Shown: positions 1 to 64,000 of the stretch, in pieces
How positions within the stretch are numbered: the first letter of the stretch is position 1
How the letters are laid out: the number at the start of each line of letters is the position of its first letter
Made by a program: the position numbers and the translations under genes
Assembly (NCBI RefSeq): GCF_964355755.1
Contig: NC_092672.1
Location: forward strand, 6,882,001-6,946,000
Direction: 5' to 3'
From: Antedon mediterranea
Lineage: Eukaryota > Echinodermata > Crinoidea > Comatulida > Antedonidae
Length of the DNA stretch: 64,000 nucleotides
Notes under the pieces: generated by a model
The model's input: only the letters and a program-made list of their open reading frames with translations
The model's database searches: none
What the model was told of the DNA's origin: nothing

Positions 1-1329
1 CTAGACTACTGTTGCCATCACGAACCACAACTGAAAAATATACTTTTTCCACCAGACCTAAAGTAATCCTTGGTCCGCCAAACTTGGCAGAATTCTCGAA
101 TTTTAATTTAAAAAAATTTGGCCATCATCTGGACACGATTTGGGTATTACAGTTTTGTTACTTATGACATTACGCCTTAGTATCATCTTTTTCATTATTG
201 CCTTTTTACTTGATTTTTGGTTGATTAGTAAATGTTAAATTGTTGTTATATTGGAATTGGTAACAACTCTTGGCTTGTGTAACATAATGTATTGATGAGC
301 TGTTTTAACCTCATGAACAGATTTACTTTTATTACTTTCATTTCTTTTATGTACATTTTCAAAGTATTGAATGATATGTCCTTTCTCATATCGAGTATTT
401 GGAAAATAATGGCTTATTCAAACTTCTTTAGCAATCCTTGAACAGTCTGGTTGGTTCAGTCACCATAAGCACATGTATGGTAATTGTAATATTTTCATTG
501 TTCTCGTAAAGACGAAATTCCCCATCATGTTCTGAGCTTGAGTATGATATTGTTTCTTAGAAATGAGGCTAAACCTTTTTGTTGATTTTTGCACAACATT
601 TCCATTCATAAAATTTGCATTGTTCACATAGTTCATTTTAAGTTTGAAAAAAGGGCAATATATGAAAAAGAGGATACTAGAGCGTAACATGTCATTAGTA
701 ACAAAACTGTTCCTATTCATCCAATCTCTTCTAGATGATTACTGTATATGGTCGATTTCTTTTTTTTTTTTAATTTGAAAATCTTTGAGAACCACAAAGC
801 TGGACGGTCCTTGGATGACTTAGGTCTGGAGGACAGAAATCTTCGGTGTCTTTTCCCCATTCAGTGGTTGTTCGTGTTATGGCAACAAAGAGAAATGTAG
901 CAACATGAAATTGTTATGCAACAGCAAACACAAGTGACGGAAACACTAACTTTCCAAAACAAAACTTTTACTGGATTTCATCAGTAGGCCTACACATTAT
1001 TGCTAAATATGTGGAAGACTTCATTTAAGTACTCGATTAGATGAGATTGGGTATTTTTTGTATATACAATTTTCTCATTTCTCATTTACATTACTCTAGA
1101 CTCACTACAAATAGGACAATCTATTCAACTTTGTTCAGTATACTTTGTTCAATTGCACATGCAAGCAGCCATCTTCGACAAGTGCTCAAAAGTGGGTTGC
1201 AAAATAATATCATAAATATACAATTAACTATACAATTAACTGAACAAATTTATAAATTTTATGTATTTAACAAGTCAATAACTATACTTCCTGACATTTT
1301 TTTGAAAAGTCTTCTATTAAGCAGAATAG
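1..1329. other. Non-coding stretch, left edge
   Basis: I see no supportable gene or structured repeat here. Short openings on both strands lack family similarity and splice context. The later exons of gene Z (transcribed leftwards) should lie beyond position 1, so this is most likely part of its intron 4. Confidence 0.5.
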
Positions 1330-1334
1330 AAACA

Positions 1335-1870
1335 TATATATTCTGAACAATCTGACACCAAAATGAACTTTCCACTCCAACCCAATAATGAGATATGGCA
1401 ATTTGCCTGAAAAAACAGGTCAAAGGTCAAATATGGTATTTCTGGTCATTATTTGAGAAAAAACTTTATTATAGTAAATAGAAATGTTTATGTTCTGAAC
1501 ATTTTGACACCAACATTAACTCTCTATGACAAGTAGTTTTATGGATATCAAAATATATTAACCGTAACAAGGCTGGTAATTACATCGTAACGGTCAAAGG
1601 CAAAACTGAGTACTTCCGGTCATTTTTGGATAAAATGTTTCATTAAATTAAATAGTAACATATATATTCTGAACAATTTGACACTTAAATAAACTGTCTG
1701 TGACAACTATTTACTGAGATATGGCAATGCCTTAAAATATGGGTCAAAGGTTAAAACTGGTACTTCCGGTCATTCTTTTAAAAAAAACTTCATTAGAGTA
1801 AATAGGAATGTTTATGTTCTGAACATATTGGGCTAAAAATTAACTCTCTATGACCAGTATTTTTAGAGAT
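1335..1870. repeat. Diverged tandem repeat, ~155-175 bp unit, about 3.5 copies
   Basis: Units restart near 1341, 1494, 1667 and 1815 with the shared string TTCTGAACAATTTGACAC or close variants. Each continues with a 'gagatatggcaat'-like part and a 'ggtcaaaggtcaaa'-like part. The first unit holds AGGTCA-A-AGGTCA near 1418, a perfect DR1 nuclear-receptor half-site pair. Later units hold degraded versions. The repeat lies in the presumed intron 4 of gene Z. Confidence 0.65.
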
Positions 1871-2076
1871 ATAGACTGTTTAAGCGAAAATGTCCGCCAT
1901 TTTAAATTATGCAAATTAGGTGACCCAAGGGGTCATTTTGCCTGGCGCCCATCAAAAATTGAATTTGTATAGGGTGGGCAACCTGTATACCAAATTTGGT
2001 GCTTTTGGAAGAAACTGAACCAAACACCCTTATTTCAGCCCTAACAGACTCCACTGTAAAGAATGTCATTTCATAC

Positions 2077-5000
2077 TTATTATACAGCGTTACATCCGGG
2101 ATCCATAAGGCTGACTGTTGAATAAACACTGCTGTTATATTGTTATAATCTTCAGGGTTCCATAACATAAATTCGTCTTTCCATGTCTGATATAGAAAAA
2201 TGAATGAATTTAAGCACTAAGTACGTATATAATTTTCTATATATCTATTGGCCTAAACGGGAAGGGTTACCCTCTTTAAGATAGTTGAAATACAATAGAC
2301 AAACATTACAACCAAAACGATGATTTCTAGACTTTTCTAGTAATAACCATAATCATGATAATCATAATCAAGTATAACTACCGGTGTATACTTAGAGCTT
2401 GGAGTTTGCGAATTTGTCTTTTTTGTTTGTATACGTTTGTTGATATGGATGAATATTCCGAAATAAAAGAAATTGAAAATAGTTGCGCATGCTCAGAAAC
2501 AAAAGAGTCAAAATTATTCACACTTTCCTCGAATGCAACACGCATTTATTAGTGCATGTGACCAGCTAATATAAAACGTTTATATTATTTAAAACAGTTA
2601 TTTTTATTTATCTTTAAATAAGTTAAAGATGTATTGTCCCTTGAAACACAAAAAAATGAAGGTCAAAATATTCTAAATTTAAAGTGGCCATATCAAAGTA
2701 AAATTAAAGTTTTTCACTTTAAGTCGAAAATTCGAGCCAAAAACAACAAGTTTACGTAATTAACAGGTAAATTAGTTTGATTACATTTCATCTGGAAAAT
2801 CGTCACGAGCGAAAGTAAACAAAGATTTCAAACCATGAGTACGCATTATGCATATGCTAAATTAGGATTGTTTACAACTCGTCACGGTTAAAATGGACCT
2901 GAAATGGATTTTCGATTTTTTTCATTTTAGAATGATGTTTTGGGGGCTATTAGGTGTTGCTAGAATGTATATTGTTACAAAATATAAATTGGCCCTTTTG
3001 GGGAAAGCCCCATTTGAAAATCAAAAAAATTCGCGGGTGACGTCACTTTGCGAATATATTCCTATCCCTCCAATGAACAATTTGCAGTTTTTTGGCTATA
3101 ACTCTTGAAATCTATGGAGTATTTTCTAAAAAATGCCTGTGCATTTGCAGAAACGTATTTAGAATTTTTTTAGATAAAATTATTACCGTATAAACGGTTA
3201 TTCATCGAGTAAATGACGATTTAAAATCTTAAAATCAACGGTTTTTTTTCTGGCAATACCGAAGTTGGCCTGGCAACGTTGTCCGGGATACAGCTCCGTG
3301 CGCAATGATGCGTATCCATATTTTCCGTTGTGTATTTTGTATCGTTCGTAATTTATACTGCTAAAATGTGTTACTTTCTTTAGTTTTTAGTTTAGCAGAA
3401 TTAAATTAGTAATATGAGATGATAATTTATTTGTCACGAATCAGGCAGTTCGAAAACGAATTTTATTCATATTTTACTTTGTCTTGACAATGAGCGCAAC
3501 AAGTTGTTGATATCGCTTTGGTCCTTGGATGCACATGAAACGGAGCCTCGCCGCATGATGTGGGTGGTGGATCGACTCCGCGCACTGGATTGGGGGCCTA
3601 GGCCTAGTAAAGGTTTGGGAGGTAGGCCTTCTAAATTCGGGTTTTAGAACAAACGAAGTACATTTTAGGGACCTATATTTCAACAACATTAGATATTGAA
3701 TAAATTAGTATTAGTGTCAACGCTTCGCGTATCTTTCCAGGCCGTCGATCATTCACTGACTATCGGGCGGCATACACGCTCTCGATATCATCGTGTGTAT
3801 ATGTGACGTCGTGAATATAGAGGCTTCCGACGGCCGTTGAAATAGAATATTGCAATGGCGTGAGTAATTTTCGCTAATTTACCATGGTATCTTAAAATTT
3901 CGTTTTTACTCAAAATACTATACATTTTGTTTTTATTTGTATGAATTTGTGTTAATTTGATACATTTAAATAACATGTGTGAATTTCTTGAAAATCGAAA
4001 TTCCATTTCAGGTCCATTTTAAGAAGGTATTTTCACACAGATCATGAGGAAGTTTTATGATTATGCATACAGAGTAGCCAAACAAGCGCGTTTCATTATG
4101 GGATATGTTTTGATTGAAAACTTTGACTGGAAGTCAAAGTTATTTTTGTAACAAAAAAACGTATGTATTTCAGTTAACATTTTTTTTTTCGAAACATTTT
4201 TGGTGATAGTTAATAACTATTATGATACTTCAAAATGACCCACCTTTTTTCGAAATCTTTTATTTTTTATTTTTTTGGAATTAGTCAAAGGGACAATACA
4301 TCTTTAAGTTTTTAAATAAATAAATAGGCCCAAATAAGTTTTTAATAAGATTAAGTCGAATCACTTACCATCTTATACCAACCGCTTATTGTCATTTCTT
4401 GTCTGTTTTCACTCTGAATACAAATAATAAATGATTAGATGACCTTATTCGAAGGTTTGAGTGCGACTGTTTTCAACATCGCCGCCATTTCATCTCTCTG
4501 AATGATTCATTTTTTGTAATACTTATATAAGGCGGAAAATTGCAATTATATGCAGTGAGGATTTATGTAAGAATAGTATCATTAAAATCTATTGAAATGT
4601 AGGCCTATCATAATTCAATACGTAATTTTTATAATCTCACTTTTACATTTCCAATACATTATTAATATAATTACAAATCAGTTTGTTTTGCCGCCATTTT
4701 TGCCGCCATTTTCGCCGCCATTTTTGCCGCCATTTTTGCCGCCATTTTTGCCGCTGCTTATTTCTGTTTATAATCTTTTCGGAATTAATATAGGCCAATC
4801 AATAAAAAGTAATTTGTGAATCAAATTGAATATACAGGTAAAGGCCATATGGATTATAGAATTATAGAGTTATTATTATTAAAACCAATAATAACCATAG
4901 ACTACTAATGATACTGTGACATTTAATGTTTTGCATCAACCTGTCAATAGAATGACATCATTTAACGAATTGAAAGTTTGACACACGAGCAATCTAAATA

Positions 5001-6604
5001 ACAGATTCGATTAAAGTTCCATTATTAATTATTAATTATTCATACTAACAGCTTGTGTAAACATTAATGCTAATAGTGCACGAATTAATGTATTGTTAAT
5101 TATTTAAATAATATCATTATTATATGTGTCGGCTTGTGTCAATATTATTTTCACTCTGGCGTATTTATCTCATATGTATGTACACACAATTAATCTCGTA
5201 ATACAGGTTGTAGAAAATACAAGCATAATGATTTGGTATTTATTTTCAATTCACTTTATACGAGTTACGCTAATACAGTGTATGCAGTGTAAGACTGAAA
5301 TATGAATATTATTAATACAGAAATCGAACTGCATACGTAGTCTTGATTTTCTAAAGTTAAAACAACTCAACAGTAACGATATAAAGATTACTTTACTCGA
5401 TCATGTAAAAAAAAATCGATATGTGTTTTGTAATAAAGTGCAGATTACAAGAAATACTGGTACAGTTTAATAGAAAATCTACGAACATATTACATTTTAG
5501 TTACTTTGCGAAGTTTTAATCCTAAAATGTTGATTATTACATTTGTGTTGGCTTCTTTTTGTTTTAATTCTTTAGTTTTTATTTTACTTTATTAATTCTT
5601 ATGACGGATGGACAGTGTATCGTGGTATAACTCAACGCAAGGATTTACTCACAACCATAATTAATTGGACCAATCACAAGCGAGAGATGATTTGAGCTGT
5701 CCCATGTGATTGGTCAAATTAATTGTTCATCATGTAAATTTTTGTATCGCGTGAAGAGAACCAATCTATAGAATGATTAAAATTAAACGTCTTACCACTT
5801 CAATTACTTGCGTAATAAGTAGTCGCAAAACGACTGTAACGTTTGTTGATGGATCTCGTACTGGCCTTGCTGTTGGGTGAATATAGTTTTCGAGTAATTC
5901 ACGTATTAGATCTGATTCTGAGTTCTGAGCCAGTAAATGGACAGCTAAAATGTATATAAAAATAACATATTATTCCAAGTGAATTATTAATAATCGATAA
6001 TGCCAATTGCAGGATGGAGAAACTACTGCGTTTTCTTTTCAGAACTAATATACGTGGTGTACCGCAAACTTTATATCAACGATAATGGATAGTTTTTTAA
6101 TGGCTTGATGCCTTTCTTTTCTTTATAAGAATATTTCTTATACTCTATCACTTGACATGAAACGAATCGTCAGAAAATCACCGGACATCTGATAAACATC
6201 TAATTTATTAATTAAATTTTTTTTTTACTCAATCCAACAGAAAATATGACTCGCCAATTGCAGGATGGAGAAACTATTGCGTTTCTAGAAAAAAGTTACA
6301 GGCGTATAAACAAAATGGCGCTCTATTGAACGTCAGAAAAATCATGAAACTTCAAAGAGATTTGAACAAAGGACCCTCCGATTGTCATGCCTGTATGTTA
6401 ACCACCAAGACATAGCACCACATATCGAATATTACCAAAAGTGTACGCCCAATCTAAAGATAAGTGATCACATTAGCATTATAAAACACTTTGCTTATAT
6501 GCTGTTACTTATCCTAAACCGCTCATTAACATCAAATACAATTATCACAACGTACCTGAATGAAGCGAAAATATTATCAACGTAAGTATCTTGCAAAAAT
6601 TCAT
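2077..6604 (-). CDS. Gene Z: nicotinic-type Cys-loop receptor subunit, N-terminal four exons (partial gene)
   Basis: Predicted exons, read right to left: exon 1 at 6556-6604 (signal peptide MNFCKILTLIIFSLHS, phase 1 end), exon 2 at 5796-5944 (149 bp), exon 3 at 4369-4413 (exactly 45 bp, SENRQEMTISGWYKM), exon 4 at 2077-2186 (exactly 110 bp, starts TWKDEFMLWN and ends IPDVTLYN). GT/AG borders and phases agree at every junction. Exon 4 carries the W-x-P-D-x-x-L-Y-N loop-A signature of nAChR extracellular domains. The 45- and 110-bp exon sizes are the canonical nAChR exon 3 and 4 sizes. The product should be a membrane subunit of a pentameric ligand-gated cation channel. Cys loop, M1-M4 and loop C lie beyond the left edge, so subunit type is not decidable. 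The nearest paralogue is gene A (same exon 2 and 4 sizes). Intron 3 contains a whole foldback element (2627-4303). Confidence 0.85.
2627..4303. mobile_element. Non-autonomous DNA element with TTAA flanks, 1.68 kb
   Basis: Terminal inverted repeats AGATGTATTGTCCC start at 2627 and end at 4303. Each is bounded by TTAA (2623-2626 and 4304-4307), which suits a piggyBac/Kolobok-type target duplication. A second inner inverted pair lies at about 2892-2925 and 3988-4020 (aaatggacctgaaatgg and its complement), so the element can fold back. I find no transposase. The whole element sits in intron 3 of gene Z. A lone similar end (agatgtattgtcc) occurs at about 61667. Confidence 0.7.
4682..4754. repeat. 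12-bp tandem repeat (TTTTTGCCGCCA)n
   Basis: About six consecutive copies of a 12-bp unit reading ttttgccgccat, one with C for T. It lies in intron 2 of gene Z. The local openings are the translation of the repeat, not a gene. Confidence 0.85.
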
Positions 6605-6782
6605 CTTTTAATCTAAAAAAAAACATAATGTGACAAAAGTGTGTCGATATCAAAATAAATTAATGCGTACCGCGTTGCCGATAGCAGAATAATTCAGACT
6701 TGTTTAATCATCACAGTATTCTAATCAGGCGTATTGCGTTTTTTTTTGCGTCAAAAGCGTTTGATTACCGGTACTGCCCGCG

Positions 6783-7200
6783 GGGTTGCCACTTGAGACG
6801 CAACGCAATGACGTGGATGTAAAGCGTGGTTCCCACTAGCGACGCAACACAGAGACGTAACGCAACGCAAGTGAATTGACCAATCACAAGCGATGGCTTA
6901 TTCGCTTGTGATTGCTAACTGTCTATAACTTCGCTTGTCATTGGTTAAAACGCTTGCATTGCGTTTACGTCCTTGCGTTACGTTATAGTGGGAACCAAGC
7001 TTAACGTAAGCGAGTTGACCAACGACAAGCTCGAAAAATCCATCACTTGTAATCGGTCAAAACACCGTACGGTATGCTTAGTTCCATGCCACTACGGAAC
7101 GCAAGCACGTAGACGCAACGCCAGCGAGTTTTTCGAATAATCGCTTGTAATTCGTCAAATAATTTACGTTGCGCTTACATGCGTCCCAGTGGGAAGTAAG
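6783..7200. mobile_element. Palindromic MITE family 1, one good copy plus degraded arms
   Basis: The copy at about 6823-7002 opens with GGTTCCCACTAGCGACGCAA and closes with the complement (cttgcgttacg...gtgggaaccaagc). Its inner inverted boxes are gaccaatcacaagcgatgg and the reverse, cgcttgtgattg. Partial, more diverged arms occupy 6783-6822 and 7003-7200. The same family occurs at 10331-10540, 14228-14356 and 26151-26309. It has no coding capacity. Confidence 0.8.
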
Positions 7201-7689
7201 ATTTTAGCTTAATTTTCACAATTTCTTTACATATGGATTTGCAATAACGTTGTACTTACGTCCTTTCGTTGTGTCCTAATATGAACTTATAAGCGAAATG
7301 AACTGAAAATGTATCACTGTACTCAATTCAGATACTTTTAGTCGACCTTACACTGATTAGAGGTTAAAGCTTACCAGTTTAACTATGAATTTAAAAACAA
7401 CTGAACAATAACACCAGATTAATTGTGTAATTTTATTGTAAGCGGTGATGTGGTACTTATACCCGCAACTTACGTTAGGTAGTCGCTGATCGCCTATGAC
7501 TAAAGCAATTTATTGTGAAGCATTGTTTTCATTATGAATAATATAAATTTTGATTTCTGTACTTAATAATGGAATGAATTTTTCACTGATATATTTAATG
7601 TTTATAGTAAAATTGATAAATCGTTGTTATTACCGTTAAATGTTTATAATTATGTATTTATCGTGTCAAGTGACCCGCGGTTAACGATC

Positions 7690-8040
7690 ACGATAGACAA
7701 ATATGCATTTTTCATACATAAAACAAAAGAAATATAAAAACTGTTCATTCTAGAACTATTAATAACCATCTATGCTTCCTTTGATGAAAATGATATTTTC
7801 ACACGTCCAATCAAATGACGTCATGATTAGTAAGAGCAAAAATATCGTGACAATACAACGATTTTATTGTTTTTATTTATCATGACGTCATTTGATTGGA
7901 ATTTAAAAAATGTAATCAAAGACAATATAAATGATTATCCTATAGTTTTAGAACTAAAACCTTTCTAATTTCTTTTGTTTTATATAAAAAAAAATGCTTG
8001 CTTATATATTTATCGTCGATCGTTATCGTTCTATTGTATG
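7690..8040. mobile_element. Palindromic MITE family 2 (CRE-containing), copy 1
   Basis: A near-palindrome of about 350 bp: acataaaacaaaagaaat near 7720 mirrors atttcttttgttttatat near 7970, and gtccaatcaaatgacgtcatga near 7805 mirrors tcatgacgtcatttgattgg near 7880. The two central boxes each contain TGACGTCA, the full CRE palindrome. A second copy is at about 32915-33365. It has no ORF. Confidence 0.65.
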
Positions 8041-9849
8041 GGCCTTAACAACCATAATTATTAAAATCTATCCCGACTTGCTTTGAGATTTTACAACGCT
8101 TTAACACTTTCGTACTAATTGAATAATGTGTTTACATTTTTATATGATTTGTGTGTGTGTGTGAACCAGGCATTAGTCAATTTATAAGTAGGCCTATGTA
8201 AGATAACAACATTTGAAAATGTTATATCAACAAAAAATGTAATTTCTCAGAGTTTGAAATAGCAGCGCATCAGCTAATTGCATTCACGCATTCTCAAAGC
8301 AAATTGTTTTGTATCAAGGACTCCGGCAGGATAACTAGTATATTATTAAAAGTAGGGCAGGCTATTGAAATAACACGCCCACATTTATCCAAACTAATTT
8401 TCGAAATCATAATAGAAAGAAAATTAAAAGAACACTTTTTGATGAAATGGTAATAAATAACCATATTAAAAAATATTAATAATAACCTTGAGAATCTTAT
8501 TATATTTTGTTTGTACATGTTGCGTAATTAGCATTTTTGCCAATCATTTCCGTGAATCGATCGTGGTTTGTAAACTCAAACCATTTAAATAATAATATTA
8601 TCTCAACATATTCAAATTTATAAAAAAAAAATTAGATTAATAAAACCATTGAGAAATAAGTTAAATTTCTCCATGATATAGTAAATACTTTATTCACTTA
8701 GCCAATTACAGGATGGGTAGTTCTAAAACGTAATTAAAAGGATTTGGACATAGAACTTCGGGGTTCAAATGACAAGCAACAAGCTACAGTGTCATTCTAC
8801 TAAGGTTTATATTATGTTGCTATTTTACCATTGTTTTGGACAAGTTAAGGTATTCGTACTTTTTGTAAATTGTCCTATTTTGAGGTCAAGTACGGTATAT
8901 AATATTATTCTTCAATTTTAGTAAATTCATTTTGATAAATGGCTTATTTAATGGTATCGCACGCCAAGTGGGTCAAATTACATTTAAAAAAGATTTCTAT
9001 TCAATATCTGAATTGATCTAGCGTGACATTTAACACAGAAGTATAATTATATTATATCAAAAAGTCGTAATTTTGATATTATAGAAAAACATACTGTATT
9101 CCTTTGTCGTTTTAAACAATTAATAATATTAAGTTGAGTTTATGTTTTTCAAAATATAGCAGGCAACCAATTTATCATTGATGCCAACGAATGCAAACAC
9201 TATAGTTACAAGAAATATACTGTACAATCGGGTATTTAACAAACAGAATATTAAAGATAGATTTTGAAATTTTGGCCTAAAATTGAATCACAACACTGTT
9301 TATACTTACTTAACGAAACTCGAGATAACCACACACTTCTTCTTTATAACGATATAGAAACTTAGATTTCCAAATCTGTCTAAAGTTAGCCTAACATCCC
9401 GAGCTGTATTTTTTTTGGATTGATTGAAGAACGTTAGAAACTGCATTTCTACCGACGATGATAGAGGGGGTAATCTACGTTGCTCATACGGAGCCATTCA
9501 GATATGGCTCTCTGCATGCTCTATACTGATGGTTTATGCATGGAGGTATTTAACCGCGTCTAGTATCCACAATCACGTGTTAAACTCGCAGGATACGCCA
9601 ATGACCTTCCGAGAAAAAAATCGCGGGTTTGTTGAGTATGATCAGACAAATGACTCCATGATATGATGTTGGTATATAACGTTTAAATGCACCTAATTTT
9701 ACACATCATTTATGTCAAAATGGAAAATATGTGATAAAAAAAATTCGTCATTATTATACTTGAAAATAAGCTAAACAAAACAAACAGAGTAAAGTGGCGA
9801 ACTTTGTATTTAATTTGACAACAAATTGAAATAATATCAAGATACCTAT
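8041..9849. other. Intergenic, nothing supportable
   Basis: AT-rich DNA between gene Z and gene A. A short GT microsatellite lies at about 8150-8162. The opening at 9306-9497 (minus) ends at a GTAAGT-like site but has no start or similarity that I can support. Confidence 0.4.
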
Positions 9850-10328
9850 CATATCATATCATATCATTTATTTCGCCAATATACAGAACAGTACAAAAAA
9901 AACAATACAAAAGTAAGTCAATGAGGCCGGATAACCTAAAAGTTACAAATAAAAATAACCGTCGAGAGGCTCTCCACATCGAAATACTTACATAAAATGA
10001 ATAATACATGGATTCTATTAAAATTTAGATAAAACTATAAAATTCAGCAATGTGTTTTTATAAAAAATTGTAAATTTAAAAAGATAGAATTAAGAAAATA
10101 TCTTTAAAATATACATATGTTCAGATTAAAACAGATTGTTAAAATATTTCTTAAGGCTATGCTTAAAACAGTTTATATTAATTAAAAGTTGGTCGCAGAG
10201 ATCCGCAGGCAGATCTCTAAAATGTCTAACAAAAAAATTAAAGACAGAGTTATGAAATAAATCAGTCCGGGCTATAAAATTATTGCGTAACTTAAGGTTA
10301 TTAACATGTCTGCCTAACTAAAACCTTC
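9850..10328 (-). mobile_element. 3' end of a LINE (untranslated tail) with TATGA microsatellite terminus
   Basis: Read on the minus strand, the segment ends in ...ggcgaaataaatgatatgatatgatatga, the short-tandem 3' terminus typical of CR1/L2-like LINEs. Similar 'ctttattt' plus pentamer tails occur at 15362, 23985 and 48625. I see no ORF with reverse-transcriptase motifs here, so only the 3' untranslated part seems present. Confidence 0.5.
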
Positions 10329-10330
10329 CT

Positions 10331-10540
10331 AAAGCTTGGTTCCCACTAGCGACGAAACGTAACGCAATCTACGCAACGTAAGAAAATGCACTTCTAATAA
10401 TTGTGTTTGCCCCCGTCAAATCAAATCAAACCTGCGAGGTTTGCAGCACTGTTGCGTCGTCGGTTCCCACTTTTGATTACGCATTATAGCACTTTGCGTC
10501 AATACGTCGCTGCGTCGCATTCTAGTGGGAACCACGCTTT
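10331..10540. mobile_element. Palindromic MITE family 1, copy at 10.3 kb
   Basis: Opens with aagcttggttcccactagcg and ends with gtgggaaccacgctt. Both arms carry repeated 'gacgcaacg' motifs. The centre differs from the other copies, with gcctgcgaggtttgcag replacing the CCAAT boxes. Confidence 0.8.
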
Positions 10541-10699
10541 AAGGAACACAGGATTGTTATGATTTTAAGCAATTTTACAATTGGTACTACTAAAGCTATT
10601 ACTATGAAGTGAGAATAACTATAGTACATTTCCAAAACGTATGCATAAGACGTTGGTTTTGACATTTGCAGCATGTATCTTATTGTCATTTAAATTTAG

Positions 10700-11050
10700 C
10701 GCTCGCTCGCACACCGTATCGTACACTCCGGCATACTCTTTCTATTGTTGCATACTGTTCATGGAAGAAAGCACCACAGACTCGAAAGTTACAGCTCCTC
10801 TGAATATATGTACGTCTCTTCGGCTTATAAATTATGCTTGGATATACCGGTACTGAATACAAATATAGCGTCCTACCAGGGAAGAGTGAAATTAATTTAT
10901 CTCTTCCCTGGTTATACCTTGGAGGATGTATTATTACCGCGGATTGAACATCTTAAGCTCTCCGTGCCAATTAGAATTATACACGATTATGATTTGACAA
11001 GCTTTGGATTAACAAATGGGAATCATTCGGACATTGTGTGCTTAAACAGT
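10700..11050 (+). CDS. Candidate internal or first exon of unknown plus-strand gene
   Basis: One frame stays open from an acceptor-like ...atttaaatttag (ending 10699) to a strong donor, cagt|gtaagtac, at 11050/11051. It encodes about 117 residues, including QGRVKLIYLFPGYTLEDVLL and PIRIIHDYDLTSFG, which look protein-like (mixed hydrophobic and charged, low repetition). In another frame, 10641 starts MHKTLVLTFAACILLSFKFSA, a good signal-peptide look-alike, but it is out of frame with the longer opening. I recognise no family and no downstream exons, so this is either one exon of an unidentified gene or a chance opening. Its base composition is less AT-rich than its surroundings. Confidence 0.3.
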
Positions 11051-12057
11051 GTAAGTACTGATTTTATTATTAATTAAATTTAATGAATATTATTTACATA
11101 ACAATTAGTTACTTTAATTCTACTGTAACTTTTTATTATTATTGTTAGTATTACTACAGAATATACCCGGGCGTAGATTAGCGTCCACCCCGGCCCTTGT
11201 TGAGGTTATTAGGAATAAATTAAGACAATACAAAAGTCCTGTACTGATGATTTAAATAATTTTACGTTGTCCGTCGGTCTATGTACAGTATTTAAAATGT
11301 TCGTTACTTGTGATTCAGTTGTCTGCTTCGATTTGTTTACGCGACACACAGTTCTTGGTAACATGCGCATGCACACGAATTACTTACTATTAGGTTCCTT
11401 AAATCAGGGAGGAATTATTTCTAAATAATGCCTCCATGCTTTATTTGTTGTTTTATTATTTGAAGTTTCATGGTGTATTAACTGAAATAAAACTGATTTA
11501 ATTAGATTTTATTTTAATACGAAGCGCGTCCAGATCAGATTGCAATAATATTATTGCAACACAATCTGGAAACATGTATACATTTAATACATTTATAAGA
11601 ATAATTACCCTTGGTGATATATACAATATTATTGTATATATAACTTTATGGGTAAAATATTCAGGTGGTAGTTGTTTATGATTTATTTTATTGTAGAGAT
11701 ATAAATTAACCGAACGTAAACTAACTAAATGACCTTTCTCCCATCATTAAAAGCAGTACACATTCAACTTATACATTTTACAGTATACAAGCTCAAATAG
11801 GGATAGAAATAACATACTTAAATTCAACAAAATAGGGATAGAAGGAACACGAAATTAAATATGTTTAAAATAATACATTTTTTTATATATTATTTTTGCT
11901 CTTAAATTAAAATCAGAAAAAGAATAGTTAAAATTGATATCCAGCAGTAAATAGGCAGAAACAAAAGAAATGATATTAACAATGCAAATGGTTAAATTTT
12001 ATTTTAGGAAATGTAACATTTGAAATCGTAATTATTTAATAACTGTACAACCTGTTA
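11051..12057. other. Intergenic, nothing supportable
   Basis: AT-rich DNA without recognisable exons or repeats. A short local palindrome surrounds 11540-11570 (gattgcaataatattattgc). Confidence 0.4.
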
Positions 12058-12201
12058 AGCTCTGTCTACAGTATCAAACTTTGTGTGACAAACATACAGA
12101 ATGTGCCCATATATAGACATGATGATGTCATATCACTACCATATTTGTATACGTACATCACACTTTTTTTTCTAAACTAGTTTGATAGTGTAGACTGAGC
12201 T
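12058..12201. mobile_element. Palindromic MITE family 3 (AGCTCTGTCTACA), copy 1
   Basis: Terminal inverted repeats AGCTCTGTCTACA...TATCAAACT and the complement agtttgatagtgtagac(t)gagct bound a 144-bp element. The core includes cccatatatagacatgatg. Other copies are at 13984-14112 and 21959-22092. Confidence 0.75.
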
Positions 12202-12949
12202 AACTATAAGTATGTTTTTTTTAATAAATTGCCTACAATAAACATTGATTAAAACAAAAATTTATGAGCATTAAGTAACAGTTACTACCATTTAAAAAAC
12301 AAACATGTAACAAACACTGTCTCCATGGTAACAGTATCTCATCTATTAATTTAAAATAGAAAATTGGAAGATTAATTTTAAATATGATTTTTTAATGCAT
12401 TTTTATTTTACCTTTGATTTTATTTATTTACCCCATGTAAATTATATCTCAAACGATAATAATAAAATCTGCGATAAAGATGTAAAATATGAGTAGATTT
12501 ATTTGGTATTAGAGATTTAATTAATAAAGGCAGCCATCTTGTTCTGGTAATGTTGATCAAAATAGTTGGACTAATGTATTGAAGAATGGTTTCAACAACT
12601 AATCGCCAAAGCGCCACCATTTTTCCAGTAACAGACATCGGAGAGTAATAGATAATATTGAACAAAAGTTGTTTATAAGTTGTTTGTTAGATCAAGGAAC
12701 AATATTTTTTAGTATTTGAATTTAATGCATATTGGTCGCTGAAAATATTAAAAACTATATGAAATGTAATTGTACATGTACAGTAACACATTTATATTAA
12801 CAGAATAACCAGATAACATTTGAAAATAATAAAAACACCCCACAACTACAGTGCTTGCTTTTTATAATATACATAGTGACTCTTAACTACGGGTGTCATT
12901 TCCATCGAAATTCGTCGGTAAGTTGGCTCTACCCTCTTTTAAGGATGGA

Positions 12950-13170
12950 CTATATATATTTATTGATGTACATATTATATTGCTTGAGTGTTTGCATGTC
13001 GAAATCAAATGTTGATATATAAAGTTGCGGTACACCAGTACGTATATTAGTTCTGAACAGAAGTGTTGAGTTTCTCGACGTTTCTATCAGTATGCTTAGA
13101 TCGTCCTCAGTAGAAGATGAGTTTTTTCTCACTGATGAGGACGATCAAAGCATATTGATCAAAACGCCAA
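12950..13170. mobile_element. Palindrome made of two inverted Penelope-like 3' tails
   Basis: Two ~45-bp arms face each other around 13115: gttgagtttctcgacgtttc (from about 13066) on the left, and the complementary ...aacgccaagtaactcaac (ending about 13180) on the right. Each arm, read toward the outside, has a CTGANGA motif, a small inverted repeat and an AAAC(G) box, the layout of PLE tails with hammerhead-like motifs. The left arm on the minus strand reads CTGAGGA...GAAACG. Part of the outer sequence (cagaactaatatacgt, then gtgtaccgcaa) recurs at about 6040. I read it as a decayed PLE terminal junction. Confidence 0.4.
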
Positions 13171-13983
13171 GTAACTCAACAGATCTACATATGATTTCAA
13201 TTTGTATGTAATGTAAATGTATGAATACAGTTTATTTGTCAAACTATTTATGTAACAATAATTTTTTTAAATATGCAAATAAAGGTGAGTGAACCTCACA
13301 AAAAGCTAGGTTTTGTACAATGAGTTTCGGTCACCTAGTATTAATAATTTTAATAATAATATCAGTTCAAAAATGGTAACAATCTGTCATCTGTACAGAC
13401 GTTCTACTTAATATGACGCCCTCATTAGGATGTCTTATTACTATATGCTCGATTTTGATTGGACAATACAGTATAATATAGCAACTGTTTAACTTTCACC
13501 TTGTTGCAGTGATTACTCATGATACATTTCGCAATATTCTTTTTGTTGGCTGTTACTGATTGCAATTATCATGATTTAATATTTGTTATTTAATAACTAG
13601 GAATGGTGTTATCATTATCAATTTAACATTCACCAGTTGTTAATGGTACCGGTACAAAACTGAACAATGGTAACATTATAATTGACCCACATGACATCTT
13701 TAGAACAATTTCTACAAAATCAACACTTGATTAAATTATTGATTGATTAAATATTGCTTGCCTCATTTAACATTGATACTAGAGGGTACTTGACTCAACA
13801 TTTGATGTAAGCATACACATATTTTAGTTCTTTTTTTATTTGTTGTTTAAGTTCACTCGGCTAATTCTTTTTTAGCCCCAGTAAGATAGATTAAATATTT
13901 ACTATCATTAAAAAAGCACAACTCAGACATAATGCTTATCATACTCATGTGATCACATTTCTGTGAAGATATTACCTGAACTA

Positions 13984-14112
13984 AATCTCTATCTTGCACT
14001 ATCAAACTAGTTTGACCAAAAAAGTGTGAAGTGCACAAAGATGGCAGTGATATGAAATCATCAAGTCCATATATGGACACATCACATAAAGTTTGATAGT
14101 GTAGACAGAACT
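13984..14112. mobile_element. Palindromic MITE family 3, copy 2
   Basis: Diverged copy: ctctatcttgcactatcaaac at the left and agtttgatagtgtagacaga at the right, with tccatatatggacacatca inside. The family core and terminal repeats are recognisable despite substitutions. Confidence 0.65.
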
Positions 14113-14227
14113 ATGTATGTACAAAGGTATTACTATAGTATTTGGAAAATATTTTAAGTTATGATATTGTGTAATATTTTTTTCTTTATATATACAGTAG
14201 GCTATATTACTGAATTGTAATATACAC

Positions 14228-14356
14228 CGCACCGCAAACACAGTAATTTGACCACCAATAACGACGCGACGGATTATCCGAACTGTCGCTTGTGATTGGT
14301 CAACTCATGTGTTCACAGTTGCGCTTACGTTCTTGCGTTGCCTAAAAGTAAGAACC
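14228..14356. mobile_element. Palindromic MITE family 1, degraded copy
   Basis: Contains cgcttgtgattggtcaac and gcgcttacgttcttgcgttg, the right-arm motifs of family 1. The left arm (cgcaccgcaaacacagtaa) is heavily changed. It sits just 3' of gene A. Confidence 0.55.
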
Positions 14357-14689
14357 AACGACGTCAATCGTGACGTCTTTATAAATAATAATTATATAAA
14401 TAGTTTGGAACATTTGCTGAAACATCCATGAGGGATCACCCGTTTCTGTACTGTATCTAGATTTCCCCAGTATCATAGGAATATTTGGTAATACAACCCT
14501 TAACCTATCTTACTGTACATGGTACAGGCACCACATGTGATGCAAATGAGATGCTGCTAAGATACGGGACAATATTGTAGTATATTGTATGTATACAGCA
14601 CTGAGAAGAATTGAGTAGTGGGGTTCGAACCGGCGATCTGTCGTTTGCCAGGTCGAATACCATTATTATATAAACCGCATAGGCAATTA

Positions 14690-17600
14690 TTATATGTGTT
14701 CATGTGTCGTGATTAAGACTATCACTGTAATAGACGCTGTCAGTGCAATGAGCAATGTCAAAAATAAAAGCAATCTGTCTATTAACACCGCAACCTCTCG
14801 CCATTCGTTTACTATTTTCTCCTTAACCTTTCCCGTTTCCCTTTCTTTATTCATTGATCGTAGTTCTTCATATATCTTTGATAATTCTTTGGCGCCATTT
14901 TGTTTTGCTTTTGTAAAACGAATGTTATCACTCTCGCTGCTGTGAATTTCTTTTTCGGTCAATTCGTGCTCATGCGGTGATTGGTTCATGACGTAGAATC
15001 CACCTTCTCCGTGCCTAGTTCTCGATTGGTGGGTGAGAACACCCTTGAAATAACTAGTTTTTTGGTGGTTCCGTCCAATAGTTCTGCCTATTCGTCCGAG
15101 TAGTAACGTACGTAGCCATAATGGTACCCGGTGTGTCTGCCCTCTATTGTAGATGTTCATCACGAAGGCTGTTGCTACTACACTAAAACAGCTCATACAC
15201 ATAAGAGTTGTAAAATAAGACTCTAAAACACAAAAGAAGAGAAATGAATTATGAAATGATAATTAAATATATTATGTATATACTTTGGCACGACGGGACT
15301 AATGAAGGACAGTATATGATCACAATCGGTAATAAAATTCGGTTTACGTCATAAATTGTTCATTTCATTTCATTTCTTTATTCTTTCTTAATCCACATAT
15401 AGTTGATAACTCAATAAAGCTACCATAACTATTTTGGCGGCGATGGCGCCCCATGGATAAAATACATGATACGGGAATTTGGAAAGCATACGATATACGA
15501 GAACTAGAAACTAATAGTATATGTAATCCCAATCCATAGAACTGACTAAAAGCCTTTTGGGCACATGTCTGTTTATAATCGAACAGTGCATTATAGTGTG
15601 GTAGTATTGAATGTCAATTTAGCCATCAATGTAACTGTAGTAGTTTATACAAATACTATACAGGGAGTATACGTTTAAATACAATACTGTACAATTTCAA
15701 TATTAAAATTAGTGAATATCATTTGAGAGATATGTAACTGTAATTATAGATCGACCTTTAGAGTCGGTGATCAGTAAATCAAATTTTTTTCAGATTTGTA
15801 GAGACATCTATAATATAAAACAAAATCGATTTTTTTTGTAAACTATCAAATTACAGTAGAAGATGAGTTTTTAGTGAAATGAATACATTAACTTGTAATT
15901 ATTCCAATATTAAACTTACGTATTATTGGTGTACTATCGGCTGATGGGGGCAATGTTTGAGCAATTAATTGTTGAAAAAGTAAGATTGCAAGCAGGGTGG
16001 TAACACCAAATGAGGTTTTCTCTCCACTTTCAGGGGGAAGAAGAAACACAAACATAGTTAGGAAAGACAGCAGACAACACGGGAGTAGAATGATCTCAAC
16101 AAAGAATCGTTCCCGGCGTCTTAGCACGATGTCGTATTTCACAATGGCGTATGTTTCAGGACAGCAGTTATATTTACGTTCTTCCCTCTCACTTTTGACA
16201 CCAACCAGGTTCCATACTCCATTCTCGTGATACTCAGTTTGAATAGCTCCAGGTGATGTGTCCGGGTGAATATCCTCCTGTCCCATATGGTACACCCACG
16301 TTCCGAACTGTAATTTACAGTGCTGCACATCAAGCGGGAAAAAGCGTACGTTGATCTTGCAAAACGTGTGGAATATTGTCGGAGATGAGTAGTAGACGGT
16401 GCCATCATAGGATACAACAAGGTCCAGTAAATATCTGATACGTTGGAATTCTTCATCAATGCTGAAAATATATAATTTAAAAAAAATAAGAATCAGATCT
16501 CTTTATTTGGCCCGTCAGCACCACATCTACCCAACAAGGTTATAGATCAAGTTCACATAATTCTTTTAGACATAATGATGATTACTCGTTTTTCTTTGAA
16601 TTTGCATCTTAAATCCATTGTAAGCTCAATTGAAATATTTACCATTTATTATAATATGTTTATTATATCTACCGTCTACTTAAGTGAGACTTAAGCATCG
16701 CTTATGCTATTATATACCGTACTGATTCCAATATTTCTATTCAAGACACACTACATATTTTCGTTTTCTCAAGCATATTAAAATAGTAAAACTGGCCAAA
16801 TTAATTATAGAGACACACCCATTGCATTTACGATAGGTAAAGCAACCGTGTTTCTTACTTGTTGTAAAGTGTGACGTCAGGATGCCATACGTCATCAACT
16901 CCAATGACAATACTCGTTAGGTTTTTAAATTCCTCTGGCTTCCAAGTAAGGTGTTCATCCGTCCATGTCTAAAATTCATAATTATATGTATACTATATAT
17001 TGCAAAATTTCTCTAATTTCACTTCACTGATTACAATATTCCATTTAAGCAAACAAAACGATAATCCCATAATGGGTCACCAGGGCATATCTGTATACTC
17101 TAAGCATGTTTAAAATATTACAGTACTTCGATGGCTTCATAGTGTATCATAGTCTAATTATAATGTCTTCTTTCTTAATGAATTATTTGTTTGTTTGTAA
17201 AGAGTACCGTTTATTCTGCATATAAATGAGCTCCCATGCAGAGAGTTACCAGTTCTTTTCCACCTTTATTTCCCTGTGTTTAGACGCGACTCCCTAGCTC
17301 ACTATGTCGGTCGGTTGGTCGGTCGGTAAACACTAACTTAAATTTGCAATTTTTGGTGCACGCGACTGGACCAGTCATGTATATGGCCTTGTTTTTCATT
17401 GTTAAAAAATTGGTGCCTGTGTGGTGCAACGTTTATACCTCCGTGGACAAAATATGAACGCCGTCTTTTTTAATGGTCTACATTGATTAATTTAAGTTTA
17501 CAGGGGTGTGTTATAAGCCATGAATGCAAAACAAAAAACATTCGTTCAATTAAATATTACACACATATTGCCTGCTATACAATTTCACAATAATAGCTGG

Positions 17601-20600
17601 CTACATTGAATTCTTAACATTCTGTATTCATAATCCACCAATACATCAAATTTACTGGAAAGCATTAGACGAATTAGGAAAATGCGTAGGCCTAGGATTT
17701 TAACATATTTAAAAATTGAAATCAGTTTTCAGTTATCTTTATATTTTATTGTAACAAAAAGGTTGAAAGCGGTATGGGTCTTGTGGCTTTTAGACTTTAC
17801 AGTACCTCAAAATGATCTTATATAATTCCTTATTTTAACGATACAATTTCTTCCAATTTATTTTTTAACAAAACAAAACGGCGTTTAGAAAATTGAACAC
17901 ATTTAATCGATTTTTTCACTTTCAAGAAATTGTTCCTTTCTACTTTCTACACTAATAGCACAGGCGCAAGCCACTCGATTTTCGGTGATGTATCCCCACA
18001 TGCGTCGTATGTGAAGCATTTCAAGGCAGTATCAAATAATTCGTTTAGGAACCACCGACCTACATATTTGAATGCATTCCTGCCGACAATGACTTTATTT
18101 ATTCGCAAGTATTTAAAATTTAGTTATTTTAAAAAACACTGGAAGTATTACAAATTATGATAATCATTTTGTCCCATTTTAAGTTAATGGTTAGCTTACA
18201 TGTACAATGTAAGTCTAAGCATCGACCTACATGCGACTGTATTCCTGTTGCCAAAACATCCAATTTACTATTTATTCGCAACTTACTCTTATACATGTTA
18301 ATTGTATAAAAGTATTATGAAATTCCATGTGTTTAATGAAATAATATTAAAAATCATGGTTATCATTTTGTCTCATTTTGGTTAGCGTAGCCTACTTTAG
18401 AATAGGAAAAAGGCAATGACTCATGCAGTATTAAAAATGTTTATTAGTAGGCTATAGAATGAAATAATGTCGTATCGGGAAAATGCCATCGTAAAACGTT
18501 ATGCTGAACTATACATAAACGGCACGTTGTATTGGAATAATAAATATGATTAAGATATTGAAATATCAGAGACCGATTCATGGGCTATGAAGTAGTACGG
18601 AGTAAAACTCGGACACCGATTCGGAGCTCAAAACAAGGCCATACACACGGCTGCAGTCGTGTGCACACATTTGAGTTATTGTTTACCGACCTACCGGCCG
18701 ACCAACTGACCAACCGACCACCATAGTGAGCCGTAGAGTCGCGTTTTGCACGCGACTAAAAACCTTATAGTAAGGGTGTCCTCTAAATAGGAATAAGATG
18801 TTAGCATAAAGGGGAAGGGTTCGCATAATATTCCTCATTTTAAATTTTAATCATAAGCGTTGACAGACTTTTCAGATCATTAGTTGGCTAGTGTTAAATC
18901 ATCATTCGATTAACTGAATAGGGATATTCCATAGATGATTGCTGTTATAATAATAATATTTATCATTTTTCATGTACCATTCTTAATCTTAGTGGTAGTA
19001 TTGGAGTTTCGGTTCATCCGTGTGACATACATGCCTATTATGTTTATATAATTATGCTTTTTAACCTATAGGTTGTAGGACAGTCGTCAATAACGTTAAC
19101 GCCTGTGGATATAGGAACGTCATACCGAATCACAGAATGGATAAATCAGCGTTATTATATGAAATTAATTTCAAAATAATCCTGAAATTCCCCAAGGGAA
19201 CTTTAACTAGATCACGTCGCTATTATTCAGGGTTGACTTCTAGGGTAAGTCAATAATAATAACACACAAGTGTGGAAGCTAAGGTCGATAATCATTTACA
19301 ATCACCATCTATGTACATTTCTTAATTACTTGCTGTAAATTAGTGACGCTCTAACCGTTAGATGATTAGTATGAATTTTCAATATTAATCGAATCACATG
19401 TATATCTATTTCAAATTTAACACATTCCCTTTTTTATGTTTTCTAATTCAAGCTTGGGTTCAACCAAGGCAGTTGTTAGATTGCCTTGGTTTAAAATACT
19501 AAAACGTCATTCTTGCGTCAGAAAAACAATCTTACTTGTTTTTGTTTTTATTTTGATTTATATTATTCAAGCAAAATAAAATATGATAAGAACATACACC
19601 TGAACCAATACTTCAAAAAAGATAGCATTAACTTATTATAATTATTTTAACAATAATAATGCTTCTTTTATTCAAAAATTATTTTAAAATTCAGTAAGGA
19701 TACAATACCATTAATCTCAATTACTTTTATTGGATTAAATGATGATTAGCCAACACCATGAACTGACTAAAAAAAAAAATTAAAATTACTTTTTAACGAA
19801 GCCATAACAGTGTTATTGGTTTGGTTTGTATTGCTTACTTCATATTGTTGGTCCTTTGAGAATCAATGCGGACCTTAATTTACAGATTATGCATAAGTTA
19901 TGTGAATCAGAAAAGAAGAGCACCTTTCATTCCCCGTACAAGTCTTTCAACGGGCGGGCATATCAGAGTTCTTTTGTATTTATAAGAGGAAAATTGACTC
20001 TAAAAAATTGCTATATGATAACTGCCCCCATGAGCGACCAAAATGCTGATGCATTAAAACACATGTGTGTGATTTAGAATTTGACCGTTATTACATTAAG
20101 TGTTATGCATTTAAACATAAGAAATAGAGAAATCCTAAACCGACCAGCAATATACTATTTACGCATGCATCGTATCGAATACATGTAAAGTTCACAATCA
20201 GGGCCGTAGCATGAGGCAGACGACGCACTTGCTTCGTCTGAAATTTTCAATTTTCACCACCCACCCCAATTTCCCAGCACAGATCGTCATATTATATATT
20301 GATAATATTTAAAGCATCTTTGCCTCGTCTGATTTTACCCTCTCGCGTACGGTCTTGCCACAATTGTATATTCATGTGGATGCATATTAACTTCTGCATG
20401 GTAAAAGTGAAGATTACAACATTATAATTCATGATATGTCATCACAACCCTAACCATTTATTGTGTGCCATCACGTAACTACAGTACCTACTTGATAGGC
20501 TGGCATAGTAATATTTAACTGGATTGGATTTCATTTTAATTTTCAATATTTCTTCCAATAATAGTTAAAACAACAATACAGTCAATATTTTTATAATATA

Positions 20601-23600
20601 CTATATTAGGCCTATATTAGTTTAATTACTTAATTGTTGTTGTTTGTATTACATTACTACAGTACACGGCTGCGGTGAGTCATTTTTAATTGGTATACTA
20701 CCTTTAAAAGTACACGTGTACATGCACATTAGCCGGTTATAGATGACTGCATTTTAGTGAGTTACTATAATTTGAAAAAGGTATATATAGATTTCAGCAA
20801 AAAACTTTGCTTACGGTAAATACCCAAGAGACGTGAAGAGACTGAAATTGATATTACATTAGGCCATCAACCAAGATAATATGAATATACGGTAACAGTG
20901 TGTTTTCTTTAAATTAAACAAACTCATTTATAATTACATTACTAATGAAGAAGTACTCGTATAAACGTGATTAATACACTACTACACAGAATAATACAAA
21001 AGAAATCGCTACAACATGATCTAATTAAATGGGTTGGTTTGTGTTGAGTGACATAGTATAAATCAAACACAACGTCTTGGCGGTTTTAAGTGCACCGTGT
21101 GAACAGAGGATGTAATATTATTATTATTATAATGATGTGATTTTGTATCATGTACGACTAAGGAATAGCCTATTAGTACATGATTGTAAATAGACAGGTC
21201 TGTCAATCACGTACTGTGTGGACAGATATTAAGTAATAATGTGAATATTGGATATAGACAGGTTTGTCAATCGCGTACTGTGTGGACAGATATTAAGTAA
21301 TAACGTAAATATTGGATATAGACAGGTCTGTCAATCGCGTACTGTGTGGACAGATATTAAGTAATAACGTAAATATTGGATATAGACAGGTTTGTCAATC
21401 GCGTACTGTGTGGACAGATATTAAGTAATAACGTAAATATTGGATTTAGAAAGGTCTGTCAATCGCGTTTACTGTATGAACAGAAATTTGATATTAATAT
21501 GATAATGATGTGCATAATGTCAGTCGCGTTAGTACTGTAAAGTTCAGTTTAAACCAGAGCAAACTATACACTTTGTCCTGCTTTATGTAGACCTATGAAA
21601 CAATGTTTCACTTGATGTCAATACATCACTCTTATTTTGGAACTATGCTGTAATTTCGTGCAGCACTCGAGGCAAACGACATGCAGTTTATTATAATAAT
21701 TGTAGCTAGATTTAGATGAAATCAATCAGAGGAAAATGTCTTACCAATCTGAACCATGAGTTTATTACAAGTTTCTGAATCCGTTCATTCTGTAAAAGAC
21801 AAATGGTATTAAAAGTTAAACTGTTACTAGCCTTTTTTTCTATTATAAATTATAATTTTCATTGTGCGATTACGTTTAATACATTTGTTAATCATTTTGA
21901 TTATGCAGACAATTATGAAGATAAAGATGCAGATGAAGTTGTAGGCTGCATAAGTCTTGCTCTGTCTACACTATAAAACTAGTTTGACAAAAAAAATGTA
22001 ATGTGTCTATGGTAGTGATATGACACAATCATTTCCATATATGGGCACATAATATTTTTTGTCACATAAAGTTTGATAGTGTAGACAGAGCTTTATATGA
22101 AAATAAATATCACAATGTATATACTGTGATGAAGACCTCTTATTTTAAAAACTATTCTGGACAATAGGCCTACTCACAACATTAAGATACATTCATATTA
22201 TTCTATTTTAATTCTATGTCTGGGCAAAAACAAAATCTTTACAAGAAACAATGGTTATAAATCAAGGTTGTACATTACAGTATGAATATATAAAAAATGT
22301 AATTTATATTTTACACGAGGCAGTTTAAGTCGACTATGCAATATTTTAATCTGTTTAAAACCATTACGCTTACATTAATGATACAGACAATACATTGTGT
22401 AATAATAACATTAATGTTATGTATTGAATAACATTAATTACAGTTGATACATTATATTGATAACATTATGGGTAGGCTTAGTGCTCAGATTTATTTCTAG
22501 TTTAAATCATTACCGATACCTCATGGTGTAAAACAGAAGCCATGTGCAAACATGTTAGTCATTTAAAGTAACTGATTAAATTAAAACAATAACCGACAAT
22601 TATATGTATATAGTGATGAAGACATTGATGATAATCTATAATAATGTGGAAAGATGATATGATGGTAATGGATGTAATAAAAATCGTATTGAGAATGCTG
22701 AATGAGAATAAATATCGTAATGATATAAGTTAAATAAAAAAGAGGATAAATTGATGAAAATTATGATAATTAAATGATGGGAATGAGGATGTAACAAAAG
22801 TATTTTTAAGAATGATGAATGAGAATAAATATCGTAATGATATAAGTTTAATAAAAAATAAGATTATACTGATGAAAATGAAGATAATAAGATGATGGCA
22901 ATGAGGATGTATTTGCGGTGAAGTTTATTGGATGGTTATTGCAATGATGATGATGATGCTGATGACAGTAATTGTGATAATGATGAATATGACGTTGTTC
23001 ATTGCAATGATGAAAGAGATGAATAAATATCGTAATGATATAAGTTAAATAAAAAAGAAGATAAATTGAATTTGATGATAATGATAATAAAATGACGGGA
23101 ATGGGGATGTATTTGCGGAACATCAACTTGATGAATGGTGAAGTTTATTAGATGGTTATTGCAATGATGATGGTGATGATGATGACAGTAATTGTGATAA
23201 TGATGAAGATGCCGTTGTTCACTACAATAATGAAAGAGATAAATTAATTATGATGTAGCACCAATTTTTGGCATTTTTTTTAGTCCACCAGTCGGCGTTT
23301 CAATTTTTGTCCGTTATACGGAGTTTATGAGATCAAGATTATACGTATGAAACGCCACATGTGCCATTTATTTTTTTACCAATATTAATTCGAAACAACT
23401 CAGTGTGGAACATAAACTAATTACGATGCTGATAATGATGTTACGTACGAGTTCAATTACTTGCGATAGTATCAATCTCAACGTTACGTTGACAGAATGC
23501 TGATGATTGAGCACTGGTCGTACTGTTGTCCTAGGGTAGTTTGACAGCAGTTTGTCAACCAGTGACGATTCAATATGTTCATCATGGTTTGCTAAAACTG

Positions 23601-25961
23601 CACAAAACACACATGTTAGTGCTAAACAAAAAAAAAAGAAAAAGAAAGACAATTTTATAATCTGAATTATTTTTTTTTATATAATATTTGTGAGTGGTTG
23701 TTGAATTGTTAGGCAAGTCTTTCAATATCTGGCTAAAAAAGTTAAAGAGATTTCTAGAATAAAACAAACCCTTAGTAGTATTTTTATATAAAATAATTGG
23801 TCGTATATAGTGTTTCGCCTACAATCGTTGACAAAGATTCTTGGTTATATTTTGAACTAAATTGATGTATTAAAGTGTCTTGTTATAAATTGATAGGCAG
23901 TAAGCCTAAAACATACAATAGAACTGCAAGTAAACAACATTACAAATGAATTATTACAAATGAATTAGTACAAGTGGATTATTTACTGATACTGAATACT
24001 GAATACTGAAATGCTTTATTTGTCCATCATCATCATAAAATAACAACAGAAATTCTTCTTGAAGATTGACAATTATTAGTACAATAATAAATAGATATAC
24101 AATATAATATATTATGTACACACACATAATTGCACAAAAAAAAAAATATTGTAGAGGTCCCCATTTCAACTGTCCTATCACAGGTAGGTCTAGCCACTAC
24201 CCTGGGAAGATTTCAACATTAAAAATAGATAATAAGAGGTGAAGTATAGTCCAGGTAAGATAATAATAAACTTAAATATTTATTTCCTTCAAGATTAAAC
24301 CTTACAACAAACAATATCTGAAAAAGAAAATACTTGAAACAGTCACTTAAATGACTAATTACATAGCAAGCCTTTCAACACACAACTTTATGGAAATAAA
24401 ACAAAATTGTTAAAGTTTAACAAGCCAAATGACAAGATAATCAGAACATTTTATAGTTGTAAAGTGTTACACGAGCCTATATACTTGTCATTAAATAAAT
24501 ATTATATTATGATATACAGTAAGTGTATTTGTTTTCTCACAATATATTCATTTTCGGAGTACGTGGTATATTTCAAAATTTAAAACTTGCAAAAGAAAAG
24601 ATTATCAGAAAATTCTACATTCTATAGTTGTCAGGTGTTATAAATAGCCTACTTGTCATTAAATAAATATTATATTGTGATATGAGTGCATTTGTTTTCT
24701 CACAATATATTCATTTTTGGAGTACGGGGTATTTTTCAAAATTTTAAACTGGCGATTGGTCTCATCATTTAACAATATATGTAGACATTACAGGAAAAAA
24801 GAACACACGGCAAAGGAAGTAACAACATTTTGCATTAACTTAATTTAATAATTTATTTTCTATAATTAGATAAATTTCAAAGTTATAAATTACACAGCTG
24901 AGCAATAAAATATACCGTAAAGTGTCGTTTACAAACAAATTTTCTGTTATATAGAATATGGCAGTGATTATAGTATGTGAAGGAGTGGTAATAAAATAGG
25001 CCTAATATTAGTGCTTGTAGTGGTAGCCTACGCATGTTACTGAAATATATGATCGTGTTTTTATGCTCATTATGAATTCGAGTGTCAAATAACTTAAGAA
25101 CAATAAAATTGTATCAATACCGTAAACGTAAACCAACATTGTAATTTTTGTTTTTAATAGACAGTAAATTAAGCGACTGATGAGGTATTAAGAGGAACTG
25201 TATTATATTTATATAATGTAATTTTAATGAACTGCAATGCAACATGATCTAGCAGATAATACAATACACAAATGTTTTAGCATTAGAGATGAGTAGAAGA
25301 TAAACAGTCAATCGAAAGATAAGATCATTCTACTGTTGTCAAGTGTTACTGTACAAATAGCATACATGTAATTTGACGTTACTAAATAAACATTGATATG
25401 CCACTTGTTCCTTTGCAGAATATCCAATCGAATTGGACCATCATATTAATGGCATGGCTGCACAGTTTATATTTACCAAAAAAGATATAAATAATTAGTG
25501 ACGATACAAATTTTGTCTTGTTTATACGGACGGAATCTTGTTATAATCACAGATGTTAATGACTGAAATTTGAAATTTCACACTGTATCACGGATATTGA
25601 GAATAATAATTATTGGAATATAGGCCTACCATCAATTTAGAATTTACTTAAGACTTAATTACAGTACAATGTTATTAATCATATACACATGAAATTATTG
25701 ACAGTTCGAGACTTTTAAATTTGGTTGACGTTTACCTCTTTAAATATCATTGTAGAGATGAGAAACAACTCAGGTAAAAATGCCATTCATTGGTTTGTAC
25801 ACTATTATTTATTCACCTATAATACCAATTGTATTTAAGGAAGTATGGCTCATTGTACGGTATACAAACAGTTATATTTTATGAAGCAATTATAAAAAAT
25901 ATAACTTACCTGAGTTAAATAAAACGAATATGATTACAACGACAGTAATCCATCTATGCAT
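14690..25961 (-). CDS. Gene A: alpha-type nicotinic acetylcholine receptor subunit, 6 exons, 476 aa
   Basis: Exons, right to left: 25910-25961 (signal peptide MHRWITVVVIIFVLFNS), 23449-23597 (149 bp), 21745-21789 (45 bp, NERIQKLVINSWFRL), 16859-16968 (110 bp), 15920-16461 (542 bp), 14690-15222 (533 bp, includes stop). All junctions are GT/AG and in phase. The extracellular domain has loop A WHPDVTLYN, Cys loop CKINVRFFPLDVQHC (13 residues between Cys) and loop B GTWVYHM. Loop C has YNCCPETY: the vicinal cysteines define an alpha subunit able to form the principal acetylcholine face. Then come M1 with its conserved Pro (ILLPCCLLSF), M2 beginning GEKTSFGVTTLLAILLF (-1' Glu, 9' Leu, cation-selective type), M3, a long cytoplasmic loop with an amphipathic MA helix, and M4 ending HEHI. 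It should act at the plasma membrane in a pentamer. An alternative start in the pyrimidine tract at 23652 (MSFFFFFF...) is rejected because exon 1 joins perfectly in phase. Confidence 0.92.
15362..15425 (-). mobile_element. Short LINE-like 3' tail
   Basis: On the minus strand the segment ends in ...aaagaataaagaaatgaaatgaaatgaa, resembling the short-tandem 3' termini of CR1/L2-like LINEs seen elsewhere in the window. It lies in the last intron of gene A and is too short to classify. Confidence 0.3.
17279..18762. mobile_element. 1.48-kb DNA element with ~110-bp terminal inverted repeats
   Basis: The left end runs tagacgcgactccctagctc, then cggtcggttggtcggtcgg, then taaaca, then ggccttgtttt near 17390. 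The right end mirrors it: aaaacaaggccat near 18632, tgtttaccgacctaccggcc, gaccaaccgacc and gtcgcg...cgcgacta near 18750. There is no transposase ORF. It lies in intron 3 of gene A. Confidence 0.75.
18763..21190. other. Gene A intron 3 sequence, nothing further supportable
   Basis: No recognisable exon or structured repeat. The opening at 19826-20077 (plus) has no similarity or splice support. Confidence 0.4.
21191..21480. repeat. 64-bp tandem repeat, about 4.5 copies
   Basis: Units start at 21191, 21255, 21319, 21383 and about 21445. Each begins tagacaggtctgtcaatcgc, continues gtactgtgtggacagatatt, and ends ...gtaaatattggata. The last unit is truncated and diverged. It lies in gene A intron 3, close to exon 3. 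Confidence 0.9.
21959..22092. mobile_element. Palindromic MITE family 3, copy 3
   Basis: A 134-bp element: GCTCTGTCTACACTATAAAAC at the left and gtttgatagtgtagacagagc at the right. The core is tccatatatgggcacata. It lies in intron 2 of gene A. Confidence 0.75.
22640..23250. repeat. Irregular tandem duplication, GAT-rich
   Basis: The phrase gagaataaatatcgtaatga, followed by tataagtt(t)aataaaaa, recurs near 22705, 22820 and 23025. A longer block containing ggttattgcaatgatgatg and cgttgttcactacaat recurs near 22930 and 23155. Copies differ by substitutions and indels. It lies in intron 2 of gene A. The His-rich opening at 22848-23126 is its translation. Confidence 0.7.
23985..24215 (-). mobile_element. 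LINE 3' tail relic
   Basis: Ends on the minus strand with ...ggacaaataaagcatttcag and repeated tattcagtatcag, a short-tandem LINE-type 3' terminus. The 'agaggtccccatttcaactg' and 'actaccctgggaagatt' parts look like untranslated LINE tail. No RT motifs. It lies in intron 1 of gene A. Confidence 0.4.
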
Positions 25962-26150
25962 ACTTATTCCAGTTATACTAGTTTGCTGTAGCTTGAACAA
26001 CGAGACAATTAGAGTTAGATGTAAAGCTATATTCACACTTGTGCTGTATCACCGAACGGAAGAAGGCGCCGTTCAATTCTATTATGCGTTTTCATTATTT
26101 AACAACATAAGCATCACCAAGTGTGAATGTAGCTTAAGAGGTATCAGCTC

Positions 26151-26309
26151 TAAATCTTGGTTCCCACTAGCGACGCAACGCAATGACGTAACGCAACGTA
26201 AGTGATTTGACTAATCACAAGCGATGGATTATTTCGAAAATTGCTTGTTATTAGTCAGCCTGCGTTGCGCGTACGTCCTTTCGTTGCGTCCTAGTGGAAA
26301 CCACGCTTG
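26151..26309. mobile_element. Palindromic MITE family 1, best-preserved copy
   Basis: Left arm cttggttcccactagcgacg, right arm gcgtcctagtggaaaccacg. The inner inverted boxes ttgactaatcacaagcgatgg and ttgcttgttattagtcagc face each other. It lies about 190 bp upstream of gene A's start codon, so it may overlap the promoter region. Confidence 0.85.
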
Positions 26310-27435
26310 AGCATGCTATACCGTCGCTGTTCTTTCAAAACCTCACAAACCATAATGTTACAGGAAGAAAAATCATTAATTTTCTTACATGAATTTATAT
26401 TTCGAGTTTGTAAATGTATAATGAGTAAAAAAAAAAGATACAATAAGTCAATTTAAGTGAAAAATGAGGATACGAGGTTTTGACAATATAAAGAGGCCTT
26501 TTTATTTAAACTTCTGCATACTCTATATATTATTTAAATTAATATTCTCATTTGGGCCTATGCCTAAATTTTTATTCTGTAGACTCATACAAATAATTGG
26601 CAGTTTCCATACATTTAATTTTAATATTTACAGTGAAGAGGTCTTCATTTCTGCTTTACTTTCATACAATATTCATGCAATGGGTATGTAATTTAATCGG
26701 ATTAATAATTACCGGCATTTATGGAATGGTGATATGTCTCTTGTATGATGTTTATTTTGTCAACTATAATGTTTACCACATCCAAACATTAATATTTGAT
26801 TAGCAGTAATCTATTCAGATTGTTAGGGTATATTAACTGTAATGACACCTAGGATTACAATACAGCATGAGAGTCGATTTAGTATGCTTTAAATTGTGTT
26901 AACCAGTCCTATAATGCATTTACGTAAAAAAAGTCCCGTGTCAACCTTGCAGTAAAATTTTGTTAAAAGTTGACCCATCGAACATGTAAGCTGTCCGTTT
27001 AGGATTGATGAAATATTTCCTACTTGATTTTTGATCAATGATTATACTTCTATTGTAAAAAGCCAGAAATGTGTTAAAATAGATCAAATATTTACCGTAA
27101 CTGCATCGAGTATTATTTTCTGTTTTTAGTCACCAAGTTCCATTATTGCCGTCGATTTCTTTACACGGTTAGCGTTCAGACGACTGCATTGCTCCTACTA
27201 ATAAGATACCCCAAGCTCGCAGCAAAATTTACTACTTTTGTGAGATTCTTCGAATTGCCATGGCAACGGAAATCGCCGTCATGGTGGGTTATAAATGCTA
27301 ATGACTTATGAAAACCAATAATAATATGAATGTTCGTTGAGAAAATTAAAACAAAATAATAGATAACAGAATATTAAATCCGAAACATAAATTCTTATAA
27401 TAATATAATATATATAAAATAATTATAAATTCAAC
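26310..27435. other. Intergenic, nothing supportable
   Basis: AT-rich with a slightly more GC-rich patch at 27150-27290. I see no exon, repeat or RNA that I can defend. Confidence 0.4.
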
Positions 27436-27439
27436 TCAC

Positions 27440-28015
27440 GGGAGGTGCTGCACTTACGGGAGGTGGCAGCTCTCGGAGCTTATACATATACTGGATACAA
27501 AAAAAGCGTTTAACCACTAAAAGAGATCTAATTAAGAAAATTATAAATAGTGGTCAGTCAACCAGTTTGGATAAGCTTACAGAATGTATTTAGAGGGTGA
27601 TTTGGATCCTGACGAAGGCTAATGCCGATGATTTGACTGGCCCACGTTACAATTTTAGCTAGTTTGTTTTTTCCCTTTGAGATAGATTCGAGAACCAGAC
27701 AATTGAGTCGATCAACAGAACGCTAACGCTATAAAAAAAAGGGTTAAAACATTTACATCAGTGATATTTAAGGTTTAAGGTTTAAGATATGTAAGGTTAA
27801 ACTTAAAAGTTTTCGGAGGGAAAACATTCTATGACTTGCTCTTTTGGTTAAAGATAAAGTGTTGGCTTCCCAGTTTAGGTTTTTAACAAGCACAACACTA
27901 AGATACTTAAATTCCTCGACCATTTCATGTTGATAGTTATGGTAATTAAAAGTGTTCTTTTAGAGCGTCGAAAGCAAAAAATGATCTCATCGTTTTATCT
28001 GTATTTATGGGTCAG
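27440..28015 (-). pseudogene. Decayed LINE reverse-transcriptase C-terminal fragment
   Basis: Minus-strand frames, interrupted by stops and shifts, read VEEFKYLSVVLVKNLNWEAN, matching the 'VxxFKYLGxxxDxxLxW' block that follows the YADD motif in non-LTR reverse transcriptases. These continue with NKLAKIVTWASQIIGI and DPNHPLN, matching the end-of-RT segment of CR1/RTE-like LINEs. The order is right and the reading frame is lost. No catalytic YxDD box remains in the fragment. Confidence 0.55.
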
Positions 28016-28258
28016 GAATGTTTATGTATTTAAAAAAATGGAGTTTCTACTATATTTTTGAATAATTGATATTCAATGACTAGGCCTACTGTTAAAAAAA
28101 CTAATATTTTTTTATTCTGTCGTTATAAACATATTTAATTGAGCATTAATAGGGCCTACTAAACTATTTCCAAACATTTTTTTTTATCTATGTAAGAACA
28201 CAAATGTTTCTGTAAGATAAGACAAAAAGAAAAACATAAAAAGTTGGTATGTACTTAA

Positions 28259-28413
28259 CAGTTGAATAACTTGAGTTAATACAAACGTAGACTCAATCAT
28301 GGTGGTAGTATTCGTGTTATTACTGAGCAGGTTGTTCAAGGGTACGAGTCAGCAAGCTCTTCCAACAGTATTGCCTTTATAATCGGATTCACGTCCATAT
28401 ACGTAGTCTCCAT
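28259..28413 (-). pseudogene. Relic exon 2 of a lost Cys-loop receptor paralogue
   Basis: Read on the minus strand, it matches exon 2 of gene C along its length: VNPIIKAILLEELADSYP corresponds to VNPSIKAYLVQAISDSYL, then after a TGA stop and a one-base shift NTNTTTMIESTFVLTQVIQL corresponds to NTTTNITSSFVLTQVIKL. The donor is broken: CTG|TTAAGT where paralogues have GTAAGT. No sibling exons were found, since the flanks are occupied by a LINE relic and a foldback transposon. It sits between genes A and B in the same orientation, so it marks a dead member of the tandem array. Confidence 0.75.
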
Positions 28414-28820
28414 TTATAAGAAACATTCCATTCACATTTTTTTAAAGAACAAAAAAGTGAAAAATCACACGTTTTTTCGCATGCTTTATTTTCCTTATTT
28501 TCATATCCTTCTGGTAGGCTACATTGTGAATAACAATGTTATTTCACCTGCCTGGACATGTTCTCCAAATCTTCTACTTTGTTTTTCAAATATTGAAAGT
28601 TACCTGTCATTTTACTAGTCGACGAACATTTTGTTATGTTTATGTTTTATCCTTAATTATACATTTTGATAATATTGGAATCGATAACAATAAAAAAAAG
28701 CATATTATACGATATTATATGTGTATACATTTCAGCTATAAATGGAAAGTAAATGTCGGTTTTGTTGAATCTGTACTGACGTATAAATTGTTGTACTGAA
28801 AATAAAACGTGTTCATAGCC

Positions 28821-29880
28821 GGGTGTCACAAAACCTAAGACCACGAAAGCTAAGACCCCCTAAGAACTAAGATCACGAAAGCTAAGACCCAAGACCTAAG
28901 ATTACAAATATTTATCTTTCGCACCTGCCTTGTATTTTAACTCCCAACATTTATTCTGAATACCACACCTTAGAATTGGCACTTTTATGAAAAAGAATCA
29001 CATAAAAAGTAACACATTTTAAATTGATGATTTTACAGACGTTTTTCTCGCACACAAACTGTTTGCGAATTTCGCATGACTAGCCTACAGTACAGTAGGC
29101 CTACACCCCTGTTCAATGTTTTTGTTTCTATGGAACGTCAAAAGAGCAAAAATTATATAGAGGGCTGAACACTCTGTGGAGTCCATCTACAGTGTGGATG
29201 GAACAATGTAAAATTAAAATTGTAATGATAATAGTATAATCATGCAAGTACGAAGAAATAAATACTGGCAAATAAATTTTAATTGAAAAATCATGATAAT
29301 AAGTTTTTTTGTTTCGTTTTCTTTCTGTTTTTATACAGAGCATGAGGGGAGCTTTAGGAGTTACAGGTAGGTATAATATCTCTATGAGTATACAAAGAAA
29401 CATGTCTGTAAAATCATCAATTTAAAGGATTTATTTATTTGTTTTTATGTGTTTCTCCTTCTGAAAGTACTTATAAATCCTAATTTTAAAGTGTGGTATT
29501 CAGGATAAAGTTAATCAACACATTTGGAGTCAAAATACAAGAAAGGCAGGTGCGTAAGAAAAACATCCTCTGAACCAACACAATGGAGTAAATATATACT
29601 AACAAACAACCCGTCAAGTTTGTTTGTTGTAAAGAAAAAAATATACATTTACTCAACGAGCGAAAATAATGTGAGTTTATCTATGTTTTGCGGTAGTATT
29701 TAATTATATTTATGGTAATAAATTAAACCTACTGTGTTTAAAATTATGTATGGATAAACAAGTATTGTTTTTAAGTGTAGTATATCTTAGAATTTGTAAT
29801 CTTAGGTCTTGGGTCTTAACTTTCGTGATCTTAGGTCTTAGGGGGTCTTAGCTTTCGTGGTCTTAGGTTTCGTGACACCC
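28821..29880. mobile_element. 1.06-kb foldback DNA element (Mutator-like TSD), copy 1
   Basis: ~90-bp terminal inverted repeats begin GGGTGTCACAAAACCTAAG and end with the complement. They are built from repeats of 'accacgaaagctaagacc'. Further inward the two halves remain complementary (gatgattttacagacgt / atgtctgtaaaatcatc). A 10-bp target duplication flanks it: GTTCATAGCC at 28811-28820 and GTTTATAGCC at 29881-29890. No transposase. TSDs of 9-10 bp with long TIRs are a Mutator (MULE) trait in family terms; the assignment is inference. Confidence 0.85.
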
Positions 29881-30204
29881 GTTTATAGCCTATCGTTTAT
29901 ACATAAAATCAAAAACATGCCAGACACAACAGATGCCACGAACATTGCAATTACTCTCAGAGGTGTTAGTAATCAGTACACCAATTCCAATTCACAGAAT
30001 CGTAAACCATAGCTACCTATTACCACCAATGTATTACAGCAGTTACTAGCGCAGCTCACTACAAGAAATAAGTACGACATGCTCATGGACAAGGCACTGT
30101 TTCTCATTAGCAAGCGAGGTCGTATTATCCACAAACCCACAACATGTCCTATTAGACAAGGATGTAGAAATCAATAAAACATGCATTACTATATGCTTCG
30201 ATCG

Positions 30205-31225
30205 ATCGAGAATCGATGACAAACAACACAATACCTTTCCTGGACATGCTCATCACACTCAATGACAATGGAACAGTTACCACCTCAGTCTATCGGAAGC
30301 CCACTCACACAGACCAATATTTACATTTCAACTCACATCATCCACTCGAACACAAACTGGGGCTTATAAACACACTTGTGGACAGAGCTGAGAAGGTAGT
30401 GGGAGATATGGATTTGAGGAAAGTTGAGATGGATAACATCAAGAAAGCGTTACACAACTGCCAGTATCCAGAGTGGTCCTTCCAGAGAGTTATGGAAAAC
30501 CGAAAAAGAAAAAAGAACAAAGGACACGAACCACAGAAAGAAAAGATCAAGATGCGAGGTAGCATAGGAATCCCCTATGTAAAAGGAATGGCAGAAAGAA
30601 TACGACGCACTCTCTCCTATCACAATGTCGGAACCTATTTCCTACCCCAAAATAAAATCAAGAATAGCCTCGTCCATCCAAAAGATAAAATCGAGAAGAT
30701 GGATACATGTGGAGTAATCTACGAAGTCACCTGCCGCAACTGTCCACAAGTTTACATTGGGGAAACAGGGAGGGCATTACAAACACGAATTAATGATCAC
30801 AAAAAAGATGTTACAACAAACACGGGGGGAGTAATGACTAGGGCCTCCAGAACATCCACATCTTCGATCATACACAAATCTGCCATTACAGAACATGTCA
30901 TAAAACACAATCATGTACCGAACTGGGAGGCTACCATCTTAACCAAAGAGCCTAAACGCAAAGACAGACAGATTAGAGAATCATTACATATAAGGAGAAA
31001 TAAAGAGAAGACCATGAACCGGGACACTGGAGCCCACGAACTCTCGCATTTGTACAATGATTTGATAGACACATCACCTGGCCGAGCCCCGCACAACCTC
31101 CAACATACAACCGGAGGCGTACGACGTCATCAACAGATGACGTCAAGAATGACCAAGCTGCATTAACACTCCGCAGTCAGTTGAGAAGGATCTCTGATAG
31201 AGATCGAAACGTTCGAGTAAGTACT
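30205..31225 (+). mobile_element. 5'-truncated Penelope-like element with GIY-YIG endonuclease
   Basis: The 316-codon frame at 30216-31166 starts inside the reverse transcriptase, with IPFLDMLI, the block after the YxDD box, then VYRKPTHTDQYLHFNSHHP. A basic linker (RKRKKNKGHEPQKEK) and IPYVKGMAERIRRTL follow. Then comes a C-terminal GIY-YIG-type endonuclease: CGVIYEVTCRNC, VYIGETGR, and downstream His and Glu residues. RT-plus-GIY-YIG is the defining PLE architecture. The RT core is missing by 5' truncation, so the element is dead. The tail after the stop has a perfect hairpin (gatctctgatagagatc) followed by GAAACG, resembling a decayed hammerhead. It shares no close identity with the 38-40 kb PLE. 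Confidence 0.88.
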
Positions 31226-31669
31226 CCGTTAACTTGTGCTTTTACAAAAACGAAATTTGTCATCTATATGCTTCCGTTCCTATAAGCACCACATGGCACA
31301 CCAAACAAAATTTAACATCCGAAAAAGTGCTGAAACGTTACAGGTATATTAGACGAGCAGCTATTGTACAGTTTGTTTGTGCTCCAAACAGGTTTGCCAT
31401 TACACCGGAAACACCTGAGCTGCATACTAAAAAACTGCTTTGCACACCACTTTAGATCACACACGTTTCAATACGCACTCATTTAGAATTGGTAGAGGGC
31501 TACACAATTCCATAACATGGGAGCAAATGAGAAGGAGATCGTGACCAATGGTAGATGGAAAAGTGATGCGTACAAACAATACCTTTGTATAACTTTAAGT
31601 AACAAGTAACATTACAAATTGCCAATGGTCACATAGGCATGTATTCAACGATATAATTTTCGTCACCTC
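31226..31669. other. Intergenic, nothing supportable
   Basis: No recognisable exon or structured repeat between the PLE fragment and the tandem repeat that follows. Confidence 0.35.
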
Positions 31670-31925
31670 GACATCTGCACAGGCAGTGCCTTCTGTCTTT
31701 CAGTCTTATTTAAGGTCCCATCCAACCGTTCGGATAGTGTCTTCTGCTTAGTATACAAGTTTCCAGGCATCTGCACAGACAGTGCCTTCTGCTTTAGTAT
31801 TAAGGTTCCAGACATCTGCTCAGGCAGTGCCTTCTGTTTAATAGTAAGGTTCCAGACATCTGCTCAGGAAGTGCCTTTCTGTTTAGTATTAAGGTTCCAG
31901 GCATCCCTGCCCAGGCAGTGTATTC
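31670..31925. repeat. ~57-bp tandem repeat, about four units
   Basis: Units read 'aaggttccaggcatctgc' then 'acaggcagtgccttctg' then 'tttagtatt', with small differences, at about 31675, 31760, 31805, 31850 and 31895. The last unit joins a unique segment duplicated on the other side of the adjacent LINE. Confidence 0.7.
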
Positions 31926-32010
31926 TATTCTGTATCATACCAGTTCATCAGGCAAGACCTACTGTTTTGGTTCAAATACGAAGAGAGTGAAATGGAAGAG
32001 TGAACATTCT
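31879..32010. repeat. Left copy of a ~130-bp direct repeat flanking a LINE
   Basis: Identical as far as I can read to 32579-32710: both begin gtttagtattaaggttccag and end gaagagtgaacattct. The copies sit immediately either side of the LINE fragment with its T-run, so they look like an extraordinarily long target-site duplication. Confidence 0.85.
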
Positions 32011-32578
32011 TTTTTTTTTTTTTTTTTTTTATTTCATTTCATCACATACATAATACAAAATTAATATATAAAGGCAACGTAACTATTAAAACGATATAAT
32101 ACTCTCTCAAAAATAAGAGAGTAATGAAATTAAAGAAAAAAAAATAATGTATCGCAAAAATACACTTAATAATAATCATTTTGCTAATAATATGGTTGCC
32201 TTGTATTTTTGGTAAATGTGAAATAAATGATTATAATTAAGTAATTGTTTTTTGATTTTGCAACTAAATATGTACCACTTTGTAATTAAAATTAAAATGT
32301 TTGCATCACTGTGTGTTTTTCCAAAACCAAAACATGTACTTTCTTTGGTGATAATTAAGTTATTGTTGATATTTCGATACATATATTGTTTTACATTTTC
32401 CCAAATTTTCTTTACCAGATCACATTCAAAGAACATATGTAGCAGTGTTTCCTGCTTTTCCTTGCAAAAACTACACATTGGTGAATCGACCTTTGACATC
32501 TTAAAGAGCATTGTATTTGTATAAATTATACGATGAATAAATTTAAATTGAACATTTTTTAGCTTAGTGTCATTTGTA
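32011..32578 (-). mobile_element. 5'-truncated LINE with zf-RVT zinc finger and poly(A)
   Basis: On the minus strand the frame 32176-32604 encodes the C-terminus of a non-LTR retrotransposon pol. The zf-RVT finger is CSFCKEKQETLLHMFFEC (C-x2-C-x8-H-x4-C), followed by DLVKKIWENV and a Lys/Asn-rich end. The first few codons of that frame lie in the flanking repeat. The element ends in a poly(A) tail, seen as about 20 T at 32011-32030. The L1-like group is suggested by the finger plus the homopolymer tail. The rest of pol is missing. Confidence 0.8.
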
Positions 32579-32710
32579 CTGTTTAGTATTAAGGTTCCAG
32601 GCATCCCTGCCCAGGCAGTGTATTCTATTCTGTATCATACCAGTTCATCAGGCAAGACCTACTGTTTTGGTTCAAATACGAAGAGAGTGAAATGGAAGAG
32701 TGAACATTCT
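32579..32710. repeat. Right copy of the ~130-bp direct repeat flanking a LINE
   Basis: Matches 31879-32010 with no difference that I can find. The sequence after it (tgggtccaccctg) is unique. Confidence 0.85.
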
Positions 32711-32914
32711 TGGGTCCACCCTGCATTTATAATTATGTACTGATCTTGACGTTGTTTTACACCTTACATGCGCTTTTTCCTCAGCATCCATGTGATGTTA
32801 GGAAAATAAAATCTGCGTCTAACTTGAATTATACGTATCTACAATCACATGCAGGTTACACATTTAGAATGTTCATTTTTCCAATAACAATTTTATATGC
32901 CAGAAAATGATGTT

Positions 32915-33365
32915 TTATGCTTATTCTTACGTCTCTGTGTATCAAAAAAGTTTTCAACTTAGAACTGTAGGATAACCATTTATGCTGTCTTTGATGGAAA
33001 TAATATTTTCACAATGAATCAGATGACGTCAGTTTTAGTAAGCGTGTTACAACCGCTAATGTAGAAAACGTCAGCTGATGTAAATGTAGAACAATCCATC
33101 GCTCCAGCTAATGTAGAAACACCAATAGCTTAGGCCCCTATGTAGTAAAATTGTTTGGATTGTTCTGCATTAACGGTTGTTTCGACATTAGCTGGCAATA
33201 ATCGTGACAATACAACGATTTTATTGGAAAAACTAGTATTTTCATCAAAGACATGATAATGGCATGGTTATCCAATAGATCTATGTCGAAAACCTTTTCG
33301 ATTTCTTTTGTTACAATAACATTTATCTACCTATCGTCGATAGTTAATCGTCCGTAGTAATGGTC
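32915..33365. mobile_element. Palindromic MITE family 2, copy 2, with a nested hairpin element
   Basis: Shares with 7690-8040 the boxes ggataaccatttatgct, tcacaatgaatcagatgacg, cgtgacaatacaacgatttt and atttcttttgtt. At about 33055-33205 a separate palindrome is inserted: gctaatgtagaaaacgtcagc and acaatcc on the left, ggattgttctgcattaacgg and gacattagctgg on the right. Confidence 0.6.
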
Positions 33366-33648
33366 TTTACTGACGGGTATGACTGAATTAAAACAAAAAT
33401 TGTTCTTTAATATTTAATGTATTGTATAGAATATAGTAAAGGTATAATGTAAAATGTAGACCTATAGTAATCTTTAAACCAAGTATACTTGCAAAAGATA
33501 GGAAGGTAGTTAAATTATCAAAAGTGAAGAAAAGGAGTTATGTGTTTGCCTTTACATAATGCTCATGCAAGCAACTGCTGTGCTGGCTGATGGTCCTGTT
33601 TTTTTTGTTTTAATTAGGCCTAATGGGTGTGTGTGTGTATGTAGCCTC

Positions 33649-36600
33649 TTAAGAATGGTATATTTTTTTAAAGAAACTAATGTATGTAATAAGTATACTC
33701 ACACAGGATAGGGAGGTAGCAAAATTATCACAAGTGAAAAAAGGATATATTTTGCTTTTGCACTTGCCTTTGTTTTTGCCCTTGTCCTTGCCCTTGCCTT
33801 TGTTTTTGCCCTTGTCTTTGCCTTTGTCCTTGTCTTTGTTCTTGCCTTTGCCTTTGTCATTATTTAAAGATGCCAATAAATATGTATTTTCGTTGCTGCC
33901 TACATATTGGATGTCTACATCTTCGCTGCATACATCTTCGCTGCCTACATCTTCGCTGCCTACACTTTCGCTGCATACATCTTCGCTGCATACATCTTCG
34001 CTGTCTTCATCTTGGCTGCCTACATCTTCGTTGCCTACACCTTCGCTGCATACATCTTCGCTGCATACATCTTCGCTGCCTACATCTTCGCTGCCTACAT
34101 CTTCGATGCCTACACTTTCGCTGCATACATCTTCGCTGCATACATCTTCGCTGTCTTCATCTTGGCTGCCTACATCTTTGCTGTCTACATCTTCGCTGTC
34201 TTCATCGCCCTCTTTATCGCCCTCTTTGTCGTTCCAATGGTGTATACAATCTAAGCATGCCTCAGAAATAAGACATAGCACCATAATAACATTGACGCTT
34301 ATAACTATACCTCCTATTAGAAAGAAAAAAATTGATCATCTAAACTAATTTTTGCTTTATCGTTTGGTAACTTTCTCTCGTTGTAAAATTGTAAAAAAAA
34401 AAAAAATAACTTTAATCAATTGGAAAAATAAAAATTACCTATTAGAGGAATGTGATTTCCCGATGCAGGAACATTCAAGGATTGTAAAATCACGAATAAA
34501 TTCTCTCCTACAAAAACAGATATCCCATATTTCAGTCTTCTTTTCGGTTTTACATGTGACATCTTGAACATAAAACACATTGAAAACGCACCAAAAAAGT
34601 ATGCATTTGCTAAAAACATATACCAAAAATTGTTCCGCCGTTGTAAATTGACCAACAGTTGTAACGTTGCATATGGAGACGTATTGCTTAATTTTGCTTG
34701 TATATCATGTATTGCCCAAATTTGATTGTTGTCATCACTGCTTATCTCTTGATCAAAATCATCATTAAAGTCAAGTTTGTTTCTAGGCTGTGTCAACGAA
34801 AAATCTAATTTACATTTTTGTTTGTCATCGGGATAGTACTTGAAGTTCAAAGGGCAATTCGTTTCAAATATACTTTTAGATGTAAGCTTCACACTGCCAT
34901 TGTAGCACACTTCAGCCGGATCAATCGACAGGAAAGATTTTTGATTCTGCCTATTTTAAAAATAAATATTGATACATTTATTACAAAATCGGAAAAAATA
35001 CTATAATATTTCAAAACTTGAATAAATGTAGGCATCGATTTTGTTTCGAATTCACTAGGCCTATATGTCAAGAAAAACCTGCGAGTTATCAATATAGAAA
35101 TAATACAAATTTAACATACGCTTGATGAAGTTTGGCATCTGGCGTCCAGATTGTCTCCTGTGATATTTGTAGACATTCAATTTTGGTCTTTTCATGGTCC
35201 CATGAAATAAATTCGTCCTTCCAATTCTGTAAAAATTAACAATAAAAGTGTAAGTTTATTAATATGTTCAATTCTATCATGCATCATACTATTTTAAAGG
35301 TTGTATATTCGTCTGCTACCAATAGAGGTAGACATTTCATGATGAAACACGTATAGAAATCGATTTGCATACCGCACACATCCGATAGGAATGATGATAC
35401 CGTATTTGGATAAAGTTAAAAGCCTACCACAGGGGCATGTGGCTCAAATATTTGGTGTCGAAGCCCCATCTACTATTTTAAAATCAAGGATACTGTAATA
35501 TAATGTTGGTTTGTTGAGGTACTAATGAAGACTCTGACTCGCTTGACTGAAAAAAATGGTATAAAATAATTTTTTTTTTTTATAATTTTTTTAAGAATAG
35601 ATAAGGAACGGAGGGTGTCACGAAACCTCAGACCACGAAAGCTCAGACCCCCTAAGACCTAAGATCACGAAAGCTAAGACCCAACACCTAAGATTACAAA
35701 TACTAAGATATACTACAGCTTAAAAACATTACTTGTTTATCCATACATAATTTTAAACACAGTAGGTTTCATTTATTACCATAAATATAATTTAATACTA
35801 CCGCAAAACATAGATAAACTCACATTATTTTCGCCCGTTGAGTAAATGTATATTTTTTCTTTACAACAAACAAATTTGACGGGTTGTTTGTTGGTATATA
35901 TTTACTCCATTGTGTTGGTTCAGAGGATGTTTTTCTTACGCACCTGCCTTTCTTGTATTTTGACTCCAAATTTGTTGAGTAACTTTATCCTGAACACCAC
36001 ACTTTAAAATTAGGACTTATAAGTACTTTCAGAAGGAGAAACACATAATAACAAATAAATAAATCCTTTAAATTGATGATTTTACAGATGTGTTTCTTGT
36101 ATACTGTAATGTAACTCCTCGAGCTCCCATGCTCAATGTTTTTGTTTCTATGGAGCGCCAAAAGAGCAACAATAATAGTACAAGTATAAAAACAGAAAGA
36201 AAACGAAACAAAAAAACTTATCATGATTTTTTAATTAAAATTTATTTGCCAGTATTTATTTCTTCGTACTTGCATGATTATACTATTATCATTACAATTT
36301 TAATTTTACATTGTTCCATCCACACTGTAGATGGACTCCACAGAGATTTTTGCTCTTTTGACGTTCCATAGAAACAAAAACATTGAACATGGCCCATGGG
36401 GTGGGTAGGCCTACTGTACTGTAGGCTAGTCATTTTTTGTGCGAGAAAAACGTCTGTAAAATCATCAATTTAAAAATGTATTTGTTACTTTTTATGTGAT
36501 TCTTTTTCATGAAAGTGCCAATTCTAAGGTGTGGTATTCAGAATAAATGTTAGGAGTTAAAATACAAGGCAGGTGCGAAAGATAAATATTTGTAATCTTA

Positions 36601-39600
36601 GGTGTTGGGTCTTAGCTTTCGTGATCTTAGGTCTTAGGGGGTCTGAGCTTTCGTGGTCTGAGGTTTCGTAACACCCAAGGAACGGACGATCAATGATGCT
36701 GTCAGTGAGGTGTGAAGTGTGTAGGTCTGCTTCTGAAGAAGTGGCTGTGAGATGTGTCTGGGCCCTTCTGAAACTTGGGAGTATATTGGCTCAGTTCATT
36801 TGCATAATGTCACTACGTAATCTGTGAGGGTAACGATTGGTCCTAAGTTGGTCCAGGGGTGTTTAAGTGGGAATGATTGATCTTATCTGGGGAGGTTACA
36901 ATGATGAATTGGACCTGTCGAATCTCTGCTTAAAACTGTCAGTATCTAATTGTTTTACGATGGGAACGGTCGCAAAGTTAAGCTAAGTGTTTTCTTTAGG
37001 GACTCTATTATAAACTAAGTGGTCATTAAAACATCTGGACAAACTCTCCTCTGGACTTTCTGGGTCAAGTTTGTGAACCTATTTGAATTCCGATACAAAG
37101 GTCAATTTCTTAATTATAAAAGTATATCATTATATTACAATACACTCCTGACCCCCACTTCAACATCGTGATGACCTGCCAAAATAAACACCAATATATA
37201 TATAATGTTAAATACAAAAACAGCACAACGCTTAGCCAGTACATCTGGAAGCTAAACGATGATAACATAAAGTATAACATTAAATGGCGAATAATAAAGA
37301 AGTGTAAACCATATTCCAATGTTAACAAACGGTGTAATCTATGCTTACAAGAGAAGTATTATATTATATGCAAGCCTGAAACCAGCTCACTTAACCATAG
37401 GAACGAATTAGTCAGTGCATGTAGACATAGGAGAAAGTTTCTACTAAAGCATCAGTAATTTAGATAATAAGAATTTGGTTAACAATAGACTGTCCAGGAA
37501 ATAGAGATGTGTTGTACTTGCTAATTAGCATACTATTGTTCACATAAACAGTTTGCCTTAAGACTTCATTATAGCTTTTTGTATTCACTTGTGACTATCA
37601 TTCAGAGCCAAGCACCTGAAGATTGAGTTCATACTCATGAAACAGCCTGTAGTGCAATAAAATGTTCAGTTGGTAATTTACTAGCGTCTTTCATTTATTT
37701 ATATTTGGCTCTACATTTTGTATCGAGCACTTTCGCTTTCATGGTCTGCGTTAAATTCACCACGATTTATATATATAAATCGTGGTGAATTTAACGCAGA
37801 CCATGAAAGCAAAAGTGCTCGATACAAAATGTAGAGCCAAATATAAATAAATGAAAGACGCTAGTAAATTACCAACTGAACATTTTATTGCACTACAGGC
37901 TGTTTCATGAGTATGAACTCAATCTTCAGGTGCTTGGCTCTGAATGATAGTCACAAGTGAATACAAAAAGCTATAATGAAGTCTTAAGGCAAACTGTTTA
38001 TGTGAACAATAGTATGCTAATTAGCAAGTACAACACATCTCTATTTCCTGGACAGTCTATTGTTAACCAAATTCTTATTATCTAAATTACTGATGCTTTA
38101 GTAGAAACTTTCTCCTATGTCTACATGCACTGACTAATTCGTTCCTATGGTTAAGTGAGCTGGTTTCAGGCTTGCATATAATATAATACTTCTCTTGTAA
38201 GCATAGATTACACCGTTTGTTAACATTTGAATATGGTTTACACTTCTTTATTATTCGCCATTTAATGTTATACTTTATGTTATCATCTTTTAGCTTCCAG
38301 ATGTACTGGCTAAGCGTTGTGCTGTTTTTGTATTTAACATTACGGAATGAACTATTGTGTGCGTTATATCTGCATTTAAATGTGTTTTCGGTTAGTCCGA
38401 CATATGTTTCAACTTTATCATCATCATTTGTTGTTACTGTAGCCTGATAAACAACACCACTGGTTAGGCATTTCCCATCTAATGGGCATTCATTTCGACA
38501 GTTGCATTGCTTGATGTTATCACAGGGCATATCATTACGTAATACATTTTTGTTGTGGGCCGATATTACAGACCCTATATTAGGCATACAACTATAGCTG
38601 ATTTTAATGGTGTTTCTATTAAATATTTTTCTTAGCTCATGGTTATGTGGAAAACATTCATCTACAGTCTTTAAGAACTCGTGCCCTATTTTGGTTTTCA
38701 CGTTGGCACTGTAAGGCGGGTTGAACCAGATGATATTTCTTTTCCTTGTCTTCTTCACGTTATTTTGTGCGCTGGTATTGGTCGGGTTGTACTTAAGATT
38801 GTGGTTGTATCCACTTTCATACAAGGCTTCTTGGTACGGTTTCTTTGATTCATTGAAAACAGCTTCATTCGAAGAAATGTTTGATAATCTTTTGTTTATG
38901 CCTTCAGGGATGTTCATAATTATTGATGCTGGATGATTACTTTTGCAATGAACATAGCGTGGTTTGTTGTTTTCCTTTAAATAAGGCTTATAGCTTCCAT
39001 CGTTGAGATTAAGCGTTACATCTAGGTAGTTTATAATTTTCTTATTCACTTCGATCGTTATCTTTAGATTATGTTCTTTGAATGTGCTGCAGAGATCTTT
39101 TTTTATTTTTTCAATAACATGAGGAGTTTCATTAAATGCCGCAAGTCCGTCATCCCTGTACAATCCTATGTTATTACCGTACTTGGGTTCCAGTTTGGCT
39201 AGCAGAAACAGACCTATTAACTCGCATGTTTCAGCACCGTCGTAGCTACCCATAGTAACATCGAATGTGGTGTTCCTTTTGCACCAAGCTGTCTCGTCGT
39301 TGAATAGTAGTGTATTCTTGGCTTTGATTACTATTTCCCTTTCTTCCTCTGTAATATCGGTGAATTTTTTAGCAAAGTTGAGGGCTTCATTGAGAAGGTC
39401 CAAAGTTATCGAAGGATAAAATTCTGTTACATCAAAGCATATGAACAGATGATTTTCCTTATCCCGGATGCCTTTAAACCATTCTATCATGTCGTTAGTA
39501 TTCCTCCACTGGTTAAGCTTGGTCTTACGTGCGATATGTTTGTTAACTCTTTCTAGGATGTGTTTACTTATCTTTCCTATCTCTGATTTTGAGGGGTTAA

Positions 39601-42600
39601 TTAGTCTGCAAGTCGGCTTGTTTACAAAATTTTCCTTATGGTCTTTCAGGGTTATAAAGGCATTACGTCTTCCAGTTGTTTCTATCCTGTCATCTAGCTG
39701 TATTTCTTAATCTCGTCTTTGGTTATACTATTTACAGAATCCGCCGGTGCTTTTTTGTATGTTTTCGTTATATTCTTTTGCAATAAGTCGTTATAATCAT
39801 TCGCGTCCATGCGGTAGAAGTTGTTTGATTTGTCTGCAGGTATAATTAGTTTGCTGTCCTGCTTTATCTTTCTCGCGTCTCTCTCTAGGTTTTTCTGAAA
39901 CGGGCATTTATTATCTTCAAACTTGATATTCTGTACTAAATTAAGCATTTTATCTTCAAATTCTCTAAGTTCTTGTACTGGAGGCGGGTTTCTTGAGGTC
40001 TTGAATTTAAACGTTTCTTTGGCGGATGTCGATACTGCTGGATTTAGGTAATGGAAGGCCTTCCATCGCATACGATTTAAAAACAGTTCTACCTTCTCGA
40101 TCATAAACTTCATGTATTCATTTGGTTGAGCCGTCGGTATGTTCTTAGTGGAATAACCAAGGTCGATACGTTCCATGTTGATCTGAACAGTGCTCAACAA
40201 AAGTAGGAGCAAAATATAAATCGTGGTGAATTTAACGCAGACCATGAAAGCGAAAGTGCTCGATACAAAATGTAGAGCCAAATATAAATAAATGAAAGAC
40301 GCTAGTAAATTACCAACTGAACATTTTATTGCACTACAGGCTGTTTCATGAGTATGAACTCAATCTTCAGGTGCTTGGCTCTGAATGATAGTCACAAGTG
40401 AATACAAAAAGCTATAATGAAGTCTTAAGGCAAACTGTTTATGTGAACAATAGTATGCTAATTAGCAAGTACAACACATCTCTATTTCCTGGACAGTCTA
40501 TTGTTAACCAAATTCTTATTATCTAAATTACTGATACTTTAGTAGAAACTTTCTCCTATGTCTACATGCACTGACTAATTCGTTCCTATGGTTAAGTGAG
40601 CTGGTTTCAGGCTTGCATATAATATAATACTTCTCTTGTAAGCATAGATTACACCGTTTGTTAACATTTGAATATGGTTTACACTTCTTTATTATTCGCC
40701 ATTTAATGTTATACTTTATGTTATCATCTTTTAGCTTCCAGAATATATATAAACACAAGAGGCAAAGAACATTAATTCTAAACCGCCCGGTGATATACTG
40801 AAATTTAATTAATTAATTTGAAACGATAAAGATGAGGAAATCTGTGAGAATGAGAAAAAGTCGCCCCAACCGAGACTCGAACTCGGACCGCCTGCTTGAT
40901 ATGCAGATGTCCTAACCATTAGACCACTGGGGCTTTCATGGTATTGTTCGAACTCGATTGGATAACGACTCTTTAACATTCTCGGCGTGGTACGGCGGAA
41001 CAGCACTAGTCCTCAGTTGTACGCACGCGCAACAGAGATCATATTGATACGCCCTCATCTTTCAGTATTTTTATTCACAAGGCGGGATCTCCGAAGAGAT
41101 ACTTTTATATATATAAACACAAGAGGCAAAGAACATTAATTCTAAACCGCCCGGTGATATACTGAAATTTAATTAATTAATTTGAAACGATAAAGATGAG
41201 GAAATCTGTGAGAATGAGAAAAAGTCGCCCCAACCGAGACTCGAACTCGGACCGCCTGCTTGATATGCAGATGTCCTAACCATTAGACCACTGGGGCTTT
41301 CATGGTATTGTTCGAACTCGATTGGATAACGACTCTTTAACATTCTCGGCGTGGTACGGCGGAACAGCACTAGTCCTCAGTTGTACGCACGCGCAACAGA
41401 GATCATATTGATACGCCCTCATCTTTCAGTATTTTTATTCACGAGGCGGGATCTCCGAAGAGATACTTTTATATATATAAACACAAGAGGCAAAGAACAT
41501 TAATTCTAAACCGCCCGGTGATATACTGAAATTTAATTAATTAATTTGAAACGATAAAGATGAGGAAATCTGTGAGAATGAGAAAAAGTCGCCCCAACCG
41601 AGACTCGAACTCGGACCGCCTGCTTGATATGCAGATGTCCTAACCATTAGACCACTGGGGCTTTCATGGTATTGTTCGAACTCGATTGGATAACGACTCT
41701 TTAACATTCTCGGCGTGGTACGGCGGAACAGCACTAGTCCTCAGTTGTACGCACGCGCAACAGAGATCATATTGATACGCCTTCATCTTTATATATATAT
41801 ACCACCGGCACACTACCACACAGGGCAGGGTCTGGGTGGGTGGGAAATAATATACAAATTGAATTGCGTCGTCTTCCATTTCAGGTGTGAATGTATAGAA
41901 ATCTAGCGTGCCACCGTAATTATTTTCCCTTAAAGACAGACATTAGGAATATGCATGTACATAACTGTGATGATTAATCATCTGAATGCGTTTCCATAAG
42001 AAAAAACAAAACAATACAAAAATAACTTACCATATTATACTTTCCCGATAATTTAAGGGTGTGTGTGAAGTCATTCTATAAGAAATTAACTAAATATAAT
42101 AATATAGTTTATAAAGGATATGTAACTCTTTTAAGGTCAAATTTATCTATTTACAATGGTCCTAAAAAGATATATAATATTTCGGTAATTTAATAATTTG
42201 ATGAGTAATTTAAAAGAAAAGCATATTTTTAAATTACATAATTATTAATTTGCTAACTGAATATAAAGAAATAGTAAGGTGCATGAAGTTTTGGAGTACT
42301 TTAAGATTTGTTTGTGTTTTGTTTTTACATAAAAGTAGGAGTAGGAGTAAATACTTTATTTACATCTTTATTGCACAATATTTTCGTGTTTATTTAATAT
42401 AACTAGGCCGTCAATGCATTAGATACATGTTTTTATATTTTAGGAAAAAAACAATTACTTTTGTAAAAGCATACCAGTTCTACAACTTCAAACGTTCCAA
42501 AGGTAACCAAAATCATAAGTGTTGTATTCGGATTAAGTACTGGCCGTGTAACAGGAGGTTGAGGGTAAGTTTCAGAAATATTTTTCATAAGCAGGGCCTC

Positions 42601-42887
42601 CATATTTGGATTCACTATCGGCTTAGCATCAGAGCTTACTAAAGATAGAAAGGCATTGCACATTGTTAGAAAACTACGCAAAATTCTACGACGGTAGTAC
42701 ACCATAAATAATATATTTTGCACAATCCATGTTTTATAATATAAGCACAAAATAGAACATTTTTCATTTCTGAGTACTGCCATGTACGTTATGATGCAGT
42801 AGATGTAAAGAGATGTTTAACAAATGTGGGGAAAAGAAGGTACTTACCAGTAGATAATGCTAGAATCAGTATTAATAGCAAAGACAT
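33649..42887 (-). CDS. Gene B: highly divergent Cys-loop receptor subunit, 6 exons, 510 aa
   Basis: Exons, right to left: 42848-42887 (signal peptide [13 protein letters not shown]), 42475-42638 (164 bp), 42031-42075 (45 bp, [15 protein letters not shown]), 35120-35226 (107 bp, [10 protein letters not shown]...), 34439-34950 (512 bp), 33649-34313 (665 bp, with stop). Every junction is GT/AG and in phase. The Cys loop [15 protein letters not shown] is intact and pre-M1 LQRRNNF is conserved. However, loop-B Trp is lost (FSLTQPRN where gene C has FISWTHD), there are no vicinal Cys, and M1 Pro is Asn (FLANAYFF). M2 begins [17 protein letters not shown]: Arg at -1', Lys at 2', Val at 9', Glu at 11'. 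The M3-M4 loop is (C/G)SEDV pentapeptides, then a Lys/Gly/Asp/Asn tract. M4 is weak. A conducting cation channel is unlikely; it may be a regulatory or anion-type subunit (inference). Intron 3 (6.8 kb) is packed with transposons. Confidence 0.85.
33762..33864. repeat. Coding micro/minisatellite: Lys-Gly-Lys-Asn/Asp tract in gene B
   Basis: On the plus strand the unit is cttgcctttg with cttgtctttg or tttttgcc variants in 6-bp steps. On the minus strand it encodes [13 protein letters not shown]-type runs at the C-terminal part of gene B's cytoplasmic loop. All units keep the reading frame because the period is a multiple of three. Confidence 0.8.
33905..34215. repeat. Coding minisatellite, 15-bp unit, in gene B cytoplasmic loop
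   Basis: About 20 units of tacatcttcgctgca/c encode (C/G)SEDV pentapeptides on the minus strand. A higher-order repeat is visible: a block starting [20 protein letters not shown] occurs twice, at about 34030-34170 and again at about 33915-34020. The frame is kept throughout. The ORFs on the plus strand here are shadows of the repeat. Confidence 0.9.
35613..36676. mobile_element. 1.06-kb foldback DNA element, copy 2 (inverted relative to copy 1)
   Basis: Same family as 28821-29880, lying in opposite orientation: the sequence after its left TIR (aagatatactacagctta) matches the complement of copy 1's right half. The 10-bp target duplication AAGGAACGGA is perfect (35603-35612 and 36677-36686). 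It is inserted in gene B intron 3. Short ORFs inside (for example 36090-36371) are not conserved as protein between the copies. Confidence 0.88.
37203..37770 (+). mobile_element. Inverted partial copy of the PLE (3' end of pol plus tail)
   Basis: Plus-strand copy of the last ~85 codons of the PLE pol ([19 protein letters not shown]... to ...RRKFLLKHQ, stop near 37458) plus the full 3' tail. It is joined head-to-head to the main minus-strand copy at a (TA)n palindrome (accacgatttatatatataa...) around 37765-37780. It begins immediately after a TATATATATAAT tract. It differs from the main copy at only a few bases, so the arrangement is recent. Confidence 0.88.
37612..37655 (+). ncRNA. Hammerhead ribozyme motif in PLE tail (plus copy)
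   Basis: Stem I GCAC/GTGC (37612-37615 with 37652-37655); core CTGAAGA (C3 U4 G5 A6 N7 G8 A9); stem II TGAGT/ACTCA with loop TCAT; GAA (G12 A13 A14); stem III ACA/TGT with loop GCC; then A as the cleavage-site residue (GUA, allowed as GUH). Every conserved core position is present. A T-T pair adjoins the core at 10.1/11.1 where G-C is usual. Hammerheads are known in Penelope-like elements. Confidence 0.72.
37890..37933 (-). ncRNA. Hammerhead ribozyme motif in PLE tail (main copy)
   Basis: Identical 44-nt motif to the one at 37612-37655, here on the minus strand downstream of the pol stop codon. It would allow self-cleavage of the element's RNA, with scission after the A that precedes the second GTGC strand. 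Confidence 0.72.
38087..39696 (-). pseudogene. PLE reverse transcriptase core plus C-terminal endonuclease-like domain
   Basis: The open frame continues rightwards of its first Met (39490) to about 39697. Motifs in order: [11 protein letters not shown] and [20 protein letters not shown] (fingers), [10 protein letters not shown] (motif A, catalytic Asp), [20 protein letters not shown] (motif B), [11 protein letters not shown] (motif C with the catalytic Asp pair), [10 protein letters not shown]. Then a linker with Cys clusters ([19 protein letters not shown]) precedes SGVVYQATV...[13 protein letters not shown], a GIY-YIG-like endonuclease core, and a C-terminal CNLCLQEK. Catalytic RT residues look intact. 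A one-base shift near 39697-39703 separates it from the N-terminal part, so this copy is not autonomous. Confidence 0.88.
39694..40281 (-). pseudogene. PLE pol N-terminal part, frameshifted from the RT core
   Basis: 195 codons from 40281 (or Met at 40174, [12 protein letters not shown]) to a TAG at 39694-39696. It contains the PLE N-terminal block [14 protein letters not shown] followed by [12 protein letters not shown], which corresponds to the 'xxxADKxxxxVVM' RT1 region of PLEs. The stop is reached only because one base appears missing just before it. The next frame continues [14 protein letters not shown]. Confidence 0.85.
40216..40742 (-). mobile_element. Truncated upstream tandem PLE copy (pseudo-LTR)
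   Basis: Contains the last ~70 codons of pol ([11 protein letters not shown]... to ...RRKFLLKYQ) and the whole tail. It leads directly into the 5' end of the main copy in the same orientation. Its own 5' break at 40742 abuts AATATATATAAACAC, the start of the tRNA-like tandem array. Confidence 0.88.
40331..40374 (-). ncRNA. Hammerhead ribozyme motif in PLE upstream copy
   Basis: Third identical 44-nt hammerhead-fold sequence, placed upstream of the main pol. Cleavage here would define the 5' end of a full-length PLE transcript. Confidence 0.72.
40862..40933 (-). tRNA. tRNA-like gene, anticodon AUC (would read Asp GAU), copy 1
   Basis: A 72-nt perfect cloverleaf: acceptor GCCCCAG/TTGGGGC, D stem GTCT/GGAC (one G-T), anticodon stem TCTGC/GCAGG (one T-G), loop ATATCAA with U33 and anticodon AUC, T arm CCGAG-TTCGAGT-CTCGG, discriminator G. 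A and B box promoter sequences are present, and TTTTT follows 2 nt downstream as a Pol III stop. AUC is not the usual eukaryotic Asp anticodon (GUC), and A32 is unusual. It may be a tRNA-derived repeat rather than a working tRNA. Confidence 0.6.
41226..41297 (-). tRNA. tRNA-like gene, anticodon AUC, copy 2
   Basis: Same 72-nt sequence as copy 1, one 364-bp period to the right, with the same T-run terminator on the minus strand. Confidence 0.6.
41590..41661 (-). tRNA. tRNA-like gene, anticodon AUC, copy 3
   Basis: Same 72-nt sequence in the third unit. Only the upstream (5') flank of this unit is shortened, by the array's right-hand break at about 41788. Confidence 0.6.
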
Positions 42888-43840
42888 TGTTCACTGAAAA
42901 AAGAACAACGTTCGACAATGAAATTTAAATTGTGATTTAAGTTATTGAAACACTAGGTTTGAATAATTATCAAGACCATCTGATATACAAAAAGGTGATT
43001 TAATTTGTTAGGCAATACATTACTGTATGTACTACCGGTACCTAATGACGAGTGGTTTAATTACTATTGCATCGGATAAGTGAAAAATGTGACGCTAATT
43101 CTGCTATCCGATTCTTAGTGCTGTATCTCCACATACTGTACGACAATATTTGCCCAGTATAATTTCGTAATACAGCTGTGCATAACAATCATGTTGTGCC
43201 TGTATCATGTAAGAGGTTAGGTTAAGGGTTTAGGCCTAAAGTCTATGATACTAGAATATATAGATGAATGAAATTCGAAATAAAACCAGGTGAGGAATTA
43301 TGAAGGGATTTTAGGATAAAAATCGATTATGTGTAATAAAAAGCCAGTGAAGGTTTCTAATCACGGATGTGATATGTTCCTTAACCGGGCAGAGATTGAT
43401 TAAACGGGCAGAAGCATTTTGGAACACCCTGCAGTTTGTAAAATCCTTAACAGGCCAACCATAAAGCAATGAGAGTTACAACAATCTAGCCGAGATGAAA
43501 GCTTAAAGAAGCACAGTTGATAAAGGCACTAGGCCTGCGGGTAGCATTATTTTTTCCCCATTAGGTTAAGGCAGAAACTATAGAGGGCATACATATATAT
43601 CATGAATATTCATGATGCATGCCTGAGCTCATGACGTCATACTTGCAAAACCCACGTAACGTGCATAATCGGACTGGAGTTACTGTACTATTTTTCTCTC
43701 CATGTTGTTGTTAAAACAAAAGACCTGCAATTGTTGACGTTTTGTAAAAATAATTCATATAACTTTAAAAACATTAAACCAGGCCATTTCTTGTCTTATA
43801 TATCAAAAAGTGCTTTTACAATGCCTATTTTTTTATGTAC
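42888..43840. other. Intergenic upstream of gene B, nothing supportable
   Basis: Holds the presumed promoter of gene B but no TATA box or other element that I can defend. The stretch 43380-43550 is less AT-rich and could be old retroelement sequence. I cannot place it. Confidence 0.35.
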
Positions 43841-43849
43841 TGGATGGTG

Positions 43850-45200
43850 AGACTCAAAGTTAAGGTATTGGTCCATATGAGTGGGTTTTCTATATACGAC
43901 TCACGAGTAGTTTTAGTTGCCCGACAATAAGAGAATCAAGGAACGGTATTTGGTTTTCATAGGTGAACTTGATAGTAGAAGATTCACTATCTCTCATAGC
44001 ATCTAGACTAAAAGAAGATAGTGATTTGAAAAATAGAACTCTATTGAACATCGATGACATTATACAGTTATTAAAGTTCATTTTAACTACCACTTATTTC
44101 ACATTCAGAGGTATTATCTACAAACACAAATTCGGAGCAGCCATGGATGGGAAACCAATTAGTCTCCCCTATATTTAGAGTTCCTAGAACAAAAAGCTAT
44201 TGCCACTACACCAATTGAATGTAAAGCTCGTCTCTGGAAACGATATGTAGATGACATCCTAACTAAACATCTAAATTCATCTGAACCAGCTGGTACTATC
44301 AAGTTCACTTATGAAAAAGAAAAAGACAACCAAATACCGTTCCTTGACTCTTATTGTCCGGCAATCTGATAAATCTGTAAAACTACTCGTATATAGAAAA
44401 CCCACTCATACGGCCCAATATCTTTATTTTCAGTCTCATGCATTGTAATAACACTTTTTGACCGTATGAACTCCATCAGACGAAGATAAACAGAAGAGGG
44501 TAACATTAAATCAGCACAGATGCGGATATCTTAGTTGGTCGTTCAAACAAGCAAAACAACAAATAGAAGTAAAACAAAAAGAAACATTCAAGAAGAAACT
44601 TAACATCACAGATAACAAAAATTGTGTTGTCATAGGCCTACCTTATGTTGCAGGTCTATCTGACCGAGTTAGTAAAGTGTTTAAAGAGTGTGGCATTAAC
44701 ACCGCCACGAAACCTCATTATTCACTTCGACAAATACTTGTCCACCTCAAAAATCGGATTGATAAGACTAAAGTAGGTAACTGCATATATAAAATTTCTT
44801 GCACAAATTGCGAACACACTTACATAGGTCAGTCGATGCGTTGGTATAAGATTAAAAGAACACAAAAAAGAAACGGAAAAGGTAACACAACAGATACAGA
44901 ATTGCACTCGTCAAAACCGCAGAGAATCGGAGTATATCAGCCTTAGCAGATCATGCAGTCCACTCCAATAATGTAATAAACTGGACTTCACATAAAATTA
45001 TTGACAGAGAATCGGACACCTATAGCAGACGCATAAAAGAGGAAATTTGGACAAAACACCATCAATCGAGACGAAGGCGCACACCAACTGAGAGTCACAT
45101 TATAATATGACCCTAATAAGACAGACCTGGCCCTCTAGAGTTCAGTCCGTCTAATTACAGGTACAGTAGTCATTCTCCTGAAGAACAACTTATCTAATCT
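43850..45200 (+). mobile_element. Decayed Penelope-like element with inverted 5' fragment
   Basis: Plus-strand frames broken by stops and shifts read: LLNIDDIIQLLKFILTTTYF and FRGIIYKHKFGAAM (RT motif B region), LWKRYVDDIL (motif C, catalytic Asp pair), QIPFLDSL, RKPTHTAQYL, then VIGLPYVAGLSDRVSKVF and GNCIYKISCTNCEHTYIGQS (GIY-YIG endonuclease). The segment 43865-43970 is an inverted copy of about 44300-44415 (same FTYE...QIPFLDSLIV coding block on the minus strand), joined head-to-head to the plus part. It is more diverged than the 38-40 kb PLE and belongs to a different PLE group. Confidence 0.82.
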
Positions 45201-45742
45201 CTCGTTATGTATATAAGCATATTATGTGTTTACCTCACCCTCCCTTTATTAGAAACAGACGTAAACACGTGCTTCCATTGTCATACATGTGAGTATAATG
45301 ATACAAGGCAACTAAATACGTATAATCATCATAATAAAGGTATTTTATTCAGTTCACTTCACATTTGATCATATAAAATAATGTTTACTTTTTAAAAATC
45401 AGCCGCGGTATGATCAATCCAACTTTACTTTTGCTAACTAAAATGTATGGATACTTAATTGAAAGGTTTTATTAGTAAGAACAGCCACAATATAAGAAAT
45501 CTCTGGTCCATAGAAAGTAAATTTACGTATAAATTAACAAAAATAAATTGTACTGAAAGTATTTTTTTTTTCGATTTTGGAGATCTTTTTTTTATTACTG
45601 TTTATTGGTTTCTTGTCATTTTTATACAATATGGCAAAATAAATTAAATTAAACAAAAGAGATCAGCTATGAATAGCCATTTTATAAAAAAACATGTTAA
45701 GAAATCTAATACATATAAAACAGAACAGGAAAGGAAAATTTA

Positions 45743-45990
45743 TTCTAAACCGCCTCGTGATATACTGAAGTTTAATTAATTTGAAACGATAAGATGAGGA
45801 AATCTCCAATCGAGTTTGAAAGATACCATGAAAGCCCCAGTGGTTTAATTGTTAGGGCATCGGAAGGTTCCGGGTTCGAATCTCGGTTGAGGCGACTTTT
45901 TCTCATTCTCACAGATTTCCTAATCTTTTCATCGTTTCAAATTAATTAATTAAATTTCAGTATATCACCGGGCGGTTTGGAATGTATTCG
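45743..45990 (+). mobile_element. tRNA-like core flanked by inverted repeats
   Basis: A ~70-bp left arm (ttctaaaccgcctcgtgata ... cgataagatgaggaaatct) is mirrored on the right (agatttcctaatcttttcat ... atcaccgggcggtttggaat). Between them is a degraded plus-strand copy of the tRNA-like sequence (gccccagtggtttaattgtt ... gggttcgaatctcggttgag) that lacks the anticodon arm, followed by the same TTTTT. In the 364-bp array only one arm is present. Confidence 0.75.
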
Positions 45991-46261
45991 GTGCCTGTGA
46001 TGTTTATAACTATATATAAATAACTATTCGGCTATCCCGCTTCGTAAATAAAATACTGAATATAGCCCAACCTCTCTTCGAAATCGGATCGGACTCTCAG
46101 AGAATGAAGTCATTCACCGAAAACGGATTCCGGAGGAGTAGACTCATGAGCATTGCAGTTGACCTTTGACATTGCCATAATAAATGAACTCTTTAATTAC
46201 TCTCTTTGCAGAAGTGGTTGAAAGGTAGTAGTTTATTTTATTTGAAATGAGGTAACAAGTA

Positions 46262-46760
46262 TACCTCTTACTGCCATCTTGTTGACATAGGCTATATATA
46301 AAATGGTCGCCGCTCAATAAAATCTTATCGTCAAGCGGAATGATTGGAAAAGACATAATACGCAAAGATTTTATTAGACTCAAGCACACATCATAAAGCA
46401 TGACTTGTGTGCGACTCGGTTAATACGGTACATACATACTGCCGTCTCGTTGACATGACATGGAAAAGACAATACCCAAAGATTTTTCAAAAGCGCTCAT
46501 AAATATATTTATTAATTGTACAAGTTTAAATATTTGATCTCTGGCTGCCATAAAAAGCATGACTTGTGTCAACCTCCTTCCCCCACCTCAGTTAAACCAA
46601 TACACTTCTTGTTGCCGTATTTTGACATATTATACTGCATTTAAAAGGGTTGCCGCTTAATAAAATCGATAATCTCATCTTATCTTCAAGTGGAATACAT
46701 GGAAAGGTCACAGTACATAAGTATTGTTATAGTCTCAAGAGCGCTCATATACTACACAGC
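46262..46760. repeat. Diverged tandem repeat, ~170 bp, three units
   Basis: Recurring blocks: ctgccatcttgttgacatag / ctgccgtctcgttgacatg / cttgttgccgtattttgaca; ccgctcaataaaatc / ccgcttaataaaatc; ggaaaagacataatacgcaa / ggaaaagacaatacccaaag; and cataaagcatgacttgtgtg / cataaaaagcatgacttgtg. Copies are diverged. Confidence 0.55.
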
Positions 46761-47224
46761 CATTGTACTAGTGTAAAGATAATAAAATTTAAGGGTTCGA
46801 AACGGAAACGTTTTAGAAGTCACCGAACCCACAAAAAAAAAAAAAAATTAAAAAGTAAATATAGAAATAAGAATGGCAACCACACCTTATATTCATTTAA
46901 AATAAAAATGTTCCTGCCTACGCATTTTGTTTTTTTTTATATTATTAGGTCAGTTTGTGATGGTTGTGAGCATCTTATTGATCCACAGCCTTAAAACTCA
47001 TTTTATTGGGAATTACACATACAAATAAAGTATCTATTTAAACATATCTCCTTTTCTAAATATACGTTTTTTTAAATTTCCCATTTCAATGCGGTTTTTA
47101 AAATAACATCTTTTATGATTTAGAATTTTTTTTTCTAGGTCTTCGATAGATCGTCTCAGTTTTACCCTCATTTTGGCAGACAGTCGTTCAACTGCGAATA
47201 AATAGTCACTAAGCTTTAGAAAAG

Positions 47225-47410
47225 GAATAGAAATACTGATAGATGAGGGCGTATCAATTTGATCTCTGGTGCGCGAGCGTTCAATTAAGTGACTAATGCT
47301 ATTCTGCTGTATACCACGCCGAGAATGTTAAAGAGTCGCTCGAGTTTGAACTATACAATGAAAGCCCCACGGTTGTCTAATGGTTAGGACATCTTCATAT
47401 CAAGCATATC
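47225..47410 (+). mobile_element. Partial copy of the tRNA-like repeat unit
   Basis: Matches the minus-strand reading of the 364-bp unit: gatgagggcgtatcaat, ccacgccgagaatgttaaag, then gccccacggttgtctaatgg and the first half of the tRNA-like gene (to ...tcatatcaagc). It breaks off before the T arm. Confidence 0.7.
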
Positions 47411-47656
47411 AAGAAATATTTTTTAAAACAGATAGGTACAGGCCTAATAACTGTCTAATTGAGTTGTTATAGCATCAACATGTTAGCCTTGACATCCTCT
47501 ACTTCTTCCAGTCAAAGTTCAATAATAATTATGCATTTACGCCCTCTACGGCAAATGGAACTAAGTCCATCACATCGAATAATGGTACAAACTTAGCAGG
47601 TTCGAAAAAAAAAAAGGAATGCACCAGCAACGCGTGCGGAGTTTAATCATCAAAAG

Positions 47657-47797
47657 GCCCACCACAATAAAGACGACCGGACACGTAGGACTCAAGTAGA
47701 ATAAGATCTTTATTCGTTAAAACCAAATATCATAATAACATAACAACCAGCGGCCATAGAGCAGAGGGTCAACGCAGCTAGGGGCGCTAGACTGGCG
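47657..47797 (-). repeat. 3' LTR of the LTR retrotransposon
   Basis: ~141 bp, matching the right-hand LTR except for scattered changes (for example gacgaccgg versus gacaccgg, aacgcagctaggggcg versus aacccagctagggggcg). Confidence 0.75.
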
Positions 47798-47864
47798 TAA
47801 TCATTTTTTTCTCTTTTCAAAAACACAAAAGTTAACAAAAGAAAAGAAAGCAAAGCAAAATCAC

Positions 47865-48624
47865 TCAAAATTCCGAGGGCAAGCATGGGAAACCTAAAAT
47901 ATATAATATGTATAATACGTTATAAATCAAGAACATAGTCATACTAGGAAGTCTGGGTGAACGTGTGGATGTGCGATGAGACGACTGTGCTGGAACTTCC
48001 ATTGGTGATTCTGCCGAGTTCTGTATGAAAGGTGGCTTGTCGTTCACCTCATTAGGAGAGGCTGAAAGTGTTGACGGTACATCGGGTGAAGGAAATGGAG
48101 ACGGATCAATTGTGAAATCAGGCTCCTCATCAGAGGTGTCGCAGTGGCGTTGTGAGGCTGGTGTGGGAGGATGGTGAACGTCAGTCGGTAAAGTAAAACA
48201 CTCTGATTTCTTTACACGATAAGTAGCGCTTCTCAATTGTGAGTGCGTAAACCTTCGGGCGTTGCACCACTTTCCATCTACAGAAACAACGAGATAGCGA
48301 TCTCGTGCACAGGTCTTGCGACGATCTGTCCACAGGTAGACTAAATCACCAACCGTAATAGAAACGTCAGGTGCTGCACACGCGACGGGTGCCTTAGAAT
48401 TTTTACTGTGGGCGTGATTAGAGGCTCTGGGGTGCTGTTGGCTGATAATCAACTTGCGGTCAGAAATAGGGATTTGGTCATGAGTGAACTGATCCCGCTG
48501 TGTCCACATTTCTCGAGACGACAATCCTTGAGTTCGGATACGGGAGTTAAGACGTGATGTGGCAACAGCAAGCACTGTTGGTTAGATGGGACCGCCACCA
48601 GGCTCTTGCCGAGTAATTCTGCTA
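47865..48624 (-). pseudogene. Integrase C-terminal part of LTR element, core deleted
   Basis: The 236-codon frame to 48575 reads SRLNSRIRTQGLSSREMWTQ and VGDLVYLWTDRRKTCARDRY, the C-terminal segment of Ty3-type integrases, where strand-transfer core and SH3-like tail meet. A Ser/Pro-rich tail ends near the LTR. Upstream, in another frame, NELAELLGKSLVAV continues from the RNase H side. The catalytic DD-E core that should lie between is absent, implying an internal deletion. Confidence 0.7.
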
Positions 48625-49033
48625 ATTCATTCATTCATTCATGCTTATCGCCTGACTTTATTTACTTTAGGCCTCTGGCCCCTAGTAATTAACAAAATAA
48701 TAATTACATTGAAAATTAAAGCAATTTATGGTCACAAGATAAATGAATTAATTAATTTCGTTCTCTAAGCAAAACATATATCTTAACTTATAAGCATGAT
48801 AAATATATTTAGATAGATTATCAATAATTATTGGATCCTGTGATGACATTAAACGGCAGAATTTAAAAGTATTTGAATTCGCGTACAGCTTTCTCTCCAA
48901 CCGGGTTTTTTGTTGGTCTGGACACTCGGAGTGGATGGCTAGCCAAGCTGGCCGACTGGTAAACGGGAGTTTGGGGTCTCCAGTAATGAAATCACATATC
49001 GATGAACGTAGTACCGTTGACTCTATCGCGCCG
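48611..49033 (-). mobile_element. LINE 3' fragment inserted in the LTR element
   Basis: On the minus strand: FKFCRLMSSQDPIIIDNLSK then YIYHAYKLRYMF, the conserved C-terminus of CR1/L2-type LINE pol, followed by a TAA, an untranslated tail and (TGAA)n at the end (seen as attcattcattcattc at 48628-48643). It splits the LTR element's pol between RNase H and integrase, so it arrived later. Confidence 0.65.
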
Positions 49034-49041
49034 TTGACGAA

Positions 49042-49747
49042 TTAGCAAACTTGACAGTTGTCAACTGAGCAGGGTGGAGCGTTACGACTAGCAAAGTTGG
49101 ATGGAACGTTGGCTGAGCCTGCCAAGTGCTGAATACCTGCTAGCAGTGGACAGGAAGGTGGACACACGGGGACTGACTGAGAATTCTCCCTGCATAGCTT
49201 TTCGAGCGCTTGAACGCATGGCTTACTGTTAGTTAGGACACGTGTGTTATGTCGAGACTGAATAATAAAAGGGCTAAAATGTTTAACAGCTGCCGCGATA
49301 GCCAAAGCTTCGATCTCGCAGGGTAGCCATGCTACCTGACGTGCACGGAGTTTGACACTAAAAAAACCGGCTAACTGTAGTTCATTCACGAGTAACGTAT
49401 AAGATTGCGCCTAGACCATGACTTTTAACAGCACCATCCGTAATGATCCACAGTTGGTCATCGGGATGAGGTAAAACTATGACTTTGTGTGAGTCAAGTG
49501 CGTTCTGTGCTATTGCAAATGCTTCGTGTAAGGCATCGTACCAATGTATTGTATCTTTGGACTGTAAGCCAGCTATGGCTTCTTTCAGTGGAGCGATGAA
49601 AGATGGGCTATGAGGCAAAACGCGTGCTAACACCCTGATAAAGGAGCGTAAACCTCTTACCGTCGGTGGTGGAGTGCATGCCTTTAACGTTGAAATACGA
49701 TGAGTATTTGCGCGAATAGACCTTAGGGACCAGGTCCACCCACCCAA
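49042..49747 (-). pseudogene. RT connection and RNase H of LTR element
   Basis: Two overlapping frames. 49382-49747 gives [20 protein letters not shown] (RT thumb/connection), then LWIITDGAVKSHGLGAILYV, an RNase H start with D (TDGA). 49042-49389 continues FFSVKLRARQVAWLPCEIEA with the catalytic Glu and LTNSKPCVQALEKL with a position usually occupied by Asp. A shift near 49385 and a stop at 49042 break the frame. Confidence 0.75.
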
Positions 49748-50425
49748 GAATGGTTGTGGTTCGTGGACAAATCACCGTTTTGCTAGCAGACAATCGCAGA
49801 CCACACTTGTAAATGCATTGGAGTAGACGCCGCCAATTGTAAATTAACTCCTCAAAACTGTCCCCTCCACAATAAAGGTCACCCGCAAGCTTTGCTACTA
49901 CTCCCTCCTTAATCAAATCCCCCAGTACCCGACAAGTCAGCTTTTCGAGGGCGGTCTCTGAACCAGGCATACCCATGGCACACCGGACATAAATTCTGAC
50001 ACCTCGAAATGGTGTGGCAACGCCGCAGTACTTCATAGAACCGCGAGACAAAGGAATCTGGTAAAAGGCCTTTGTGAGGTCAGTAGTAATTAAGTGCTTC
50101 CATTTTGCGATATTACGTAGAACGGAGTTGACATCCGGCATAAGGGAGGGTTGGGGTCTCGCATATTGTCCGACCTCGGCGAATGCTGTAACCAGACGGT
50201 AGCCACCACTCTCTTTTTGACAAGGAAAGATGGGTTAAAATATTCGACTTGGACACCGACGTCCTCGGGGCGAACAAATACTTCGTCAAGCTCATCAAAT
50301 TTGTCCTGTAGCTCAACTAGTTTATCTCTGGAGTATATACTGAGGAATTCGACCCTTCCTCTGAAAAGGCTGTACAGGTCCCATGTTAACAACAGCCTGG
50401 AATGGGCCAACATAGCCGTAATCAT
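49608..50425 (-). pseudogene. Reverse transcriptase of LTR element, active site changed
   Basis: [20 protein letters not shown] (motif A with catalytic Asp) and [20 protein letters not shown] (motif B) are clear. Motif C reads [10 protein letters not shown] where the family has two adjacent aspartates, so one catalytic Asp is replaced by Gly. The frame shifts near 50100, where fingers residues upstream ([17 protein letters not shown]) read in another frame. It is inactive as it stands. Confidence 0.82.
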
Positions 50426-50634
50426 AGGATCGAAAAAAACATCGTATTCAGTAAGAATGGATTGGAATTGGGATTTAACATTGTGGGAGGATATGGCCTA
50501 GATCTAGCTTGATATAATCTGAAAACGCGACAGAGGAAGAAGGCTTACAGGGCTTAGGTGGTGACTTTTGGGGAATAGCGTTTTTGTCCGATAATGGCAC
50601 AAAGGTGGGTTTGGACCTGGCAAAAATGTTCATG

Positions 50635-51378
50635 TCATTTGATAACCTGAGGTGTGTCAGTAGAGTTTGGAATACGTATCCTTCCCGCAACACTAGAGAC
50701 CAAGTCAAACTTTGGCCAGGTTCGAGGAAACGTACCCTTACTATGTGGTTCGAGAGCAAACACGTCATCTTGTTGGATAAAGTCAGACGGAATGGTTACC
50801 TCGATAAATTCTCCCGGCCATACAGTGGTCTCCCCTTCAGGAGCACGAAGCACACAAGCACGGCGAACCATGTTATGGTGAAAGTCCTCTACCTTGGAAC
50901 CATAGATGTACGTGGTACCGTCACCCAATTTAACTTCCCGCTTCGCGGGTCGGAGGGCGATGTAATTTAGCTCCATAAAAGGAGTTCCGGCAAGAATGTC
51001 GACGTCAAGTTTCTCGACAACGAGACCCTCAAATTTGAATTCCCTGTCGTCCCTTGTGAGAATAATTGTTGTTTCGCCTACGACCGAAAGTGGAGAAGAT
51101 CCGTCAGCCTGATGGGCAGACTGAGAGCTACTTTTAATGGTAGCGCCAAGGGCAGTGGCAGCAGTAAAGGCAATCATGTTTCCTGTAGCCCCACTGTCGA
51201 GTGTGATTCTGGCTGTGTGGTGTTGGTGAAATGTGTCAAGGTATGGGGACTGGCGAACTTGGACTCGTAAACCTGTCGAGGGTGCACTATTATAACCAGG
51301 CTCATCCGAGGTGTTATCATTGATGATCCCAACGATTTGTCGGGCCTTAGCCATGTATTTCCGGTCTGACTCGGACAA
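50635..51378 (-). pseudogene. Retropepsin-like protease of LTR element
   Basis: ARITLDSGATGNMIAFTAAT carries the D-S-G-A catalytic signature. EKLDVDILAGTPFMELNYIA is the C-terminal ILG-type block. Upstream MSESDRKYMAKARQIVGII is a linker from gag. The frame is open over 247 codons. A frame break separates it from the RT part. Confidence 0.8.
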
Positions 51379-51519
51379 AAGAGGACATTGAGGACTTGTG
51401 TTGAAAAAACTGTGATCGGAAAAATACCTTTACTTAACTAACATAGGAAAGCCTTTGTGGATGAGGGAGAGCCAGGTAAGAACCATCAAATTTTCCAACG
51501 AGGGTGAAAGTTCTTCATC

Positions 51520-52032
51520 CTATTGTATTTGGGCATCATGGTGGGAAATACCTTGACGTAGTAAATTATCATGGACGAAAGCAACTAAACGCTGATAGAG
51601 ATCTTCCGGCCGTTCGATATCTTGTAAATGTATATCAGCAAAATCAATAAAATGGGTGCCGGTTGACTGGAATCCATAATGCAGTCGGATAGTTTTCCAA
51701 ATTTGAGAAAGTGAAGAGGAGCTTTTAACAATGGTATTCTGGGAAATTATAGGGCAACAATTAGCGATCTGACCGAGCATGAGTTCTAGGATAGTTAGTT
51801 TTTGTTGGGCGGTATGACGACGTGCAACAGGTACATCCTCATTGTCGTCAGTTAAGCCGCGAAGGGGAGATGCCTTGGTTTTGGAACGCCAAACAGAACC
51901 ATCTAGGAGAAATGGGGAAAAATTAGCGTCCAACGAGAGGGTGTAGATAAGGTTTTGTTTCCAGTTTTCAAAGGTATTTATAGTTTCATTCTTGGTTAAG
52001 CACCATTGCTTGGGTGCTCTAGTACCGGCCAT
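51520..52032 (-). pseudogene. gag-like protein of LTR element
   Basis: From ATG at 52032 ([20 protein letters not shown]) about 170 codons run through [20 protein letters not shown] and [20 protein letters not shown] to a stop at 51520. The composition and the [14 protein letters not shown] block resemble the retrotransposon gag capsid-like region. No CCHC zinc knuckle is seen before the protease. Confidence 0.65.
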
Positions 52033-52165
52033 GGTATGAAATGTAAACAGATGTCTAGGTGTTTTCAGTTGCACGTGTAAAGCAACAGCCGATCGGCACA
52101 TGTGAAAGCGTAGAGTATGTGATGATCTGCTAGCTCGATTTGTTCGGCTAGGCCTACTGTACAGT

Positions 52166-53043
52166 GCCCACCACAATAAAGACACCGGACACGTAGGACT
52201 CAAGTAGAATAAGATCTTTATTCGTTAAAACCAAATATCATAATAACATAACAACCAGCGGCCATATATAGGACAGTGCATTTCGGCCGCCACTCATTTC
52301 GGCCGCCGGTTATGGAACGCCCAAATTCATGAAACTCCAAAAAGGACAAAATATGGCATGACCATTTCCGCCGCCAGGTATGGCGCGCCAAATTGAAATA
52401 GTCAGAAATAACTCATTAACTGTACAGTATTACAGTTTAAAAAAATAACTTTATCAAATCTATGGAACGCCACAGAGAACTATGGTCATTTAAACTAGAG
52501 ATCAGTTGTGCAATGGGCTAAATACATTTTGTTTTTGCCGTAAGCATAGATTTAGTTTAGTTAAGTTATATTAGTTACGGTATTTTACCGTTTGAATATT
52601 TTGGTCAAAATGAATATTGATTTAATGTTTATTTTTTTATTTATTTTACAAGTCCCGAAGATGCGTGTGCTTTGTAAAAATGTGTTTCTTTTAATATGAA
52701 TCAAGTCAAGTGTTTTTGACTGGCACATAAAAAAACCTTCAGCATCACCTCCTTCTTATTAAAAAAATATCATTAATATTCACTGTTTCTGGAATTGAAG
52801 ACCGCCGATTCGGCTTAATAATACAGTATTTAGGCCTAGTAAAATATTAACATTTTAACACACATGGCGTGTCATACATATTTAAGAATAATTACAATTC
52901 TGGCGGCCGAAATTAACAATACATATTTAGTCCTTTTTGGCGTTTCATGAATTCCATAACCGGCGGCCGAAATGACTGGCGGCCGAAATGATCAGACACC
53001 ATAGAGCAGAGGGTCAACCCAGCTAGGGGGCGCTAGACTGGCG
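52166..53043 (-). repeat. 5' LTR, split by a foldback element
   Basis: LTR halves 52166-52266 and 53002-53043 join at a TA that is duplicated around the insertion. Confidence 0.7.
52267..53001. mobile_element. Foldback DNA element inserted in the 5' LTR
   Basis: Ends contain the doubled phrase catttcggccgcc(a/g), then gttatggaa on the left and its complement on the right (ccataaccggcggccgaaat, gactggcggccgaaatgatc). Also mirrored are ccaaaaaggac / gtcctttttgg. Target duplication is TA or ATA. There is no ORF. Confidence 0.75.
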
Positions 53044-54002
53044 CATAGTAAAGTTAATGTTCGTGAACAATATAGATTAGTATAGAGATTTAACCCACTG
53101 ACAGTTACACATTTTATAGTATTTAGGAACAGTGTAATTCGATCTTCATATAAGATCTTGTATGGTGCAGACTACCTGGTTTTAAAATAGTTATTTTAAA
53201 TGGTCGTCTGTGAATGATGGGCGGCCTACATAATAAATAGTATTTTTTTATTATTATTTACAATCGACAAGGAGGATATACCTGTAACTATACTACGATA
53301 CGAACTACAGGTACAACTGTATAACCATTTTATATATACTACTGTATAATGTAAAGATAGTATATGTCAATATTTGAAAATTAGGACCATAAATAAAGCT
53401 ATTATATGCATTGCATATTTACTTTTTATTTATTATTATTATGAGAAATTTAAAGAAAATAATGAAAAATGAGAATAATATGGGAACAAATATAATATTA
53501 ATGTATAATGTGATGATGAATAAATAAAGTGGCAGTTTGCACTACAAAGGAGACACAGAGAGAGAGAGAGAGAGCAACTAGTAATATACAATAATAATAT
53601 CTAGAATACACATTAAAAAGAATTTATATTATATTAACTTACTTAATTACAATTGTTTTTCTTAAAAACGGAATTATTTAATATAACTAATAACTTTCTA
53701 TATGTATTAGAATTTGCATTTAGGAGAAAATATGTTCTGCGTAATCGAATCAATACATTATATTGGAAATTTAAAAATGCCTCTGTTTTATAAATTGGCC
53801 CTCTCCATAAATCTAAATCAAACTTGTTGTCAATTATTATTAAACATCTGAATTAAACATCTAAATGAAATTCGAAAACTATAGTAATATATTATCTACA
53901 TGGAATTTTCTAGATTAAAGGCATTACATTTTATGATCAATTGTGTAACAAATATCATTCATTATTTCGGCTATCACTAAAAAGGAATATGATTGTCTAG
54001 GC
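53044..54002. other. Intergenic 3' of gene C, nothing supportable
   Basis: AT-rich. An (AG)n microsatellite is at about 53557-53574. Confidence 0.4.
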
Positions 54003-57000
54003 CTATACATAAAATGACATTAGTGTTATAAAAATAGTGACCGCAGACAATATGAACATTACAAAGTCCGACACTTCAATTATTTTTTCTATTTTTTTGT
54101 TTTCTGTGTCTTCCAAATATTCGCATAGACGCTCAACCTTGTCTGAACAGGTGCCTGAACAGCACTTCGTCGCTTCTTCTTCTGACTCGTTTTCTTTGCC
54201 TTGTTTTTTACATTTGATACATGGTACCCAGACGAGAACTAATTGTATAACACGATATTTACTTAATTCATATATGAGACAGATAGTGCTGATCAGAATA
54301 ACTGCCAAAAAGAATCTTCCTGTTGGTAGAAAAAGATATGAAATATTTAGCATAATTTAAAAGGCAACATTTTTTTTGTAATTAGTTTATTTTTCTTTAA
54401 TTAACCGGGTAATTGCATATTAATTAAGAATATATAAATGATTAAGCTTTTGTGCATTCGATATTACAGATTACGGATTCTTCTAATAATATGTTTTCCA
54501 CTCATGTGAAACGCAATAATTGTATTTAAATTGCTTTGTCATTTGTCTTGTCAAACATATAATACCTTTACCAACCACATTTGTTTGTCGGTTCATAATA
54601 ATGATGATAGTGATGGCGATGGCGATGGTGATGATGATAGTGATGGCGATGGCGATGGCGATGGTGATGGTGATGGTGATGGCGATGGCGATGACGACCA
54701 ACCACATTTTTTTGTCGGTTCATGATGATGATGGTGCTGATGGTGATACTGATGGCGATGACGACCAACCACATTTTTTTGTCGGTTCATGGTGATGATG
54801 GTGATACTGATGGCGATGACGACCAACCACATTTTTTTGTCGGTTCATGATGATGATGGTGATGATGGTGATAGTGATGGCGATGACGACCAACCACATT
54901 TGTTTGTCGGTTCATGATGATGATGGTGATGATTATGGTGATGGTGATGGCGATGGCGATGGCGATGACGACCAACCACATTTCTTTGTCGATTCATGAT
55001 GATGATGGTGATGATTATGGTGATGGTGATGGTGATGGCGATGGCGATGACGACCAACCACATTTCTTTGTCGATTCATGATGATGATGGTGATGATTAT
55101 GGTGATGGTGATGGCGATGGCGATGACGACCAACCACATTTGTTTGTCGGTTCATGATGATGATGGTGATGATTATGGTGATGGTGATGGCGATGGCGAT
55201 GGCGATGGCGATGACGACCAACCACATTTCTTTGTCGATTCATGATGATGATGGTGATGATTATGGTGATGGTGATGGCGATGGCGATGACGACCAACCA
55301 CATTTGTTTGTCGGTTCATGATGATGATGGTGATGATTATGGTGATGGTGATGGCGATGACGATGGCGATGACGACCAACCACATTTGTTTTGTCGGTTC
55401 ATGATGGTGATGGTGATGATTGTGCTGATGGTGATGGCGATGCCGATGGCGATGACGACCAACCACATTTGTTTGTCGGTTCATGATGATGATGGTGATG
55501 ATTGTGGTGATGGCGATGGCGATGACGACCAACCACATTTGTTTGTCGGTTCATGATGATGATGGTGATGATTATGGTGATGGTGATGGCGATGACAATG
55601 GCGATGATGACCAACCACATTTGTTTGTCGGTTTGTGATGATGATGGCAATGACGATGGCGATGACGATGACGATGATAAAATACTGTACTTAGTGTAAT
55701 TTGACTTGAGCCTCATCTTATACACCTTAGCATTTAGGTATGGAATACAGTATAATTACCAATTTGTGGAATTTGATCGCCGACGGGTGGTAATGACAGG
55801 AAGATTAACTGGTTAAAAACAATCACCGCAAGCACCACAGTTATCCCATACGATATTCTTTCTCCAGGCTCAGGTACAAGGAACATAAGACAGATGAGAA
55901 AAGAACACATATAGTAAGGAATCAAATAGAATGTCTTTTGAAATTCATGTCGTCGTTGCAAATGTATCCAAAACTGCAAAGATGAATAAGAACTGAACGA
56001 ATAATTGTTAACTGTTCGTGCTTCCTTAACGCCCATAAGTTTCCAAATTCCATTCTCAACAAATTGCTGGTTTTGATCAAAACTATTTGCAATTGGATAA
56101 AAGTCAAGTTTGTTTATATCATGTGTCCAAGAGATAAATTCTAATACGCATGTTTGTTCGTCTTTCGGATAGTATTTGATGTTTATATGACAAAATGTTT
56201 TAAATAGGGATATGCTGTAAAGCCTCACGCTGCCGTTGTAACATACAGAAACAGGAACGTCTGACATGAAATATTTGTGATCTCTGTCTGTGCTGAAAAA
56301 AGAAACAGATTAACATGAATGTATTGATACTACCGATAATGTCAAATAAAAATGCAATCAATGAGGTTTATTGGATCACCTTTATTTGAATGCCGAAATA
56401 ACACATGCAGTGTATTATATATCAAATGTAGTATATTGCCTGAAAATGTGCTATTACAACCACTAAATGTACTAGTATTTTTATCAATTATTCTATTTAA
56501 TGAATTTTCATTCATTATTTTCTCGTGTCACTACAGTATATTCAAACGTTAACCAAATGAAAATAGCAAACAATTATTATGGATTTCAGGTAACTTGTTA
56601 TAAATGTGCTACTATATGTATTGTTTATTGTAGAAATAAAATCAAATCAAAACAGAGATTATGGATGCATATCAACACTAAAACTTAAATCATGGACCTA
56701 TAAAGTTATTATAATATTCTTCTTTATTGTATCAAACAAAACAATTTCAATACAAAAGGTCAAGGTATAGCCGAAGCTAATCAAGCTTGGTACCTTTTAT
56801 CTTAACTAACTTAAGCTACGAAATTAACAAATAAATAACAGAACTTAAAAGAAAATGAAAATTTGATAACGTCAAAAACAAAACAAAAAATTTTGAATAA
56901 TAAATAAATAACATAACATAAAGTGCTGTATGTACTGTATTGTAATAAACAAAACGATATCAGTTCAATAGATAATATTTGATGAATGAATGAATTATAA

Positions 57001-58346
57001 GTCCATGCTTAAATTAACTATTTTAATGACCTGGAAATAAACTGTATTTCATTTCTTATTTAATGTCGTTTTATTTTTATTTTTCACACTTATTTCTTCC
57101 CGCCAAAAAAATCCTTATTTTTTTGTTTTTAAATTAAAAATGTATTATTACTGTTGTTATTGTTGTTGCTACATTTATTATGTTAATGTTAACAACCTTT
57201 ACTTACTTCTGTAAAAGGACAATATCAGGTATCCATATTTTGTCCTGCTTCATTTGTATGCATTCAATGCCAGTATCTGTGATGTTCCAAGAGATAAATT
57301 CGTCTTGCCATTCCTGTGTTGGAACAATATGATTGTATACAATTTTGATTTATAACAATAGTTTTTACCGTAAGGCTGTAAATGTGGGGGAATAACCTGT
57401 GTCTTACAGTCTAACTGAGCTGAATTGCACACAGGTGAGGACGACAGACACTAAATTTCTTCTTGCCTAAGGGTCCCTTTGTGTAGAGTGCTGCCACCAA
57501 ACGGCGCTCATTTGTCGGTCCACAATAATATATTATCATTTCTATCTTCTCCGTTATCTACCAAAGACATGTTAATGATTAAAATAAAAGCTTACCAAAG
57601 TAATCCAGCCCGATATGTCAAGTATTTGCAAGGCGTCGTCCTATAAAAAACAAACAGTAGCTTAAATTAGATATTAACATTTATGCTGATAGTATGACAT
57701 ACATCTAGAATTATATAAACATATTTGCAGACTTTTCATGGTTTGTACAATAAACATGTTTTACTTGAAATAAAATAATAGTTTTAATATTATAAGCACA
57801 TTCTGTTGAAAATCTGTTGCATATATTTGTTGTGTCAAACTTTATTTTATCTTTTTAGAAATAAATAGTGTACTTACTAGTTTAATAACTTGAGTTAATA
57901 CAAAGCTAGATGTAATATTTGTAGTTGTGTTCGTATCTAATACTGGACGAGTTGTAGGTGGGCTAAGATACGAATCTGATATAGCTTGCACAAGATAAGC
58001 CTTTATACTTGGATTCACATATTCTACTGTCTCGGCACTTACTGAAAGTCAGATATTATCCGAAAAAATATTACTTTTTAACATTATTATCTAATTGTAA
58101 TTCCATCATCTTTGTGAAAGATACGAATAAAGCATTCACACTTACAATTGGCTAAACGCATCAAACTATTTTATGTTAATTGTAAATGATTAGTGATACT
58201 ATAGAAAAGTAACGTGTTTGGTATTTCCTAGCCTTTGTGGATAAAATCCATATCGATATGAATTATTATAACTCACCAACACTTGTTATAACAGTTATAA
58301 GAAGAATTGGTAGAATGTGCATAGAATCCATAATCAATCGTTGCAT
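54003..58346 (-). CDS. Gene C: nicotinic-type Cys-loop receptor subunit, non-alpha, 6 exons, 411 aa
   Basis: Exons, right to left: 58277-58346 (signal peptide MQRLIMDSMHILPILLI...), 57878-58041 (164 bp), 57596-57640 (45 bp, DDALQILDISGWITL), 57207-57313 (107 bp), 55760-56292 (533 bp), 54003-54319 (317 bp, with stop). All borders are GT/AG (the exon 1 donor is GTGAGT) and phases match. Loop A region IWIPDIVLLQ, Cys loop CHINIKYYPKDEQTC and loop-B Trp (ISWTHD) are present. There is no vicinal Cys pair at loop C (NNYSFSSYSS), so it is not an alpha subunit. M1 keeps Pro (YLIPYYMCSF). M2 starts GERISYGITVVLAVIVFNQL with Glu -1' and Leu 9', a cation-type pore. The M3-M4 loop is short (~65 aa) with Cys-rich KCCSGTC. 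M4 ends SFYV. Intron 5 holds a large minisatellite. It probably co-assembles with another subunit (inference). Confidence 0.92.
54576..55690. repeat. Composite minisatellite in gene C intron 5, ~14 units of 60-90 bp
   Basis: Each unit starts with accaaccacatttgtttgtc, then ggttcatgatgatgatgg, then a variable number of gatggt and gatggc hexamers ending gatgacg. Anchors occur near 54576, 54699, 54764, 54822, 54890, 54971, 55056, 55127, 55218, 55296, 55377, 55459, 55529 and 55610. Unit length varies with hexamer number. The many MWLVV-, His- or Asp-rich openings on both strands are its translations. Confidence 0.92.
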
Positions 58347-58659
58347 ACCGTTGCTGACTTCAAACAAGCATATACCCTTAACATAACAATGATATTTCAA
58401 AATTAATTTTATTTAATGAAAATTGTATATAGTAGTAGAGATCAACTTCAACATGGGACGACTAACTCTCCAACAACCTAGCAACCAGTAGGCCTACTAG
58501 TCTTTATTGATCATAAGATTACAACACAATGGTTTTTGACAATATTTTGTATTGAATCATGGATTATTCATTTCATCACTTCTTAAAATGCACTACAACA
58601 ATTATGTTCACTTGAAGTAGTCTTTAAAACAGTGTAGTAATAATGCTCCTGGTACCTAC

Positions 58660-60105
58660 TATACAACCGATTAAGTAGAAAGTACAGCTTCTGTTGTATC
58701 TAAGATATTTGAAACATTGTTAATCAATTATTTTGGAGATACCCTTAAGTCAGGGGATCACCAGTTTGCTTTTAAAAGTCAACACTCAACGGATACTTGT
58801 ATCTTTGTTTTTAAGCAGATAGTGGATTACTATAATAGGAATGGGAGCCCCGTATTTACTTGTTTTCTCGACGCGAGTAAAGCGTTCGACCGAGTCAATC
58901 ACTGGTCACTGTACAGGCAATTAATTATGAGAGAAACAAACATTATTGCTATTAGACTTCTAAAATCTTGGTATGAGAATCAACGATTTTTTGTTAGATG
59001 GGGTAACTCTATGTCTTCAGGTTAATTTAAAGTTACCAATGGCGTTAGACAGGGTGGTGTTATGTCTCCTCTGCTATATAGTGTTTACATTGACAATTTA
59101 AACAGTATGCTTAGTGATTGTAATTTTGGCTGTGAGCTCAATAATACAAAGTTCAACAACTTAAGTTATGCAGATGACATGGTGTTACTTGCGCCCTCTT
59201 TAGATGCCCTCCAAAAGATGGTTAACATATGTGAGGATTTTGCTAATAACTTTGATGTATTATATAATTCAAAAAAAATCAATTTGCATGTGTTTTTGCC
59301 CTAGAAAAAGAAAACTGAATTGTAATTATTTTACTGTTCTATGTGGTAAAGAACTAAATTACGTTCAATCCACTACCTACCTTGGTTGTGTTATCAGCAA
59401 TGATACTATAGGGACGAACTGGATATTAAAAGGCAATATCGATCATTATGTATTAGAGGTAACTCTCTTTGTAGAAAATTTAGTAAATGCTCAACAGATG
59501 TTAAGATTACTTTGTTTAAATCATACTGTATTAGTATGTATTGTGCGGCCTTATGGTGCGATTTTAATGTAAAAACTATATGAAGTCATTACAGGTCTGT
59601 TATAATAACGCACTTAGAAAGATTTTAAGACGCTCAAGGAGCTGTAGTGCTAGTGCTATGTTTGTTGATAACCATGTTCCCTCCTTCTATGAGTACATTC
59701 GGAAATCAATTTTTTGTTTCAAAACAAAAATTGAAAAAGCTGTAATACTTTAATTACATGTGTTTTTTCTCGTATTCCTAAAGATTCAAAGTTGCATAGA
59801 AAATGGATAGAACTTTTGTATATATTATAATCTCATGTATACTTTTACGTGTGTTAACTAGTATGGCCATAATAATGTGTTGTTTTGTAAACTATAGTAA
59901 TCAATAATATAATAATGTCTACAGTCTACATCCAATAAATCCCAAAACATAATCCACATGTATTTTAAGAGGCACTATATGCCAACAAATAATTATTAGT
60001 CCTCTCTCCATGACGGTTGTCACATAATGCTTTGTATTATTTTTTATTGTATTTATATGTTTCATATGGACAGTTTGTCTGAAATAAAGTTGAATTGAAA
60101 ATAGT
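58660..60105 (+). mobile_element. 5'-truncated LINE, reverse transcriptase with stop and shift
   Basis: Open frame from about 58717: HQFAFKSQHSTDTCIF, FTCFLDASKAFDRVNHWSLY (motif A), an in-frame TAA at 59023-59025, NGVRQGGVMSPLLYSVYIDN (motif B), LSYADDMVLLAPS (motif C, YADD), then after a shift near 59280 LCGKELNYVQSTTYLGCVIS. The 3' part decays and ends near ctgaaataaagttgaattga at about 60085. This is the CR1/Jockey/RTE-like RT arrangement. The endonuclease half is missing. It lies between genes C and D on the opposite strand. Confidence 0.85.
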
Positions 60106-63100
60106 AGAGTAAAGTTTATCTATTTTATTTAACAAGATAAATATATATAAATAAATAAATGTTATCTTCATAATGAACAAATCTAGATAATTTAGACATA
60201 ATAATATAATATAATACTAATCAGACATGTTTTCTAATAATATACTATCAGGCTCATTAACTCATTATTTTATCTATTTCAACAAGGTTTCATCTTTGAC
60301 CTAACGCCTGTTTGTTCTAGAAATGCTTTCGTAAGTATGTGTATAGTCAATAAACAACTACAGTATTCATTAATTACATCTATAATATATCTCTTTAATA
60401 TCTTTCAACTTCAACCTCCATGGGATAACTTACAGTTAATATTGAAAATTAAAGCCGTTTAATTACTGTAAACAATCCTACGGACTAAAATAATAATTTA
60501 ACATCATTTACTAATTAATCTAGAGATTTTTTTTTGTTTTGCCAATCTTTAAATGCACAGGTGTGATGGACAACTAGTGAATATACCAAAACAAAATGCT
60601 AATCTATATCAAGTTTGGATCTCACTTGGACGCCACGCGACGTTGCTGGACTAGAACAATTCTGGGAATAACACTTAGGCCCTAAATAAGTTTCTGTCAT
60701 TTGATTTGACGATTGTGGGTCACATTTTGTTTAAGACCATTACTTTAGAAAAAAATTTGAAAAAAAACCCCATTTAAACTAGCTTTAGGTCGTTTGTATG
60801 ATTTTGGGAACTCTCAAGACATGTAATGGAATTTGATCAGTTTCAATATTGCCTGTCGAAGTTTCAAATGGTATCGCTGCATATTCATATTATTCGCTTT
60901 AGCCTAGCTTGGCCTAGGTGTGTTTATAAAATCCAAATAATTATAATGTTTAATATATTATAAAAAAAACCTATATATTTACAAATAAAAATAAACTGTT
61001 TTCATAATGAATCAAATGTAGGCCTAGGCATACTTTTATTCAGTCTAATTAAAATGACAGGAATCTATTGATATGTTATATAAAACAAAAAATTAATGTT
61101 TAAAAAAACGAAAATAGAATTTAATTTTTAGCAACTAGTGGCAACTACAAAATAAACAAATTACCTTTCAAAAAACAAATCGATTTGTGACTCCTCTTCT
61201 ATAACTACTGTACGTTTTTTTTAAAGCTCCAGGAAGTGTGTATCATGAACCAGGAGGAGAGTAAGAATACATTTTGTAGCTACTGTACCTCTTTCATGTA
61301 ATACAGATTATCTTATCTTTGAAGTCAACAAATCTAGATAATTGCTAACTTGTATTTGCTAATGCCACTTAATCTTTAAACAACAGACAAGTGTATATCT
61401 CGTAACCACAGTAACCCCAAGTCTTTGATGAAAACAAGATACTAATCATTATCAACGTTCAAATTGTTATCACGTCCTGTTAAAAATTATACTATACGAC
61501 GTTCCGAAATAATTTGCCTACAGATGACAGATTTTTTATATTTTAGTCAGTATTTGGATTTAAACAATTTAATAGCGGTTTGTAGTGGAAATTAGTGAAG
61601 GTGTTAATATAAATAAAGGCACCTAAATTAGTGATTTAAAAAAATTAAAACTGTAATCTACATAAAGATGTATTGTCCACCAAAAAAAAAAAAAAAGATT
61701 AATAAAAAAAAAGACCTTGATTAGGCCATTTCGCAGTTTAATCACTTCTGTAGAAACAATGTTTTCACTTATAAAATACAAATTAGACGGTTAAATGCAA
61801 CCAAAATTACCGCTTTTTTCAAGAAAAATATTTTAAGTGAATAACTATTATGTGAAATTAAAATGGCATAATCAACAAAAATATACAACATTTATATCTA
61901 ATCATCGATTTTCAGATTGAAACAAATTGAACAAATTGGAACATCAGCGTATTAATAAATATTTATTGAAAAAAAAACTTTCTAACTGAAAAATCCACTG
62001 TTTAAAAGTATAAAATATACACCTTCTTCATTGCTTTTACTTTTTTTTTGCTTGTTTTGCTTCCACTGAAATTGCTTTCCCGCGATTTTCCACTTTTATT
62101 GAACCCCTCCCAACAAACGTGCTCATCAAGAGAAGCATTATTTCGCAATCTGCATTACAACACCGTTGAGACGCGCCCCTCTGGGCCGTTCAATCAATAA
62201 TTCAAGGTCCATCATTGGTATGACATATTTTGATTGTGAACCAATATGGATTGTATTGATAATTTTCAATTCCAACGTATTATGGTGCCCAACTGCGGCA
62301 TGATTGTGTTACTATATAACTGTATTTATGATTGACAATTCTAGGCAAATATATTCAAAAAGTTTGCTTTAAGGTGTCTACGTAATCTCTAGTTCAGTTA
62401 CTTAGAAAACCAAACAGTGCAATCAGTTTCCTTATACTAGATAGAATTGAAACTCAATCGGATTTGAACAACATAAAAAATCACTTGCTTATATAGGTCA
62501 TCTACATAAGTAAAATATCAGAATGCTAAGGCTGTCATACATTTTTTCGTTTACACATGACTTTATAGACTTGATAAGTGATAATTATTATTAGGCATAT
62601 TATCAGTTTAATAAATACCAGTGTTTAAATGTTTCTGCACCAGAAAATAATGTATGCGTCTCTCAAATACCCGTTCAATTTGTCTTTCTTGTCGTCTTTA
62701 AGTAAAAACCAATCTCCTCTTGGCAATATGGGGTACTTTAGTTTGTAAGTATAAATTCTTTTTTTTAAACTGACACCATTTAATATTAATTATGATTGGT
62801 CAATTATAGTTAATCAATGAATTAAATAATTACGATTGAATTTTAAAATTGGTTATATAGGCCTATAATGGAAATCATGCAATTGCTTGTTTATACAGTT
62901 GAGCCTATTAGCATTCCTCGTGGGTATTTACCTGGATTTAAAACACATAATTTTATTTAAATAAATATAAATACAATACAATTTAGCTACGGAGTTTGAT
63001 TTACATATTTATCATAGAAAATAAAATACAACAATTTTAATTATACAGTACAAAAATGTAGCTGTTGTTTTGACTAAGTAAATAACTGAAGAAAATAGAA

Positions 63101-63125
63101 ATACAAAATAATAAACATCTTAAGC
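60106..63125. other. Intergenic between genes C and D
   Basis: No exon recognised. A single end of the TTAA-type element family (agatgtattgtccaccaaaa) occurs at about 61667, but I could not find its partner end. The stretch 62040-62190 is less AT-rich, with no identified content. Confidence 0.4.
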
Positions 63126-64000
63126 TTATATAAATATTCCATTAAATACACCAACAGTAACAATTGACACGCAACACATGACTCCGTCAAGAAAACCATT
63201 CAATCCACGACCTTCCCACTCTTTTCTTTCGTTTGTGAAATTATGCTCCGCAAAAACACGTGTTTTTATTCCATCTAAGATGAGACACACCGTGCTTAAC
63301 CCGATGACTGCTAAAAAATACTTTCCTGTATAACAAGAAAAATACATTATTAGAAATGATGATTACAATTAAGGTGGTCATTTATTTATAATCTATAAAT
63401 TTGAGTACATAAATAAAATAATAATAAACTACCTATTTCAGGAATGTTGTCTCCAACTGGAGGTAGAGACAAGACGATTAACTGACTGAAGACAATCTGC
63501 GCAAGTAACACGGTTATTCCATAAGACACTCTTTCTCCAGATTCGTACGGTATGAGAAACATTACACTCATGAGAAATGAGCAAAAATAATATGGAATAA
63601 GATAAAAATGTTTTTGAAATTCGTTCCTTCGTTGTAAAGTGATCGAATATTGTAATGATGCATATGTACTAGACGAATAACGATGCACAGTTCCATTTCC
63701 TTGAACACCGTTTTCAGGCAACTTCCAAATTTCATTCTCAACAAATTCATTCTTTTGATCAACATCAGTTGGAATCGGAATAAAGACAAGTTTGCTGACA
63801 TCATAAGTCCAAGAGATAAATTCCAATACACACGTTTGACGGTCATTAGGATAATTCGTGATATCAATATGACAAAATGTTTGAAGTATAGCTACACTGG
63901 AAAGCCTCGCGCTGCCGTTGTAACATACTTTTACAGGAACACTTTGCATAAAATACGTGTGATCTTTATCTATACTGATTTATTAAAAAAAAAAATATTA
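63126..64000 (-). CDS. Gene D: nicotinic-type Cys-loop receptor subunit, last two exons (partial gene)
   Basis: Exon 5 is 63433-63974 (542 bp) and exon 6 is 63126-63325 (200 bp, with stop). Upstream exons lie beyond the right edge. The Cys loop is CHIDITNYPNDRQTC and loop-B Trp (ISWTYD) is present. Loop C (HRYSSSTYAS) lacks vicinal Cys, so it is non-alpha. M1 Pro is kept (YLIPYYFCSF). M2 begins GERVSYGITVLLAQIVFSQL with Glu -1' and Leu 9' (cation type). Exon 6 gives M3 (GKYFLAVIGLSTVCLILDG) and then only about 25 residues before M4 (FLDGVMCCVSIVTVGVFNGI), an unusually short cytoplasmic loop without room for an MA helix. Closest in sequence to gene C. Confidence 0.88.

Follow-up and report, generated by a model that had tools for sequence, protein, structure and literature searches.

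Our analysis favors a model in which gene B, a Cys-loop receptor gene on the minus strand at 33649–42887 of the window (the whole stretch of 64,000 nucleotides analyzed here), encodes a membrane-anchored, non-alpha accessory subunit of nicotinic type that would serve a modulatory, dominant-negative or trafficking function within a subfamily formed with the neighboring genes C and D. We give this reading a probability of about one half. The B protein is predicted to retain a secretion signal, an extracellular beta-sandwich with its Cys-loop and four membrane segments, and to have lost the residues for gating and cation conduction. Since these pore residues are gone while the reading frame and the outer domain are intact, B probably serves as a helper or brake, not as a channel on its own.

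Rebuilding gene B from the DNA gave a 510-amino-acid open frame over six exons, with GT–AG ends at every intron and exon phases of 1, 0, 0, 2 and 1; its ends are identical to those of the sequence-only reading that preceded this work, which had described a gene open over six exons with matching phases. No stop, frameshift or broken splice site was found across the six exons and 510 codons. All five phases are identical in C and D, and their exon sizes are identical or nearly so (164–167, 45, 107 and 512–542 nt). Exon 1 (42848–42887; this and all following gene features lie on the minus strand) carries the start codon and signal peptide and ends in phase 1 at a GT donor that keeps exon 2 in frame; its counterpart in C is likewise hydrophobic. 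Exon 2 (42475–42638; 164 nt, the length of exon 2 in C) encodes the N-terminal helix region and the first strands of the extracellular domain, with 43% identity to C and 45% to D over 47 amino acids, and exon 3 (42031–42075; 45 nt, 15 amino acids) matches exon 3 of C and D in length and phase. Intron 3 (35227–42030) spans 6.8 kb, compared with 0.14–0.28 kb in D and C, and is enlarged by an RT-like element, a 570-bp palindrome and a tRNA-containing array of 2.9 copies of a 364-bp unit. Exon 4 (35120–35226; 107 nt), which is 56% identical to C and D and aligns with alpha-7, retains the loop D Trp (NWKDEF) and the WxPD motif; the loop A Tyr is missing, as it is from C and D. Exon 5 (34439–34950; 512 nt), identified by alignments and the Pfam match of the whole protein, encodes the Cys-loop, loop B, loop C, M1 and M2, and exon 6 (33649–34313; 665 nt), placed by the gene rebuild, encodes M3, a repeat-derived M3–M4 loop, M4 and the stop codon.

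The whole protein matches the Neur_chan_LBD family (PF02931) with 83 bits against a cut-off of 26 (E=2.2e-23). Neur_chan_memb (PF02932) yielded no match to B at E≤0.001, compared with scores of 26.8 bits for C and 52.7 bits for D; by sequence B descends from this family yet has drifted outside the PF02932 model. Four membrane segments can be placed in B, M1, M3 and M4 by hydropathy and alignment and the less hydrophobic M2 by alignment. The best PDB matches are to alpha-7, and the human alpha-7 nicotinic receptor, the best solved-structure match by sequence (E=1e-17), is alignable through M3, although B lacks its principal binding face and its conserved pore residues. AlphaFold models of exon 5 (four sequences) reached a pLDDT of 50 for B and 52 for C, a low confidence that makes them too weak to use; both of these models show strands followed by two long helices. 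A tree of the genome's nicotinic-type exons unites B, C and D with a support of 0.999, and the terminal branch of B (1.44 in the exon-5 tree) is the longest in the cluster and is exceeded by only one other of the 33 nicotinic-type exons in the genome. By sequence comparison, the nearest paralogue is gene C (54003–58346), which is 43% identical to B and has a canonical GER/Leu 9' pore and a short M3–M4 loop. Next comes gene D (39% to B), whose exons 5 and 6 lie in the window at 63126–64000 and whose exons 2–4 lie beyond its end. Exons 4–6 of gene A (14693–16971), an alpha-type gene with the vicinal Cys pair and a canonical pore, provided a further comparison sequence. A COX1 search of the genome gave no match, but its tektin-2 is far nearer to the sea urchin axoneme protein (8snb; 239 bits) than to the mammalian ones (147 bits). 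Our literature searches turned up no account of a comparable nicotinic cluster in echinoderms.

Besides their exon architecture, B, C and D have in common the loop D Trp and the Cys-loop, which in B is kept as C-x13-C with its conserved Pro and Asp. They part ways in loop B and the pore. The M1 proline is a conserved feature of the whole pentameric receptor superfamily; B has Asn in its place in the pairwise alignment and Ala in the multiple alignment. Alignments with C and D also bear out the other substitutions reported from sequence alone, namely loss of the loop B Trp, Arg for Glu at -1', Lys at 2', Val at 9' and Glu at 11'. C and D keep the M1 Pro, the loop B Trp and a GER motif with Leu 9', and A has its canonical pore; a cation-type pore had been noted in all three neighbors. 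In the 32 further exon-5 sequences of nicotinic type recovered from the genome, M1 Pro and Leu 9' are invariant (32/32 each), Glu occupies -1' in 29, and a basic residue at -1' or 2' occurs in none (0/32); among the 33 comparable exons only B lacks the M1 Pro, carries Arg at -1' and Lys at 2' and departs from Leu at 9'. Its ring from -2' to 2' reads K, R, R, L, K, and around -1' it has K-P-K-R-R, with the Pro three residues ahead of 0' and no Pro-Ala motif. Alignment of B to C had been described as gap-free from the M1–M2 linker to the M2–M3 loop, which holds for M2 and fails for the linker, where B is longer by two residues than C and by one than D. We rejected a chance frameshift as the source of the odd M1–M2 region because the other frame is not receptor-like and M2 aligns with C without gaps. 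Overall, B retains 11 of 13 hallmark positions in the extracellular domain and 4 of 10 in the membrane domain, compared with 9 of 12 membrane positions in each of C and D. The vicinal Cys pair of loop C is indeed missing from B and present in A; since C and D lack it too, its absence marks the non-alpha subfamily rather than a rule broken by B, and is uninformative about B in particular.

The repeats of exon 6, the in-frame M4 that follows them and the expansion of intron 3 had gone unmentioned in the sequence-only reading. The M3–M4 loop, short in C and D, contains in B a 15-bp minisatellite of 20.8 copies (33895–34206; TRF, 0% indels) that encodes (EDVGS)n and by pattern search occurs nowhere else in the genome, and a 6/30-bp repeat (33751–33857; repeat search) that encodes a stretch rich in Lys, Gly, Asn and Asp. 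The minisatellite differs from its consensus at 26 sites, every one amino-acid changing, and we therefore rejected it as a sign of selection on the loop. M4 (33652–33726) is still in frame past about 470 nt of repeat-derived loop. Its loss in the repeat tail was likewise rejected, as a 14-letter stretch of the segment matches C (LSAVTIFITLMSFY; shuffle p about 0.001).

Constraint on B appears split, with the extracellular domain held and M1–M3 relaxed. Under a codon model of B, C and D, which rests on three sequences only, with synonymous change near saturation (some 2 neutral substitutions per codon) and wide bootstrap intervals, the B branch has an omega of 0.53 in the extracellular domain (below 1 at p=0.029; bootstrap 0.29–1.08) and 0.80 in M1–M3 (not different from 1, p=0.46; bootstrap 0.40–1.67), a contrast within B at p=0.03; C and D have an omega of 0.13 in M1–M3, which differs from that of B at p about 5e-6. 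The membrane segments of B exceed the hydrophobicity expected from neutral drift to the same identity (P=0.003–0.01). Gene B is evidently not an old pseudogene, because it is free of lesions although it has diverged so far. Dead copies in the cluster, by contrast, have acquired stops and frameshifts at low divergence: the copy at C3:6859755, still 91.5% identical, has one stop codon and two deletions, and an exon-2 relic at 28392–28259 that shares 83% identity with D has a frameshift. When neutral decay was simulated from B, fewer than 3% of runs were lesion-free at 0.02 substitutions per site and none at 0.04. The lesion-free frame thus caps any fully neutral period at about 0.02–0.04 substitutions per site, far too short for its numerous radical multi-base changes such as Glu GAA to Arg AGA, Ser to Lys and Pro CCN to Asn AAT, so that most changes in B arose under a kept frame.

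These results bear directly on the rival that survives best, a gene whose function was lost recently after a long period of weakened selection and whose first stop or frameshift is still to come. Relaxed constraint followed by recent death would give a picture similar to the one described here, and several observations fit: omega is raised overall in B (0.58 vs 0.18, LRT p about 2e-4) and just marginally below 1 (p about 0.06), the variation in the minisatellite is entirely amino-acid changing, intron 3 is filled with repeats, and the cluster does yield dead copies. However, the neutral period allowed by the simulations is too brief for the many radical changes in B, its extracellular domain has an omega below 1 and its membrane segments have stayed hydrophobic, and we regard recent death as unlikely. 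The earlier view that B is maintained, and is not a simple pseudogene, agrees with an intact frame at such divergence and with the constrained extracellular domain.

A second rival would place B outside conducting pentamers altogether, with its extracellular domain acting as a tethered ligand binder, a decoy or an assembly chaperone. This domain is constrained and the pore is not, and the acidic and basic low-complexity loop is found in B only. However, the principal-face residues are gone (the loop A Tyr, the loop B Trp and the loop C Cys pair), which makes agonist binding in the manner of acetylcholine-binding proteins unlikely, and B has kept four membrane segments that a soluble binder would not need; we consider such a role improbable.

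The same low standing applies to the proposal, also made in the sequence-only reading, that B conducts anions, its basic residues at -2', -1', 0' and 2' turning the pore to chloride in inhibitory receptors. Basic charge does lie at the selectivity-filter end of B, a place taken by Glu in 29 of its 32 relatives, and B has both the Pro three residues before 0' and an insertion of one or two residues in the linker. Like B, the nicotinic chloride channels of molluscs and flatworms (the Lymnaea nAChRs and SmACC-1/-2) are nicotinic-type subunits that have lost the Glu at -1', and they are anion-selective (PMC4055736). In its place they carry the Pro-Ala motif that defines such channels (PMC4055736), whereas B has K-P-K-R-R and also lacks the M1 Pro and Leu 9'; moreover, five Lys at 2' could just as well block the pore. 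An anion channel is possible yet unsupported, because B has no Pro-Ala motif and its pore, in contrast to that of C and D, shows no purifying signal. We see slightly less prospect still that the pore has become anion-selective or been otherwise re-purposed through the basic -2'/-1'/2' ring without Pro-Ala or the M1 proline, a route that the papers we consulted do not describe and which, if B does conduct anions, would be a new one to anion selectivity.

We therefore return to the accessory subunit as the model we favor. The extracellular domain of B would still fold and assemble with partners from the cluster (C, D or alpha-type neighbors); within a pentamer, loss of the M1 proline together with the ring of basic residues from -2' to 2' would block or strongly reduce opening and cation flow, and B would hence act as a modulatory, dominant-negative or trafficking subunit. 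The suggestion of a dominant-negative or chaperone-like subunit in a nicotinic cluster had been made before, and the kept membrane hydrophobicity and the loss of pore-specific constraint fit it. We infer the expression and assembly of B and the sign of its effect on current. If expressed, B would be a natural example of a nicotinic subunit whose pore was freed from selection while the extracellular and membrane scaffold was retained. Such a gene would reveal which functions are left to a Cys-loop subunit that has neither the M1 proline nor the Glu ring, and would put to the test whether assembly or modulation is enough by itself to maintain a receptor gene.

Accessory subunits of this general kind exist in vertebrates. 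Beta3 and alpha5 keep the M1 Pro and the Glu ring at -1', in contrast to B, which is without both. Beta3 is classed as an accessory nicotinic subunit, and it and alpha5, which are regarded as non-binding, modulate heteropentamers (PMC9319688). The role proposed for B would resemble theirs. Human dup-alpha7 (CHRFAM7A) has lost part of its extracellular domain and has a normal pore. B is the reverse, with its extracellular domain kept and its pore altered, and if expressed would be a mirror image of CHRFAM7A. Like B as we picture it, dup-alpha7 is the product of a duplicated nicotinic gene that is not able to serve as a normal subunit, and this defective duplicate is reported to act as a dominant negative on alpha7 (PMC7949125).

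The most economical account of gene B (33649-42887, minus strand), a Cys-loop receptor gene with a rewired pore and ligand site, is that it encodes an accessory subunit, whose expression, assembly and effect on current we infer from sequence. The gene belongs to a minus-strand cluster of tandem nicotinic-receptor genes that spans at least C3:6.80 to 6.95 Mb, C3 being one of the 18 contigs of the 354-Mb genome, and the window (C3:6882001-6946000) is part of this cluster. A tektin-2 exon of this genome scores 239 bits against the tektin in PDB entry 8snb, a sea urchin sperm axoneme, and 142-147 bits against mammalian tektin-2, which makes an echinoderm source very probable. Rebuilt from splice signals and homology, gene B consists of six exons (40/164/45/107/512/665 nt; phases 1,0,0,2,1) separated by GT-AG introns and encodes a protein of 510 aa that starts with a signal peptide; the ends found in this rebuild are identical to those of the sequence-only reading. 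The same phases are present in gene C (54003-58346; exons 70/164/45/107/533/317 nt) and gene D (63126-64000, continuing past the window end; exons 2 to 6 of 167/45/107/542/200 nt). The M3-M4 loops of C (54003-54319) and especially D (63126-63325, about 30 residues) are very short and probably lack the usual intracellular helix.

C and D are the nearest relatives of B. When the protein sequence of exon 5, which carries the Cys-loop through M2, was searched against the whole genome, they were 43% and 39% identical to B, and no other match covering most of the query exceeded about 28%. A tree built from the 33 exon-5 sequences recovered places B, C and D in one clade (support 0.999), with a terminal branch of 1.44 for B, the second-longest of the 33, compared with 0.25 for C and 0.28 for D. 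Among solved structures, human alpha-7 is the closest match, at E=1.2e-17 for B and 3e-37 for C; the AlphaFold models of exon 5 had low confidence. On sequence, the three genes are a non-alpha subfamily. The vicinal Cys pair is absent from B as first described, but because C and D also lack both this pair and the loop-A Tyr, the two absences are inherited and not specific to B.

Other changes do single B out, in agreement with the sequence-only reading. Among the 33 exon-5 sequences, B alone has lost the M1 Pro, alone has a residue other than Leu at pore position 9' and alone is basic at position -1' or 2'; the loop-B Trp is lost as well. Glu -1' is also missing from three other genes in this set (two Val, one Gly). 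The key substitutions in B each require at least two base changes (for example, GAA to AGA and CCT/CCA to AAT) and are therefore not recent single hits. Its M1-M2 linker, which the sequence-only reading aligned to C without gaps, is two residues longer than that of C and one longer than that of D. The Cys-loop, WxPD motif and loop-D Trp are all intact, and B keeps 11 of 13 extracellular positions conserved in the other genes, one of the two losses being found in C and D too. In the membrane region, B keeps 4 of 10 hallmark positions, whereas C and D each keep 9 of 12.

Elsewhere in the genome, two alpha-type nicotinic genes (L025, C3:10015187; L024, C7:3854882) have GVVK or AVVK instead of the near-universal GEK and hence no Glu -1'; they form one clade in the exon-5 tree (support 0.998) and are possible candidates for non-cation channels. 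A nicotinic-type locus at C4:20545100-20548700 (L019) lacks the vicinal Cys and reads SQGKVNMG, with Gly at -1'.

No stops or frameshifts were found in gene B, although its protein is only 43% identical to that of its nearest relative. In a neutral-decay simulation on its 510 codons (300 runs; assumed indel rate of 0.1 per substitution), about 1.7 stops were expected at 0.02 substitutions per site and 4.6 at 0.06, and a frame free of stops and frameshifts was left with a probability below 3% at 0.02 and in none of 300 runs at 0.04. The cluster copy at C3:6859755, which shares 91.5% identity with its sister over exon 5, already carries one stop and deletions of 5 and 18 bp, and in an orphan D-like exon-2 relic (28392-28259, minus strand; 83% identical to D exon 2), lying between the alpha-type gene A (exons 4-6, 14693-16971) and B, several small deletions have shifted the frame. 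From the simulation and from these less diverged but broken copies, it follows that most of the divergence of B built up under a protected frame; B may nevertheless have died very recently.

In exon 6, two repeats encode the M3-M4 loop of B, about 157 residues long: a 15-bp minisatellite of 20.8 copies free of indels, and a Lys-Gly repeat. A pattern search of the genome found no second occurrence of this minisatellite, and its variation is all amino-acid changing (26 to 0), so the sequence of the loop shows no trace of selection. The in-frame hydrophobic segment that follows matches M4 of gene C, LSAVTIFITLMSFY, with a score reached by 0.1% of shuffles, and B thus still encodes four membrane segments. 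Just downstream of the stop codon (33460-33560), the M4-coding end recurs as a tandem copy that has decayed.

A codon model fitted to an alignment of 288 codons from B, C and D, with these paralogues standing in for an orthologue comparison, gave a whole-protein omega (dN/dS) of 0.58 for B versus 0.18 for C/D (LRT p about 2e-4; B against 1, p about 0.06). In B, omega was 0.53 for the extracellular part (against 1, p=0.029; bootstrap interval 0.29-1.08) and 0.80 for M1-M3 (p=0.46; 0.40-1.67), the two differing at p=0.03; omega for M1-M3 of C/D was 0.13 (difference from B, p about 5e-6). This split is moderate evidence, because the intervals are wide, synonymous changes are nearly saturated and more than one or two tests were made. 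Mean hydrophobicity of M1-M3 in B is 1.61, versus 0.70 and 0.63 expected by neutral drift to equal identity from C (P=0.0095) and D (P=0.003), respectively. Selection appears to act on membrane insertion and the extracellular fold of B but not on pore-specific residues.

Intron 3 of B contains a 570-bp palindrome without spacer (37203-38342, 99%), one arm of which recurs 2.4 kb away (40214-40742). Two adjoining ORFs of 539 and 221 aa in this intron (38090-40359, minus strand) resemble, on visual inspection, a reverse-transcriptase element (YRDDG motif) and had no Pfam match at E 0.01. At 40743-41790, a 364-bp unit is present in 2.9 copies (99% identity), each unit holding a tRNA gene scored Asp(ATC) (57.9 bits) on the gene B strand. 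Between B and C, minus-strand ORFs at 49611-52224 match RVT_1 (E=4e-9) and, weakly, an aspartyl protease, and are probably a retroelement. Intron 5 of C is mostly taken up by tandem copies of an 82-bp unit that contains TGATGG subrepeats (54600-55680). The 8-mer TAGGCCTA occurs 22 times in the 64-kb window (34% GC), versus less than one copy expected from base composition alone.

As an accessory subunit, B would assemble with partner receptors and then reduce, shape or redirect them. The NH-bearing Asn or Ala that replaces the M1 Pro should impair gating, basic residues at four pore positions (-2', -1', 0' and 2') would be expected to repel cations, and the principal binding face is gone. Precedents for such a role are human dup-alpha7, reported to be dominant negative on alpha7 (PMC7949125), and beta3 (PMC9319688). 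The idea that B is an anion channel has little support: M1 Pro and Leu 9' are both missing, the membrane region carries no purifying signal, and B has K-P-K-R-R where the nicotinic chloride channels of Lymnaea and Schistosoma have Pro-Ala in place of Glu -1' (PMC4055736). Expanded nicotinic families whose binding sites are degenerate are already known from invertebrates; in Crassostrea gigas, for example, 33 of 132 are of alpha type, 13 of these 33 have a complete principal site, and eight domains lack the Cys-loop (PMC6896357). Within the literature searched, an intact-frame subunit that combines loss of the M1 proline with a basic inner ring is an unusual variant.
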